IMG/VR virus record: IMGVR_UViG_3300034994_000033
Location: 1-53,374 of that record
DNA from: a virus
Direction: 5' to 3' (one strand)
Length of the DNA: 53,374 nt
This document shows, piece after piece, positions 1-53,374 of this stretch. Position numbers and translations under genes: made by a program. The notes under the pieces were generated by a model. The model searched no databases, had not been told where the DNA came from, and saw nothing but the letters and a program-made list of their open reading frames with translations. The number at the start of each line of letters is the position of its first letter. The first letter of the stretch is position 1.

Positions 1-103
1 GTATGAGGGGCATATTTTCCACGAGGAAATGATCAAGAAGGGGTTTCAAGAAACCGCCGTGGACACCTGCCTATTTCTGATAAATAAGCCCCTATGGGCA
101 TAA
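1..103 (+). CDS. Adenine DNA methyltransferase, copy A, 3' end
   Basis: This is the last third of a gene identical to bases 3095-3197, the end of the complete copy at 2631-3197. Base 1 falls inside a codon, so the gene is cut by the contig end. Its 5' end is at 53266-53374, with about 355 bp missing between. The shared sequence stops exactly at TAAC (101-104). After it this copy runs into an attC-like palindrome, while the other copy runs into the intI leader. The TAA stop forms part of the recombination core. Confidence 0.85.
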   Translation, partial: YEGHIFHEEMIKKGFQETAVDTCLFLINKPLWA

Positions 104-148
104 CGGCCAAAGGGTAAGCGGTGCAACCGCTTCACCCGATGGTTAGAT
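98..148. other. attC-like site A
   Basis: The left box GCATAAC (98-104) and right box GTTAGAT (142-148) enclose an imperfect palindrome. Its arms AAGCGGT and ACCGCTT are extended by GGGT and CACCC with one bulged base, like the extrahelical bases of attC sites. The right box pairs over 10 bases with the end of the same cassette (TAATCTAAC, ending at 544). Confidence 0.8.
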
Positions 149-166
149 TACGAAAGGAGCGACAGC

Positions 167-538
167 ATGACAGACGAGCAAACATATTTCCGAGCGTTGC
201 AGAAAATTCAGAACGGTTGCTACTGCTACACCCTTGCACAGATAAAGGCAATCGTTGATGACGCATTAAACCCTGTGCCGCAATATGAGGATGTAGAGGT
301 TGTCAGGTTTGAGTGCCTGACTTGTGGATTCATTGAGGTCGAAGACTGCACATCTCCAAACGAGTGTTGCCGGAATGATGCACGAATTACACTGAAAGGC
401 TCATATAGCGTGAGGAAAAAGCCCAAAGAGTTTCGCCGTGAAGAAATCGCATTTGATATGAATTTCATTGAGGCTCTTGTATGTGGCGGTAAACGTATCC
501 CGCTATCGGCTAAATATTACGCAGAGTGGGCAGAGTAA
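167..538 (+). CDS. Cassette protein with a zinc-ribbon-like motif
   Basis: This 123-residue protein of unknown function is the only gene of its cassette. The start is preceded by AAAGGAG at 153-159. Residues around 48-69 hold a CLTC pair followed by C and CC, which could bind zinc. The rest is charged, with a basic stretch (RKKPKEFRREE), and there is no signal peptide or membrane segment. The stop lies just before the next core site. No enzymatic motif is visible. Confidence 0.75.
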   Translation: MTDEQTYFRALQKIQNGCYCYTLAQIKAIVDDALNPVPQYEDVEVVRFECLTCGFIEVEDCTSPNECCRNDARITLKGSYSVRKKPKEFRREEIAFDMNFIEALVCGGKRIPLSAKYYAEWAE

Positions 539-600
539 TCTAACGGGTCTGTGGCTGACCCGCCGGGGTTCATCGGGCGGTGTCCGGCCACTGGTTAGCG
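538..600. other. attC-like site B
   Basis: The left box ATCTAAC (538-544) and right box GTTAGCG (594-600) enclose a long palindrome. The stems GTGGC/GCCAC and CCCGCC/GGGCGG are separated by unpaired bases. The right box and following bases (GTTAGCGATA) are the exact reverse complement of TATCGCTAAC at the end of the same cassette (to 908). Confidence 0.85.
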
Positions 601-628
601 ATATTTCAGCAAAATCAAGGAGATAATC

Positions 629-898
629 ATGCAACCTCGTAGACTGTACTGGACAAGCATTGCCACTTTTGACGAGAAAAACGAGCCGGGACACACTGAT
701 TACGTTCGCCGCGAAGTGCGCTCACGGCTGAAAGATTTGATTGCCGACGAATCAATCAAGATTGCCACTCGTGATCGGGATCATGACGGATGCAGAGAGT
801 TTACGGCTTCGCTGTATGTTCTGACTGATACCGAGATGAAAGAGTTTGTTGATTACATAAACCGTCAAGCGTGTAAGGGATTGCCGGTCATTTTGTAG
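629..898 (+). CDS. Hypothetical cassette protein
   Basis: This 89-residue acidic and basic protein is the only gene of its cassette. AAGGAG lies 7 bases before the ATG. It contains RDRDHDGCREFTASLYVLTD and otherwise no recognised motif. It has no signal peptide or membrane segment. It may be a small alpha/beta protein, but I do not recognise the family. Confidence 0.7.
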   Translation: MQPRRLYWTSIATFDEKNEPGHTDYVRREVRSRLKDLIADESIKIATRDRDHDGCREFTASLYVLTDTEMKEFVDYINRQACKGLPVIL

Positions 899-901
899 TA
901 T

Positions 902-959
902 CGCTAACGGGTAGCCGATGACCGGACGGCTTTTGTTCCGGTCGATGGGCGGGTTATGC
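902..959. other. attC-like site C
   Basis: The left box is CGCTAAC (902-908) and the right box GTTATGC (953-959). Between them is a perfect 7-bp stem GACCGGA/TCCGGTC around a CGGCTTTTGT loop. The right box is complementary over 7 bases to GCATAAC (1395-1401), the end of the same two-gene cassette. Confidence 0.85.
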
Positions 960-987
960 CCGTCAATTATTCATCATGGAGGAAGTT

Positions 988-1209
988 ATGTCAAAATCAA
1001 AAGCTCCCGCAATACACGTCGGAAATATTATCAACGCGGCAACTCGTAACGAACTCACGGAATATGTGAAAGACATATTTACTGCTGGCAGAGAGACTGA
1101 CCAATCTGGCGCAACAATACGCCACGCGCTCTCAATGTTTTCTGAATGCCAAGAAGTAAAAAATCTCTCAATTTCAAATTGCAACTTCACGAACGGGGTT
1201 AAGGCATGA
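988..1209 (+). CDS. Hypothetical cassette protein
   Basis: This 73-residue protein is the first gene of a two-gene cassette. The ATG at 988 is chosen over the one at 976 because GGAGGA lies between the two, well placed for 988. The stop overlaps the next start (ATGA, 1206-1209), so translation is probably coupled. The sequence is helical with one central amphipathic stretch. No family is recognised. Confidence 0.65.
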   Translation: MSKSKAPAIHVGNIINAATRNELTEYVKDIFTAGRETDQSGATIRHALSMFSECQEVKNLSISNCNFTNGVKA

Positions 1210-1400
1210 ATACCAATTCAAAAACAACATATATCCTGCTAGATCGGGGGACAGAGGATAAGGAGTTGTTGGGAGACATCAACCGGATATTTTCAGACCT
1301 TGGCGAACCATCCATTAAAAATATTGCAGTACGGTACCCAAAGCTATTGGAGTTCAAGCAATATTTACAAGATGAAGTGGAAATGGAAGCATCCGCATAA
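1206..1400 (+). CDS. Small acidic cassette protein
   Basis: This 64-residue protein is the second gene of the cassette, and its ATG overlaps the upstream stop. It is rich in acidic residues and predicted helical, with no motif I can name. Its TAA stop is the TAA of the recombination core GCATAAC, an arrangement shared by several genes of the array. Confidence 0.65.
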   Translation: MNTNSKTTYILLDRGTEDKELLGDINRIFSDLGEPSIKNIAVRYPKLLEFKQYLQDEVEMEASA

Positions 1401-1452
1401 CGGCTTGAGCTGACCAGACGGCTTTTCGGTCTGGTCGAGCGTTTGGTTATAA
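1395..1452. other. attC-like site D
   Basis: The left box is GCATAAC (1395-1401) and the right box GTTATAA (1446-1452). A perfect 8-bp stem GACCAGAC/GTCTGGTC surrounds GGCTTTTCG, close in design to site C. The right side GTTATAATGC is the exact reverse complement of GCATTATAAC at 2607-2616, the far end of the same three-gene cassette. Confidence 0.88.
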
Positions 1453-1487
1453 TGCGTCTGGCTGGATAGCGAAAAGGAGGGTTAACC

Positions 1488-1673
1488 GTGGAATGCCCTA
1501 ATTGTTTCCCTGATACCACCAATGTTGGATGCCCTCTCTGTCGGGGAAATTACTTCTTTGATTCCTGTTGTGACGAAATACAAGATGACGATGACGGTTA
1601 CGAAGATGACGATGACGGTTACGACCTGAACGATTACGAAGAAGATTGCAGGGTCAACAGGGGGCAAGGATGA
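1488..1673 (+). CDS. Small Cys-rich, Asp-rich cassette protein
   Basis: This 61-residue protein starts at GTG after AAGGAGG (1475-1481). The N-terminus carries CPNC and CPLC pairs, a zinc ribbon. The middle is strongly acidic because an 18-bp unit coding DDDDGYE is repeated (about 1583-1626). The stop overlaps the next ATG. The acidic half could mimic DNA, but that is only a thought from composition. Confidence 0.65.
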   Translation: MECPNCFPDTTNVGCPLCRGNYFFDSCCDEIQDDDDGYEDDDDGYDLNDYEEDCRVNRGQG

Positions 1674-1951
1674 ACTTAAAGGAACAGGCGGAGCAATTTG
1701 CAGGGTCTTACACCCACCGACCAGCTGAAGCTTGTGTTCTGGTAAGGGAACTTCTGAATGAGATATTAAATCTTGAAACGGACTTGGCAAGCAAGAAAGC
1801 CGTTATCGCTGAACAGGCGGGCGTCCGCAAAAAGACCGCGATTGAGGCAATCGGTATTGTTCAAGAGTGGCGCAACAGCAACAAGCTGATTGACAAGCTG
1901 GTGCATACATTCGGTGTTTACGATGACATTTACGGCAAGAAGGAAGCATAA
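1670..1951 (+). CDS. Hypothetical helical cassette protein
   Basis: This 93-residue protein is translationally coupled to the upstream zinc-ribbon gene (ATGA overlap). It is predicted to be mostly helical with a coiled-coil-like centre (LLNEILNLETDLASKK). It lies between a small zinc protein and a DNA methyltransferase in one three-gene cassette, so it may assist one of them. No family is recognised. Confidence 0.65.
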   Translation: MNLKEQAEQFAGSYTHRPAEACVLVRELLNEILNLETDLASKKAVIAEQAGVRKKTAIEAIGIVQEWRNSNKLIDKLVHTFGVYDDIYGKKEA

Positions 1952-1952
1952 A

Positions 1953-2615
1953 GTGGAAAAAGTTATTATCGGAAATGCAACTCTGTTCAAGGGAAACTGC
2001 ATGGCTGGACTGATTGACGCGGCTGATGGACAATTCAGCCTTGCAATAGTTGACCCGCCGTATGGTTTGGGAAAAAAGATCACGGCAGGCGGCACATGGA
2101 GCGCAAAACATGCCAAGGCAAACCCTCAAGGCTTTGAATGGGATGTTGCACCGACTTTCGAGTATTTCCACCGGCTAAAAAGAGTGACTACAAATCAAAT
2201 AATTTGGGGCGCAAATTACTTCGCGATGCCGCCGTGTAGAGGCTTCATCGTCTGGGACAAGGGAGTTTTATTCGGATCAGGGCAAACGTTCGCAGAGGGT
2301 GAATACGCTTGGACGAGTTTTGACCGTAATGCCAAAATCACAAGGGTTATGCCGCTTATGGGTTTTCTTTGCAGAGGCGTGGAAGAACGCATACACCCGA
2401 CACAAAAGCCGGTTTCACTGTATCGGTGGTTGTTGGCAAACTATGCAATAGCAGGAGATACGATACTTGACACGCACATGGGCAGCGGAAGCAGCGTGAT
2501 TGCCTGTCTTGACGCTGGGCTGGCCATCACCGCCTACGAAGCGAATCAAGAATATTTCGATTTGGCTTGTGAAAGAATAGAGAGATCACAGCAACAAATG
2601 AAATTAGCATTATAA
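1953..2615 (+). CDS. Beta-class DNA methyltransferase (N4-C or N6-A)
   Basis: This 220-residue SAM-dependent enzyme would methylate an exocyclic amino group of DNA. DPPY (residues 34-37) comes first. HPTQKP (148-153) and the SAM-binding DTHMGSGS (173-180) follow; this permuted order marks the beta class. The start is taken as GTG 1953, one base after the upstream stop, because the longer reading overlaps that gene by 60 bases. No restriction enzyme is nearby, so it is an orphan enzyme. A role in protecting phage DNA from host restriction is inferred. It is the last gene of the largest cassette, and its TAA is part of the core TTATAAC. Confidence 0.85.
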   Translation: MEKVIIGNATLFKGNCMAGLIDAADGQFSLAIVDPPYGLGKKITAGGTWSAKHAKANPQGFEWDVAPTFEYFHRLKRVTTNQIIWGANYFAMPPCRGFIVWDKGVLFGSGQTFAEGEYAWTSFDRNAKITRVMPLMGFLCRGVEERIHPTQKPVSLYRWLLANYAIAGDTILDTHMGSGSSVIACLDAGLAITAYEANQEYFDLACERIERSQQQMKLAL

Positions 2616-2667
2616 CGGAGGAGATAAGCAGTGAGCGAAGCGAATCTGATTGATCGTATTGTTATGC
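2610..2667. other. attC-like site E (divergent)
   Basis: The left box is TTATAAC (2610-2616) and the right box GTTATGC (2661-2667). The stem is weaker than in other sites: GATAAGCAG pairs with CTGATTGATC with one bulge and one mismatch. The methyltransferase start codon lies inside this site. The segment from TAAC onward is identical to that at 53248, upstream of the other copy, so this attC moves with the gene that follows it. Confidence 0.65.
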
Positions 2668-3197
2668 CGGTTGTCGATCTGAATATGCTCCGGGCATACA
2701 AGAAAAAATTCAACTTCTTCGAGACCCCGGAAGTGTTAGCCGACCAAATGGCTGGCTTTTTGGATGGACTGGGCCGCAATGCCCGAATATTGGAGCCATC
2801 CGCTGGAATGGGGGCACTGATACGGGCAATTGAAAGGGCGATGCTGTTTCTGCCGCAGATTGATTACTGCGAGATACAAGAAGAATTTGCAGCCATTCTT
2901 TCCACGTATAACCGCGTCGGTTCTGATTTTATGCAATACAAGCCGGGGCCGGTATATGACGCCGTGATTATAAATCCGCCGTACAAAAACAAGCTGGCCG
3001 AACTGCACGTAGACCATGCCTGGAATTGCATAAAGCCGGGCGGCTGGATCGTGGCACTTGTAGGAAAAACGGCGGGAAGCTACATAGGCTCAGAGTATGA
3101 GGGGCATATTTTCCACGAGGAAATGATCAAGAAGGGGTTTCAAGAAACCGCCGTGGACACCTGCCTATTTCTGATAAATAAGCCCCTATGGGCATAA
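2631..3197 (+). CDS. Gamma-class-like adenine DNA methyltransferase, copy B (complete)
   Basis: This 188-residue protein resembles N6-adenine methyltransferases: a SAM-binding motif LEPSAGMG (54-61) is followed by the catalytic NPPY (115-118). It lacks an obvious target-recognition domain, so it is a minimal enzyme or needs a partner. GGAGGAG precedes the GTG start by 7 bases; an alternative ATG is at 2664 in the attC box. It is the cassette next to intI. An identical second copy is split across the contig ends. A role in phage DNA modification is inferred. Confidence 0.85.
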   Translation: MSEANLIDRIVMPVVDLNMLRAYKKKFNFFETPEVLADQMAGFLDGLGRNARILEPSAGMGALIRAIERAMLFLPQIDYCEIQEEFAAILSTYNRVGSDFMQYKPGPVYDAVIINPPYKNKLAELHVDHAWNCIKPGGWIVALVGKTAGSYIGSEYEGHIFHEEMIKKGFQETAVDTCLFLINKPLWA

Positions 3198-3256
3198 CTT
3201 CTGATTATGCAGCCTTCTGGCGGGATAACGGGAAAAACTTTTGAAAGGAGAAAACC
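3198..3256 (-). other. Candidate attI region
   Basis: This 59-bp leader lies between the cassette-proximal methyltransferase and intI. On the minus strand the junction reads AAG, then GTTATGCCC, fitting a G/TT crossover where attI meets the first cassette. A second core-like GTTATCC lies 29 bases closer to intI. There is no attC-type palindrome here, as expected for attI. The region also carries AAAGGAG, the intI ribosome binding site. The position and core support the call; recombination has not been shown. Confidence 0.55.
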
Positions 3257-4420
3257 ATGCAACCTACTAAAATCAGAACACAATACACCTTTGCTCAACG
3301 TGATAATGAAATCCTGAAAAGCCCCCGTGTTGCTGGCTGGCTCTCTGATCTCCAAAAAGAATTTGCCGTCCACCACACCGACCCAAAAACCCAGAAATCC
3401 TACCGCCGAGTGATCATCCGCTTTATCCTCTGGAAAATCAAAGGCCAGTGCATGGATGATTTTGATACCGCCATGCGTAATTATCTGACCATGCGGGCGG
3501 ATAAAGATCAAATTGCCGCCAGTACCCAGAATGTTGATTTCAACGCCCTGCTGTTTTTCTGCCGGCACGTCCTGAAAAAAGAGCTCGGTAAGATCGATGC
3601 CGCCCGGGCCAAGCGGTCACAACACCTCTACGTGATCCTGTCGCGGGAAGAAGTCCGATCGATCATCGCGGCATCCACCGACGTCTACAAACTCATCAAC
3701 TCCCTGATGTACGGCTGCGGCCTCCGGGTAGAAGTCGATTGCCTGGAAATCAGGGTGAAAGATGTTGATCTTGCCCGTGGCAAGCTGGATATCCGTGATA
3801 GTAAGCACGGCAGCGCCCGTGAATTGGATATTCCTCTGGCGTGTGTCGATTTCCTTCGACTCCAGATAGAAGCCTGCAAGCGCGTTCATGATGCCGATCT
3901 GGCCGCCGGCTTCGGCGAGGTGGATCTGCCTGGTGCTTATGGCCGAAAAAATCCCGGCGCCTCCAAGGATTTTGGCTGGCAATATCTGTTTTTTGCTCAG
4001 TCGAGATGGGTCAACAAGGACGGCAGACAAGGCCGGCCACATATCCACGTTTCAGCGGTTCAGGACGCGTTCAAGATGGTCCGTAAATCACTCAGTATCT
4101 ACAAACCAGCCACTCCACACTGTATGCGTCATTCTTATGCAACACACATGTTGGAGGATGGTGTGGATATTCGTAAACTACAAAAGTTACTTGGTCACCG
4201 GAAAGTCGAGACAACGGAAGTCTACACACAGTTTACTCAGGGTGCGGGCATCCGCAGCCCGCTGGACCGTATTCTTGGTATTGCAGGAGATCTGTTACCG
4301 GTAAACGTTGGCGCGGATGTTCGGCGGTGGCTCGTGTCTTTTGCCTCAAAACTAAACATCACACAAGAAGAAGCCGCCGCACAGGTTCTGTCAATGGCTG
4401 CTCATGGGGGCATCCTGTGA
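3257..4420 (+). CDS. intI: Integron-type tyrosine recombinase (IntI)
   Basis: This 387-residue site-specific recombinase would insert and excise the adjoining cassettes at attI and attC. The catalytic set is complete: R157, K183, H288, R291, H314, Y323. Residues 211-243 (HDADLAAGFGEVDLP, then RKNPGASKDFGWQY) match the extra helix found in IntI but not in XerC/D. The following GAGIRSPLDR also matches the IntI pattern after the tyrosine. The protein runs about 50 residues beyond the usual IntI end. It faces the same way as the cassette genes and overlaps the next replication-operon gene by 4 bases, so it is probably made with the early phage genes. Confidence 0.92.
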   Translation: MQPTKIRTQYTFAQRDNEILKSPRVAGWLSDLQKEFAVHHTDPKTQKSYRRVIIRFILWKIKGQCMDDFDTAMRNYLTMRADKDQIAASTQNVDFNALLFFCRHVLKKELGKIDAARAKRSQHLYVILSREEVRSIIAASTDVYKLINSLMYGCGLRVEVDCLEIRVKDVDLARGKLDIRDSKHGSARELDIPLACVDFLRLQIEACKRVHDADLAAGFGEVDLPGAYGRKNPGASKDFGWQYLFFAQSRWVNKDGRQGRPHIHVSAVQDAFKMVRKSLSIYKPATPHCMRHSYATHMLEDGVDIRKLQKLLGHRKVETTEVYTQFTQGAGIRSPLDRILGIAGDLLPVNVGADVRRWLVSFASKLNITQEEAAAQVLSMAAHGGIL

Positions 4421-4689
4421 ATCAAGACCACCTTTATCAATTTCCCGCTACCCGTTTTGTCTCAAATTCTCTCTGGTGTCAATGGTGGCATTTATTATCT
4501 GAAGTTCTTGAAATCGGCTGGGAGTTGCTGGTCGGCAATCTGCAGCGGGCCGCAAATGAGTCGTGGGATGCCAGTCAGAGCAACGAAACGTTGCGGAGGA
4601 TCCTGTCCGGCCAGGGGGCGGATATTGAAATGGCACGGGAACAGGTTGTCAAGGGTTGTCAAGAGCGCGGGTATTATCAGGCGTTATAG
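4417..4689 (+). CDS. Hypothetical protein coupled to intI
   Basis: This 90-residue protein starts at GTG 4417, overlapping the intI stop (GTGA). It has a tryptophan-rich segment (WCQWWHLLSEVLEIGWELL) and an acidic helical C-terminus. Overlap with intI suggests coupled expression, so it could be an accessory factor for the recombinase or merely a replication-operon gene. No family is recognised. Confidence 0.65.
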   Translation: MNQDHLYQFPATRFVSNSLWCQWWHLLSEVLEIGWELLVGNLQRAANESWDASQSNETLRRILSGQGADIEMAREQVVKGCQERGYYQAL

Positions 4690-4723
4690 GTTGTAGCATA
4701 CTCCACTGCCGAGGTTCTTTTTA

Positions 4724-5644
4724 ATGGAATGGTTTAGATGGTATGGCGGGACGTTCAATGATCCGAAATTGCAGTGGGTAGCCAGTAAGTCGTGCCAGAC
4801 GGTGGCGTCGGTTCTGGCGGTATGGGTGGCTGTCCTGGAGCGGGCCAACGGTAACGAGCTCCGAGGCTGCTGCGCCGGTCTTGATTTTGAGTCGTTGGAT
4901 ATTGCCCTCGGCCTGGAGGATGGTGCTACGTGCGATATTTATCAAACGATGACGCGCAAGGCGATGATTATCGAGGGTGATATGGTTGCCGCCTGGGACA
5001 AGCGCCAACCAAAACGGGAGGACGAAACAGCGGCGGAGCGAAAGAAAACGTATAGGGATAGAGTGAAGTTGGAGAATGAAAACGAGCAGTTACGTGCTCA
5101 ATTACTTTCGCTGCAGTCCCACAATGTCCCACAATGTCCCACAATGTCCCATGATGTCACAACAGAGGAGAGGAGAGTAGAAGAGAAGAGAGAAGAAGAA
5201 CCTTTAAAAACACAACAGCAACACGCGAGCGCGGTTGAACAATTGGCCGAGGCGGTTGAAGAGCACCAGCAGGATCTGCTGCGGCTGTTCCCTGAGATCG
5301 ATATTCCGGTGGCGCTGGCGAAGCTGTTGCATCATTTCAGAACCAGCGAACGGCTGATTGATCCGTGGATGATAGCGCTAAAATGGTTTCAGAGGGAGTT
5401 CAAAGCATCTGCTCCACAAGCTACGGCACGGGCCTCTCCGGCAGGGCAGAAAAGCAAAGGCGTTTTGAGGGAAGAAGCGGCTATTCAAGCGGCTCGGGAA
5501 ACAATGGAGCTACTGGAGGATATGCGGAATGGAACGAAACAAACAGGTACAGGTGTTGACGTTGTTGCTGGAAATGACAGTCGCTCTCGGGATAGAACCG
5601 CTTTCAGCCAAACGCCAAGCGCTGTATCTGAGGCATTTGGCTAA
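4724..5644 (+). CDS. Phage replication initiator (O-like)
   Basis: This 306-residue protein has the architecture of phage replication initiators. An N-terminal winged-helix-like region (residues 1-95, starting MEWFRWYGGTFNDPKLQWVA) is followed by a coiled linker with a run of Glu and Arg, then a C-terminal helical domain. The linker is encoded by four 10-bp direct repeats and a purine tract, as in lambda gene O, where the origin lies inside the gene. Its 3' end overlaps the putative helicase-loader gene by 116 bp. Function is inferred from architecture and position. Confidence 0.7.
   Translation: MEWFRWYGGTFNDPKLQWVASKSCQTVASVLAVWVAVLERANGNELRGCCAGLDFESLDIALGLEDGATCDIYQTMTRKAMIIEGDMVAAWDKRQPKREDETAAERKKTYRDRVKLENENEQLRAQLLSLQSHNVPQCPTMSHDVTTEERRVEEKREEEPLKTQQQHASAVEQLAEAVEEHQQDLLRLFPEIDIPVALAKLLHHFRTSERLIDPWMIALKWFQREFKASAPQATARASPAGQKSKGVLREEAAIQAARETMELLEDMRNGTKQTGTGVDVVAGNDSRSRDRTAFSQTPSAVSEAFG
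5117..5156 (+). repeat. Four 10-bp iterons, candidate replication origin
   Basis: TCCCACAATG occurs three times head to tail, followed by TCCCATGATG. The 10-bp period does not fit codon length, and it matches one helical turn. About 40 bp of nearly pure purine (5161-5202) follow, an easily unwound tract. Placement inside the initiator gene mirrors lambda ori. Confidence 0.65.
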
Positions 5645-5951
5645 TTGGCCGGTCGAGGCTTTGCGTTGGGCGTGCGACCGGGCGGTACAGGAATGTCGTT
5701 ATCAGGTCATGCCGGTCCCTGGGGTGTTGATCGATTATGCCCGTGCAGCACCTCGCCGGCAGGTATGCGGTGATTTGAAGCGCACGGCATTGGATCATAC
5801 GACCAGCTACAACGAAAAGTTGGCAGAGGAATCGATAAACGCGGTTATGGCGTTGTTTACTGATGATTTTGACCGTAAGGGCATGCCGCCGGTTGTTAAA
5901 ACTCCGAGTGCGGCGGAGCAGCGAGTAGCGTTGATGGCAACTGGGTTTTAA
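5529..5951 (+). CDS. Putative helicase loader / replication protein (P-like)
   Basis: This 140-residue protein has an N-terminal helical domain (LSAKRQALYLRHLANWPVEALRWACDRAVQECRYQVMPVPG). It resembles the G39P/P-type domain that loads replicative helicase onto the phage origin. It starts inside the 3' end of the initiator gene in another frame. No phage helicase is visible in the window, so recruiting the host helicase fits. Assignment is by pattern and position. Confidence 0.65.
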   Translation: MERNKQVQVLTLLLEMTVALGIEPLSAKRQALYLRHLANWPVEALRWACDRAVQECRYQVMPVPGVLIDYARAAPRRQVCGDLKRTALDHTTSYNEKLAEESINAVMALFTDDFDRKGMPPVVKTPSAAEQRVALMATGF

Positions 5952-5971
5952 TTTTATGCTGGAGGTGACGT

Positions 5972-6193
5972 GTGGGAGGTGTGACTGCAGGAGAACGGAC
6001 GGCCCTTTTGGTTGATGAGGTTCGGTGTTGTTTGTGGTGTGACGCTACTCTGGTACAGAAAGAAGGGGAGACAAAGGATAATTTCAAAAAGAGGAGGTAT
6101 TGCGATAAACGCCACAAGAGCTTGCACCAGGGGGAACTGAGAGGCCGGCAGAAGAGGCATGTGAACTGCTCATTGTCGTCAGCAAGCGTATAA
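5972..6193 (+). CDS. Small CxxC zinc-binding protein
   Basis: This 73-residue protein has CLWC followed by C and CDKRHKSLH, a likely zinc knuckle. It is the last gene of the replication operon, and a rho-independent terminator follows within 8 bases. The GTG start is preceded by GGAGGTG. It may be a late regulator or an HNH-like remnant; no catalytic HNH pattern is complete. Confidence 0.6.
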   Translation: MGGVTAGERTALLVDEVRCCLWCDATLVQKEGETKDNFKKRRYCDKRHKSLHQGELRGRQKRHVNCSLSSASV

Positions 6194-6200
6194 ACCGAAA

Positions 6201-6224
6201 GGCCGGGGAAACCCGGTCTTTTTT
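6201..6224 (+). terminator. Rho-independent terminator after replication operon
   Basis: A 7-bp stem GGCCGGG/CCCGGTC with a GAAA loop is followed by six T. It separates the intI/replication operon from the terminase operon. Confidence 0.85.
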
Positions 6225-6263
6225 GTGTTCATTATCATAGTGAATTTTTTTGTTGCGTATTCG

Positions 6264-6289
6264 TTTATGTTGCGGTAGCCCTGAAATAT
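6264..6289 (+). promoter_or_regulatory. Late control element, copy 1
   Basis: TTTATGTTGCGGTA (6264-6277) is followed by a 7-base spacer with a fixed T and then AATAT. The same 26-bp layout occurs at 24364 and 39455, each time just upstream of an operon. Here AATAT runs into the ATG annotated for terS, so either that mRNA is nearly leaderless or terS starts at 6339. Confidence 0.7.
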
Positions 6290-6944
6290 GGGAACTGCTA
6301 ACTCGACAAATTTTGAACAAACTGCCGCTACCGGCCAGATGGTGCTTCATGATTTTGAGGCAATCATCGGTTATGAGGCGGCTGTTCTTAAAAAACCGCG
6401 CAATGAGATGTTCTGTGTGGCTTTTGTCGAGAATGGTGGCCATGCTGGAAAGGCATACCAGGCGGCAATTAATCCAAAAACTACTGATAGCAATGCCCGC
6501 AAACGCGCTCATGAACTGTTGAAAAACAAGGACATATCAGGACGTATCGCTGAATTGTCTGCTGTTATCCGCAATAGAACAATTAATGACCTGATAGACT
6601 TTCGTATCAAGGGCATGAAGTTTGATCCCGCCAATTATTACGACTCCAGTTCTGGTATCAGAAGGCAATTGCATATCAGCGACGTTAAGGATGGCCACCG
6701 AATTGGTATAGGTCTGGAGTCTCGCATCGTTGATGGCGGTGTTGTGTATGTACCGGTATTCCCCTCCCCTGAAAAATCTGCTGATGCACTGCAGAAGATG
6801 ATGGGACTCGATAAGTCGCTGGTGGAACTGGCTGGGAAGAACGGTGGGCCAATACAGACTGAAAGTGTGGTTGATGATATGGGCAGGCTGCAAAGTCTCA
6901 AGGAGAAAGCGCAGGCGTTAAAGAATGCCGGTATTATCTCCTGA
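6288..6944 (+). CDS. terS: Terminase small subunit
   Basis: This 218-residue DNA-recognition subunit of the packaging motor would select phage DNA for the large subunit. Residues 33-85 (FCVAFVENGGHAGKAYQAAI, NPKT, RKRAHELL) fit the helix-turn-helix of TerS proteins. It overlaps terL by 20 bp. The start is uncertain: ATG 6288 has no clear ribosome binding site and overlaps the control element, and ATG 6339 is in frame. Confidence 0.8.
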   Translation: MGTANSTNFEQTAATGQMVLHDFEAIIGYEAAVLKKPRNEMFCVAFVENGGHAGKAYQAAINPKTTDSNARKRAHELLKNKDISGRIAELSAVIRNRTINDLIDFRIKGMKFDPANYYDSSSGIRRQLHISDVKDGHRIGIGLESRIVDGGVVYVPVFPSPEKSADALQKMMGLDKSLVELAGKNGGPIQTESVVDDMGRLQSLKEKAQALKNAGIIS

Positions 6945-8535
6945 ACATATTGCGGAACTTCAAGAAGCGTCGTTCTTTGAAATTGCGGATCTTTGGGCAG
7001 CTATCATCCACGAGCATGGTGATGCCGGTAAAGCCGAACTAGGTCAGGTAGATCGCTTCTATCTGCTGACTAATTTGTTGCACCGCCCTGATGCTTTTCA
7101 TCCTTGGCTGTATAAACGCTGCCGCGAGGTTGAAGCGGCCCCGGATGGTTTTCTGGATCTGTGGGCACGTGAACATTACAAGTCCACGATAATCACGTTT
7201 GCCGGAATTATTCAAGAGATCATCAAGGATAAGGAAATAACCGTCGGACTGTTGTCGCACTCAATGAAGCCGGCCAAGAAGTTCCTACAGATGATCAAGA
7301 CCGAGTTGGAAATCAACGAAGAACTTAAATCGTTGTACCCTGGCGTGTTTTGGCAGAATCCGGAACGCGATGCGCCTGCAGCTGGTAGACAGTGGAACTC
7401 TTTCAGGTTGGATGTGAACCGTGATAACAACCCGCGAGAGGGAACGTTGGAGTGTTCCGGGCTGGTCGATGGCCAGCCGACCGGTTCTCATTTTAGACTG
7501 CGAGTATATGACGATGTTGTTACTCGTGAAAGCGTTACCAGTTCGGAAATGATTGATAAGACCACAAGCGCCTGGGAGTTGTCTGATAACCTTGGCGCCC
7601 GGGGTGAGGATGGAAGGAGCAGAACTTGGCATATAGGCACTCGCTATCATTTTGCTGATACTTATCATCATATTCTGGAAAAGAAGTTGCTTAAGCCCCG
7701 TTTACATCCGGCTACTGATAATGGCCGGATAGATGGAAAGTCGGTTTTTCTGCCGCCGGAAGTGCTCAAAGACAAGATCATCCGGCAGGGTACGAACTTT
7801 CCGGCGCAGATGTTACAGAATCCGGCTGCCGGCAAGAATGCGACGTTTCAGAAGGATTGGCTCAAGTTTACCGATATCAGGCCCGGAACTATCAATGTGT
7901 ATATCATGGGAGATCCGGCCAGCAGCAAGAAGAAGGGGAGCGATAGTACTGCTATTCCGGTGATTGCAGTTGATGCTGCCCGTAACAAGTATTTGATTGA
8001 TGGCATGTGCCACAAGATGAATCTACGGGAACGGTGGTTGGCAATACGTGATTTGCGTCGCAAGTGGCGGAGTCAGCCGGGGGTGCAAACCGTCGAAGTT
8101 GGTTATGAGAAGTATGGTATGCAGTCGGATCTGGATTATTTTCAGGAGCAGATGGAGGCCGACCAGGATGTTTTTGATATCAAGGAACTGAACTGGACCC
8201 GCGACGGTACGACCAGTAAAGAGGATAGAGTGCAACGCCTGGTGCCGGACTTCCTGAAAGGGCAGTTTTATTTGACGGCGGTAACTCCCTCGGAAACATC
8301 GAATCAAAAGAGGGTGAGAGAAGATGGGCAGCCGTACCGTATTTTGCAGCCGGTTAAGCGCAAAGATCATGAGGGGAATTTGTATTCACTCAACAAGCAG
8401 TTTTTGGATGAATTTCTGTTTTTCCCGTTTGCTGTGCATGATGATTTGATAGATGGTTGTAGCAGGTTATACGACATGGACTATAAGCCGCCGATCATTT
8501 ATGACGAGCAGATGCTGGAACCGGAGGTGGAATGA
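6925..8535 (+). CDS. terL: Terminase large subunit
   Basis: This 536-residue packaging ATPase and nuclease cuts concatemeric DNA and pumps it into the prohead. A Walker A-like AREHYKST (81-88) and a Walker B VYDD (194-197) form the motor. MGDPASS (D330) and HDDLIDG near the C-terminus fit the RNase H-fold nuclease. The variant Walker A and overall layout are like T7/podovirus-type large subunits. It is the second gene of the late operon. Confidence 0.93.
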   Translation: MPVLSPEHIAELQEASFFEIADLWAAIIHEHGDAGKAELGQVDRFYLLTNLLHRPDAFHPWLYKRCREVEAAPDGFLDLWAREHYKSTIITFAGIIQEIIKDKEITVGLLSHSMKPAKKFLQMIKTELEINEELKSLYPGVFWQNPERDAPAAGRQWNSFRLDVNRDNNPREGTLECSGLVDGQPTGSHFRLRVYDDVVTRESVTSSEMIDKTTSAWELSDNLGARGEDGRSRTWHIGTRYHFADTYHHILEKKLLKPRLHPATDNGRIDGKSVFLPPEVLKDKIIRQGTNFPAQMLQNPAAGKNATFQKDWLKFTDIRPGTINVYIMGDPASSKKKGSDSTAIPVIAVDAARNKYLIDGMCHKMNLRERWLAIRDLRRKWRSQPGVQTVEVGYEKYGMQSDLDYFQEQMEADQDVFDIKELNWTRDGTTSKEDRVQRLVPDFLKGQFYLTAVTPSETSNQKRVREDGQPYRILQPVKRKDHEGNLYSLNKQFLDEFLFFPFAVHDDLIDGCSRLYDMDYKPPIIYDEQMLEPEVE

Positions 8536-8672
8536 TGGCAAGCGAGGATAAGGTGAATTCAAGTTCTATCCTGTTTTCGCAGGTGGTGAAGGGGATGGAT
8601 ACCAGCGAAGAGGAAAAGCCGACTTACGAATTCAGTAATGGCCGTAAGTTTGTGGAGCCTAAACCGGTATGA
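8535..8672 (+). CDS. Small hypothetical protein
   Basis: This 45-residue acidic protein lies between terL and the portal module. GGAGGTGG lies 7 bases before the ATG, and the terL TGA overlaps the start. The stop overlaps the next gene (ATGA). No family is recognised; tight packing supports translation. Confidence 0.6.
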   Translation: MASEDKVNSSSILFSQVVKGMDTSEEEKPTYEFSNGRKFVEPKPV

Positions 8673-8806
8673 CGGATAGCGGCAATTACGAATATGACCG
8701 TCTACCTGAGTCGATCAAGGCTGTATATTCCCTGAAAGAATGGCTGTGGCTGTCTGCCAGGGAAAAACAAACGTTGGAGCAGCGCGAAACTGAACCGGAG
8801 TGTTGA
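8669..8806 (+). CDS. Small hypothetical protein
   Basis: This 45-residue protein overlaps the preceding stop (ATGA) and ends two bases before the next ATG. It has an aromatic helix (VYSLKEWLWLSAREKQTLEQ). It may be a small head or packaging accessory; the function is unknown. Confidence 0.6.
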   Translation: MTDSGNYEYDRLPESIKAVYSLKEWLWLSAREKQTLEQRETEPEC

Positions 8807-8808
8807 CG

Positions 8809-9186
8809 ATGAATATTATTTGCAGAGACGATGCACCGACGTTTGACCGCGAGGTAGAGCCGCTTGTTATTGTTGATCCGCTGGATCAGGCGATATGCGA
8901 GCAAGTTGCCTGCACGCTGCTGCGGCATTACGGCGGCTATGACTGGCTGGTTGAGGCGGATTATCGCAAGGGTTTTATCGATATTCGCAACGTGTCGCTG
9001 GATGGCCAGATGGGGTGCAGGATTCCGATGAACGGCTATGCATCGTCCTCGGAGCTGGACAAGATTGCCATGCGTTATGGTGGCGAAATCCTGGAGCGGT
9101 TCGGTTTGGTACGCGGGGCAAAACGGGTGGACGATGTTGAGAATTTGACTCAAGACTTTGCCGGCAGGCTGGAGTACGACAAATGA
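8809..9186 (+). CDS. Hypothetical protein upstream of portal
   Basis: This 125-residue acidic protein starts at ATG 8809, two bases after the previous stop, and overlaps the portal start. It looks like a compact alpha/beta protein (RHYGGYDWLVEADYRKGFID). It has no signal peptide or catalytic motif I can name. It sits in the portal operon of a podovirus-like phage. Confidence 0.7.
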   Translation: MNIICRDDAPTFDREVEPLVIVDPLDQAICEQVACTLLRHYGGYDWLVEADYRKGFIDIRNVSLDGQMGCRIPMNGYASSSELDKIAMRYGGEILERFGLVRGAKRVDDVENLTQDFAGRLEYDK

Positions 9187-11312
9187 GCGAAGAATCTACA
9201 AATGACGCCTTTTGGGTGGAACGTGCGCGTGATGCCGAGTCGTCCTCAAGTTCGTTCTTTGATACTAACGTCCGGAACAGGATCATTCAGGATGTGCGGC
9301 AATTTCAAAGCGAACATCCGGAAGGGTCAAAGTATTTTACTGATGCCTATCGGTTGAAGTCACGACTATTCCGGCCAAAGACGCGCACGGCGATCAGAAA
9401 AAACGAGGCGATTGGCGCGGCGGCCTATTTCTCCACAGAGGATGTGACCAGTGTCCGGGCGGTGGATGATAATGATCCGTTATCACAAGCCGGCGCGGCG
9501 TTCCATAAGTCGCTGCTGCAGTATCGCCTGACACGCCCCTACCCTCACGGTATGCCGTGGTTTTTGACGTGCATGGGCGCATATCAGGAGGCCCAGGCGG
9601 TTGGAGTTGTCGGCTCATATCAGTTTTGGAATATCAATGAGCTCAAGAAGCTGGACCGGCCTGATATTTTTCTGCTGCCGATTGAGAATTATCGTTTTGA
9701 CCCTGCGGCCGACTGGCGGGATGTGGTTAATTCCAGCCCGTATTTCATTATCAGGTGGCCGATGTATGTCAAGGATGTGCTGGCACGGATGAAGCCGGCG
9801 GCTGATGGCAAAGCCAAGTGGCGCTCATATTCCAAGGTTGAGGTGTTGGCCGGCGGAAAAAGCAATTACGACACGATCCGGCTGACGCGCGAGGGCAAGG
9901 GCACCGATTCCAAGGCCGCGAATACCGGTGATTCCGATTATACGATTGTCTGGGTGCATGAAAATTTTATCGAGGTCGAAGGCCACGACGTAACGTACTA
10001 CACGCTGGGAACCGAAAAACTGTTATCAGATCCGGTGCTGGTGGAAGAAAAACATCCGCAAGGGCGTCCGGTAGCGGTGGGCTTCACCATTCTGGAAGCT
10101 CACAAGGTGTATCCGTCAAGCGAACCATCATTGACCAGGGATATCCAGAGCGAAATAAATGAAGTAGCAAATATGCGGATCGACAATGTGAAGCACATGA
10201 TGAACAAGCGCTATTTTGTCAAGCGCGGCAAGAATGTTGATCTGCGGTCGCTGGTCCGCAACATTCAGAGCTCCGTAACGCTGATGGATGATCCTAACGC
10301 GGACGTGAGAGTTATTACCACCGATGATGCTACGTCATCATCGTATCAGGAGCAGGACCGGCTTAATCTGGATTTTGACGATATATCGGGTTCGTTCTCC
10401 GGATCGTCGGTGGCGTCAAACCGAAAGCTGAATGAAACCGTGGGAGGAATGAACCTGCTCTCCAATTCAGCCAACATGGTTTCCGAATATCAGCTGCGGA
10501 CATTCACGGAAAGCTGGGTGGAGAAGGTGTTGCGGCAGTTTATCGTACTGAACCAGTTTTACGAGACAAATGAACTGGTGTTGAAGATGGCGGGCCGGGA
10601 TGCCGCTATCAGTGATCACGGTTTTGAAGAGGTTACGGACGATATGATCATGCAGGATGTGATGCTGTCGGTTAATGTCGGCACCGGATCAACCAATCCG
10701 CAAACACAGGCCGACCGTTTTGGTTTTGCCATGGATATGGCTGCCAAGCTTGTAGGTCCGGAAAAGCTCAACCAGATGCTTAATCAGGATGAGGTTTTGA
10801 AAGAGGTCTTTGGCAAGTGCGGTTATAAGGATGGTTCCCGCTTCTTCAAGAAGGATGACGGCCAGGAGCAGGAAGATCCACGTATCGCTCAATTGTCGCA
10901 GGCTGTTCTGGAGCTGCAGGCCGCGCTGAAAGCCAAGAATCCTCCGGAGGTTGTTGCGGCTCAGGTAGCCAAACTGAATTCGGAGAAGGATCTGAACGAA
11001 GTACGGTCTATGGTGCAAAGGGTTGAGGCGCTTTTTGCCGCCATGAATACGGCGCAAACAGCAGTGCAGGTGCCGGGTATTACTCCGGTGGCCGATGCCA
11101 TCGCCAAGAGTGCAGGTTTTGTGGATATGGATGCCGCGCCAATTTATCCCCAAAATATTCAGCAGCAGGAGATCCCGGAAGGTGCGCATATCCCGCAGAA
11201 TACTTCACCCATGTTTCCGGCTAAAGCGGCTACGGGGATGATGTCAGGGGTTGAAAGCGGAGTAGGTCCTGCCAATGCTGTTCAGTATGATAATGAACAA
11301 GGTGAAATTTAA
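9183..11312 (+). CDS. Portal protein
   Basis: This 709-residue portal subunit forms the dodecameric ring through which DNA enters and leaves the head. The size is near that of the P22 portal. N-terminal YFTDAYRLKSRLFRPKTRTA, a central PLSQAG segment and a long helical C-terminus with Gln-rich barrel-like repeats fit the family. The position directly after terminase and before a scaffold-like gene and the capsid gene supports the call. Confidence 0.85.
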   Translation: MSEESTNDAFWVERARDAESSSSSFFDTNVRNRIIQDVRQFQSEHPEGSKYFTDAYRLKSRLFRPKTRTAIRKNEAIGAAAYFSTEDVTSVRAVDDNDPLSQAGAAFHKSLLQYRLTRPYPHGMPWFLTCMGAYQEAQAVGVVGSYQFWNINELKKLDRPDIFLLPIENYRFDPAADWRDVVNSSPYFIIRWPMYVKDVLARMKPAADGKAKWRSYSKVEVLAGGKSNYDTIRLTREGKGTDSKAANTGDSDYTIVWVHENFIEVEGHDVTYYTLGTEKLLSDPVLVEEKHPQGRPVAVGFTILEAHKVYPSSEPSLTRDIQSEINEVANMRIDNVKHMMNKRYFVKRGKNVDLRSLVRNIQSSVTLMDDPNADVRVITTDDATSSSYQEQDRLNLDFDDISGSFSGSSVASNRKLNETVGGMNLLSNSANMVSEYQLRTFTESWVEKVLRQFIVLNQFYETNELVLKMAGRDAAISDHGFEEVTDDMIMQDVMLSVNVGTGSTNPQTQADRFGFAMDMAAKLVGPEKLNQMLNQDEVLKEVFGKCGYKDGSRFFKKDDGQEQEDPRIAQLSQAVLELQAALKAKNPPEVVAAQVAKLNSEKDLNEVRSMVQRVEALFAAMNTAQTAVQVPGITPVADAIAKSAGFVDMDAAPIYPQNIQQQEIPEGAHIPQNTSPMFPAKAATGMMSGVESGVGPANAVQYDNEQGEI

Positions 11313-11596
11313 TGAATAGTGATGATACCACTCGCGAGTATATGGAGCAGGTCAAGTTCGGTATTGAGGTCGAATCGTTTTTATCCGGGAAGGTCGGTTC
11401 TTATTTGATCGACCGTGCGCACAGGGAAATTGATGAGGCTGTTGAAGAGTTGAAGAGAGTTGATGCGACCGATGCGTCACTTGTTCAGCATATCCAAAAC
11501 AGAATATGGCGTGCTGAAAGTATTGATAAATGGTTAGCGGAGAAGGTCCAAGAAGGCTGGAACGCAGAAGAACATCTTAGAAGCCAGGAGGTTTAG
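11312..11596 (+). CDS. Hypothetical helical protein
   Basis: This 94-residue acidic, helical protein overlaps the portal stop by one base. It lies between portal and scaffold genes, where small head-assembly helpers are common. No motif is recognised. Confidence 0.65.
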   Translation: MNSDDTTREYMEQVKFGIEVESFLSGKVGSYLIDRAHREIDEAVEELKRVDATDASLVQHIQNRIWRAESIDKWLAEKVQEGWNAEEHLRSQEV

Positions 11597-11599
11597 CGA

Positions 11600-12523
11600 A
11601 TGGAGAATGAAACAGGCACCATCCAGCAGGACGTGTCAAGTGACGGCAGTACACAGGATCAGCAGCGCCCATTGACAGCTCGGGAACTTATGTTTGAGCA
11701 GATCGGCAACAAGATCGATGAGGAGCGGCAGGGGCAAGAGGTGGAAGGGGGCACCATCGAGACTACGGACCAAGCCGGAAAGCAGGTTGTTGATGATCTG
11801 CAAATGCTGGTCCGCGTCAAGATAAATGGCAAAGAGGAGGAAAGGCCGCTTGCCGAGGTGTTGACCGGTTACCAGAAGAATGAAGCAGCTTCAGAACGGC
11901 TGCGGTTGGCGGCAGCGAAGGAAAAAGACCTGGCCGGCAGGGAAAAGGCGTTGAATGACCAGATTCAGCTACAGGGCCAGTTATCCACTGAAGCGGACAC
12001 TGGCGATGATGACGATCTGGACCAGGCGCTTAATGCCATTGTCGAAGGCAATACGGATGCAGCCAAACAGGCGCTACGGAATGCAATCAATAAGGGGCGT
12101 GCACCTGTTACTACCCCCCAAGCGATTGACGAGGACGCGCTGGCGCAACGTATAGAGCAGAAGCAGGAGGTTAAAAAAGACTGGGATACTTTCCTGAAGG
12201 CTAACCCGGAGTTTGCTGATGACAAATCCAAGGAACGGCAATACGGAGATTATCTCTTCAATACAAAGTATGCCCCGCTTATTGAAGCCGGAGAGATCAG
12301 CTACCACCAGGCGCTGCTTGATACCGCCAATGAAGTGAAAAGTACTTTGACCCAACCTGCGGCAACAAAGACTCCACGCGAGATCAAGCTGGAGCGAAAG
12401 CAATCGATAGATAGCCTGCCGATTGCAGCCGGAGCACGGCAAACCGGAGCGGCTGCCGAACAGGAAGAGACGCACGGCGACATAATCACTCAAATGCGTA
12501 AAGGACGTAATTTACCAGTCTAA
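11600..12523 (+). CDS. Probable scaffolding protein
   Basis: This 307-residue, highly charged, coiled-coil-rich protein lies directly before the major capsid gene. Residues 65-90 hold a small folded segment (LVRVKINGKEEERPLAEVLTGYQ), the pattern seen at the start of many N4-type scaffold-like proteins. The remainder is Gln/Glu/Ala rich and ends with a basic tail, which in scaffolds contacts the capsid. The function is inferred from composition and position. Confidence 0.7.
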   Translation: MENETGTIQQDVSSDGSTQDQQRPLTARELMFEQIGNKIDEERQGQEVEGGTIETTDQAGKQVVDDLQMLVRVKINGKEEERPLAEVLTGYQKNEAASERLRLAAAKEKDLAGREKALNDQIQLQGQLSTEADTGDDDDLDQALNAIVEGNTDAAKQALRNAINKGRAPVTTPQAIDEDALAQRIEQKQEVKKDWDTFLKANPEFADDKSKERQYGDYLFNTKYAPLIEAGEISYHQALLDTANEVKSTLTQPAATKTPREIKLERKQSIDSLPIAAGARQTGAAAEQEETHGDIITQMRKGRNLPV

Positions 12524-12566
12524 TACGCACAACCATTGCGGGATAACAACCCGCCGGAGGTGCATC

Positions 12567-13508
12567 ATGGCAGGACAGGTTTGGGTAACTAACACGGTTG
12601 GCGGCTATTTATCAGCCAAGAACCTCTCCAAGGAACTGCGCAACGTGGTTCAGCCAATGGTTAAGTTCCGCCAGTTCGCTGATATCAAGGACGCAGTTGG
12701 CAAAAACAAGGGGCAGTTGTTCACCTGGGACGTTTTCTCTGATGTTGCTACTCAGGGTACGACACTGGTTGAAACCAACACCATGCCTGAAACAAACTTC
12801 GTCATCACTCAGGGTACGATGACGATTCAGGAATACGGCAACTCTGTGCCTTATTCCGGCGTTCTTGATGATCTTTCCGAGATCCCGGTAAAAGAGATCG
12901 TCAACAAGGCGATGAAGAATGATGCCAAGAAGGCGTTCGACTTCGGTGCCCATGCTGCATTCAATGCGACGCTGTTGAGGGTGGCCCCTACCGGCGGTAC
13001 CGATACCGCTTCAATCGTGTTGACCACCAACGGCACGGCGACGGCGACCAATAACGTGGCATTCAACAAAAACCACGCCAAGGCGCTGGTAGATGTCATG
13101 AAAGAGCGCAATATCAACCCCTATGTCGGGGATGATTACATGGCGCTGGCCTGGCCGACTACCCTGCGGACCCTCAAGAACGATCTGGAGGCCGTCCATC
13201 AGTATACCGACGCCGGTTTCCAGATGATCATGAATGGCGAGATTGGCCGCTACGAGAACACCCGTTATGTCGAGCAGACCAACGTGGTCAAGGACACCAA
13301 CTGGGGTCAGGCTAAGTCCGGGTGGATTTATTTCTTTGGTGAAGATGCCGTTTCCGAAGGTGTGGCGAATCCTGAAGAGGTTCGCGGCAAGATCCCTGGG
13401 GATTACGGTCGCAGTAAAGGTGTTGCCTGGTACTACCTGGGCGGTTTCGCCAAGAACCGTTTGACTGCGGTTGATGAGCGAATCGTCAAGTGGGATTCGG
13501 CGGCATAG
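12567..13508 (+). CDS. Major capsid protein, N4-gp56 type
   Basis: This 313-residue protein forms the icosahedral shell. Features of the N4-gp56 family are visible: an early YLSAKNLSKELRNVVQPMVKFRQFAD, a central GNSVPYSGVLDDLSE, and a C-terminal GGFAKNRLTAVDERIVKWDS. CCGGAGGTG precedes the ATG. A strong terminator follows, consistent with control of the most abundant transcript. Confidence 0.88.
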   Translation: MAGQVWVTNTVGGYLSAKNLSKELRNVVQPMVKFRQFADIKDAVGKNKGQLFTWDVFSDVATQGTTLVETNTMPETNFVITQGTMTIQEYGNSVPYSGVLDDLSEIPVKEIVNKAMKNDAKKAFDFGAHAAFNATLLRVAPTGGTDTASIVLTTNGTATATNNVAFNKNHAKALVDVMKERNINPYVGDDYMALAWPTTLRTLKNDLEAVHQYTDAGFQMIMNGEIGRYENTRYVEQTNVVKDTNWGQAKSGWIYFFGEDAVSEGVANPEEVRGKIPGDYGRSKGVAWYYLGGFAKNRLTAVDERIVKWDSAA

Positions 13509-13514
13509 TCCGAT

Positions 13515-13543
13515 GGGGAGGGTTTGCGCCCTCCCCAATTTTT
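13515..13543 (+). terminator. Terminator after the capsid gene
   Basis: The perfect 8-bp stem GGGGAGGG/CCCTCCCC has a six-base loop and is followed by AATTTTT. It probably reduces transcription into the downstream connector genes, since no new promoter element is obvious before 13562. Confidence 0.8.
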
Positions 13544-13561
13544 CTAAACAAGGGGATGATC

Positions 13562-13741
13562 ATGGATAAAAAAATGTGTGACCATAAGATGGATATGCCT
13601 AACGGCGAAGTAAGTGGCAAGGATCTGCCGGACAAAGGATTTAAGACTGGCGTTACCGATACATATGGTGTTGGCGGGGATGATTTGAACCGTGGCTATA
13701 CAGGCGGCGATAAGATTGTCAAGGACACCAAAAGCAACTGA
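13562..13741 (+). CDS. Small hypothetical protein after capsid gene
   Basis: This 59-residue, Lys/Asp/Gly-rich protein starts at ATG 13562, with AAGGGG 6 bases upstream. It has a Gly- and Asp-rich C-terminus. The position after the capsid gene suggests a head decoration or minor head protein, but no family is recognised. Confidence 0.6.
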   Translation: MDKKMCDHKMDMPNGEVSGKDLPDKGFKTGVTDTYGVGGDDLNRGYTGGDKIVKDTKSN

Positions 13742-13772
13742 AATAACAACCATTTTAACATGAGGTAATAAC

Positions 13773-14213
13773 ATGACACAGAAACTGAGAAAGCTGGATA
13801 AAAAAAGACCTTTTGCGGAAATCTACGGCTCACATGCTGCCCGCTATGAGCAGTTTGGTATTCAATTCGATGCCGAGGGCGTTGAGCTGGAAGGTTTTCA
13901 GGATGTTGTTGTTCCGGCTGAAATCCCGGTAATTACCGCGGAAACAAGCGAACCGGCGTTGCGGGACGAAATTGCCCGTCTGGCTGATGAGTTGAGCAGG
14001 GTTTCCGCTGAACTGGAAGAGAAGGATGCCGAGATTGAGGAAATCCAGGGCAAGCTTGATACCGCTCAGGTTGAAATCACGCGGCTTACGGCGGCTTTGC
14101 CTGATGCTGCCCCTGTGAAAACCGGGAAAAATGCAAAAGGGAATACAGCTACCACAGATTCACAGCTTGACTCACTACTTGATGCGCAGTTGACAGCACA
14201 AGGTGCGCTCTGA
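13773..14213 (+). CDS. Coiled-coil head-region protein
   Basis: This 146-residue protein has a short N-terminal domain (residues 8-35) and then a heptad-like coiled coil (residues 62-110). An Ala/Thr/Gln-rich tail follows. It overlaps the next start by one base. A role as head fibre or decoration is possible but unproven. Confidence 0.65.
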   Translation: MTQKLRKLDKKRPFAEIYGSHAARYEQFGIQFDAEGVELEGFQDVVVPAEIPVITAETSEPALRDEIARLADELSRVSAELEEKDAEIEEIQGKLDTAQVEITRLTAALPDAAPVKTGKNAKGNTATTDSQLDSLLDAQLTAQGAL

Positions 14214-14749
14214 TGGCAGAAGAGCAGGAATGCATAAACAGCCTGATAAGCATGGACAATATTAAGGTGATGTTGAACGTGGCCAGTGTTACTCCTCCGG
14301 GCAAGTTCGTTGAAATCGGCGTGTATCAGGGTGGTTCGGCGTATGTCCTGGATTATCTGGCTAAGGTTGACAGCCGTGAACTTCATCTGTTCGACACCTT
14401 TTGCGGTATGCCGGTGAAGAGCGACGTTGACCGGCACGAGATTGGCGATTTTGCCGATACGAATGCAGAGCGGGTCAAGCAGATAATTCCGGATGCATTT
14501 TTTCATATTGGCATGTTCCCTGACACGCTGCCGCACGATCTTAGGGGCATCGCTTTTGCGCATGTTGACTGTGATCAATACGAGAGCGTCAAGGCGGCAT
14601 GTATGCATTTACCGAGGCGTATGGTGCGTGGCGGCATTATTTATTTCGATGATTATGGTTGCCTGGCTGGAGCTACTCAGGCGGTGGACGAGGTATTACC
14701 AAAACGAATTGTACTCCAGAACGGAAAGGCGATGTATGTGGTCCATTAA
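14213..14749 (+). CDS. TylF/MycF-like SAM O-methyltransferase
   Basis: This 178-residue protein has the SAM-binding start VEIGVYQGGSAYVL (residues 39-52) and a later HVDCDQYES and IIYFDDYG. These match TylF/macrocin-type O-methyltransferases, which methylate sugars using a metal held by Asp residues. It is shorter than the usual 250 residues. It sits between capsid and connector genes and overlaps the methyltransferase/glycosyltransferase fusion, so the two probably act on the same glycan. Confidence 0.75.
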   Translation: MAEEQECINSLISMDNIKVMLNVASVTPPGKFVEIGVYQGGSAYVLDYLAKVDSRELHLFDTFCGMPVKSDVDRHEIGDFADTNAERVKQIIPDAFFHIGMFPDTLPHDLRGIAFAHVDCDQYESVKAACMHLPRRMVRGGIIYFDDYGCLAGATQAVDEVLPKRIVLQNGKAMYVVH

Positions 14750-16280
14750 CGGCCCCCAAGGCTTTGAAAGTAGAAAAATAAAACATCTATTGCCTAAGTA
14801 CACCCGTGGCCGGGTGCTGGAAATCGGTTGTGGCATGGAGAAGGCGTTCCCGCACTTCATTGGCTATGATTCGGGCCATCACTTTGGCCAGGGGGCAGCG
14901 GATGTTGTGGGATCGGCTGACAAGTTGACTCTGTTTGCTGATGAATCCTTTGATGCCGTCTTTTCGTCTCATGTTCTGGAACACATGGAGGATATGCAGG
15001 CGGCTCTGGATGAGTGGGCCCGGGTGATCAAGCCGGGTGGCTATCTCTGTCTGTATGTGCCGTCGGCGAATCTATATCCGAAGTGCGGTGAGGAAGGGGC
15101 AAACCCGGATCATAAACACGATATCTATCCTTACGATATCCCCAAAATGCTCAATAACATGGATTGTAATTGGCTGATGGTTGAGCAGGATGAGCGCGGC
15201 TACGGAAACGAATACAGCCTGTTTGAGATTTATCAAAAAAATGCAGGGCCAACGGGGCTGCTGGCAACAAGCGTAAAAAACACTTTTGATAAACCTATAA
15301 AAACAGCTTGTTGCGTAAGGTACGGCGGATTTGGCGACATGATACAGACAGCGCTGCTGTTCCCGCGGCTAAAAGAACTGGGCTACCACGTCACAGTAAT
15401 GACGACTCCAAAAGGGCAGGACGTTCTGCGACACGATCCGAACATTGATGACTGGTACATTCAAGATAACGATCAGGTGCCTAATCATGAACTGCATGAA
15501 TTCTGGCGCGTGCAGGCCACCCGCTTCGACAAGTTCGTCAATCTCTCGGAGTCGATAGAGGGGCATCTGCTGGCGCTGCCTGGCCGGCCTAATCATTCAT
15601 GGCCGCTGGAAGTACGCAAGAAGCGGATGAATACTAATTATCATGAGTGGACGGCGGAGCTTGCCGGAGTACCGTTCAAGCCATGTAAGCTGTTTTATGC
15701 GACCGATGATGAGCGGATTGCGGCCTTGACCAGGCTTGTCCAGTTCGAGGAGAAAACCTTCAACATCGTCTGGGCTCTGTCCGGCTCTTCGGCGCACAAG
15801 TTCACCCCGCATCAGGACGCCGTGATTGCCCGTATATTACTCGATATGCCGGAAGCACGGATATTCATGGTGGGTGATTTCGCCTGTAAGATCCTTGAGC
15901 AAGGGTGGGAGGATGAAGAGCGGGTTATCTGTCTATCGGATCAGCTGACGATACGCGAAACGCTGGCTCTGGCAGAGAGGTCCAATCTGGTTATCGGCCC
16001 GGAAACCGGCGTGCTTAACGCGGTTGGTTTCAGCGAGACACCGCACAAGGTGTTGCTGTTATCGCATTCATCGGCCAACAACCTCTCGAAGTATTGGCAG
16101 AATGTTCAGGCGCTTATTCCGGTGGATTGCGATTGTCACCCATGCCACCGTCTCCACTACGGTACGGAGTACTGCACTATCGTCGAAGAGACAGGCGCTG
16201 CACTCTGCGCTCAGAACATCTCTCCAGCCGTAATCTACGCCGCCGTGGAGAAGGTGTATAAAAACTGGAGGAAAAGATGA
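14736..16280 (+). CDS. SAM methyltransferase - GT9 glycosyltransferase fusion
   Basis: This 514-residue two-domain protein starts at ATG 14736, 14 bp inside the previous gene. Residues 20-165 form a type-11 methyltransferase (VLEIGCG at 27-33, then FDAVFSSHVLEHM and IKPGGYL). Residues from about 188 on form a GT9, heptosyltransferase-like domain (ACCVRYGGFGDMIQTALLF, then VIGPETGVLNAVG). Such enzymes move ADP-heptose or similar sugars to LPS cores. In this head operon it may modify a virion glycoprotein or host surface glycans. Domains are clear; substrate is unknown. Confidence 0.8.
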   Translation: MWSINGPQGFESRKIKHLLPKYTRGRVLEIGCGMEKAFPHFIGYDSGHHFGQGAADVVGSADKLTLFADESFDAVFSSHVLEHMEDMQAALDEWARVIKPGGYLCLYVPSANLYPKCGEEGANPDHKHDIYPYDIPKMLNNMDCNWLMVEQDERGYGNEYSLFEIYQKNAGPTGLLATSVKNTFDKPIKTACCVRYGGFGDMIQTALLFPRLKELGYHVTVMTTPKGQDVLRHDPNIDDWYIQDNDQVPNHELHEFWRVQATRFDKFVNLSESIEGHLLALPGRPNHSWPLEVRKKRMNTNYHEWTAELAGVPFKPCKLFYATDDERIAALTRLVQFEEKTFNIVWALSGSSAHKFTPHQDAVIARILLDMPEARIFMVGDFACKILEQGWEDEERVICLSDQLTIRETLALAERSNLVIGPETGVLNAVGFSETPHKVLLLSHSSANNLSKYWQNVQALIPVDCDCHPCHRLHYGTEYCTIVEETGAALCAQNISPAVIYAAVEKVYKNWRKR

Positions 16281-16876
16281 CCGTGATCGAGTTGATGGGG
16301 ATTGTTCTGCCGCGAGTAACCGGTACACCGACATGCACCCTGTTCGAAGCCCTGCGGGAGTTGCTGGCGATTATCAGCAATCGCCTGTTGCTGGCACGGT
16401 CGGATCTGCTGCGGGAGGAGCTTTCGGTTAATTTTTCATCGACAAGAGCCAACGTTACCCTGTATCCGGAGTTTCAGTCGATGTCGGAGCGACCGTACGT
16501 AGTCGGCAAACGGCCGCTCAATCCGCTGGGTCGCATGGACAAGTCCAGCCTGCAGACTCCCGGCGAGCCGAAGTATTACGATATGGTCGGTAAAACCTTA
16601 TGGTTGTACCCGCCGCCGGATGCGAATGTAACGGTGAAGATCCCGGCCTTCGTCCGCCCGGTTACTCTGACTGAAATGGACGAAGATCTGCCGTTCTTCG
16701 GGGATCTTGATACGGTGTTTGTCGAGGGGTGTGTCGGTCTGCTGTCGTTAGGACTGGGTGCGGTTGCCGATCCGAACTTTATCGGGCTGTTGCAAAACAA
16801 GATCGACCAGCTGCTGGCGGCAAGGAATATAGCCGATGAGCAGACTCAGGCCGATGCAATCAACTACGGGGAGTAG
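16277..16876 (+). CDS. Head-tail adaptor-like protein
   Basis: This 199-residue protein overlaps the previous stop. It has an N-terminal helical bundle and then a beta-rich section (KYYDMVGKTLWLYPPPDANVTVKIPAFVR). Proteins of this layout in podovirus genomes lie after the capsid gene and act as adaptor or connector. The call rests on layout and position. Confidence 0.55.
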   Translation: MTVIELMGIVLPRVTGTPTCTLFEALRELLAIISNRLLLARSDLLREELSVNFSSTRANVTLYPEFQSMSERPYVVGKRPLNPLGRMDKSSLQTPGEPKYYDMVGKTLWLYPPPDANVTVKIPAFVRPVTLTEMDEDLPFFGDLDTVFVEGCVGLLSLGLGAVADPNFIGLLQNKIDQLLAARNIADEQTQADAINYGE

Positions 16877-16881
16877 CAATC

Positions 16882-17547
16882 ATGGCAACGCTGGCGTCGG
16901 AAGTTATCAATAAAGCCCGCATCGATCTTGTGGATGTGATAGTCACCCCGGCCACAGATGGCGTGCGCTGGCTGAATGCCGATATGCTCGGCTATCTGAA
17001 CGAGGCTCAGGTGATGGTGGTACTGCTCAAACCTGCCGCTTCGATCGTCACTGCCGATGTCGCCCTGGTAGCGGGATACCGGCAGGCGCTGCCGTCCGGC
17101 GGCTTGTCGGCGGTGCGCTTTGGCGGTAATGTGCCTGGCGGTACGGTGCCGGCAAAGAGTACTCCGGAGGTGATGGACGGCATAATGCCGGGTTGGCGGG
17201 GATATGCCGCCGCCGCAAAAGTTTCTTACGTGCTCTATTCCGCCGCCGAACCTAAAATTTTCATGACCTACCCTCCCCAGCCGGCTTCAACAGCGCAGAA
17301 GCTGGAAGTAGTGTATGTTGCCCTGCCCGCGACCATAAGCGCAATCAGCAGCGCCATCACCCTGGCCGACGAGTACGTCCCGGCGCTGATCGACTATCTG
17401 CTGTACCGCGCCTTCGCCAAGGACAGCGAAATTCCTGATTCCCTGGCCAGATCACAGGCGGCGCTGGGGGGGTTTGCGGCAAAGATTGGCGTTCCGGCGG
17501 CTCAGGTGGCAAAGAGAAGATCAGAAGCTCCGGCGGCACCACAATGA
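16882..17547 (+). CDS. Connector or tail-completion protein
   Basis: This 221-residue protein begins with a helical segment (EVINKARIDLVDVIVTPATDGVRWLNADMLGYLNEAQ) typical of small phage connector proteins that assess the filled head. The rest is Ala/Pro rich with a C-terminal helix. It overlaps the next gene. The function is inferred from position. Confidence 0.6.
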   Translation: MATLASEVINKARIDLVDVIVTPATDGVRWLNADMLGYLNEAQVMVVLLKPAASIVTADVALVAGYRQALPSGGLSAVRFGGNVPGGTVPAKSTPEVMDGIMPGWRGYAAAAKVSYVLYSAAEPKIFMTYPPQPASTAQKLEVVYVALPATISAISSAITLADEYVPALIDYLLYRAFAKDSEIPDSLARSQAALGGFAAKIGVPAAQVAKRRSEAPAAPQ

Positions 17548-19139
17548 TAATACGCCTGAATCAGTTCAGCGGCCTCGCCCCCCGGATCGCGCCGGTAAAC
17601 CTGCCGCAACCAGCCGCGCAGGTGGCGGCCAACTGTCTGCTCGGTTCGGGCTCGCTGCGGCCTTTGGTCAGTGAGGGGGCCGTTACGGTAACCGATTCGC
17701 TGGTGTCGGGGACAAAACAATCAATCTTCAGATATACCGGTGACCGGTGGCTGGCCTGGATCACCGACGTCAATGTCTGCCGCAGCGCCGTGGCGCTGGA
17801 CGCCTTCGACCGGCTCTATTGGACCGGGGATGGCGTGCCGAAGATGGGGGACAATACCAGGATACTCAGCGGGACGTCGAAACCTGGCGGATCATGGGAC
17901 TTAGGTATACCCAAGCCTGCCGCGGCGCCGACGCTATCCAGGAGCGGCACGGCTGGGCCTCCGGTGGATGATGTGACCTATGCCTGCGTCTACACCTATG
18001 TATCGTCATTCGGCGAAGAGGGGCCACCTTCCGAGCCGTCGGCGCTGCTGGCAATAACGCCGGGTAATACCCTGACCGTGGCGAGCATGAGTGTCGCGCC
18101 CGGCGGTAGCCACACTATCGTCAGTAAGAATATCTATCTGGCAAATACCGGTTCCAGCGCGTCCGAGTATCAATATTATGGTTCCGTAGCAGTGGCGACG
18201 ACTTCAAATGCCGCCGTGCCGGTATTAACTGCCCTGGGTGAAGTGCTTCCCTCTAAAACCTGGGTCGCGCCGAATGCAGCGATGATTGATCTAATATCTC
18301 ACCCCGGCGGGTTCATGGTCGGGCATTACAAAAATGTTCTCTGCCCTTCTGAGCCGTATCTTCCCCATGCTTACCCTCCGGAATACCAAATTACCGTTGA
18401 TGCTGAAATCGTAGCTAAGGGAGCCTACGGCAACAGTATCCTGGTCACGACCAAGGGCATGCCTTATGTGGTCACCGGGGCAATTCCTGGGCAGTTGAGC
18501 GTGGAGAAGTTGGAGAAGGGTGAGGCGTGTCTGTTGAAACGCGGCTTTGTCGACATGGGTTATGCCTGCATGTATCCCGGTCCCTCCGGGTTGTGGCTGG
18601 TGGGGACCGGTGCGGTTGAACTGGCGACGGCAAGCCTGATGACCAAAAAGGAGTGGAAGCCGTATTCAGACGCGCTGGTCTTTGCGGTGCAGTATGAATC
18701 GCTCTATATCGGCTTCATGACGTCAGGCGGGTTTATCTTCGATACGGCTACCGGCGACTTTTCAACGCACGATATTACCGCCACGGCCGGCTGGTACGAG
18801 CGGGAGACCGGCAGGCTGTACCTGGTTGTCGCCGGGGTGATTGTCGAATGGGCGGCCGGATCCGGAGCTCACAGCCTGGTATGGAAGTCGAAGAAGTTTC
18901 AGGTGCCCTCCCCTATCAATTTCGGCGCCGCACAGGTGTTTGCCGCCGGTCCGGTCACCGTGAAGGTCTACGCCGATGGAGTGTTAAAGCATACCCAGGC
19001 ACAAGGTTCAACGAGCTCAACCCCTTTCCGGCTCCCATCCGGTTTCAGAGCCACCAACTGGGAAGTCCAGATCGAGGGACCGGTTGAAGTCACATCGTTG
19101 TTGATCGCATCAACCATCTCAGAATTAGCGCAGGTATAA
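17544..19139 (+). CDS. Tail protein (beta-rich, nozzle-like)
   Basis: This 531-residue, beta-rich protein starts with FSGLAPRIAPVNLPQPAAQVAANCLLGSG. That pattern is common in proteins forming the short tail tip of podoviruses. The middle contains a fibronectin-like stretch (PPVDDVTYACVYTYVSSFGEEGPPS). It precedes the spike gene and follows the connector genes, fitting a nozzle or tail-hub role. Confidence 0.65.
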   Translation: MIIRLNQFSGLAPRIAPVNLPQPAAQVAANCLLGSGSLRPLVSEGAVTVTDSLVSGTKQSIFRYTGDRWLAWITDVNVCRSAVALDAFDRLYWTGDGVPKMGDNTRILSGTSKPGGSWDLGIPKPAAAPTLSRSGTAGPPVDDVTYACVYTYVSSFGEEGPPSEPSALLAITPGNTLTVASMSVAPGGSHTIVSKNIYLANTGSSASEYQYYGSVAVATTSNAAVPVLTALGEVLPSKTWVAPNAAMIDLISHPGGFMVGHYKNVLCPSEPYLPHAYPPEYQITVDAEIVAKGAYGNSILVTTKGMPYVVTGAIPGQLSVEKLEKGEACLLKRGFVDMGYACMYPGPSGLWLVGTGAVELATASLMTKKEWKPYSDALVFAVQYESLYIGFMTSGGFIFDTATGDFSTHDITATAGWYERETGRLYLVVAGVIVEWAAGSGAHSLVWKSKKFQVPSPINFGAAQVFAAGPVTVKVYADGVLKHTQAQGSTSSTPFRLPSGFRATNWEVQIEGPVEVTSLLIASTISELAQV

Positions 19140-19149
19140 GGAGAGAGTC

Positions 19150-22100
19150 ATGTCGGTATCACCAAGCGCAACAGTAAAGATACTCACCAATGTTGGCGAT
19201 CCGCTCATGTCGTCTGACGGGACTCCCCTTGCCGGAGCCACGTTGACATTTCAGTTGGTTGATTTTCAGCGCAAAAAAGTGGTCTCGGTTTTTGATGTGG
19301 TTAGCGGGGAGTTGGTGTCTTCACTGCCGATAACGGCAATCACCAATGCGGCCGGAGAGATCAAAAACGCCGCAGGCACCGCTGACATTGCCTTGTGGCC
19401 CAACAGCCGGGGGGATGTTCCCACCTGTTACAAAGTAACTTGCAGCGACCCCGCTATCCAAAAAATATACATCATCGTTGATGAAGCTGTCGATACCACA
19501 TTGTTATCTGCAAAGCTGGCCTACGAAATCGGAGAAGGCGCAATCAGTCTGCCGGATATGCCTACCTCCCCGTTGCTTGACATCGCAATAGCCGCAACGG
19601 CAGGGGACAGGGTGCAGACCGGACTTGATCGGGTGCAAACCGCCCTCGACAGAGTAGCGACCGGTCAGGACAAAACCGCAACTGCGGCAGATCGGGTGCA
19701 AACCGCCCTCGACAGAGTAGCGACCGGTCAGGACAAAACCGCAACTGCGGCAGATCGGGTGCAAACCGCCCTCGACAGAACAAGCACCACCGAATCAGCT
19801 TCAGCTTCCGCTGCCAGTGCCGCCCTGGTGCAGCCACAACTCACAGCCTTTGGTGACAGGGTTGACGCTGTTGAAGTCGGGCAATCTGCTGCTGTCATCG
19901 GCTATGCTACGCAAGCTGCACTGTATGCCGACCTTGTCCCTGATGATAAATCGGTTGCCTATGTCACCAACGACGCAACCTCCGCCAACAACGGCACTTA
20001 TCGCAAAAGCGGTGCTACCGGCATTGGCGCTTGGGTACAAAGCAGCTTCGACCGGGTAGCGCTTGTAGAAGGCCGTGCCGCCACCCTTGAAAGCGGTGTT
20101 TCAGCCTTGGCGACGATAGGTCAGGACGTTTCAATCACCGTTAACATGACCGCCAAAACCATCACCGGCGGCGGGGGTCCCGTTTTTTACAAGGGAGGCT
20201 ACACGGTCATCCCATTGGCACAAAATGTCGCCTTCGCCTATACAAATCCCCCGGGATATGCAATGTTTTTGTACGCCGACAAAATCACCGGCGTGCTGGG
20301 TATAGCCGCTGATGCCGCACGTCCCCCAGTCGGTTCGGTCTTACTGGGTTTTATTTACGCGCAAAAAATCTACGCAAACGACCCTACCGGACAGATAAGG
20401 GTCATCCCCACCAGCTACGGAGTTGTAGGCGGTTTTGGTGAGCGGTGGGGCACCTATACCGGCAACATTGGCGGCCTCACTATCAATCAGCAGTCCAAGA
20501 CGATCACCACCGATTCCACGGGCGGAGCGCTGGTGCACAAGGGCGGGCTGGTAACCATCCCAGGCGGCCAGAACGTGTCCTACATTTTTGCCACCTCTAC
20601 CAATACGGGGTATTTGTTCGCTCACCCGGTCACCGGGGATCTTAATATGACCGACCTGGGGGCGCTGCCGCCGGTCGGGTTCCCGGTTATTGGCATGGTC
20701 AAAGGAGAACAGTTCTACTCCATTTCCCCTAGCCGTTTTATTAAATATATCAACGCAGGTGGGACGCTCCTGAGAGTGGACGGCCTGTCCCAGTGGCGGG
20801 ATCTGTTTGGCATGGTTGGGTCTGACGTGGATCTAACAATAAATCTGGCGGCAAAGACCGTCACGACATCTGCCGGTGGGGGGTTAATCCTCTCACAGGA
20901 AGGGTATGTTTCGCTGGCCGGTTCGCAGAACGTCAGTTTCACCCATACCAGCGCCAACTATCTGCTTTACGTTTACGCCGACAAAACTACTGGCATACTG
21001 GCCGCAATTCAGGCACCGGGTACTCCGCCGGTAAACTCGGTTTTGATTGCCATGAGCTACAGTCAAAAATTATATGCCAATGACCCTTACGGTAAAATAA
21101 CACTGCGTAACGCAGCCGGGGTTGCCCTCCCGTTTGGTCCCCCTGATGCACTTGGCATCATCAGCAAGGACGTTGGCGTCACGATCAATCTGGCGACAAA
21201 ACTGGTTACCACGGTCAGTACCACTAATGCGGCAGTATTCTTTAAAGACGGCTACGTCTATGTCCCCTCCGCACAGAGTGTAAGTTTTGCACAGACGTTG
21301 CCTACATATCTGCTCTATGTGTATATCGACAAAACCACGGGTGTTGTCGCCGCCGTCCAGTTGACCCCAACGTTCCCAGCCAACTCGGTATGTATCGCCA
21401 TTATTTACGGGCAGCAAATCTACGCCAATGATCCATATAAAAGAATATCTCTGTATGACGGTAGCGGGGACCTAGTTACATCGTTGGCGGGAGGACTGGC
21501 CCCCTTCAACGAATTAGCACACCGGCTGATCCTGCCTGATGCCATTTATTTTCTCCCCAACACGCCACTGGCGCTATTCAAGGCGCCTTGCTTCTCAGCC
21601 TATCAGTTCAGTCTGATGAGTCAGTTACGGCTCTGGTTGGACACCAAAGGATCAACAATTTCATCCCGCTTCCAATCGGTTGATGAAGTGTTACGACTCG
21701 ACCCCGCACAACTCGGCAGTACTTTCGAACTCGGGTTCAGACACGAATCCCAGCCGGACGTGCGCTACATCAAGCCGATTGTGAAGAATGTATCTGCCGA
21801 GGGGGCGCTGACTGGCCGAAACCTCAAGATGCTGGTGATTGGTGACTCGCTAACCGAAGGTCTGATGGCGGATGCCATCCAGGCCAATCTAAACGTCCAG
21901 GGCGCTACAGTGACTCCAGTAGGAACATATTTTGCTGCATCAACAAACTACCTACGGGGGGAAGGTCGTGGATTTTGGAACTACCGTTCTTTTATCGGCA
22001 AAGACAATTATAGTACCGGGATCGGAGCCCACACCCGCAGCAGCGGTGGTAAAACCGATACCACTAAATTCGAAAATCCGTTCCTCAAGCTGGCTGACGC

Positions 22101-22704
22101 AACAGATAAGTCCGAACGCCCCGACTGGTGCTTCCGGTTTACCGGGGTAGATCGCGAACTGTCATACACAGCAGATACAGATAAGACCGGGAATTTTTAC
22201 ATCTTTGATTTTGCCTGGTACCTGGCGCAGCATAGCGTTGACACGCCGGAATTCATCACTATCGCGCTGTCAACCAACGATATCAACCTAGATACGGGCG
22301 TCTACTCTAAAGCGGAGCGGCTCCAATACATGCGCCTCGGTCTGGAGATCATGGTTAAACAGATCAAAACAGCTTTACCTAACGTTGTCATCGGGGTCAT
22401 CCCCGCTCCAGCCTGGTCGAGTACAACAACCGGTGACCCGCGCTGGCAAGACGAAACGGCGGCGTGGATTGAAAACTGCATGTCTGATGTTCGCGCCCTG
22501 GCGGTGACCTATACCAAGCTCTATGTAGTACCGGTATGGCCTTTCATGTCCGAGGATTTCGCCTATCCGTATGTCACCGAGACCGACCTGTCGGCGGTCA
22601 ATAAAACCCAGAAAAAAACGATCGCCGATTGGGTGCATTTCGACGCGGCCGGGCGGGCGCAATATGCGGAGATAGTTGGAGCGTGGGTGGCTAACGTGGT
22701 GTAA
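19150..22704 (+). CDS. Tail spike/fibre with C-terminal SGNH esterase
   Basis: This 1184-residue host-contact protein has an N-terminal attachment domain (1-145). Next comes a 21-residue repeated coiled segment (about 160-215), then four related beta domains of about 115 residues, starting near 320, 439, 560 and 675. Residues 895-1184 are an SGNH hydrolase: IGDSLTEG (Ser about 900), STNDIN (about 1041), and DWVH (Asp about 1160, His 1163). Such enzymes deacetylate surface polysaccharide. The duplicated binding domains likely set avidity for host glycans. Confidence 0.82.
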   Translation: MSVSPSATVKILTNVGDPLMSSDGTPLAGATLTFQLVDFQRKKVVSVFDVVSGELVSSLPITAITNAAGEIKNAAGTADIALWPNSRGDVPTCYKVTCSDPAIQKIYIIVDEAVDTTLLSAKLAYEIGEGAISLPDMPTSPLLDIAIAATAGDRVQTGLDRVQTALDRVATGQDKTATAADRVQTALDRVATGQDKTATAADRVQTALDRTSTTESASASAASAALVQPQLTAFGDRVDAVEVGQSAAVIGYATQAALYADLVPDDKSVAYVTNDATSANNGTYRKSGATGIGAWVQSSFDRVALVEGRAATLESGVSALATIGQDVSITVNMTAKTITGGGGPVFYKGGYTVIPLAQNVAFAYTNPPGYAMFLYADKITGVLGIAADAARPPVGSVLLGFIYAQKIYANDPTGQIRVIPTSYGVVGGFGERWGTYTGNIGGLTINQQSKTITTDSTGGALVHKGGLVTIPGGQNVSYIFATSTNTGYLFAHPVTGDLNMTDLGALPPVGFPVIGMVKGEQFYSISPSRFIKYINAGGTLLRVDGLSQWRDLFGMVGSDVDLTINLAAKTVTTSAGGGLILSQEGYVSLAGSQNVSFTHTSANYLLYVYADKTTGILAAIQAPGTPPVNSVLIAMSYSQKLYANDPYGKITLRNAAGVALPFGPPDALGIISKDVGVTINLATKLVTTVSTTNAAVFFKDGYVYVPSAQSVSFAQTLPTYLLYVYIDKTTGVVAAVQLTPTFPANSVCIAIIYGQQIYANDPYKRISLYDGSGDLVTSLAGGLAPFNELAHRLILPDAIYFLPNTPLALFKAPCFSAYQFSLMSQLRLWLDTKGSTISSRFQSVDEVLRLDPAQLGSTFELGFRHESQPDVRYIKPIVKNVSAEGALTGRNLKMLVIGDSLTEGLMADAIQANLNVQGATVTPVGTYFAASTNYLRGEGRGFWNYRSFIGKDNYSTGIGAHTRSSGGKTDTTKFENPFLKLADATDKSERPDWCFRFTGVDRELSYTADTDKTGNFYIFDFAWYLAQHSVDTPEFITIALSTNDINLDTGVYSKAERLQYMRLGLEIMVKQIKTALPNVVIGVIPAPAWSSTTTGDPRWQDETAAWIENCMSDVRALAVTYTKLYVVPVWPFMSEDFAYPYVTETDLSAVNKTQKKTIADWVHFDAAGRAQYAEIVGAWVANVV
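19627..19779 (+). repeat. 63-bp tandem repeat in spike gene
   Basis: Two perfect 63-bp units (19627-19689 and 19690-19752) and 27 bp of a third code for a 21-residue unit beginning DRVQTALDRVATG. The length is a multiple of three, so copy number could change fibre length without breaking the frame. Confidence 0.95.
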
Positions 22705-22753
22705 ATGATGCCAGTCTTGATCAATATCATGCGCTTCTCTCTGTGAGGATATA

Positions 22754-23995
22754 ATGCCAATCCAACTACCAAACATCCCAGCGCTGTCATCAAAAGTCGA
22801 TAGCGAAGTCAGACGCGCTTTCGACTCTCTCAAGGGGTGGATCAACAAGATTGGCGCCGATGGCGGCATGGTCACTACGGGCTCACTGCCTGTTGACCTG
22901 GCAACCCTTCCCGGCACCTCACCCCTGTTTGACGGCACGATCCCGCCGCAGATACAAAATCTTGTTGCCACCGGTGCTTTCCGCATGATCATGCTGGCGT
23001 GGGATGATCCACGCTACACAAATCTCTCCTATGTCGAAGTCTGGCGGCACACCGCCAACGACCTCGGCGCTGCCCAAATGGTCGGAACGGCCATCTCCGC
23101 CATGTATGCCGATGTTCCGCCCAATGCCTCGCTGTCAGTCACCTATTACTATTGGGGAAGAATCGTCAGCAGTGCGGGGGTCAAAGGGCCGTTCAATGCC
23201 ACGTCCGGCACATCCGGCGCTACCGCCAACGATCCAGCGTACATGATCGACCTGTTGTCAAAGTCCCTTGATACCGTGACCCCGACGATCAATGCGATCG
23301 ATCTGGTTTTTGCCGTCGAACGCTTTGCTCTGAGGATGGCCGGCTCCGACCCTGCAGATCCGGGCGAATACCCGTTTATTGTCGCAGAGATTCCGGGTGC
23401 GTCGGGGACTTACGGCGTGTTTATGGATACGGCGTTTATCAAGGCGGCCACGATAACCAATGCCATGATTTACAGCCTGGCTACCGATAAGCTCGTCGCG
23501 GGCACGGCACTGATAGGTTCCGCGCTGATTGCAGACGCAGCGATCACCACGGCAAAAATAGGTGATGCCCAGATTACCACCGCCAAATTGGGTACGGTTT
23601 CCATCGGTACGGCGCAGATAGCTGATGCCGCGATTACCACTGCCAAGATCGGTGACGCCCAGGTCAACACGTTGAAGATCGGGACCAACGCGGTTACCGT
23701 GCCGCTACACGTCGAGACGGTTGCATTCAACACGCCGGTCACTTCACCGAGCTTCACATTCTCTACAACAGAAACTCTGCCATCAGTCGTTATGTTGACT
23801 GTGACGTGTTGGGATACATACGCGGCCACTGCATCGGTATTGCTGGATGATGTCAGCATCTACAGCTGGATTGCGGAAGTGGGAGCAGTCACCATGCAGT
23901 TAAAACTGGATATCGGTCCGGGGTCCCACACGATAACAGCACAAGGCACGGGGTACACCCTGGTATCCGTAACGCTATTGGGGTGCAAGCGATGA
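22754..23995 (+). CDS. Tail fibre protein (J-like C-terminal module)
   Basis: This 413-residue protein has a fibronectin-like domain (about 75-150). It is followed by the [14 protein letters not shown]... and [23 protein letters not shown] segments typical of the central fibre region of lambda J-type proteins. Repeated [14 protein letters not shown] units (about 255-310) form a beta-helical stalk. A beta-rich tip ends the protein. It probably forms a second fibre beside the SGNH spike. Confidence 0.75.
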
Positions 23996-24351
23996 GAAAC
24001 TATGTGACATACGATATAAACACCGGATTGATCACGGGTGCCGGATACGGGCAAGATCCAATTGAAAGCGCAACCGGTATTCTAGTTACCGATGATTTTA
24101 TAAAAGGTCTGCATACTCATATTGTTGACGGGGTATTGGTGGCAAACGTCGCAATCCAGACAGAGCGCAAGAGGATTGAAGTTAGATATCAACGCAACCT
24201 CTTGCTGGCGGCCTGCGATTGGACGCAGGCCGTAGACACTGTTTTGACCGAATCGAAAAAAGCAGAGTGGGCAGCATACCGGCAAGCCCTCCGCGATTTT
24301 CCGGAGACCTGCAATCCGTCGGATCCCGTCTGGCCGGTGCCGCCGAATTAG
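23992..24351 (+). CDS. Tail fibre assembly-like protein
   Basis: This 119-residue protein overlaps the fibre stop (ATGA). The C-terminal half matches small fibre-assembly proteins: [18 protein letters not shown] followed by [15 protein letters not shown]. It probably helps the upstream fibre fold or is a minor fibre part. It is the last gene of the head-tail operon. Confidence 0.7.
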
Positions 24352-24363
24352 ATTGAATATTCA

Positions 24364-24389
24364 TTTATGTTGCGGTATGCGTTCAATAT
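24364..24389 (+). promoter_or_regulatory. Late control element, copy 2
   Basis: TTTATGTTGCGGTA (24364-24377), a seven-base spacer, then AATAT, as at 6264 and 39455. TTCAATATCATA is shared with copy 3. The element lies 27 bp before the internal-protein operon. No hairpin is evident, so it looks like a protein-recognised site or promoter. Confidence 0.72.
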
Positions 24390-24415
24390 CATAGTGGACA
24401 GGTGGATACACCGCA

Positions 24416-24823
24416 ATGAGCGACAGCGTCAGAAAACTATATCTTGAAATAACAGAGTTCCTGTCCACGTCCGGAGGCTCGTATACGTCAATCGATACAA
24501 GCACCTACCGGGATATCATCGATGCCATATTGGACGAACGTTACCGGGTTGTTAGAGATGATTCAGGCCGCATTACCAGTGTCACTACCTGGTGGATGAT
24601 ACATGAAACAGATATAGAGCTGGTTAAAAACGGCGGCCGGCCGAAGGATCTGTCTTCCGGCGCCGTCGTGTACATATCGGATCATGCCGGCTGCGGGGGA
24701 TATCCGGGATTGATCCGCTTTATCCGGTCAAATATCTGCAAAAGGGGAGCCTGCTGGCACCATAGATATAAACACCCGGCATTATTCAGGTACTATCCGC
24801 AGAAAAGAGGTGCACATGCGTAG
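24416..24823 (+). CDS. Conserved podovirus-type protein, acetyltransferase-like
   Basis: This 135-residue protein opens the internal-protein operon. The order RITSVTTWWMI, then DLSSGAVVYISD, then YPGLIRFIRS and KRGACWHHRYK resembles a small GNAT-like protein found beside ejection genes in some podoviruses. The family call is from memory and not certain. It has no signal peptide, and its end overlaps the next start. Confidence 0.5.
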   Translation: MSDSVRKLYLEITEFLSTSGGSYTSIDTSTYRDIIDAILDERYRVVRDDSGRITSVTTWWMIHETDIELVKNGGRPKDLSSGAVVYISDHAGCGGYPGLIRFIRSNICKRGACWHHRYKHPALFRYYPQKRGAHA

Positions 24824-25409
24824 CGTATTTAGAGCCTGGCAGACCATGGATAGAATCGCTGGTCGGAGTAAATGTTTTAAGGGCGGGCCAAACCCGGACG
24901 ATTTCAATAAACCGACTATAGTCGAGGCGGCACAGACCCAGATAGCGGTGCGCAATTATAACGAGTATCTGAAGGATAAGCCGGTCATCGCCGCCTATCT
25001 GGACGATATCAGTCGCGATCCTGCGGAGACGGCGGCGGTAATCCAGGGGCAGGCGGGGGCAGATCTGGCGCAGAAGAGCGCCTTTGTGCCCGACAATCCG
25101 AACGCCGGCATGTCTCCGGATGGCCTGGTCAAGTCAGCGACGCTGCGCTCGAAGGTAATGAGCGAATTGGGCCAGGATGCGGTGGCGCAGCAGGCGGCGG
25201 CCAAGAAGGGCTATGTCGAAAACGCCATGGGCTTGCAGACCAGCGTCAACACGGCGCAGCAGGGCATGGCCCGTGATGCGGTGGAGCGCAATATTACCGA
25301 CGCACAGGCGGGCTACCAGGCCAATGCGTCTACCATGGGGGCGGTTGCTTCACTGGCCGGTGCCGGCGCAGGCATGGCGTATACCAACGCGGTAGCTAAA
25401 AAGAAATAG
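24816..25409 (+). CDS. Putative internal virion protein
   Basis: This 197-residue, Ala/Gln-rich helical protein ends in a Gly/Ala hydrophobic segment (MGAVASLAGAGAGMAY). Proteins of this sort near podovirus ejection genes are packaged and enter the host envelope. ATG 24816 is preferred because AAGAGG is well placed before it. Function is inferred. Confidence 0.6.
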   Translation: MRSVFRAWQTMDRIAGRSKCFKGGPNPDDFNKPTIVEAAQTQIAVRNYNEYLKDKPVIAAYLDDISRDPAETAAVIQGQAGADLAQKSAFVPDNPNAGMSPDGLVKSATLRSKVMSELGQDAVAQQAAAKKGYVENAMGLQTSVNTAQQGMARDAVERNITDAQAGYQANASTMGAVASLAGAGAGMAYTNAVAKKK

Positions 25410-25418
25410 AGGTGTGTG

Positions 25419-25937
25419 ATGGCAGAGCAACCGGCCGGATATGTTAATCGTAATTCCCTTTATCAGCAGTCGCCCGGGTCCGTAGCTAATGCGGCGCAGG
25501 ACGTAGCTAATGCGTCGCCCGGAGGAGTGCCGGGGCAATTAAGCGAAGTGGGCGCATGGCTCGACCCCCGCGGTACGATGGCAAACGTTCTCCTCGGGAT
25601 GTCGGATGACTTCTTTGCCACCGCCGTACCGGTCAAGAACGATCTGCTGGCAATGACCACCTATAACGGCAACAAAGGCGTTGTTGATGACTTGAAGTCT
25701 CAGGGGATGGCGGCGGCGAACCAGTCGTTTGACAATATCCAGGGGCAGGCGGGCCGCAACACGGCGCGCTATGGCATGCAGCTGACCGCGGAACAAGCCG
25801 GGGCACAGCAGAGCGCCCTGACGAGCGGCCGGGCGCTGGCCGGGGTTGATGCTGCCAACCGAGCGACAATGTTCCAGAACGATCTGAACAAACAACTGGT
25901 GTCCGGTATGGGCAGTCCTGCCGGGATCACGAAATAA
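25419..25937 (+). CDS. Putative internal virion protein
   Basis: This 172-residue, Ala/Gln/Asn-rich helical protein begins 9 bases after the previous stop. The start is ATG 25419, not the GTG three bases before. The low-complexity helical content and operon position suggest a second ejected core protein. No catalytic motif is visible. Confidence 0.6.
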   Translation: MAEQPAGYVNRNSLYQQSPGSVANAAQDVANASPGGVPGQLSEVGAWLDPRGTMANVLLGMSDDFFATAVPVKNDLLAMTTYNGNKGVVDDLKSQGMAAANQSFDNIQGQAGRNTARYGMQLTAEQAGAQQSALTSGRALAGVDAANRATMFQNDLNKQLVSGMGSPAGITK

Positions 25938-26018
25938 TGCTGGATTTTGGATTTTAAATTTTGAATTTAATTCAACATCAAACATTCAGAATTTACAATT
26001 GTCTCCAGGGGGTGTGTC

Positions 26019-26483
26019 ATGGCTAGTTTGATGGGGATGAATCGCTATTTTGCCGATGAAGGTTTAAAGGGGCTGGGTAGTGCCGCCGCTCTGCAGACGA
26101 CTCGTGAAAATACCAAAACGCAATTGGAAGCGGCGCATGACGCCACGGTTAAAGGCACAACGGCAAGCATGGCCGGGAGTGGTGCGATGCTGGGGTATGC
26201 GGCCGCGCCGACGGTGGCCGGGATGATGGCGCCGGCGGCAACAGGTGCGGCAGGCGCGGGTGCAGGAGCAGGTGCAGGAGCAGGTGCAGGAGCAGGGGCT
26301 GCTGCTGGAGCTGGGGCAAGTGCGGGTGCGGGCGCTGCTGCTGGTGCGGCCGGTGCTGGTGCAGGGGCAGGCGCCGGGGCAACAGCAGGCGCGGAGGCTG
26401 GATCGATGGCTGGTCCGGTCGGGGCTGTTGCCGGGCTCGCTATCGGTGCGCTGGCTGGTTGGCTGTTTTCCGAATTCGGTTAA
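26019..26483 (+). CDS. Glycine-zipper internal virion protein
   Basis: This 154-residue protein has a region from about residue 74 to 130 made almost only of Ala and Gly in GA repeats. It is followed by a hydrophobic helix (VGAVAGLAIGALAGWLF). GxxxG-type zippers pack membrane helices, so this protein may build a channel for genome ejection. An 82-bp AT-rich gap precedes the gene, and AGGGGGTG precedes the ATG. Confidence 0.65.
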   Translation: MASLMGMNRYFADEGLKGLGSAAALQTTRENTKTQLEAAHDATVKGTTASMAGSGAMLGYAAAPTVAGMMAPAATGAAGAGAGAGAGAGAGAGAAAGAGASAGAGAAAGAAGAGAGAGAGATAGAEAGSMAGPVGAVAGLAIGALAGWLFSEFG

Positions 26484-26495
26484 AGGGGTGATGTG

Positions 26496-28187
26496 ATGGG
26501 AATGTTTCCGGTACAGAATTATGGCCGTGATTTCAATGAGTCCTTTGTCGGTATGGGTAATTTCGTTACCGGCCAGAAGAAAGCCGATTCGGATCTTGAT
26601 CAACGCGGGATTGAAAACAGCCGCGCCGACAGGACCGTTGCCGCGCAGGAGGCGTCGTCCAAAGCATCGGTCGAACACAGCACCGCCCAGACGGCGAAAA
26701 TCAAACGCGAAGAGGATGACGCCGGGCTGCTGCATGAAGCGGTACCGGTTTACGGCAAGGTTGCCAACGATGAACCACTGAATGACGATGACGTGAAGGT
26801 CTTGGGCAGGATGCGGGTTAAGCTGCCCTACCTGACCAATAACATCGATGACAACAGGGCGTTGCAGGAAGCTCATTCGATCCTGATTGATGCCAACGAG
26901 AAGGCCAAGGCACTGCCGCCGAGTGATAAGCCGTTCAAGTTCGAGCGCGGTGATTCGCCGGAACTGGACAAAGTCCTGGATGCCTGGAACATGGTTGTCT
27001 CCCCCGCGCGGCATAAGACCCACGTTGACACTTCCGGGGCGGTGACCGGGACACCGGGGGCAGAGTATAGCACCGACCAGATCCAGGCCGGCGCCGGTAT
27101 TTCTACCGAAGGGGGCGCGAAGACGGCGGCATATTTCTCGATCGTCGATGCCAACGGCGCTCCTATCTACCAGACCGACGCCCAGGGAAACCAAGTGATG
27201 AGGGTTGTTAACGGTAAGGCGGAGCCGCAGCGCAAGCTGGTAGCGGCCAGTGTCGGCCAGACTAATGACCCCAACGCCCCCGTTGATTTTGTGCCTGCGG
27301 ATGCGTTGATTATGAAATCGAAACTGGCCCTGGAGCAGCTGCAGGCGGAAAACAAGCTGCCGCCGGAGCTGCGGACAAAGCTGAAAAAAGAGATCGAAAC
27401 CAACATGTACGGTTTGATGCCGAATGGCGTCGAGAAGCTGCTGGCTTCACAGGTGAAGGATAATACACCTATTGCCTTGGCGGATGGCGGCATGCTGGTT
27501 GATCGCACCTCCGGCAAGGTTATCGCCGAGAACGCGAAGGCACCCGGCAAGGGCGAGCACCTGAAGACCGAAGAAGGGGTCAAGGGCCGTCCCGGCTGGG
27601 TACAGGATGTTTATACCGATGCGGGCGGGAAAGAGCTCCGTCGCGGTGAGCCCCGCCTTCAATTTAATCCCCGGCCGGACAATTCAGGCAAAAGCAACAA
27701 AGAGCTGGAACGGGAGTCGCGGGCGGATATCGACAAGTCTGCGGCAGAACTAGCAAAGCGGCGAGTGCTGGTAAACAAGAACTCCGCTGCCGCTAATGCC
27801 TCCGGCGACCCTGACGCGATCAGAGAGGCGACAAGAGACGCAGATGCGTACAATGCCGAGTCTGCGTCGCTAACAGAGAAGTTTGAGGCACACAAGCGGG
27901 AGTTTGGCAGAAGCTATACCCCTACGGCGGTAAAGCCTCCGGCCAGAAGAGGCGGCGGCATGGCTCCGGTTCCTGCCCAGGCGGCCACACCACAAAAAAC
28001 CGCCCCGCCGAGCAACAAGGCTACAAGCGCCGGCAAGAGTAAACAACAAAGTGAACAACTTACATCTGCCCAGCCTATAAAATCCATGCCCGGCAAACAC
28101 CTTCTTACGCTTTCAAACGGTAAGAGGTATATCGGTTCCAAAGGCCCCAAAGGGTGGCAATTAGAATCTGAAGCAACTATTCAATAA
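26496..28187 (+). CDS. Internal virion / ejection protein
   Basis: This 563-residue, charged, mostly helical protein has repeated Lys/Glu/Ala stretches, a coiled coil near residues 405-470 and a Pro/Ala/Thr linker. A short C-terminal folded module follows (KHLLTLSNGKRYIGSKGPKGWQL). It lies just before the giant polyvalent gene and probably forms part of the head core. ATG 26496 follows GGGGTG. Confidence 0.6.
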   Translation: MGMFPVQNYGRDFNESFVGMGNFVTGQKKADSDLDQRGIENSRADRTVAAQEASSKASVEHSTAQTAKIKREEDDAGLLHEAVPVYGKVANDEPLNDDDVKVLGRMRVKLPYLTNNIDDNRALQEAHSILIDANEKAKALPPSDKPFKFERGDSPELDKVLDAWNMVVSPARHKTHVDTSGAVTGTPGAEYSTDQIQAGAGISTEGGAKTAAYFSIVDANGAPIYQTDAQGNQVMRVVNGKAEPQRKLVAASVGQTNDPNAPVDFVPADALIMKSKLALEQLQAENKLPPELRTKLKKEIETNMYGLMPNGVEKLLASQVKDNTPIALADGGMLVDRTSGKVIAENAKAPGKGEHLKTEEGVKGRPGWVQDVYTDAGGKELRRGEPRLQFNPRPDNSGKSNKELERESRADIDKSAAELAKRRVLVNKNSAAANASGDPDAIREATRDADAYNAESASLTEKFEAHKREFGRSYTPTAVKPPARRGGGMAPVPAQAATPQKTAPPSNKATSAGKSKQQSEQLTSAQPIKSMPGKHLLTLSNGKRYIGSKGPKGWQLESEATIQ

Positions 28188-28205
28188 TTGTCAAAGGGGA
28201 GTCTC

Positions 28206-31200
28206 GTGGCTGACTCGATAGTTTTATCAAAAGATGATGTCGGTGAAGATATTCTACAACCCAAATCTATCGTGTTGTCCATGGATGATGTCGGTACGGA
28301 TGTATTGCCTAAAGTGCGGAACCCCCGGGTTTTATCTAGTTCCGATCTTGGTCGAAACATTTTAGAACCAGAGCCAGTAGACTCTTCCAAAATAAAAATG
28401 TTCACCAATGACCGGGCCCGCACCGGCGGTATGCAGTCGGTCCTTGGTATTGCTTCGCAGTCGGACCGGAATGCGCGCGCTTTGGCCGATGATGTTTCCA
28501 ATGCCGTTGCCACTGCTCCGGCAACGGTTGTCTCTGGGGCCGTCCGGGGCGCCGGATCTTTGCAGGTGGCCGTGGCGCAGGCAAAAGCTCCGGGCTTTCT
28601 GCCGGGCATGGGGTACGTGGATAACTCCGGCAAGACCATTCCCGTTGATGATGGCGGCGATATATTCACCCCCCCGGATCGTTCTTACTATACAAAGCGC
28701 TATACCGGCATGGAGCGCAGCGGCTTTGACAAGATGGATCAGGCTGATGTCGTAATGGCGCAGATCAAGCAGGATGCGCCTGTTAGCAGCCCGATCGTGG
28801 ATAAATACCTGCGAGAAGGATTCAGTCAGGCTGGTAACATGCTCCCTACCCTGCCGCTTGCAGCCATCCCGGTTATCGGGCCTGAACTGTCCGTGCAGAT
28901 GATGGCCCGCGGCGCCGGTGCCGATGCGATCAAGAAAGGCCGTGAGATCGGTCTGACTGATGACGAGATAGATGATTACGTCAGCAAACAAGTCGGGCCG
29001 GAATATGTCGGTGAGAGGCTGTCAATAGGCCCGATGCTGGCAATGCTGAACAACAAGGTCCCTTTCTTTAAAGCACTCGGGACACACCAACTGGCGGAAA
29101 TCAGCAGCGAGATTGGGACGTCTCATTTTCAGCTTGCCGCTGATAAGGCGTATGAAAAGCCCGGCCTGTCCAGGGAAGAACGCAACCGTATTTATGATTC
29201 ATGGATAAACATGGACGCGCAGCGCAATGACCCCAAGGCAATGACGGAATGGGCCAACAACATGAAGGATACCGCTATCACCACGCTCGGCATGACACAC
29301 GTCATGGGCGCGGCCGGTGGAGCGCACCGTGTGGCGACAACAATTAGCGCTCCTGCTGAAACAGATGCAATAACCCGCGGAATGGATTTCACCGGCGCCG
29401 ATGAAGCGGCCCTTATTCGCTCAATGCCGCCCGAAAGAGCTGCGGCGTATCTGAAAAAGAAACAGCAAGCCGCCTCGGCACAAATACACGGTAACGAACC
29501 CCTCTCCTCCCCCCCCCCTGCAACTTCATACCAGAACGAAGGGTATGACGATATCGAAGATATGCCGGCGCCGAAGGGCCCATTGGAAAATGCGGCAAGC
29601 CAGGCGGTTACAACAACAGGACCGGATACGGCACCTGATAACATACCCCCGTTTACTCCTCCCGAAACTCCTGTCACCACAGAGTCCGTGCCGCCTATCG
29701 ATGTTTCGGGCGGTACGGCTCCCCCGTCTGCCGTCAGGGAAATAACCGATGCGGACCAGACCGATTTTGAGAATGCGGTGTTGTGGGAAATCAAGCTGCG
29801 CGAAAGCGGCCGATCGGCTGTACCGGATATTGAGGGCGAATCGGCAAGAGACCACGCCTGGCGTTTATTGGAAACGTATCGCAAGGCTATTACGCCGCTG
29901 GTCGCCGGGGATACGTCGGGCGCGGTGGAAGAAACACAGCACCCGGCCCCGGCGGCGCTGGCGGCCGGAGATACCAATGGCTTTTTGACTTCGCTCGGTT
30001 ATCCGAAAATCAGGAACGCCGACCACTTCGAAACGGGAGGGATCGGGGCAATAAAGAATAATGAATACGAATCGCCGCCAATGCCGGGCGACGTCGCTGA
30101 ATCGTTGATGGGTCAAGCCACTGCTGCCGGGCTTTCCGCAACGGCTGCACCGTACATGATGACTCGCAAAAAGCTGGACGGTTCTTTTGAAACCATCCCG
30201 GCGGGGTCCGGGCGGGTAACAGTAAAGATTTCACAGGCGCAGGAGAAACCCGATGGCGCTACAGATACAGTGCCCGCATTGCCAGGGGCGTCCGAAGTGG
30301 AACGGCCGGGAGTGGGAGTGCCCGAAGTGCAAGGCAAGGATACCGGATCAGAAAATAATTTACCTCAACCCGGAGGAATGAATAATGATCTGTCCAGCGT
30401 GCGGCAAGAAACAGGCGTCCCGCAAGAAGTGCCACCAGTGCGGGTCAGGGAAAATGCATCGATTGATGAAGCTGCGCATGCTGCCGCGACATCTCCACGG
30501 AATGACGTTCCGGAGCCGACGACCGCCCAGATCGAGGCCGGCAATTATAAAAAGGGACATGTCAACATCCATGGTCTTGATATCTCCATAGAGAACCCCG
30601 CCGGGTCATTGCGCAAGGGTGCCGATGAGAACGGCAAGTCCTGGCAGACCGAGATGGCGCACCATTACGGCTATATCAAGGGGACGATCGGCAAGGACAA
30701 GGATCATATCGACGTATTTGTCGGGCCGGATCAACAGAGCGGCAAGATATTCGTGGTTGACCAGATCGACCCGAAAACCGGCGAACTGGACGAGCACAAG
30801 GTGATGATGGGTTTTGGTTCTCTTCCGGCGGCCCGGGCCGGATATCTGGCAAATTATGATAAGACCGGCGCGCAGAGAATCGGCGCTATCACGGAAAGTT
30901 CCGTCGATGATTTCAAGCAGTGGCTTAAAGAGGGCGACACCAGGAAAGCCTTTGCCCCGCAAGTTACCAAGGTTACCACGGTAACCTCCGGGATTTCCAC
31001 CTCAGTCCGTCGTCAACTCGATACCTCAAAAGACAGCCTCCAGCTGGCCGTCGCCAAACTGGGGGGGATCAATCGTGCCGAGCTCGATCAGCAGACCGGT
31101 ACCGGCAAGGACCTGGCGCATACCCTGAACAGCATGGCCTCGAAAGAGGGGGGAACATTCCTGCATACCATCAAGAGTACCGGTCTGCCGCTGGACACGA

Positions 31201-34200
31201 TGCGCGAGGCGCTGGTGGAGAACGGCTATCTCAAGCCGGCCGACGATATCAACACCCTGCTGGACAAGCTGGACGGCGCTTCCCGCGGCGAGGTGCATCG
31301 CTCCACGCATGCGGCCGATACCGGGGATGCGGCGTACAGCGAGGCGGAAACGCGCTATGCCGAGATGATCGGCGCGATGACCAACGAAGAGTATGAGGAA
31401 TATTCCCGCAACCAGTGGCTCGATGAACAGGCGGAAGAGCTGGCCGCCGCCGCTGATATCATCGACGAATATCTGTCCGGATTTGACGAAGAGAAGATGA
31501 CCGCTGCCGACTGGCAGGAGGTTGAAAACGATCTTAAGGAGGCGCTGGATGCCGAAATCAGCAGCGGAAACATTGAAGAGAATAAAGAACCGGGCCAAGA
31601 AGATGCCGCCGGAGAAGCGCAAGGCGTTCATGTCGGCGGTGAAGGTGATACTGCGGACAAAAGTCAGGCAGGTACAGGAAAAAATGTAGAGCAGCAGAAC
31701 AAACTTTTCGCCACTCCCTCGACTTTCGGCACCAAGCCACAACCCAAGACCACAAACCGCGACGTTTCTACGTCCGGCTTATTGGATGGTTTCACCAAGG
31801 ATGATTCGGTGCAGCCGGGTCTGCCGGGCGGCACAACCGAAACAAAATCATTAACCGATAAGGTTAACGAAACCGAAAGCGCCCAGACGGATAATAGCGG
31901 GCCGGCGACCTCTTCAGAAAAAACAAAACTGGAAGATTTCGGCGAGAAGATCGGCGGGGCCCGTAAGGATTACGCGGCCAAGCTGGATCATGCCAAAACA
32001 CTTGATATTGCCACAGAGCCGTTTGCAAAGACGTGGCCGGAACCCGACTATCTCAAGATGCTGGCAGACGGTTTCGATGAGCAACATGTTTCTCTGGTTC
32101 GCGCCCTACGCGATGAAATCCCCGACAAGCCCCGCAAGTCATGGAAACTGCAACCATGGGTCAAGTTGGTTGAATCCCTGCGGGATCATGCTGAGTTAGC
32201 ATTGCAGGGCAAAAGTCCTGTTTTGTACAAGGTATTGAAAGAGACCGAATTCGTTAATTCCTCCGCACAAGATATCGCCGGCCGTGCCGAACTTTACCAC
32301 GCGGTAGGTCACGATGTTTCCCTGCGGGGCGTTACCCTCAAAAAGAACTTTTGGAATCTGTACCACGGCGAGAAGGATGTTACCAAGTGGCAGGTTGAAG
32401 GTAAACAGAAAGCAACCGCCTTCGGTAATATGCCGCGCGAATTGGGGATAGGTAACACCAAGGCCGAAGCGATAGATGACTTTAAATCAAAGATTTCTAC
32501 GCTGGCTCCGGGAGAAAAGGGTAAGAAAACAACCGAATTCATCATTTATCAGTACCGGGCAAAAGATAAACCCGGCCATTACATCGGCAAGAAGATCGGC
32601 CAGGATTATCTCGACCTGCAGAAGTTCGATGATGCCAAAGCTGCCCGGGAGTATCTGAACAGCCATCGGACAGAACTTGAAGCACAGCTTGCAAGTATGA
32701 AGAATGTTCCTAATGAACGCCGGGACGTCAATAACCCCCGTTCTGGTGAAGACTACCGAGGCGGCAAAGATGTGACGCCGGAGATGTTCACCAACTCCTT
32801 TGGGTTCAGAGGGGTCGAGTTCGGCAATTATGTAGAAGGTTCAAAGCGGCAGAACGATTTGAACAACGCCTTCGATGCCTTGAATGACCTGGCCGGCTTG
32901 CTGAATATACCGACTCAGGCTATATCCCTAAATGGTGAACTCGGGCTGGCATTCGGTGCAAGGGGCCATGGCGGCAAACACGCCGCTGCTGCGCACTATG
33001 AATCTGACAAAATCGTCATCAATCTGACCAAGAACCAGGGCGCCGGATCTTTGGCGCATGAATGGTTTCATGCGTTCGATAGTTATCTTTCCCGCACGCG
33101 CGGCTATAAAGGCGACTTCATTACCGACAAGACCGTCAAGTATGGTCCGGCGGATGGAACCCGGCAGGAGTTGATAGACGCTTTTATTGATCTCAGAAAA
33201 AACTTGAACGCCACCAACATGAAAACCCGTTCGCGGGAACTGGATAAAACCCGCAACAAGGATTACTGGTCAACCGGGATCGAGATGCATGCCCGGGCGT
33301 TTGAAAACTATGTAATCGACAAGCTGACCGACAGCAATACCAGCAATGATTATCTGGCCAACATCAACAGCGTATCCGAGTATGCCGATGCCATGCTTCA
33401 CGGTTTTATGACCGGCAAGACGGTTAACGATCTGTACCCGTACCTGCTGGATTCCGAGAAGGCGGCGGTCGTCAATTCTTTCGATAAACTGTTTGCAACG
33501 CTACAGACCAAACAGACCGACAAGGGCGTTGCCCTCTACTCCAACCCGCTGTTCGATCCCGCCCTGGTTGTATCCTCCCTCTCCGGGCTTGCCAAGAATC
33601 TGAAAGAGGATATTCCGAAGTTGGTCAAGTTGGGACAAGTCGTTATCCGTGAAGGCGCCGGGAAATATCAGCAGTTCCTGGCCGGGATGAAGCAATATCT
33701 CGGCGACAAATGGGACACATTCAAATTGCAGATGCTGAAGATTTATCACCAGGCGAAAGCGGCATACGCCAAGAGCTCCAACCCGCTGTTCGATCCCGCC
33801 CTGGTTGTATCCTCCCTCTCCGGGCTTGCCAAGAATCTGAAAGAGGATATTCCGAAATTGGTCAAGTTGGGACAAGTCGTTATCCGTGAAGGCGCCGGGA
33901 AATATCAGCAGTTCCTGGCCGGGATGAAGCAATATCTCGGCGACAAATGGGATGCCTTTAAATTGCAGATGTTGAAGGTTTATCACCAGGCGAAAGCGGC
34001 ATACGCCAAGAGCAGCACCGCCGAGAAAGAGGCGAACTTTGCCCTTGCACAGCCTGATAATAATGATATAGTTACAGAGAAAGGAGCCGCCCATGAATCA
34101 GACTCAGGAGAGTTCTATGTCCCCCGCCGAATATCAGAAACACGTGACGGAAATCGGGCGGAAAGAAATCGCGCTGATGCCGAAGCTGTTGCCAGGGCAG

Positions 34201-37200
34201 TTCAAGGCACAGTGCGAACGACTGAAGGCGCAGAATATCCCGAACCGGGATTAAACGAACTCAAAGGCGCCCAGAAGAAATTCTATGCGCGCCTCAAAGC
34301 TCTCGAAGAAACCGCCCTGTTGCAGCACATGCAGGAAACCGGGGAATTCCCCAGCGCCGGCTTTGTCGCCGCATGGAAACGTGAAGGTGAACAGGCCGGG
34401 ACAGAACACAAAGTAGCCGTTGCCCCGGATGGCCGCACGGTTCGCAAGTTCGGCGATGCCGCCGTCAACCACACCTGGACCGATTACCTCCAGCGTATCG
34501 CCCTCCATAACTCTTTATTCCCTCTCACTGAATATGAATACAAAGGCTTGTCCACGATAGCCGGCCACCTCCATGCCGTGGTCGATCAGGTGGCCATCGC
34601 CGGAGAAAACATCGTTCAGGCCAAGCAAGCCGATATCGATGCGGCCATGAAGGAACTCGGCTTTGAGCCGTTTATCCGCAGCCAGTATGCCGGCAAACCA
34701 ACCGAAGTATCCCCGATGGCCCGCCTGTGGGTACGCCGCTCCGACAATAAAGCCGTATGGGATATCCGCCCTGCCAATGTCCTGCAGAACTCCGATACCA
34801 AAACCCTCTATTTCATCGACCCGGTTGTCGAGCAGTTGCCGGACGGTTACGACATCGGCAAGCTGACGCCATTGGAGATCGGTGAAGACGGCGCGGTTGT
34901 CGGCTCCCGGTTTCAGTTCATCGATGGTGAAGTGGTGCCACGGGATGATGCTCAGTTCAAGTTGACCGGCTCCCCTGCGGTCTCCGGCGTCAAGGCCGTC
35001 GAGGCGCAAGCATGGGTCTCAACCCTCCCGATCGCCAAGCGGGTAAACGTCGTGCAATCGATCGACGACCTCCCCGCCGCAGCCCGTTCCGAAATCACCA
35101 AGGCCCAGGTCAACCCCGCCCGCGTGCAGGCCATGGAGCTGCAGGGCACCATTCACGTCATCGCCGATAACGTCCCGGATCTGCGCCGGGTCAAGGCGTT
35201 GGTCATCGGTCACGAGCTGGCCCACGCCGGGCAGACGGACAAGGTTGTCGATATCGCGGTGGACTGGTTCACCCGCAACAAGGATACCAAAACAGAGCAG
35301 GCGCTGGCAGCGCAGGCGATCCTGGAGAAAGTCGCGGCCGGGTACGGTTACAACCTGGATAATGTAAAGCAGTTCCGGCGTGCGGTACAGGAAGCGACGG
35401 CGGCGCTGGCCGAACAGGTGGCGGACGGCACGCTGAAGCCAATCGGGCTGATGCATCGGTTGATGCTGTACCTCAAGCACTGGCTGCGCCAGAACGGCCT
35501 TATTTCGCATGTCTCGGACAGCGAGCTGTATCAAGCCGTGGCCGAGATGCTGCGGATTGGGGAAAAGCGGTTGTCGGTGGGTAAGGGTGGTGATGAGGCG
35601 CAGTTTGCTGCTGCATGGCACGGCGGGCCGCATGACTTCAGCACGTTCGACTCTTCAAAAATAGGCACCGGTGAGGGTAACCAGGCTTATGGTTATGGGT
35701 TGTATTTTGCCGGCAACAAAGAAGTGGCGGAATTTTATAAAGATATGTTGTCGAAGAACCAGCGGGCATTTGATCCTGAATTGGTTGATGCAAAAGCAGG
35801 ACTTCGTGATGCCCTGGCGGAAGTCGACAACCTCGGATTTGATACTTTCGGTGAAGTGCTAAAGACACTCCGGCAGTACCCTCAAAACTGGTTTGATATG
35901 TATGAAGTAACGCCGGAAGAGGCGGCGACTATCAGCAAGTTTCTGGCGGCCTACGAGAAGCGAATAAAAGAAACGCAAGGCAAACTTTACCAGGTTGAAC
36001 TCGCCCCTTCCGAGGATGAATACCTATTGTGGGACAAGCCGCTATCGGAGCAGAGCGAAACGGTGAAAACTGCTCTGGCGGAGTATGGCGATTATCCCGG
36101 AACGCTGACAGGGAAACAGATATATAAGCAAGAAACTGGCGGGAACGCTGGTAATTCCAACTCTCCAATAGTTTCACAAGAACTCCACTCCCTCGGCATC
36201 CGTGGCATCAAATACCTAGACGGCACCAGCCGCGGCAAGGGCGAAGGCAATTATAACTACGTCATCTTTAATTCCGCAGACGTGGAGATCAAGGCCAAGT
36301 TCGCGCTGTCTGACGAGATAAAGTCCAACATCGAACGTGTCTCTGAATCAACCTTGCTGGGTAATCTGAAAGGCATCGTTGAACCCGGCACACTTGCCCG
36401 CTTCGCAAAAAATATCCCGGATGCTGAAGATGTAAAAGATACTCTCGCCAGCATTCTGGCAAACGATACTCTCTCTGGCTTCGCTCAGGATCATTTACAA
36501 ACGCCGCTAATGGTTACCGAGCAGCACCCTGATTTCCTGCCGGTGTATGAAACCGCCAAAGAGCGCGATGAAAACAAGATGAATTACGTTGTCAGGATGC
36601 TGGGCGGGCTTTTCGATAAAGAAGGGAAACCAGCACTATGGGATAAAGTCAAGGACACACTTTTTAACTGGGATACCGGCAAAGAGACCGCGTACGGGCA
36701 GCTGTTGCGCGAAACCAAGCTGACCAGCGAAGAGCGGCGCATGTACGATGAATTGGTGTTTGAAGCCGATATAATGGGGGCCGAATACAGTTCATTGGAA
36801 TATGCGAACCGGAATCCCCGCATAAAGAAAATGGACGTTACGCCTCGGGTTTTTGATTTCTATCAGAAATCCATGGCGCTCCAGGAGTCCGCCCGCAAGG
36901 TGCATATTGCCATAATAATCGAGCTTATGCACAAGGCCGGCGCTTCGCTGGAAAAAATAGCGGCTACTCTGGCCCGTAACCATGCCGAAACCGAAGATGT
37001 TTCGGAAGAAAGTCTCAAAAACGAACTTATGGAACTGATGGCGGAGATGGAGAAGGAAGGCAAGTCAATCGATACCATTGCCCGCCACGTCGCCGATTAT
37101 CGCGGCATGGTGTTAAAGCGCAAGGGGCGCGTGCATCGGAACCACGGCGAAGGGAACCGTACTGTAGATGTCTTTCACCACATTACCTCGCTTGATTTTG

Positions 37201-39440
37201 ACGCTGATACCGTAAGCAAGGAAACGGATGAATCCCGCAAGGCGCGGCAGAATAATCCGGGCGGAGAAAAGCAGACGGTGCGGGCCGATCGGGTGCGGCT
37301 ACCGGGATGGAACTTCCCCGGTAACGATGTCGTGAGGGAAATCAAGAAGATCGTAGATGAGTTGGAAGGGAGTTTCAAGCAGACTGACGACGGCGCGCTG
37401 ATCATGTTGTTTTCGAAGGGCGCCGGGGCAAAGGCGCTGCAACAGTTCAAGGATATCCGGTTGCTTGATGAGTCAGGCGCGGCGCTTCATAAAAACCTGG
37501 TCTACCGCCGTTTTGTAGCATCGAAAGGTACGGCGAGAAAACAGCTTCGCAATGTAAAGAAAGACCTGGCCGGCGCCATGCCGGTTCATTACAGGGATGG
37601 CCAGAAATATTCTGCATCTATCGGCTTCAAAGAGCAGGTAAGTGAAGATATGTACCGGGACGCAATCGGTGAAATGGCGACCGAACAGATTTTGAATGCC
37701 TCTATCAACAAAGCGTTGGCACATGGCGAGATTGGCAAAGACGAAGCCAAGGCAATGAAAGAAGCCTTTATACAGGACATTGCCGAATCCTTTATGGCCC
37801 GTGGAGCGGGATCATACCAAATCCGGCGATTGAATCGTCTGATCGAAGGTTATGACCGGACCGGTGCTTTGGGCAAGTTTGAGAGCTACGTACAAGGCGT
37901 CAGCGGGATGCTGTCAAAAGCGCAGTATTCCTTCGACCAGCATGAAAATCTGAAGCACGTCACGCCGGAAATGAAGGATTATGCCTATACCTATATCAAG
38001 GATACTCTCCGCAACATGGGGACCGGTGACCAATGGTCAGGCAATGCCCGGGCGATTGCGTCGATCTGGTATCTCGGCTACAACTTTTCCTGGATGCTGG
38101 TCAATTCGACTCAGCCTTATGTGCTGGGGCAGTCGGAGTTGTCGCGGGAGACCACAAGTCCGGTTATCAAGATTGCCAAGGCGGAGAAAGATATTCTGAC
38201 CGGTAATCTATCCGCCGAAGAGAAGTCGCTGTTTGATGAAATGTCGGTCCGCAGTTCGGATCACGATTCGGTCATGAACGAAATGGCCGGTGCCGGAGAT
38301 GGCGGCGATGGTAAGTGGTCTAGGCGCTTGGGCAAGGCCGTCCAGACATCGATGGCCGTTGGCCAGAAAATAGAGGTCTTAAACCGGCACACCATGATTC
38401 TTGCTGCCTATCGGGTGTTCAAGGGCGAGAAAGGCCAGGCGCAGGCTGAGGCGCTGAAAAATGCCCTGCGCGTCAACAGCATGGTCAATATCGACATGGG
38501 GCGCCACAATCTGCCGAAGTTTGCGCGGACCGCCTTGGGGAGAACCCTCTACACGTTGGCTTCGTATATCCAACATATGCTTAATCTTCTCTACCAAAGA
38601 AGCACCAGCGGCAACCGTGCCGATCAGAAAGCGGTACTGCGGCTGTTGTTCGCGATGTTCCTGCTGGGGGGCCTGCCTGCCGGGGCGCCGGGCAGTGATG
38701 AGCTGGACAAGCTGATTCTGAAGTTTTTTGGCTATTCGCCTAAACTGGCACTGAAAGCTTGGACGCGCAAACAGGCGGAAAATTATGATTCAGCCGGTGA
38801 GATGGTAGATGCCTTTCTCTGGCATGGCATGCCTGGTGCGGGTAAGCCGTTAGGTATCGGGGTGTCACTGACCGGGGCCACCCAGTTACGCGTCCCGATT
38901 ATTTCCAGCGTCATTGCCGGTGACGATATGACTAAGGCGGTGGGAGGCCCGATTGGCGGCTTGGTGTCTAAAGCCTGGATGGCCGGCAAGGCGGCCCAGC
39001 GTAACGATTATTGGCGGATGACCGAATATCTGATGCCGACTGCAATAGCCAATCCTCTGAGTGCGGTCAGGCAGGCGACCGATGGGGTCAAGACCGCCTC
39101 CGGCAAGCGGGTTGAATACAAGGGCAAGCAGTTGAAGATGGAACCACATGAAGCGGCGATAAGAGCCTTTGGCCTGCAGCCGGTCCGAACCGCCGATATC
39201 TCCGAGACGCGTGGTTTCGAAAAGGGCACCCAGGCCGAATGGAATGACCGCCGCAAGGATGCGCTGGACAACTACCGGATGAGCCGGCAGCTCAAGTATA
39301 TCCAGGAATTCAACAAGGGTCTGCGCGGCAGTCAGGCGCAGGGACTGGTATCGCCGATTACTCCGGAGTCGCTGGCGAACGTCTGGGGTAAAACCAACCA
39401 GAAGAAAAACAGATGGGAACGCGAGCACGGGGTTGATTAA
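28206..39440 (+). CDS. Giant polyvalent internal protein (3,744 residues)
   Basis: This is probably packaged in the head and ejected with DNA. GTG 28206 has AAGGGG 8 bases before it. Approximate domain order: helical N-terminus; pyrophosphatase-like module (779-915); helical segment 948-1050; EKIGGARKD motif near 1243; LPD1-type region from 1527 with zincin H1618-E-x-x-H1622; two 79-residue repeats (1779-1936); kinase-like fold (about 2069-2202, DIRPANVL then FIDP); second zincin HELAH (2336-2340); ADP-ribosyltransferase-like module (about 2472-2692, HGGPHDFSTFD then YGYGLYFA); long helical C-terminus with a hydrophobic segment near 3480. Catalytic residues look intact in both zincins. Four small ORFs are nested out of frame in its linkers. 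Confidence 0.85.
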   Translation: MADSIVLSKDDVGEDILQPKSIVLSMDDVGTDVLPKVRNPRVLSSSDLGRNILEPEPVDSSKIKMFTNDRARTGGMQSVLGIASQSDRNARALADDVSNAVATAPATVVSGAVRGAGSLQVAVAQAKAPGFLPGMGYVDNSGKTIPVDDGGDIFTPPDRSYYTKRYTGMERSGFDKMDQADVVMAQIKQDAPVSSPIVDKYLREGFSQAGNMLPTLPLAAIPVIGPELSVQMMARGAGADAIKKGREIGLTDDEIDDYVSKQVGPEYVGERLSIGPMLAMLNNKVPFFKALGTHQLAEISSEIGTSHFQLAADKAYEKPGLSREERNRIYDSWINMDAQRNDPKAMTEWANNMKDTAITTLGMTHVMGAAGGAHRVATTISAPAETDAITRGMDFTGADEAALIRSMPPERAAAYLKKKQQAASAQIHGNEPLSSPPPATSYQNEGYDDIEDMPAPKGPLENAASQAVTTTGPDTAPDNIPPFTPPETPVTTESVPPIDVSGGTAPPSAVREITDADQTDFENAVLWEIKLRESGRSAVPDIEGESARDHAWRLLETYRKAITPLVAGDTSGAVEETQHPAPAALAAGDTNGFLTSLGYPKIRNADHFETGGIGAIKNNEYESPPMPGDVAESLMGQATAAGLSATAAPYMMTRKKLDGSFETIPAGSGRVTVKISQAQEKPDGATDTVPALPGASEVERPGVGVPEVQGKDTGSENNLPQPGGMNNDLSSVRQETGVPQEVPPVRVRENASIDEAAHAAATSPRNDVPEPTTAQIEAGNYKKGHVNIHGLDISIENPAGSLRKGADENGKSWQTEMAHHYGYIKGTIGKDKDHIDVFVGPDQQSGKIFVVDQIDPKTGELDEHKVMMGFGSLPAARAGYLANYDKTGAQRIGAITESSVDDFKQWLKEGDTRKAFAPQVTKVTTVTSGISTSVRRQLDTSKDSLQLAVAKLGGINRAELDQQTGTGKDLAHTLNSMASKEGGTFLHTIKSTGLPLDTMREALVENGYLKPADDINTLLDKLDGASRGEVHRSTHAADTGDAAYSEAETRYAEMIGAMTNEEYEEYSRNQWLDEQAEELAAAADIIDEYLSGFDEEKMTAADWQEVENDLKEALDAEISSGNIEENKEPGQEDAAGEAQGVHVGGEGDTADKSQAGTGKNVEQQNKLFATPSTFGTKPQPKTTNRDVSTSGLLDGFTKDDSVQPGLPGGTTETKSLTDKVNETESAQTDNSGPATSSEKTKLEDFGEKIGGARKDYAAKLDHAKTLDIATEPFAKTWPEPDYLKMLADGFDEQHVSLVRALRDEIPDKPRKSWKLQPWVKLVESLRDHAELALQGKSPVLYKVLKETEFVNSSAQDIAGRAELYHAVGHDVSLRGVTLKKNFWNLYHGEKDVTKWQVEGKQKATAFGNMPRELGIGNTKAEAIDDFKSKISTLAPGEKGKKTTEFIIYQYRAKDKPGHYIGKKIGQDYLDLQKFDDAKAAREYLNSHRTELEAQLASMKNVPNERRDVNNPRSGEDYRGGKDVTPEMFTNSFGFRGVEFGNYVEGSKRQNDLNNAFDALNDLAGLLNIPTQAISLNGELGLAFGARGHGGKHAAAAHYESDKIVINLTKNQGAGSLAHEWFHAFDSYLSRTRGYKGDFITDKTVKYGPADGTRQELIDAFIDLRKNLNATNMKTRSRELDKTRNKDYWSTGIEMHARAFENYVIDKLTDSNTSNDYLANINSVSEYADAMLHGFMTGKTVNDLYPYLLDSEKAAVVNSFDKLFATLQTKQTDKGVALYSNPLFDPALVVSSLSGLAKNLKEDIPKLVKLGQVVIREGAGKYQQFLAGMKQYLGDKWDTFKLQMLKIYHQAKAAYAKSSNPLFDPALVVSSLSGLAKNLKEDIPKLVKLGQVVIREGAGKYQQFLAGMKQYLGDKWDAFKLQMLKVYHQAKAAYAKSSTAEKEANFALAQPDNNDIVTEKGAAHESDSGEFYVPRRISETRDGNRAERNRADAEAVARAVQGTVRTTEGAEYPEPGLNELKGAQKKFYARLKALEETALLQHMQETGEFPSAGFVAAWKREGEQAGTEHKVAVAPDGRTVRKFGDAAVNHTWTDYLQRIALHNSLFPLTEYEYKGLSTIAGHLHAVVDQVAIAGENIVQAKQADIDAAMKELGFEPFIRSQYAGKPTEVSPMARLWVRRSDNKAVWDIRPANVLQNSDTKTLYFIDPVVEQLPDGYDIGKLTPLEIGEDGAVVGSRFQFIDGEVVPRDDAQFKLTGSPAVSGVKAVEAQAWVSTLPIAKRVNVVQSIDDLPAAARSEITKAQVNPARVQAMELQGTIHVIADNVPDLRRVKALVIGHELAHAGQTDKVVDIAVDWFTRNKDTKTEQALAAQAILEKVAAGYGYNLDNVKQFRRAVQEATAALAEQVADGTLKPIGLMHRLMLYLKHWLRQNGLISHVSDSELYQAVAEMLRIGEKRLSVGKGGDEAQFAAAWHGGPHDFSTFDSSKIGTGEGNQAYGYGLYFAGNKEVAEFYKDMLSKNQRAFDPELVDAKAGLRDALAEVDNLGFDTFGEVLKTLRQYPQNWFDMYEVTPEEAATISKFLAAYEKRIKETQGKLYQVELAPSEDEYLLWDKPLSEQSETVKTALAEYGDYPGTLTGKQIYKQETGGNAGNSNSPIVSQELHSLGIRGIKYLDGTSRGKGEGNYNYVIFNSADVEIKAKFALSDEIKSNIERVSESTLLGNLKGIVEPGTLARFAKNIPDAEDVKDTLASILANDTLSGFAQDHLQTPLMVTEQHPDFLPVYETAKERDENKMNYVVRMLGGLFDKEGKPALWDKVKDTLFNWDTGKETAYGQLLRETKLTSEERRMYDELVFEADIMGAEYSSLEYANRNPRIKKMDVTPRVFDFYQKSMALQESARKVHIAIIIELMHKAGASLEKIAATLARNHAETEDVSEESLKNELMELMAEMEKEGKSIDTIARHVADYRGMVLKRKGRVHRNHGEGNRTVDVFHHITSLDFDADTVSKETDESRKARQNNPGGEKQTVRADRVRLPGWNFPGNDVVREIKKIVDELEGSFKQTDDGALIMLFSKGAGAKALQQFKDIRLLDESGAALHKNLVYRRFVASKGTARKQLRNVKKDLAGAMPVHYRDGQKYSASIGFKEQVSEDMYRDAIGEMATEQILNASINKALAHGEIGKDEAKAMKEAFIQDIAESFMARGAGSYQIRRLNRLIEGYDRTGALGKFESYVQGVSGMLSKAQYSFDQHENLKHVTPEMKDYAYTYIKDTLRNMGTGDQWSGNARAIASIWYLGYNFSWMLVNSTQPYVLGQSELSRETTSPVIKIAKAEKDILTGNLSAEEKSLFDEMSVRSSDHDSVMNEMAGAGDGGDGKWSRRLGKAVQTSMAVGQKIEVLNRHTMILAAYRVFKGEKGQAQAEALKNALRVNSMVNIDMGRHNLPKFARTALGRTLYTLASYIQHMLNLLYQRSTSGNRADQKAVLRLLFAMFLLGGLPAGAPGSDELDKLILKFFGYSPKLALKAWTRKQAENYDSAGEMVDAFLWHGMPGAGKPLGIGVSLTGATQLRVPIISSVIAGDDMTKAVGGPIGGLVSKAWMAGKAAQRNDYWRMTEYLMPTAIANPLSAVRQATDGVKTASGKRVEYKGKQLKMEPHEAAIRAFGLQPVRTADISETRGFEKGTQAEWNDRRKDALDNYRMSRQLKYIQEFNKGLRGSQAQGLVSPITPESLANVWGKTNQKKNRWEREHGVD
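30253..30381 (+). CDS. Nested zinc-ribbon ORF 1 (out of frame)
   Basis: This 42-residue ORF is inside the polyvalent gene in another frame, with AGGAG 7 bases before the ATG. It encodes CPHC near the start and CPKC in the middle, a full zinc ribbon. The polyvalent frame here is a low-complexity Pro/Gly/Glu linker just before the pyrophosphatase-like module. It may be expressed by internal initiation or be a relic of a gene fusion. Confidence 0.5.
   Translation: MALQIQCPHCQGRPKWNGREWECPKCKARIPDQKIIYLNPEE
30385..30591 (+). CDS. Nested zinc-ribbon ORF 2 (out of frame)
   Basis: This 68-residue ORF begins 3 bases after nested ORF 1 stops, in the same alternate frame, with CGGAGG 8 bases upstream. 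CPAC and CHQC form a second zinc ribbon in the first 20 residues. The Arg-rich rest overlaps the pyrophosphatase-like module and may be non-native. Two adjacent four-cysteine ribbons by chance are unlikely. Confidence 0.45.
   Translation: MICPACGKKQASRKKCHQCGSGKMHRLMKLRMLPRHLHGMTFRSRRPPRSRPAIIKRDMSTSMVLISP
31549..31689 (+). CDS. Nested basic small ORF (out of frame)
   Basis: This 46-residue, Lys/Arg-rich helical ORF has AAGGAGG 6 bases before its ATG, a better site than many real genes here. The giant frame in this stretch is a Gly/Glu/Asp linker (GQEDAAGEAQGVHVGGEGDT). It may bind nucleic acid, judged only by charge. Confidence 0.45.
   Translation: MPKSAAETLKRIKNRAKKMPPEKRKAFMSAVKVILRTKVRQVQEKM
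33540..34013 (+). repeat. 237-bp tandem duplication in polyvalent gene
   Basis: Units 33540-33776 and 33777-34013 each code for the same 79 residues, starting SNPLFDPALVVSSLSG. They differ at only a few bases, so the duplication is recent. It preserves frame. Confidence 0.95.
34093..34254 (+). CDS. Nested small ORF (out of frame)
   Basis: This 53-residue ORF has AAAGGAG 7-9 bases before its ATG and sits just after the tandem repeat. It contains MSPAEYQKHVTEIGRKEIAL and looks like a natural small helical protein. The polyvalent frame here is a charged linker. It ends as the kinase-like part of the giant protein begins. Confidence 0.5.
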   Translation: MNQTQESSMSPAEYQKHVTEIGRKEIALMPKLLPGQFKAQCERLKAQNIPNRD

Positions 39441-39454
39441 CGCTTGAATTATTA

Positions 39455-39480
39455 TTTATGTTGCGGTAGCTGTTCAATAT
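39455..39480 (+). promoter_or_regulatory. Late control element, copy 3
   Basis: TTTATGTTGCGGTA (39455-39468), a seven-base spacer, then AATAT, as at 6264 and 24364. It lies 15 bp after the polyvalent stop and 47 bp before the lysis operon. Confidence 0.72.
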
Positions 39481-39527
39481 CATAATGAATACATAAAACT
39501 AAATAATCAACCCCTGGGGGAGCTGCG

Positions 39528-39998
39528 ATGCCGGAAGTGGAGGAAATCAGGAAAGAGGTTTTTAAGCTCTGTAATGCGCTGGCCGGGATAACGCCGCTTG
39601 TCACGGAAGTGCATGGTCAAATGCCGAGAATTGCCGAGGCGCTGGAAACACTGGCCATGATTACCGCCAAGCTGGAGAATAATACAGAGGACCATAAACG
39701 GATCCACTATCGAATCACAGAGATAGGAACCACGGTCAAGACGTTGTCTGACAGCTACGACGCATGGAAGGAATGTCACCTCGTCTGTATGACTACCAAG
39801 CAGGTTGAACGACGGGTAGAAAGATTATCGTGGTGGACGAGGGCTAAAACAAAAGCCGGCGACAAGGTGGTTGAAATCGTGACCCTGGCGATAGTTTCCT
39901 TTGTCGGCTGGATGGTGATATCACACCTGAAGGAATACCCTAAAACAGCGCCGTATTTGAACCGCCCCGCCGTAGAACAAAAAGGGAGTAAAGGGTAA
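39528..39998 (+). CDS. Membrane-anchored protein, possible holin partner
   Basis: This 156-residue protein is helical up to about residue 120, with coiled-coil character, and then has one transmembrane segment (VEIVTLAIVSFVGWMVI). It opens the lysis operon, and its stop overlaps the next ATG. It could be a class III-type holin or a lysis regulator; position is the main evidence. Confidence 0.6.
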   Translation: MPEVEEIRKEVFKLCNALAGITPLVTEVHGQMPRIAEALETLAMITAKLENNTEDHKRIHYRITEIGTTVKTLSDSYDAWKECHLVCMTTKQVERRVERLSWWTRAKTKAGDKVVEIVTLAIVSFVGWMVISHLKEYPKTAPYLNRPAVEQKGSKG

Positions 39999-40450
39999 TG
40001 TTCGGAGAATATAAACTGATAGCCTTTATTGTGGCAGGGGTATTACTGCTTGGCAGCGGCGTGACCGCCGTATTGTCATATAACCATTACATCAAGGTGT
40101 CCGCCCGGCAGGAAGAACAGATCAAGGGGCAGCAGCAACAGATCGAGAACCGTGACCAGGTGATAAACGATCAGATACAGAGACAGTCGGAACTAAAGCG
40201 GTATCAACGAAACGCCGAACAACGCAGTGTCGCGTCTGAAAACCGGGTGAAGCAAATACTGTCGATGAGGAGTATCCGTGATGAAAAAGGCAACATTGCC
40301 CCTGATGATCCTGTTTTGGGTGCTCTTAACGGCATGTACCCCGGCCAAACTGCTGAAAGTCCAGCCGGCCATACCCCCGGAGCCGCAGTGCCGCAAAAAA
40401 CTGTTGCTCCCGGTCCGGTGGCAAGCGGGAAAGATGTATTGCCTGAGTAA
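39998..40450 (+). CDS. i-spanin (Rz-like)
   Basis: This 150-residue protein has an N-terminal membrane anchor (IAFIVAGVLLLGSGVTAVLSY), then a periplasmic coiled coil rich in Gln and Glu, the Rz layout. A lipoprotein gene (o-spanin) starts inside it in another frame, the standard nested Rz/Rz1 arrangement. Together they would fuse the inner and outer membranes at lysis, which implies a Gram-negative host. Confidence 0.8.
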   Translation: MFGEYKLIAFIVAGVLLLGSGVTAVLSYNHYIKVSARQEEQIKGQQQQIENRDQVINDQIQRQSELKRYQRNAEQRSVASENRVKQILSMRSIRDEKGNIAPDDPVLGALNGMYPGQTAESPAGHTPGAAVPQKTVAPGPVASGKDVLPE

Positions 40451-40580
40451 TGATCAGGCCGCAACAAATATGCTGGCAAACTACGAAACCGCCCGGGCCT
40501 GCTTTTCTGACTACAGCGCCTGGGCCAGGGAGGTAACACGTGGCGTTCAAGGACGATCAAGTGAAAATGTGGCTCAGTGA
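40281..40580 (+). CDS. o-spanin lipoprotein (Rz1-like)
   Basis: This 99-residue protein begins MKKATLPLMILFWVLLTAC, a lipoprotein signal with lipobox LLTAC and acceptor Cys. The mature part is Pro-rich at first. The start at 40281 lies within the i-spanin gene in a different frame; a GTG three bases earlier is also possible. It is longer than lambda Rz1 and ends 41 bases inside the next gene. Confidence 0.8.
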   Translation: MKKATLPLMILFWVLLTACTPAKLLKVQPAIPPEPQCRKKLLLPVRWQAGKMYCLSNDQAATNMLANYETARACFSDYSAWAREVTRGVQGRSSENVAQ

Positions 40581-40881
40581 CATAAAAAGGTACATCGTGC
40601 CGCTCCTGTTCCTGTTGTTTCCGGTGGCGCTCTCCGGAGGCGATTGGGCGCAGATAAGAGTGCTGCTGATATTCCTCTCTGTCCTGGCCGGCGCGTCCTG
40701 GTTCTTTTTTCTGATGCTGTCTGAGAAGGCCGGGAAGGGGCTGTTGCCGGATTTTTCACTGAAACCGCTGCTGGAGAGTGCCGTGGAAAATCCGATAGGT
40801 GCCGCGCTGGTAGTCGTCGGTTTCTTCGCCATGTTCTGCACCTTCCTGCTGGTGGTGGCGTTCCTGGTGGCACCCCGTTGA
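40540..40881 (+). CDS. Holin-like membrane protein
   Basis: This 113-residue protein has about three hydrophobic segments: YIVPLLFLLFPVALSG, VLLIFLSVLAGASWFFFLML and GAALVVVGFFAMFCTFLLVV. It lies between the spanins and the endolysin, as expected for a holin. It overlaps both neighbours. GTG 40540 is used as start. Confidence 0.7.
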   Translation: MAFKDDQVKMWLSDIKRYIVPLLFLLFPVALSGGDWAQIRVLLIFLSVLAGASWFFFLMLSEKAGKGLLPDFSLKPLLESAVENPIGAALVVVGFFAMFCTFLLVVAFLVAPR

Positions 40882-41537
40882 AAGTGATTATCGCGGTCAT
40901 ACTGCTTGTCGGGAGTGTCTGCGAGTCGGTCTATGCCGCGTCTAACCTTGATCGCGCCAAGCCATACCTGATCATAATGTCGGACGTGATCCGGACCTAC
41001 TGGCCGGCTGCGCCCGGCAAACCGATCATGGCAGGAAAGATAGAGCAGGAATCGGCCTGGAAAAACAAGGCCACTCTCAAGACCTCCCGCGAACTCGGCC
41101 GGGGCTTGGGACAGATGACAATTGCTTACCGTACCGATGGTTCCGAACGCTTTAATATCTATCGCGATGCCGTCAAAATGAAGGCTTTGAAAAACTGGGA
41201 CTGGCAGGCGGATCCCTACAACGTCCGTTATCAGCTGACGTTCTCGGTTTTGACAGACCGCTCTAACTTCGGCACGGTGCGGCCATACGCCGTCAACGAC
41301 TATCAGGCGTGGAAGATGGCTCTGGTCTGCTATAACGCAGGGCAGGGACGCTGGTTGTCCCGACGCCACAACGCTAAAGCGAGAGATCGCCCTGCCGACA
41401 GATGGGACGGGGGGCTCGATATGACCTATTCAAGCGGTGAGGCGAAGCTGCTTTATGGCCGGCCGCTTTACGAGGCGGTGAACGAATATCCCACAGTGAT
41501 ATTCAGCAGGGCGCAGAAGTACAAAGAAATGTTGTAG
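40878..41537 (+). CDS. Exported lytic transglycosylase endolysin
   Basis: This 219-residue peptidoglycan-cleaving enzyme has an N-terminal signal or signal-anchor (VIIAVILLVGSVCESVYA) that would allow sec-dependent export. The SLT-type core shows GKIEQESAW (catalytic Glu), RGLGQMTIAY and MALVCYNAGQGRW. The start may be TTG 40878 or GTG 40884. It is the last enzyme of the lysis operon. Confidence 0.8.
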   Translation: MKVIIAVILLVGSVCESVYAASNLDRAKPYLIIMSDVIRTYWPAAPGKPIMAGKIEQESAWKNKATLKTSRELGRGLGQMTIAYRTDGSERFNIYRDAVKMKALKNWDWQADPYNVRYQLTFSVLTDRSNFGTVRPYAVNDYQAWKMALVCYNAGQGRWLSRRHNAKARDRPADRWDGGLDMTYSSGEAKLLYGRPLYEAVNEYPTVIFSRAQKYKEML

Positions 41538-41801
41538 ATGGAAAAGGAATACATCGAAATCCTCAGGCCGTGCTTGCATTTCCAGGGGATACAGATAAAG
41601 AGCCCGGAAGCCTTCAGAACTTTTGCAGCTGCGGTTGATGTGATCGAGGGCACGGCCGGAATACATTCATGCAGGATCAGCATGGAAGAAATATTCGTCT
41701 GCCCCGATATTGTTTTTGGTGAGATAGAGAGCCCAACGCCAATGGAAAAACTCTTGATAGAGTTGATTGAATCAATGGCCTGCAAGGGCCGGGATCTGTA
41801 A
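41538..41801 (+). CDS. Hypothetical protein
   Basis: This 87-residue, acidic protein starts directly after the endolysin stop. It looks like a compact alpha/beta protein with no motif. It may be a late accessory gene; the function is unknown. Confidence 0.6.
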   Translation: MEKEYIEILRPCLHFQGIQIKSPEAFRTFAAAVDVIEGTAGIHSCRISMEEIFVCPDIVFGEIESPTPMEKLLIELIESMACKGRDL

Positions 41802-41802
41802 C

Positions 41803-42078
41803 ATGGGAAAGCTTCTTTGCCTTCCAACTTCTACTGAGCGTGGGCCTCACTTTTCAGGAGAGGCCCATTGTCTCCACTGTAAGCACGAATGGATTGCCGT
41901 CGCCCCTGTTGGGACGATAGAACTTGAGTGCCCGGAATGCAAAACCATGAAAGGGCTCTTGCGCTACGGCTGCGAACCTGAAACCGCCTGGGTCTGTGGC
42001 TGTGGTTGCCATCTGTTTATGATCTCTCCACAAGGCACGATCTGCTGGAAGTGTGGTGAGTATCAGGTGGGTTTTTAA
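41803..42078 (+). CDS. Zinc-ribbon protein
   Basis: This 91-residue protein has several metal-binding pairs: CLHC, CPEC, CGCGC and CWKC, so two zinc ribbons are likely. It is the last gene of the rightward transcript and is followed by a terminator. A regulatory or nucleic-acid binding role is plausible. Confidence 0.6.
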   Translation: MGKLLCLPTSTERGPHFSGEAHCLHCKHEWIAVAPVGTIELECPECKTMKGLLRYGCEPETAWVCGCGCHLFMISPQGTICWKCGEYQVGF

Positions 42079-42122
42079 ATAGTCAGCGCAGGTTCTGGAA
42101 TTGTCTGGAATTTAGGTAAAAC

Positions 42123-42155
42123 AAAAGGGCTTGCGGAAACCCGCAAACCCTTTAT
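42123..42155. terminator. Bidirectional terminator between late genes and integrase
   Basis: AAAGGG-c-TTGCGG pairs with CCGCAA-a-CCCTTT around an AAAC loop, with T- and A-rich flanks on both sides. It separates the converging late transcript and the minus-strand lysogeny genes. Confidence 0.8.
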
Positions 42156-42158
42156 TTA

Positions 42159-42217
42159 TGGTCGGTGCGACAAGATTTGAACTTGCAACCACTAAACCCC
42201 CAGGCAAAGAGCGCACC
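42159..42217 (-). other. attP-like tRNA-Pro(GGG) 3' fragment
   Basis: Read on the minus strand, this holds a tRNA 3' half: anticodon loop CTGGGGG, T arm GCAAG-TTCAAAT-CTTGT, acceptor end GTCGCACCGACCA. The 5' half of the anticodon stem no longer pairs, so identity to the host gene probably begins in the anticodon loop. It lies directly after the 3' end of the phage integrase, the usual attP position. Confidence 0.75.
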
Positions 42218-42232
42218 TTGTAAACACGCTGT

Positions 42233-43385
42233 TCATGTGGTTTTATCCTCTTTTTTTATTCCGGAAATTGCAGAGGCAATTTTTACCGCTTCACTTTGTA
42301 AATATTCCGCCATCAACTTTGTGTAGTCTTGAGTTGTTCTGATATCTTCGTGACCGGCCAGTTCACGGACAGCCGCTACCGGTACTCCGGATATGATAGC
42401 GCTGGTGACAAAGCTGTGCCGCATCAGATGGTTGTATACTCGCTTGTCAATCCCAGCCGCTATCGCTGCTGATTTTAAACTCTTCTTGATATTGGTGTAC
42501 GGTCGTTTGGTTTTCGGGTTTACAAACAGGTAGTCACCAGGTTTTTTTCCTTCAATTGTTTCTGCCAGGATCCGGCGTAGGTCATCGGTTACTATTGGTA
42601 CGACTCTTGTTTTATCTCCCTTGCCTGTTATGATAAGCGCGTTGTTGTCAATATCGATATTTTGTTTGCGTAATGTCAGAGCCTCGGTTTTACGCAGTCC
42701 GTTTTGCACCATCAACATTGTTAGTGTCCGCTGAAATCCTTCCTTCTGGTTCTCTATTAACCTGGGTATTTCTCCCAGCGACAAAACCACTTTGGCTTTT
42801 GCTTTCTGCTGGCTTTTTGGAAAGCCCTTGGGGAAGTCCCCTACCGTGTATTTTTCTTCATCCTTGCACCAGCGCAGGAACGTTCTGAAATAGTTCAGTT
42901 CAATCTGGATGGTGCGCTTACAAATGGTTCTCGTTTCTACCAGACAACGAGCGGCATATTCTTCATCGGTTTCGGCGTTCTTGTCGTTTGCCCTATCCTT
43001 CCGGTGCTGCCGTTTTTTGGGGATGATCTTTGTTGCCAGACGCGCGGCTTTATATGGTTCGTAGTCGCTGTTGCAGGTATACGATGTATTTATTACCCAG
43101 ATAAGGAATGAGTTTTTTGAAGGCCAACATACACAGATCGTGTGTTTTGGGGTACATGGTGGCATGCCAGGTGAAGAATTGTTTCAGGAGGTCAATCACC
43201 TTAAGCCGGCCATTGTTTTCAGGGGCAATCCCCCGAAGCTCCCGCTCGTGTGCAAGGGCTCGGGCCTCGGTGCCCTGGAAAGGGATGTATTCCGTTGGTA
43301 AGTAGTTCTTGGAGCCTTTGCGGCCGTGGCTGATGATGATGTACCACCAGCCGTGGCCGCGTGTCGGGTGGGGTTTAATTGACAC
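42233..43385 (-). pseudogene. Phage integrase (tyrosine recombinase), frameshifted
   Basis: This would be about 385 residues. The N-terminal arm-binding part (43385 to about 43080, up to YLGNKYIVYL) and the core and catalytic part (about 43070 to 42233, from DYEPYKAARL) are in different frames, and the first frame stops at 43050. The catalytic part is otherwise whole: GLRKTEALTLR, HLMRHSFVT, GHEDIRTTQDYT. Rejoining needs a +1 shift near 43060-43080. There is no homopolymer or obvious slippery site. It may be inactive, a sequencing error or a programmed shift. Confidence 0.8.
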
Positions 43386-43680
43386 CTTGCAGGTCCTTAA
43401 GGAGTTTCTGCTTTTTTGCTTTCGGCAGTTTTCTGACTGCGGCTACCAGTCGGGCGGTCAGATCGTCGTCATCAGAGAACATGCTGGATACAGATTCGTG
43501 AAAGTAATCGGCTATCTTTTGAATATTGTCTACCCTGGGGAGAACGTCCAGGGCAACGTAGTTGTGCAGGCTTGGCACCGGCAGGTTGAGTGTTCGGGCC
43601 AGTTCGCGCAGCTGCATTGGTTTTGTTTTTTCGTCTGGGGGTTCCAGTTTTTCAAGGAGCAGGCGCTTGTAACGGAGCAT
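43375..43680 (-). CDS. XRE-family regulator
   Basis: This 101-residue protein contains a helix-turn-helix (LRELARTLNLPVPSLHNYVALDVLP, then VDNIQKIADYF). It overlaps the integrase start by 11 bp, so it probably controls or is co-made with integrase. The Lys-rich tail is typical of small phage regulators. Confidence 0.78.
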   Translation of the reverse strand: MLRYKRLLLEKLEPPDEKTKPMQLRELARTLNLPVPSLHNYVALDVLPRVDNIQKIADYFHESVSSMFSDDDDLTARLVAAVRKLPKAKKQKLLKDLQGVN

Positions 43681-44060
43681 TATGGTTTCACCTTTTGTAG
43701 TTGTTCAAGCTGCTCAAGGGTCATGTACCAGAGTTTGACGTTGCGTTTTTTGGCGGTACGGCGGATGCGCTTGTAGTAGCGCCAGTCTTTTTCTGTTTCG
43801 ATGATGAGGACCATTGCCGGGTCGGAGCCGGTGATCCGAGCGTAATGGATTGATTGCCCGAGCGCTTCCATTGCTTTCGGGGCGAAGTCGAATTCAATGG
43901 CGTAGTTTTCGGTAAGGCAGTCTACGCGGCTGCCGTCGTGCAAGGTTACTTCGGTGCGGCCTTTGGTGCACCAGGCGTCACGGTACTCGGCTTCTTTGTG
44001 GAGGCGGCCGGCGTGGGCGGTGGTGGTGGTGAAGAGAAAAACTGCTAATACAATTTCAAT
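43680..44060 (-). CDS. Exported nuclease-fold-like protein, unusual start
   Basis: The mature part contains LHDGSRVDCLTENYAIEFDF, AMEALGQSIHYA and MVLIIETEKD. This is the pattern of a small PD-(D/E)XK-like family found in prophages. Upstream in frame is a clear signal peptide (FFIEIVLAVFLFTTTTAHAG), but it contains no ATG, GTG or TTG. An ATT at 44060 could serve. If TTG 43943 is used instead, the protein is 87 residues and cytosolic. It overlaps the upstream gene. Confidence 0.55.
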   Translation of the reverse strand: MEIVLAVFLFTTTTAHAGRLHKEAEYRDAWCTKGRTEVTLHDGSRVDCLTENYAIEFDFAPKAMEALGQSIHYARITGSDPAMVLIIETEKDWRYYKRIRRTAKKRNVKLWYMTLEQLEQLQKVKP

Positions 44061-44623
44061 GAAGAATAATCTCTTGGTTTTGAAGTGTCTGATATCGGGC
44101 CTCCTTCCTTTGGTGGCCCTTTTGGGGCTGGCATGTCAGAGATATCGTCATACGAATCAATGTCGAAGAATTCTTCTAACATCATCAATGTATGGATTGA
44201 AAACTCCTCAATAAAAGCTGAAATTTCTGTTTTTTCAAGGGGATCAAGTTTGTTCCCGGTATAGTTGTTGAGCATTGTGGTCAGAACATAATATTTTTCC
44301 GTATAGGGGGTGTAGGCACCTAATCGGTCTTTTATCTTCCTCTCTTTATTAAAAGATAAAAAACTTCTATCTTTCTCGGCACAGTAATTAAATGCAAATC
44401 GGAGTAATTCAGAAATATTTTCTGTTACTATTTCTGGGCGCATAATAATTTCACTAAATCTATTTGAGCGGTGCATGTGGCTGATATAGCATTGAGAAGA
44501 AATAAAAAAAGAAAATACTGAAATATCAAAGGCATATTTATTGCTGATTTTTGGGTGGTTAAGTAAATCGGCTTCAAGTTTCATTGCAACAGCAATCAAT
44601 AATTCAATCGTTTTTTGTTTCAT
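44045..44623 (-). CDS. AT-rich moron, unknown function
   Basis: This 192-residue protein is encoded by visibly more AT-rich DNA than its surroundings, suggesting separate acquisition. ATG 44623 has GGAGGG upstream. It is helical, with no export signal. Near its end is SYDDISDMPAPKGPP, almost the same as GYDDIEDMPAPKGPL in the polyvalent protein. It is in the lysogeny block, so it may be expressed in the prophage. Confidence 0.65.
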   Translation of the reverse strand: MKQKTIELLIAVAMKLEADLLNHPKISNKYAFDISVFSFFISSQCYISHMHRSNRFSEIIMRPEIVTENISELLRFAFNYCAEKDRSFLSFNKERKIKDRLGAYTPYTEKYYVLTTMLNNYTGNKLDPLEKTEISAFIEEFSIHTLMMLEEFFDIDSYDDISDMPAPKGPPKEGGPISDTSKPRDYSSLKLY

Positions 44624-44654
44624 TTTACCACCCTCCATCCTAGTCGCTTCATTT

Positions 44655-45059
44655 CTATGCTGATTTCTTCTCTTGGAAGCTTAATACCTTCCCTTCGCTT
44701 GAATCTAATGAGGACGGAGATTCTTTACTAAATCCTTGCGCCACAAGTAGCAGCGTATTTCGTTGCTCGTCATCAATTGAACCCCACAGCTTTACAATTT
44801 GTGTCAAACGATCATCTAACTGTTTCGGCTGGTAGCATTCCTCTGATTCCGCGACCCCTACCCCGTTTAAAAACCATTCAAATGTTTTCCCGGTCTCCTG
44901 CACCAGTTGGTCAATATACTGGTATGGGACTGAGTTTCTTGTTTTCCACATGGATATTGTTGAAGCGGCAACCCCTCCCAAGTGTTCACCAAGATCCTTA
45001 TCGCCTGATGCGGCGACAGCCCCCCTCATTCTCAAAACTATTTCACTAACATTGCGCAT
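44655..45059 (-). CDS. CI-type phage repressor
   Basis: This 134-residue protein's N-terminal helix-turn-helix (GDKDLGEHLGGVAASTISMWKTRNSVPYQYIDQLVQETGKTFEWFLNG) fits the Bacteriophage CI repressor domain. There is no LexA-like peptidase domain, so induction would not be by self-cleavage. The gene is divergent from the early operon, with three operator-like repeats between them, one overlapping its own start codon. Confidence 0.85.
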   Translation of the reverse strand: MRNVSEIVLRMRGAVAASGDKDLGEHLGGVAASTISMWKTRNSVPYQYIDQLVQETGKTFEWFLNGVGVAESEECYQPKQLDDRLTQIVKLWGSIDDEQRNTLLLVAQGFSKESPSSLDSSEGKVLSFQEKKSA

Positions 45060-45130
45060 TTTGTGAATTGAACCGCCTAAAATCCAAATTTATGTGAAAT
45101 TATTTGTTGACACTTCAGATTTTGTGAATT
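45058..45130. promoter_or_regulatory. Operator repeats in the lysogeny/early switch
   Basis: ATTTTGTGAATT occurs at 45058-45069 and 45119-45130, and the related ATTTATGTGAAATT at 45088-45101. Spacing is about 30 bp. One copy touches the repressor start and one the -10 region of the early promoter, so a bound repressor could block both. Confidence 0.8.
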
Positions 45131-45135
45131 ATAAA
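45107..45135 (+). promoter_or_regulatory. Early promoter (sigma70-type)
   Basis: TTGACA (45107-45112) and TATAAA (45130-45135) are separated by exactly 17 bp, near consensus. It drives the early operon and, by continuation, probably the cassette array and intI. Confidence 0.88.
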
Positions 45136-45167
45136 TAAGTACAGGTTAGACAAAAAGGAGAAACCAA

Positions 45168-45272
45168 ATGTTACTCAACTTCAGGATCAAGGCAACCAAC
45201 TTGTTTTTCGCATTCGCGGCGACAGAATTTTGGAGAGGCAGCAAATGTTTGGTAAGTAATCCCATAAATTAG
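45168..45272 (+). CDS. Small early ORF (34 residues)
   Basis: This first ORF after the early promoter has AAAAAGGAG upstream at good distance. It encodes an aromatic and basic peptide with no known motif. It may be a leader peptide or a regulator in the position of Cro; it has no helix-turn-helix. Confidence 0.5.
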   Translation: MLLNFRIKATNLFFAFAATEFWRGSKCLVSNPIN

Positions 45273-45335
45273 ACCCCTTGGCCTTAACCGGCTATTTAGT
45301 ACAGCACAAAATACAACAGTTTCGAGGGCAAGGCA

Positions 45336-45554
45336 ATGAAAGAAAGCAAACCAAAATTGACAAGACGCCCAGGGGCAGGCCGGCCCCCCACTCCGGAAGC
45401 CGAACAGTGCAAGCGGGGCAAGATTACCGTGTATATCGCCCCTGAACGTATTCCTCAGATGAAACGGCTGGCAAAAGCAAAGGGCTTGCCAGTATCCGGT
45501 TTTTTGCGGACGCTGGCTTATACCGGCATGGATGAACTGGATAGGGTTGCCTAG
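45336..45554 (+). CDS. Ribbon-helix-helix-like DNA-binding protein
   Basis: This 72-residue protein has a basic Pro/Gly-rich arm (RRPGAGRPPTPE), then KITVYIAPERIPQMKRLAKAKGLPVSGFLRTLAY, the strand-helix-helix layout of mobilisation/Arc-like proteins. As the first sizeable early gene it could act as an early repressor. Confidence 0.7.
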   Translation: MKESKPKLTRRPGAGRPPTPEAEQCKRGKITVYIAPERIPQMKRLAKAKGLPVSGFLRTLAYTGMDELDRVA

Positions 45555-45635
45555 CTGTTCATCTTGTTGAACACCTTGCCAGCTTTTTTATTATTCGCAA
45601 AATGCTGAAAACTACCAGTGCAGGAGGAATCAACC

Positions 45636-46070
45636 ATGGAACCGTATCAAGAGCGTGTTGTGGCGGAACGGGACGAGTTGAGTGAAAAACGGTGCAATCT
45701 GATTTCTTTTATTGAAACACCCGCTTTTGACAGCCTGAATGGTGCCGAAAAAGACAGACTTAGGAAACAGGCGACCATTATGACGGATTATTTTGTTGTT
45801 TTGGGTGAACGTATTGACGCTTTCGGCGAGCCAGAGCCGCGCGGCATTACAAGTGGCTTAAGTGCCGTTGATTACATGCTCAAGATAAACAGGGATTGTC
45901 TGAAGCGCCTCCTGTTGCCGTTGCGGGAGCGCCTGGATATCTTCGCCGATACCTGTCTCCACGAAGAACGTAAAGATGCAAGAGGTTTAGCTGATGATCT
46001 TACAAACGTGATTGCGCACCTGCAGTCGATGGTTGACGAAATCACAGCGGAACAGGAGGAAACGCCATGA
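45636..46070 (+). CDS. crAss001_48-like small phage protein
   Basis: This 144-residue protein has residues 4-60 (YQERVVAERDELSEKRCNLI then IMTDYFVVLGERIDAF) matching a short helical domain common in phage early genes. The function is unknown. AGGAGG at 45621 fits ATG 45636. A second helical half follows. The stop overlaps the next start. Confidence 0.65.
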   Translation: MEPYQERVVAERDELSEKRCNLISFIETPAFDSLNGAEKDRLRKQATIMTDYFVVLGERIDAFGEPEPRGITSGLSAVDYMLKINRDCLKRLLLPLRERLDIFADTCLHEERKDARGLADDLTNVIAHLQSMVDEITAEQEETP

Positions 46071-46333
46071 ACACCTCACTACAGCAGTCAATTGCATCTG
46101 CCAATCGCAAAGCTAGTGTTGGCCGGCAGAAGGTTTTTGCCAAGAAGTCGTACATCAAGACGACCGAACTGCAGCTGATTGATTTGTTGCGGGAGCGGGT
46201 GCAGGACGCACTGGACTGTTTCTATCGGGGCGCTGGCGATATGAGCCAGGCGATGAAGGCGCTGCGGGAATGTGATGCACTGGTGGGAAAGCGGGTTGCT
46301 GATATCACCAGGACGGGGGTGAGCCGTGGCTGA
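46067..46333 (+). CDS. Hypothetical early protein
   Basis: This 88-residue basic, helical protein overlaps both neighbours (ATGA at 46067). It has no named motif. Tight overlap suggests it is a true operon member. Confidence 0.6.
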   Translation: MNTSLQQSIASANRKASVGRQKVFAKKSYIKTTELQLIDLLRERVQDALDCFYRGAGDMSQAMKALRECDALVGKRVADITRTGVSRG

Positions 46334-46685
46334 TTCTGTCGCCATTGCTTCCATCGTGACGATGACCGAGGCGCTGGATCTCTGCCGCAAAGGGTCAGGG
46401 ATACCTGCCAAGGTGATGGCAGGCCGGCTGGGTATTGGATATGACGCTTTTGTGCGCATGTTTAATGCTGACGACCCGCGCCACTTTCCACCCGATTTGA
46501 TTCCCGCCTTGATGCGGGAGTGCAAGAGCCGGTTGCCGCTGGAGTGGTTGGCCCTGCAGGTGGACATGGTTGTCCACGATAAAGAGATAATTGTGATTCT
46601 GGATGCTATCCGGACGGCGTTGGCGGATCCAGGCAAAGAAGTACGGTTCTGTTTTAAGAGCGGCGGCGGGGTTGAACTGTTATGA
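46326..46685 (+). CDS. HTH regulator (CII-like)
   Basis: This 119-residue protein's N-terminal half (ALDLCRKGSGIPAKVMAGRLGIGYDAFVRMFN, then RHFPPDLIPALMREC, then PLEWLALQ) resembles the phage CII/Cox-type activator family. GTG start. It is placed in the early operon, as CII is. It may favour lysogeny by activating integrase or repressor. Confidence 0.65.
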   Translation: MADSVAIASIVTMTEALDLCRKGSGIPAKVMAGRLGIGYDAFVRMFNADDPRHFPPDLIPALMRECKSRLPLEWLALQVDMVVHDKEIIVILDAIRTALADPGKEVRFCFKSGGGVELL

Positions 46686-46939
46686 GCCCGCAGGTGGCGG
46701 TAGATTTCGGGGTGTATCCGGTGACGGGAGAACCGGGACGCTACCACGTCAAGTCAAGCGGGCGGAGCGGTCTGTTGTACCTGGTCGATCTGGATGAACT
46801 GACGAGCGGTTGGTGCGGCTGCCCTCACTTTGAATACAAAATCGCGGCGTCACTGTCCCCGGTTGCCGAGTGCAAGCACATCCGTTCTGCCAAGGTGTAC
46901 CGGAAATTACAGCATTGTTTCGGAGGGGCAAGGCCATGA
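46682..46939 (+). CDS. SWIM-like zinc protein
   Basis: This 85-residue protein carries CGCPHF and CKHI, spaced like a SWIM zinc finger (CxC...CxH), known for nucleic-acid or protein binding. Its ATG overlaps the upstream stop, and its stop overlaps the next ATG. It has no other domain. Confidence 0.7.
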   Translation: MSPQVAVDFGVYPVTGEPGRYHVKSSGRSGLLYLVDLDELTSGWCGCPHFEYKIAASLSPVAECKHIRSAKVYRKLQHCFGGARP

Positions 46940-47127
46940 CCAACGAACAGATGATTTTAAGCCGCCTGGATTCAATCGAAAGGTTATTGCGCAAGCTGCT
47001 TGTCCCATCGACGCTGTTATCGCCCGCTGATAATGATTTTCTTCGGGCCGAGCAGGCGGCGCTGGCGGCGCGGGACAAAAGCCGGGCCAAGAAGGCGTTG
47101 AAGGGGTGGGACTATAGCAAGGTGTGA
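46936..47127 (+). CDS. Hypothetical early protein
   Basis: This 63-residue protein starts at ATG 46936 (ATGA overlap). It has an amphipathic helix (MILSRLDSIERLLRKLL) and a Lys-rich end. Function unknown. Confidence 0.6.
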   Translation: MTNEQMILSRLDSIERLLRKLLVPSTLLSPADNDFLRAEQAALAARDKSRAKKALKGWDYSKV

Positions 47128-47157
47128 CGGAATCTTTATCGACGGGAGGGGAGCTCC

Positions 47158-47331
47158 ATGACGGACTACAAAAACCAATGCAACTGGCGGAGGAACAAGA
47201 TGCTCTGGAAACAAAAGAAAGCAGCTCAGGCAATCATGCTCACGGTTATAGCGGTACTGGTGTACGGGTTTGTTGGTTATCTGGAACAGGAGCCGGTTGT
47301 GGTTGAAGCGCATTTGCTGGAGGCGCGGTAA
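47158..47331 (+). CDS. Small single-pass membrane protein
   Basis: This 57-residue protein has a basic N-terminus, then a membrane helix (AIMLTVIAVLVYGFVGYL). GGGAGGGGAG precedes the ATG. It may be a superinfection or anti-holin factor; no family is recognised. Confidence 0.6.
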   Translation: MTDYKNQCNWRRNKMLWKQKKAAQAIMLTVIAVLVYGFVGYLEQEPVVVEAHLLEAR

Positions 47332-47534
47332 TGAGTCCGGTATGGATTGCGTTCTGGGTCGGCATGGTTGCCGGAACTCTTGCGGGTGTTTTTGTCATTT
47401 CGCTCTGTCTGGCAGCCAAAAGGGGTGATGCTTTGCCGGTGCAATGCCCCTGCGATAATGCAGAGCAAGGACGGGCCTGCAGGGAGTGTGAAGATTTACA
47501 ATTTAAAACGGGACCGCCGAGGTTGCCGCGATGA
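47331..47534 (+). CDS. Small membrane protein with Cys-rich tail
   Basis: This 67-residue protein overlaps the previous stop by one base. It has one N-terminal membrane segment (VWIAFWVGMVAGTLAGVFVISLCLA), then CPC and CREC pairs. It is paired with the preceding membrane protein. Function unknown. Confidence 0.6.
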   Translation: MSPVWIAFWVGMVAGTLAGVFVISLCLAAKRGDALPVQCPCDNAEQGRACRECEDLQFKTGPPRLPR

Positions 47535-47935
47535 GTTGCCCCAAGTGTTGCACCCGCCTTCGCGAAGAACACACTTTTTCCGGGCCATCGGGGTTATTGC
47601 GGCAGAACGGCGATTCTGCAACGAATATGGTTTCAGGGTTCACTTGCTGGAAGTGTGGCTACTGGCGGGATGCCGATGTTGTCCCGGTAGTGTGCGGCGT
47701 GCCACCGAAGGCTGGTGAGCCCGTGCGGGAATACGACCCCGTCCAAAAGACGGCTACCTATCATATCGTGGTGAAGTTTTTCGACAGTATCACGGCTCAG
47801 AGGAAAGACGGTGTTTCCTGGCATGTCGTGGCGAAGTTGCTTACTCAAGCGGGGCATCGCTGTCAGGAAAAGACGTTGCAGAAGCATTTTTTATTAGAGC
47901 AGGGCAAGCGGTGTGGTGATGAAAAAGCGACGTAA
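47531..47935 (+). CDS. Zinc-ribbon protein
   Basis: This 134-residue protein has an N-terminal CPKC and CWKC zinc ribbon, followed by an alpha/beta part. That part contains a recombinase-like HTH stretch (VSWHVVAKLLTQAGHRCQEKTLQKHFLLE). It may be a DNA-binding regulator. Confidence 0.65.
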   Translation: MSCPKCCTRLREEHTFSGPSGLLRQNGDSATNMVSGFTCWKCGYWRDADVVPVVCGVPPKAGEPVREYDPVQKTATYHIVVKFFDSITAQRKDGVSWHVVAKLLTQAGHRCQEKTLQKHFLLEQGKRCGDEKAT

Positions 47936-48113
47936 GAACAGATTCAAGCAAGTTGCACAGCCTGTTGGGCAGTGCAAGGACTGTACGGTGAAGTATTGCC
48001 CGGAGTCCAGACAGGAGGGATGCGCGAAGTCGGTCTTTATGGCGATAGCCGCCGGGACTTCTTATGACTGCCCTGATCGGGTAGCCCCATATTGGGAAAC
48101 AATGTGCGCGTGA
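47919..48113 (+). CDS. Small Cys-rich protein
   Basis: This 64-residue protein has CKDCTVKYCPE and further Cys residues, with a basic start. It overlaps the preceding gene by 17 bp. It is likely a zinc-binding early protein; function unknown. Confidence 0.55.
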   Translation: MKKRRKNRFKQVAQPVGQCKDCTVKYCPESRQEGCAKSVFMAIAAGTSYDCPDRVAPYWETMCA

Positions 48114-48142
48114 GCGGCACAACAACGAAAAGGAGGTAGTAA

Positions 48143-48526
48143 ATGGAACCACAGAATCCGGTTGTAAGTTTGGACACGCTGATGGGCGGGGAGATTATTG
48201 ACAGGTTCAAGTATGAGTTTAATCGGGTAGTGGAAAACATCGCTGATCCGAATACAACTCTGTCAAAGCGGAGCATCACTATCAAGATGGACGTGAAGCC
48301 GAACAAGTCACGGACTCAGAGTGATGTGCTCGTGGGCTTTACGGTCAAGCTGGCACCGACTGAGGCAATGGACACAACAGTGTTCATCAGTATGACCAAG
48401 AAGGGTCTGGTTGTGTCCGAATATAATCCGAAACAGCCAAGCCTGCCAGAGTTTGAAGTTGGCAACGCCCCGCCGATGGCTTTATCGACTGTTACACAGC
48501 TTCGTTCCGCAGGGGGTGTATCTTGA
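48143..48526 (+). CDS. Conserved phage protein (replication-terminator-like)
   Basis: This 127-residue protein has GGEIIDRFKYEFNRVVENIADPNT and then ITIKMDVKP, matching a conserved early protein common in phages of many bacteria, sometimes named replication terminator. AAAGGAGG precedes the ATG. It is coupled to the next gene (TTGA overlap). Confidence 0.7.
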   Translation: MEPQNPVVSLDTLMGGEIIDRFKYEFNRVVENIADPNTTLSKRSITIKMDVKPNKSRTQSDVLVGFTVKLAPTEAMDTTVFISMTKKGLVVSEYNPKQPSLPEFEVGNAPPMALSTVTQLRSAGGVS

Positions 48527-49245
48527 TCGCAACCGCATTGAAGTATCTTATTTCCATTGCCACGCCGCAACCGCTGGAGCTTGAGCAGCGGCCCTACACT
48601 ACTGCACAGGTATTCCCGGTAAAGACTCCCCTCCCCGGCACGCTGGAGATAAATACTCTGGCCGGCATCAAAGATTATCTGAAAGAGAATATTGACGGCT
48701 TGGAACTGGATCATCTGATGGTGCATGTGCTTGGGCCAAAGACCGTTCTTATCAAATCCCGCCTGCTTGGCCCGTTTGAGGATCGCGCCGGTTACGTGAC
48801 GGCGCTACATAAGCAGCCTGAGTTTGCGTTTGGCAAGTATCTGGATATCGAGTCGTTTATCATCGAATTGCAGTCAAAGTTTGTCCAGGACGAAACGACC
48901 GGCAGGATTCTACAGCTTGTGGGCACTATTACTGACGACCAGATCCAGGTGTATGCCGATGATGGCGTGACTCAGGCGGTTACGGCGAAGAACAGTATCG
49001 GCATGATGTCACAGCAGAAAGTACCTAATCCGGTCATTCTCTTTCCACGGCGTTCTTTCAACGAGATCGATCAGGTCATGGGACGGTTTGTGTTGCGCAT
49101 GAAGTCCGGTACGACAACAGCAAACGCTAGACCCGCCGTTGCCCTCTTTGAATCTGATGGCGGCATGTGGGAGCTGGAGGCTATCGCGGCAATTTGTGCC
49201 TGGCTGCGGGTGAATATCCCTGATGAAGTAGCAATTATTGCGTAA
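48523..49245 (+). CDS. DUF2303-like phage protein
   Basis: This 240-residue protein starts at TTG 48523. It contains TLAGIKDYLKENIDGL, a WELEAIAAICAWL near the end, and the PRRSFNEIDQVMGRFVLRM motif. It resembles DUF2303 proteins, which lie beside the small conserved gene just before it. The role is unknown, perhaps in recombination or replication. Confidence 0.7.
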   Translation: MIATALKYLISIATPQPLELEQRPYTTAQVFPVKTPLPGTLEINTLAGIKDYLKENIDGLELDHLMVHVLGPKTVLIKSRLLGPFEDRAGYVTALHKQPEFAFGKYLDIESFIIELQSKFVQDETTGRILQLVGTITDDQIQVYADDGVTQAVTAKNSIGMMSQQKVPNPVILFPRRSFNEIDQVMGRFVLRMKSGTTTANARPAVALFESDGGMWELEAIAAICAWLRVNIPDEVAIIA

Positions 49246-49308
49246 AGACTTCGCTTTGCGGCGTGGACAGTGACACGCGGCTTTTAGTAGGGGAATGAGG
49301 TAACGGCC

Positions 49309-49518
49309 ATGACCAAGAGGGTTAATCAAGGACGGCGGGAACGAGAGGCTGGAAAACGCCATAGGCGTGGGCAGGTGTGGAGTTCGCACATGCCAGCGGG
49401 TCAATCTCCGTTGAAGCTCGGTAATAAAAAGACAGGCATTTTCTTAAGCAAGTCTTTTGCTGCCCTTGATCGTACCTCGAAGCATCAGCCTGTGTCCGAC
49501 TCCGAAAGCAACGCCTAA
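49309..49518 (+). CDS. Possible small basic protein
   Basis: This 69-residue protein is strongly basic (KRVNQGRREREAGKRHRRGQ). No clear ribosome binding site and no homologous motif are seen. Coding status is uncertain; it fills a gap in the operon. Confidence 0.35.
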   Translation: MTKRVNQGRREREAGKRHRRGQVWSSHMPAGQSPLKLGNKKTGIFLSKSFAALDRTSKHQPVSDSESNA

Positions 49519-49616
49519 ATGGTACGGCGGAGAGATTGGCATAGTACGAGCGGGGTGTAATTCCCCGCCAAAGCGAAACTTAATTATCAAAATCCTGAAA
49601 TTTTAGAGGTTATTAA

Positions 49617-50219
49617 ATGAAATGTTTTTACCACAGCGCCGATCAAGACGGACGTTGTTCCGGCGTTGTTGGCAAAGCTGCTTGTGAACTGGTGTGGGAA
49701 TGTCTGATTGGTTCCGATATGCCGCGTGCGGTGTTTCTGTTGGGCCGTTATGACGTGTGGGACTGGATGAATCACCCTGGCGCCATGGAGTTTCAGAAAG
49801 GCGTCTGGCAGTTCGACACTGACCCGAACAATAGCGAGTTCTGGCACCGTCTGTTCATTGATGATGCACAGGTGGCGGAAATTACTCGTGACGGAGCCCT
49901 GCTGCTGGCGGCACAGAAGAAAGATAACGAAAGCTATCTGCGGACGTGCGGCTTTGAAACGGAACTGGATGGATTGCGAGTATTGGCCGTCAACAAGGGG
50001 CTTACCAACTCGACGGTATTCGATTCGGGTTATGATCCCGAGAAGCACGACGCTATGCTTTCGTTCTGCTGGTACCGGGATAAATGGAAGGTGTCGCTGT
50101 ACGCCGAAAAGCCGGATGTTGATGTGTCGGTTATTTGCAAGGCTCGTGGCGGAGGGGGGCATAAGGGAGCTAGCGGCTTTCAGTGTGATGTGCTGCCGTT
50201 TAGTCTGGTGGGAGCATGA
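49617..50219 (+). CDS. DHH-family phosphoesterase-like protein, internally deleted
   Basis: This 200-residue protein begins CFYHSADQDGRCSG, motif I of DHH phosphoesterases, and ends with GGGGHKGASGF, the DHHA1 substrate motif. The middle part holding the DHH signature (normally about 130 residues) is absent: residue 18 runs directly into GKAACELVWECL. Full-length relatives have about 330 residues. It should lack catalytic metal ligands, so it may bind nucleotides without cleaving them. The start follows an AT-rich leader. Confidence 0.65.
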   Translation: MKCFYHSADQDGRCSGVVGKAACELVWECLIGSDMPRAVFLLGRYDVWDWMNHPGAMEFQKGVWQFDTDPNNSEFWHRLFIDDAQVAEITRDGALLLAAQKKDNESYLRTCGFETELDGLRVLAVNKGLTNSTVFDSGYDPEKHDAMLSFCWYRDKWKVSLYAEKPDVDVSVICKARGGGGHKGASGFQCDVLPFSLVGA

Positions 50220-50362
50220 AAGCACGTTGCCTGTGCGGCTGTAGTTTCTATGCTGAATTCACGCAATGTCTTTGCCCGAAGTGTAAGCGCCCTATTTTAT
50301 TGATAAGTAAGGAAGGTTTTCCCATGACTGTTGTCAATAACAACCGGGAGATTAAGCCGTGA
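50216..50362 (+). CDS. Small zinc-ribbon protein
   Basis: This 48-residue protein has CLCGC and CLCPKC, a compact zinc ribbon. It overlaps the preceding stop (ATGA), and its stop overlaps the next GTG. Function unknown. Confidence 0.6.
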   Translation: MKARCLCGCSFYAEFTQCLCPKCKRPILLISKEGFPMTVVNNNREIKP

Positions 50363-50610
50363 CGTGGCTCTTGACGGCGCTTAGCATTGTAGGCGTGATT
50401 CTAAATACCAGACAGGACCGTCGCTGTTTCTATATCTGGATCGTGACAAACAGCTGCTGGGCCGTGCTGGATTTTGCCAAAGGTTTGCCGGCACAAGGCA
50501 CCATGTTCCTGCTGTACCTGGGGTTGTCAGGCTGGGGTTTGTACCAGTGGCGGCATAAAGCCAGCTCTTCGCGTCAAGCTGTGTGTCAACAGTGTGGTGA
50601 AGTAGTCTGA
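50359..50610 (+). CDS. PnuC-like short membrane protein
   Basis: This 83-residue protein has about three membrane segments (LLTALSIVGVIL, CFYIWIVTNSCWAVLDF, TMFLLYLGLSGWGLYQW). It resembles a fragment of the nicotinamide riboside transporter PnuC, a known short phage variant. It is followed by a CQQC pair. It may act in NAD precursor uptake or be membrane-active; function is inferred. Confidence 0.65.
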   Translation: MTWLLTALSIVGVILNTRQDRRCFYIWIVTNSCWAVLDFAKGLPAQGTMFLLYLGLSGWGLYQWRHKASSSRQAVCQQCGEVV

Positions 50611-50726
50611 TTGGATCAATATTGTGTCGTGACCATCAAGCCTGCGGAACGCCACCGTGGAAGGAAGCGTAAACCGAGGACGACACTTTTTAATTGAGGC
50701 CGCATAAACAAACGGAGGCGACGATA

Positions 50727-51494
50727 ATGGCAAAAACAGCAGTTGAGGCACCACGTACCAATGCCTGGCTTTTTGACCCAGAGCATCTAAGGCTTGTAAT
50801 GGATGAAAAACATCCTCTCTACGATCCGCGTGTCCACCTCCCGACAGATGAAGCCATGATTAGAAACATCATGGTCAACGGTGTGATTGAGCCCGTAATA
50901 ATTGCCAAGGAGGGCCAGGACGTTGTGGTTGTCGATGGTAGACAGCGTACCAAGAACGCTATTGAGGCTAACAAGCGCCTGACAGCTGAAGGTAAGGAGC
51001 CGGTAAAAGTTACTTGCATTATCCGGCGGGGCGATGACGCAAGCCTGTTCGGGGTACTAATATCTGCCAACGAGAACAGACAAGATGATACGCCTCTCGG
51101 TAAAGCCGACAAGTTGTCCCGGTACTTGGCAATGGGCCGGACTGAGGAACAGGCCGCGATAGCCTTTGGTGTTTCCACCGTCACTATCAAGACCTGGCTT
51201 GTAATGCTCACTCTTTCTGACAAGGTAAAGCAGGCGGTTGATGGCGGTGTCATATCTGCCACAGCCGCCGTGAAACTTGCCGATCTACCAAGGCCAGAAC
51301 AGGAAACCGCTTTGAATTCTCTTATTGAGTCAGGGGGCAGAACCTCTGGACGCAATGTCGAGAAGGTCAAAAACGGTAATCGACCTTCGCTTGCAAAAAT
51401 GAAGTCCAGGAAGGCCGTTGAACTGAAGTTGGCTGAAGAAGGGCTCCATACAGAGTTTATTGCGGCATTGAAGTGGGTACTGGGCTTGCGATAA
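50727..51494 (+). CDS. ParB-like nuclease/DNA-binding protein
   Basis: This 255-residue protein has a ParB/Srx-fold N-terminus (IRNIMVNGVIEPVIIAKEGQDVVVVDGRQRTKNAI at about 48-82, with the GRQR motif). A helix-turn-helix follows (TEEQAAIAFGVSTVTIKTWLVM). CGGAGG precedes ATG 50727. It is the last gene before the array; its TAA stop lies in the leftmost core GCGATAAC. No matching cassette start is found upstream, so it seems to lie outside the array. Confidence 0.8.
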   Translation: MAKTAVEAPRTNAWLFDPEHLRLVMDEKHPLYDPRVHLPTDEAMIRNIMVNGVIEPVIIAKEGQDVVVVDGRQRTKNAIEANKRLTAEGKEPVKVTCIIRRGDDASLFGVLISANENRQDDTPLGKADKLSRYLAMGRTEEQAAIAFGVSTVTIKTWLVMLTLSDKVKQAVDGGVISATAAVKLADLPRPEQETALNSLIESGGRTSGRNVEKVKNGNRPSLAKMKSRKAVELKLAEEGLHTEFIAALKWVLGLR

Positions 51495-51539
51495 CGGCTA
51501 GAGGATGACGGGCTTGCCCCGTCCAGCCGATTGTTATCC
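51488..51539. other. attC-like site I (distal end of array)
   Basis: The left box is GCGATAAC (51488-51495) and the right box GTTATCC (51533-51539). The stem GACGGG/CCCGTC surrounds GCTTGCC. GTTATCCTTC is the exact reverse complement of GAAGGATAAC at 51931-51940, the other end of the same cassette. Confidence 0.85.
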
Positions 51540-51573
51540 TTCGGGGTGGCAATCGAGACAAAGGAGCGGCAAA

Positions 51574-51939
51574 ATGTTAAACGTGAATGATTCCAGTATG
51601 GCGGCAAATGCAATCTGTCACGCTGCCGAAATGACCCGCGAAACGATCAGAATGGCAGTCTACGAGTACGAACGTCCGTCAACGGTACACAAACCCCGTC
51701 TTTTCATTGATGGCGATCATTGGTGTGCTCTCTTCGGTGAGAATTTACAGGACGGTGTTGCAGGATTCGGGGTGTCTCCTTCGGCGGCAATGAACGATTT
51801 TGACAACAACTGGTGTAGGCCGCTACCGCCCAAAATGAGCGGTATTCCCGGCATGACTCAAAAGGATTTCGAAACCGTCGTGGCAGAAGAACAACGGATA
51901 ATTGACCGGGAAAATTTGGAGAAGCTGAAAGAAGGATAA
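51574..51939 (+). CDS. Hypothetical cassette protein
   Basis: This 121-residue protein starts at ATG 51574, with AAAGGAG upstream. ENLQDGVAGFGVSPSAAMNDFDNNW is a pattern seen in small phage early proteins of unknown function. The TAA stop is part of the core GGATAAC. It is the only gene of its cassette. Confidence 0.7.
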   Translation: MLNVNDSSMAANAICHAAEMTRETIRMAVYEYERPSTVHKPRLFIDGDHWCALFGENLQDGVAGFGVSPSAAMNDFDNNWCRPLPPKMSGIPGMTQKDFETVVAEEQRIIDRENLEKLKEG

Positions 51940-51986
51940 CGGCCTTGGCAATCAGCGGGTTCACCGCTGGATTGACTTGGTTAAAC
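51934..51986. other. attC-like site H
   Basis: The left box is GGATAAC (51934-51940) and the right box GTTAAAC (51980-51986). The stem CAATCAGCGG/CCGCTGGATTG has one bulged G. The right side GTTAAACC is complementary over 8 bases to GGTTTAAC at 52251-52258. Confidence 0.85.
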
Positions 51987-52005
51987 CAGCGAAAGGAGAA
52001 AAATT

Positions 52006-52257
52006 ATGTCACACGGATGCTCAAGCCGATCAATAACCAGTATGGAACAGTTTGGACAGTTGAGCGGCGAACCCCAAACCAGCTCCGAGCGTATGCACAG
52101 GGCTGAGGCATTAGCAAACCATTATCGCAATGCACTGAAATTAATTGCAGATTCTGATATTACTCCAGAGATTGCAAAACAGATTTCCGATGGGGTCTCC
52201 GTAGACCGAATTTATGAAAATATCGCATACGAGGCGCTGCAACTAGAGTCGGTTTAA
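52006..52257 (+). CDS. Hypothetical cassette protein
   Basis: This 83-residue protein has GAAAGGAG before the ATG. It has a flexible Ser-rich start, then helices (MHRAEALANHYRNALKLIADS). Its stop is inside the core TTTAAC. Function unknown. Confidence 0.65.
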   Translation: MSHGCSSRSITSMEQFGQLSGEPQTSSERMHRAEALANHYRNALKLIADSDITPEIAKQISDGVSVDRIYENIAYEALQLESV

Positions 52258-52320
52258 CGGGGCGGCGGATGAGCAGCTGTCCCGCGAAGCGGGGTGACTG
52301 TCTCTATCCGTTGGTTCGAC
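52252..52320. other. attC-like site G
   Basis: The left box is GTTTAAC (52252-52258) and the right box GTTCGAC (52314-52320). The stems CGGAT/ATCCG, GAGCAG/CTGTCTC and CCCGC/GCGGG give a long hairpin. The right side GTTCGACGCC matches, with one mismatch, the reverse complement of GGCGACGAAC at the far end of the cassette. Confidence 0.78.
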
Positions 52321-52435
52321 GCCCCGGAGGGGCGCTCGCAACCAATGTAAGCAAGTGGGGGTGGGGTCGATTCGGAACCTCGCCGCTTTTGACTCAAAAC
52401 AGTTTGTTGGCCGGAACGGCCATAAGGGGGTTGGT

Positions 52436-52684
52436 GTGAAACCTAGATTGAAATGTGATAATTGCGATTGGACTCAACAGACTGAATCATGCAAAGAAGC
52501 GGCAACTTGGCTGAATAAGCAGTGCCCTGCTTGTGGCAAGTGTGAAATTGTATCTATGGCGGATTTAATGGTACTGGCACAAATCCAGGGGTTAGAAGAT
52601 TTTGGCCTTGCTGGAGAGTCTGACTCTGTTTTGGATGGAGAATCGGTACGGTATGAAATTGATACTGCCGTGCTCCGTGGTTGA
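52436..52684 (+). CDS. Zinc-ribbon cassette protein
   Basis: This 82-residue protein has CDNC and CPACGKC, a zinc ribbon, then an acidic tail. AAGGGGG precedes GTG 52436; the longer reading from 52355 has a poor start context. Zinc ribbons recur in this phage's early genes and cassettes, but the role is unknown. Confidence 0.62.
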   Translation: MKPRLKCDNCDWTQQTESCKEAATWLNKQCPACGKCEIVSMADLMVLAQIQGLEDFGLAGESDSVLDGESVRYEIDTAVLRG

Positions 52685-52730
52685 TTTTGTCGGGCAACGC
52701 CCGTGGCGAGGTTTTGAATCGGCCTTAAAT

Positions 52731-52754
52731 CAGCTGCTCATCCGCCGCCCCGTT
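52731..52754. repeat. Inverted copy of half of attC site G
   Basis: These 24 bases are the exact reverse complement of 52256-52279, the left half of site G. They lie near the other end of the same cassette, followed by a second palindrome (TTGCCCCGCAGGGGC). It looks like a hybrid left by recombination between oppositely oriented sites. Confidence 0.85.
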
Positions 52755-52771
52755 CGTTGCCCCGCAGGGGC

Positions 52772-52836
52772 GACGAACGCTGTAGCGTGACCAGCGGCGG
52801 GTTTTAGCCGACTGGTCCACAGCGTTGGTTAGGGCG
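52772..52836. other. attC-like site J
   Basis: The left box GACGAAC (52772-52778) is atypical. The right box GTTAGGG begins at 52828. The stems AACGCTG/CAGCGTT, GACCAG/CTGGTC and CGGC/GCCG form a nearly perfect hairpin. GTTAGGGCG is complementary over 9 bases to CGCCCTAAC at 53243-53251. Confidence 0.8.
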
Positions 52837-52844
52837 GGTTTTCG

Positions 52845-53213
52845 ATGCCATTTATGACAAAAGAACAAATCAATTGGGCGTGTGACACCATCGGGGATCT
52901 TCTCCGGGAATGGAAGCGCCTGCATGTTGAAAACGAATCCCTGAAAAGGGAAATACAGCAGTTGAGGAGCAAAACAATGATGCGAGCAAAAATGAAAGTG
53001 GCAAGAGTCGAAAACAAAGGGGCACACGAGAAACTTGATTTTTCGGCTGTCTGCAAAAACGATGGATATCCGGCAGACGGTAGCGACGAAAACAACACAT
53101 TTGCAATGTGGACACCTTCCGCCGAACTTTCCATGACCATCAACAATCCGGCACTGATCGGCAAGTTCTCCGTTGGTCAAGAGTTCTATCTTGATTTCAC
53201 TCTGGCAGAGTAG
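52845..53213 (+). CDS. Hypothetical cassette protein
   Basis: This 122-residue protein has a helical, coiled-coil-like N-terminus (REWKRLHVENESLKREIQQL). A beta-rich module follows (NTFAMWTPSAELSMTINNPALIGKF, then GQEFYLDFTLAE), a pattern common in small phage proteins. ATG 52854 is an alternative start. It is the cassette left of methyltransferase copy A. Confidence 0.68.
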   Translation: MPFMTKEQINWACDTIGDLLREWKRLHVENESLKREIQQLRSKTMMRAKMKVARVENKGAHEKLDFSAVCKNDGYPADGSDENNTFAMWTPSAELSMTINNPALIGKFSVGQEFYLDFTLAE

Positions 53214-53218
53214 CAATC

Positions 53219-53247
53219 GGGGCGGCAGGGCTTCGGTCTTGTCGCCC
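53219..53247. other. Orphan hairpin at cassette end
   Basis: GGGCGGCAGGGC and GTCTTGTCGCCC form an imperfect hairpin just left of TAAC. The CTTCGG-type loop resembles sites C and D. It may be a degenerate attC half or a weak terminator. Confidence 0.5.
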
Positions 53248-53302
53248 TAACGGAGGAGATAAGCAGTGAGCGAAGCGAATCTGATTGATCGTATTGTTAT
53301 GC
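53243..53302. other. attC-like site F (copy of site E)
   Basis: The left box CGCCCTAAC (53243-53251) belongs to the preceding cassette. From TAAC on the site is identical to site E, including GTTATGC at 53296-53302. The identity begins exactly at TAA/C, the crossover position expected on the minus strand. Confidence 0.68.
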
Positions 53303-53374
53303 CGGTTGTCGATCTGAATATGCTCCGGGCATACAAGAAAAAATTCAACTTCTTCGAGACCCCGGAAGTGTTAG
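53266..53374 (+). CDS. Adenine DNA methyltransferase, copy A, 5' end
   Basis: The first 109 bases of the gene are identical to 2631-2739. The sequence ends here, inside the gene; the 3' end is at bases 1-103. The preceding 127-bp shared tract starts at TAAC 53248. Confidence 0.85.
   Translation, partial: MSEANLIDRIVMPVVDLNMLRAYKKKFNFFETPEVL

Follow-up and report, generated by a model that had tools for sequence, protein, structure and literature searches.

Cassette genes inverted relative to attC in a phage integron of otherwise orthodox geometry

We analyzed the whole of IMG/VR record IMGVR_UViG_3300034994_000033 (53,374 bp, classed as linear; referred to as the window) and found a phage integron in which intI, attI and attC very probably retain the orthodox geometry while the cassette genes are turned round. 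We read it as a member of a lineage of phage integrons from Desulfobacterota/Geobacter-type hosts with genes inverted relative to attC. The window belongs to a tailed phage. Terminase and portal genes, together with a second integrase (42233–43165, minus strand) and a repressor (44655–45059, minus strand), indicate that this phage is probably temperate. A 44-nt repeat with the core TTTATGTTGCGGTA occurs at 6253, 24353 and 39444 in gaps of the late region and perhaps represents late promoters. Tandem repeats of 237 nt and 63 nt were observed at 33539–34012, inside an ORF of 3750 aa (28188–39440), and at 19627–19815, respectively.

The integrase gene intI (3257–4420, plus strand, 387 aa) clears the NCBIfam cutoff for integron integrases narrowly (TIGR02249, 266.6 versus 265 bits). 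Its closest relatives are 46–66% identical and are found on the viral contigs L003 and L004 and the MAG contigs L006, L007 and L008, all with the same layout as the window. A second, alignment-based integrase scan yielded no further viral loci. The other 77 genome loci from the integrase search served as ordinary controls. The integrase tree took in five of the six inverted-layout integrases (L006 was left out), and these five form a single clade with a support of 100/99. L004 contains a Mu-type transposase, and the gene order of both L004 and L008, as judged from their translations, resembles that of Mu, so the module is not confined to one phage type. The records are metagenomic and incomplete, which counts against the inverted-cassette reading. 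Two that carry such cassettes, L094 and L089, contain no intI and may therefore be fragments or integrase-less arrays.

The cassette array extends from about 51489 across the contig junction to 3198, with all cassette genes on the plus strand and directed towards intI. Its attC sites were scored with a covariance model derived from the minus strand of phage attCs (referred to as R2); all of them lie on the minus strand, upstream of the genes given with them. The array begins with the sites at 51489–51539 (50.6 bits; gene 51574–51939) and 51934–51986 (43.1 bits; gene 52006–52257), followed by a possible degenerate attC at 52252–52320 (14.0 bits unfiltered). Cassette C (about 52776–53247) comprises an attC at 52772–52834 (39.9 bits, 96% identical to its counterpart in L094) and a gene at 52845–53213. 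On the other side of the junction are the sites at 98–148 (51.7 bits; gene 167–538), 538–600 (45.4 bits; gene 629–898), 902–959 (46.3 bits; genes 976–1209 and 1206–1400) and 1395–1452 (59.8 bits). The last precedes a block at 1488–2615 plus the first copy of a gene termed MTase B; this block includes MTase A (1953–2615), an N6/N4-type DNA methylase (PF01555, 50.3 bits). No exact recurrence of the core of the attC at 98–148 was found, and relatives of MTase A (L097–L105) gave no attC match at E ≤ 1. The leader TACGAAAGGAGCGACAGCATG is common to window positions 148–168 and to 6926–6946 of L003, where the genes are unrelated and the attC hairpins differ. Such sharing of leaders across different hairpins is not predicted by a simple cassette model and speaks against the inverted-cassette reading. 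A perfect 24-nt inverted repeat (52256–52279 and 52731–52754) flanks a block with an ORF at 52355–52684 inside the array. The cargo is rich in DNA methyltransferases, which are present in three of the loci, and L004 carries a NADAR-domain gene, a composition consistent with counter-defence or counter-restriction use.

In known integrons, extrahelical bases on the R''-L'' arm of the folded attC decide which strand is cut, and the cut is made at R' (PMC2727003). Since noise was high when the extrahelical base was modelled with a rigid stem, a local alignment of the arms combined with covariation was used instead. Among 30 hand-picked phage sites read on the plus strand, the extra bases were located on the 3' arm in 22 cases and on the 5' arm in 6, with 2 ties; the 6 sites that bulge on the other arm in this simple alignment count against the inverted-cassette reading. 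In a 26-site alignment, a bulge on the 5' arm of the minus strand gave 89.9% of cells paired and a covariation of 0.480, compared with 79.5% and 0.351 for the mirrored bulge and 77.0% and 0.326 for no bulge. The value of 0.480 was not reached in any of 500 shuffles. The window thus contains an attC array with a conserved fold and an extrahelical base, as expected of an integron.

The minus-strand model R2 also recognized ordinary attCs, at E ≤ 1 in 33 out of 34 cases in the orthodox orientation. These comprised 29 of 30 chromosomal or prophage attCs, on the strand pointing away from intI, as well as all four class 1 attCs, on the gene strand and each directly behind a resistance gene. It follows that the phage attCs are orthodox on the minus strand, with their genes on the plus strand. 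The reverse model, built from ordinary attCs, contained no consensus pairs and used sequence only. It was weak but consistent, with four phage matches, all on the minus strand; the small number of phage sites that it found counts against the inverted-cassette reading. Of the 34 phage sites, 31 had a gene running opposite to the attC strand, versus 8 of 30 ordinary controls (Fisher p 1e-7). The usual layout, with genes pointing away from attI and attC 3' of the gene, is absent here, as the same 31 of 34 attC-adjacent genes are inverted. Gene orientation belongs to the usual integron layout and lies outside the recombination chemistry. These counts and the reversed attC polarity bear out the first-pass annotation, according to which the genes read towards intI and are inverted compared with ordinary integrons. 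A chromosomal Pelobacter integron contains an attC very like the phage type (L071:664–722, 37.7 bits) beside an inverted ORF, which may reflect cassette exchange with phages.

A putative attI adjoins intI at 3195–3230 (minus strand) and reads GCATAA/CTTCTGATTATGC, where the slash marks the edge from which conservation starts with the C in six loci. The conserved stretch CTTCTGATTATG directly follows the TAA of the last gene just upstream of the window's intI, and close versions are present in the five other loci. Across the six loci, pairwise identity amounts to 0.27–0.38 left of the TAA and 0.57/0.53 just right of it; in all six the attI-like site begins exactly at TAA/C. As judged from this fixed edge, intI is accompanied by a likely attI, as in other integrons. 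The Geobacter contig L006 has three attI-like junctions TAA/CCATTGATTAYAC for one intI (L006:9904; L108:12736 and 8433, minus). The two extra copies lack an adjacent intI and each closes another cassette cluster.

The first-pass annotation relied on a duplicated methyltransferase unit, MTase B, said to be shared from TAAC to TAAC. Copy 1 (2613–3198, plus strand) is complete and consists of TAAC, an RBS, a methyltransferase-like gene (2631–3197) with weak MTase matches in PADLOC, and again TAAC; a viral relative was sought and none was found. The second copy, also on the plus strand, starts at 53248–53374, identical to 2613–2739 (127/127), and ends at 1–104, identical to 3095–3198 (104/104). 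Matches of 127 and 104 nt exclude a chance repeat. Both edges lie at TAAC and the flanks differ at once on all four sides, so the described extent is correct for the sequenced parts. Both contig ends, however, are located inside copy 2, which is therefore split: 127 + 104 nt of the expected 586 nt are sequenced and the middle 355 nt are absent. A further claim, that the upstream attC belongs to the shared unit, could not be upheld. With R2 at normal filters no attC was detected between 1453 and 3198. An unfiltered search assigned 16.5 bits on the minus strand and 5.3 bits on the plus strand to a stretch overlapping the start of MTase B (2610–2667), and 13.8 bits to its counterpart in copy 2, whereas the window's seven good sites score 40–60 bits. 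This stretch does not form a stable hairpin (DNA folding energy −2.0 kcal/mol, z +1.3; arm pairing p = 0.28) and is at best an attC remnant. The duplication, taken earlier as proof of the cassette layout, fails as such because the copied unit holds no working attC, in addition to the partial sequence of its second copy. That MTase B appears to have moved despite this lack also counts against the inverted-cassette reading. MTase B is probably an eroded cassette that lost its hairpin and kept its edges, positioned at attI and again upstream across the contig junction. Cassettes at L003:7338 and L007:15640 begin with AACGGGTSTTCAGATCAGSGGAGG, only half an attC, and resemble the eroded MTase B unit.

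The two copies would be explained most simply by a circular genome containing MTase B twice, with the assembly broken at the repeat. The shared stretch of 127 nt equals a usual assembler k-mer, which fits such a break. The same features, with both contig ends inside the repeat, would be expected if co-occurring phages of a possibly mixed population each had one copy at a different place and the contig joined the variants; a comparable repeat of 99 nt in L007, adjacent to a stretch of N, points the same way. Nevertheless, one complete copy lies on a single path between unique flanks, and the contig ends fit the same repeat as predicted for a two-copy circle, so we regard an assembly or population effect as rather unlikely; even if it were true, both contexts have TAA/C edges. 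Slightly better placed, yet still doubtful, is copying of the unit by illegitimate or homologous recombination at the repeated TAACGG motif, independent of IntI. This motif is present at nearly every cassette junction and the unit lacks a folding attC. Both edges, on the other hand, fall exactly on the crossover point predicted from the attI and attC evidence, and IntI also accepts non-attC sites, namely the attG sites cited in PMC12901181.

The cassette layout is better judged from relatives in which an attC is part of the exchanged unit. Cassette C recurs in L094, an unrelated phage, with the attC on its 5' side. The 5' part of the gene and the 3' tail are common to both, both flanks differ, and the edges lie at CGAA/C and TAA/C. 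A comparison with related phages had been suggested in the first-pass annotation, and its outcome supports that annotation. The same 99-nt end of a cassette adjoins attI at one position in L007 and its own attC at another, both times at TAA/C. Cassettes thus change place as whole units bounded by the crossover box. An ordinary array, in which units of a gene and a downstream attC are cut at the GTTR box of the plus strand and intI is merely shifted to the far end, would be in line with the R''-like TAACGG directly after the genes, as in classical arrays. Edges at these right-hand boxes had been named beforehand as the observation that would overturn the inverted layout, and there is one weak case: at L007 15212, 92% identity with cassette C begins at GTTAGGG instead of the outer edge of attC, whose sequence has lost all similarity above background. 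L094, which is the closer relative, is at odds with this case, carrying the upstream and not the downstream attC. Given also the reversed attC polarity and the attI-like site that in six loci lies next to intI, starting exactly past the final stop codon, we consider an ordinary array highly improbable. The same three lines of evidence agree with the earlier description of the cassettes as attC, gene and TAA, with the crossover at TAA/C on the plus strand.

Based on these results we propose the following mechanism. On the minus strand the order would be attI followed by cassettes that each end in attC, with all ORFs on the plus strand, directed towards attI and intI. IntI recombines single-stranded attC with attI. 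In the window it would act on the folded plus (coding) strand of attC, the equivalent of the orthodox bottom strand, and cut at the orthodox R' box G/TTA, which is TAA/C on the plus strand. A cassette defined by this cut comprises the C, attC, RBS, gene and TAA, and the crossover would often supply the stop codon of the gene. The insertion point for new cassettes, next to intI, would be the one most distant from the upstream promoter, opposite to the situation in ordinary integrons. The array and intI are presumably read through from an upstream phage promoter, in which case no Pc would be needed. A pattern scan detected no strong promoter near attI. A candidate for the early promoter driving cassette expression is the sequence TTGACA-17-TATAAA (45107–45135, plus strand), with a perfect −35 and a 5/6 −10 box, and all genes from there to the array are on the plus strand. 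On balance we lean towards a dedicated lineage in temperate phages, Mu-like and others, of Desulfobacterota/Geobacter-type hosts, whose cassettes are inverted so that counter-defence genes and intI join the early operon, with the coding strand as the recombining attC strand and with one intI sometimes serving several attI sites.

The choice of the attC strand is usually explained as inserting a cassette such that Pc can express its gene (PMC2727003, PMC8946536). A lineage that keeps this choice but turns its genes would mean that expression and recombination polarity are separable, with a phage operon replacing Pc. The phages would gain a modular store of anti-restriction genes, and the question why cassettes normally face one way becomes testable. 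The inversion of genes relative to attC is well supported, and our literature search, with preprints and most subscription papers outside its scope, returned no matching report of inverted or reversed cassette arrays.

Ordinary integrons (class 1, Vibrio, Lysobacter, Planctomycetes) share with the window the IntI family, an attI beside the 5' end of intI, the attC polarity relative to intI and a crossover at the intI-distal box of attC. Their genes, however, point away from intI, with attC at the 3' end of the gene and Pc by attI, whereas those of the window point towards intI and have attC at their 5' end. The reversed integrons of the Treponema type (PMC3607928) resemble the window in the shared transcriptional direction of intI and the cassette genes. 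In that type it is intI that has been reversed, so that it reads towards attI with the array behind its 3' end; in the window the attI-like site is upstream of the intI start, and intI, attI and attC are placed as in orthodox integrons, the cassette genes alone being reversed. Virus Rctr41k (L005, KX853513) has an intI directed towards attC-bearing cassettes behind it, with methyltransferase genes (4680–9430), an arrangement that resembles an integron of the Treponema type carried by a phage. The phage integrons and CALINs described by Qi et al. 2023 (PMC9892861) likewise combine integron parts in phages with methyltransferase cargo. The complete integrons among them derive from Vibrio, Shewanella or class 1 bacterial integrons, whereas the one described here belongs to a separate integrase clade with inverted cassette genes, found in Mu-like and other phages.
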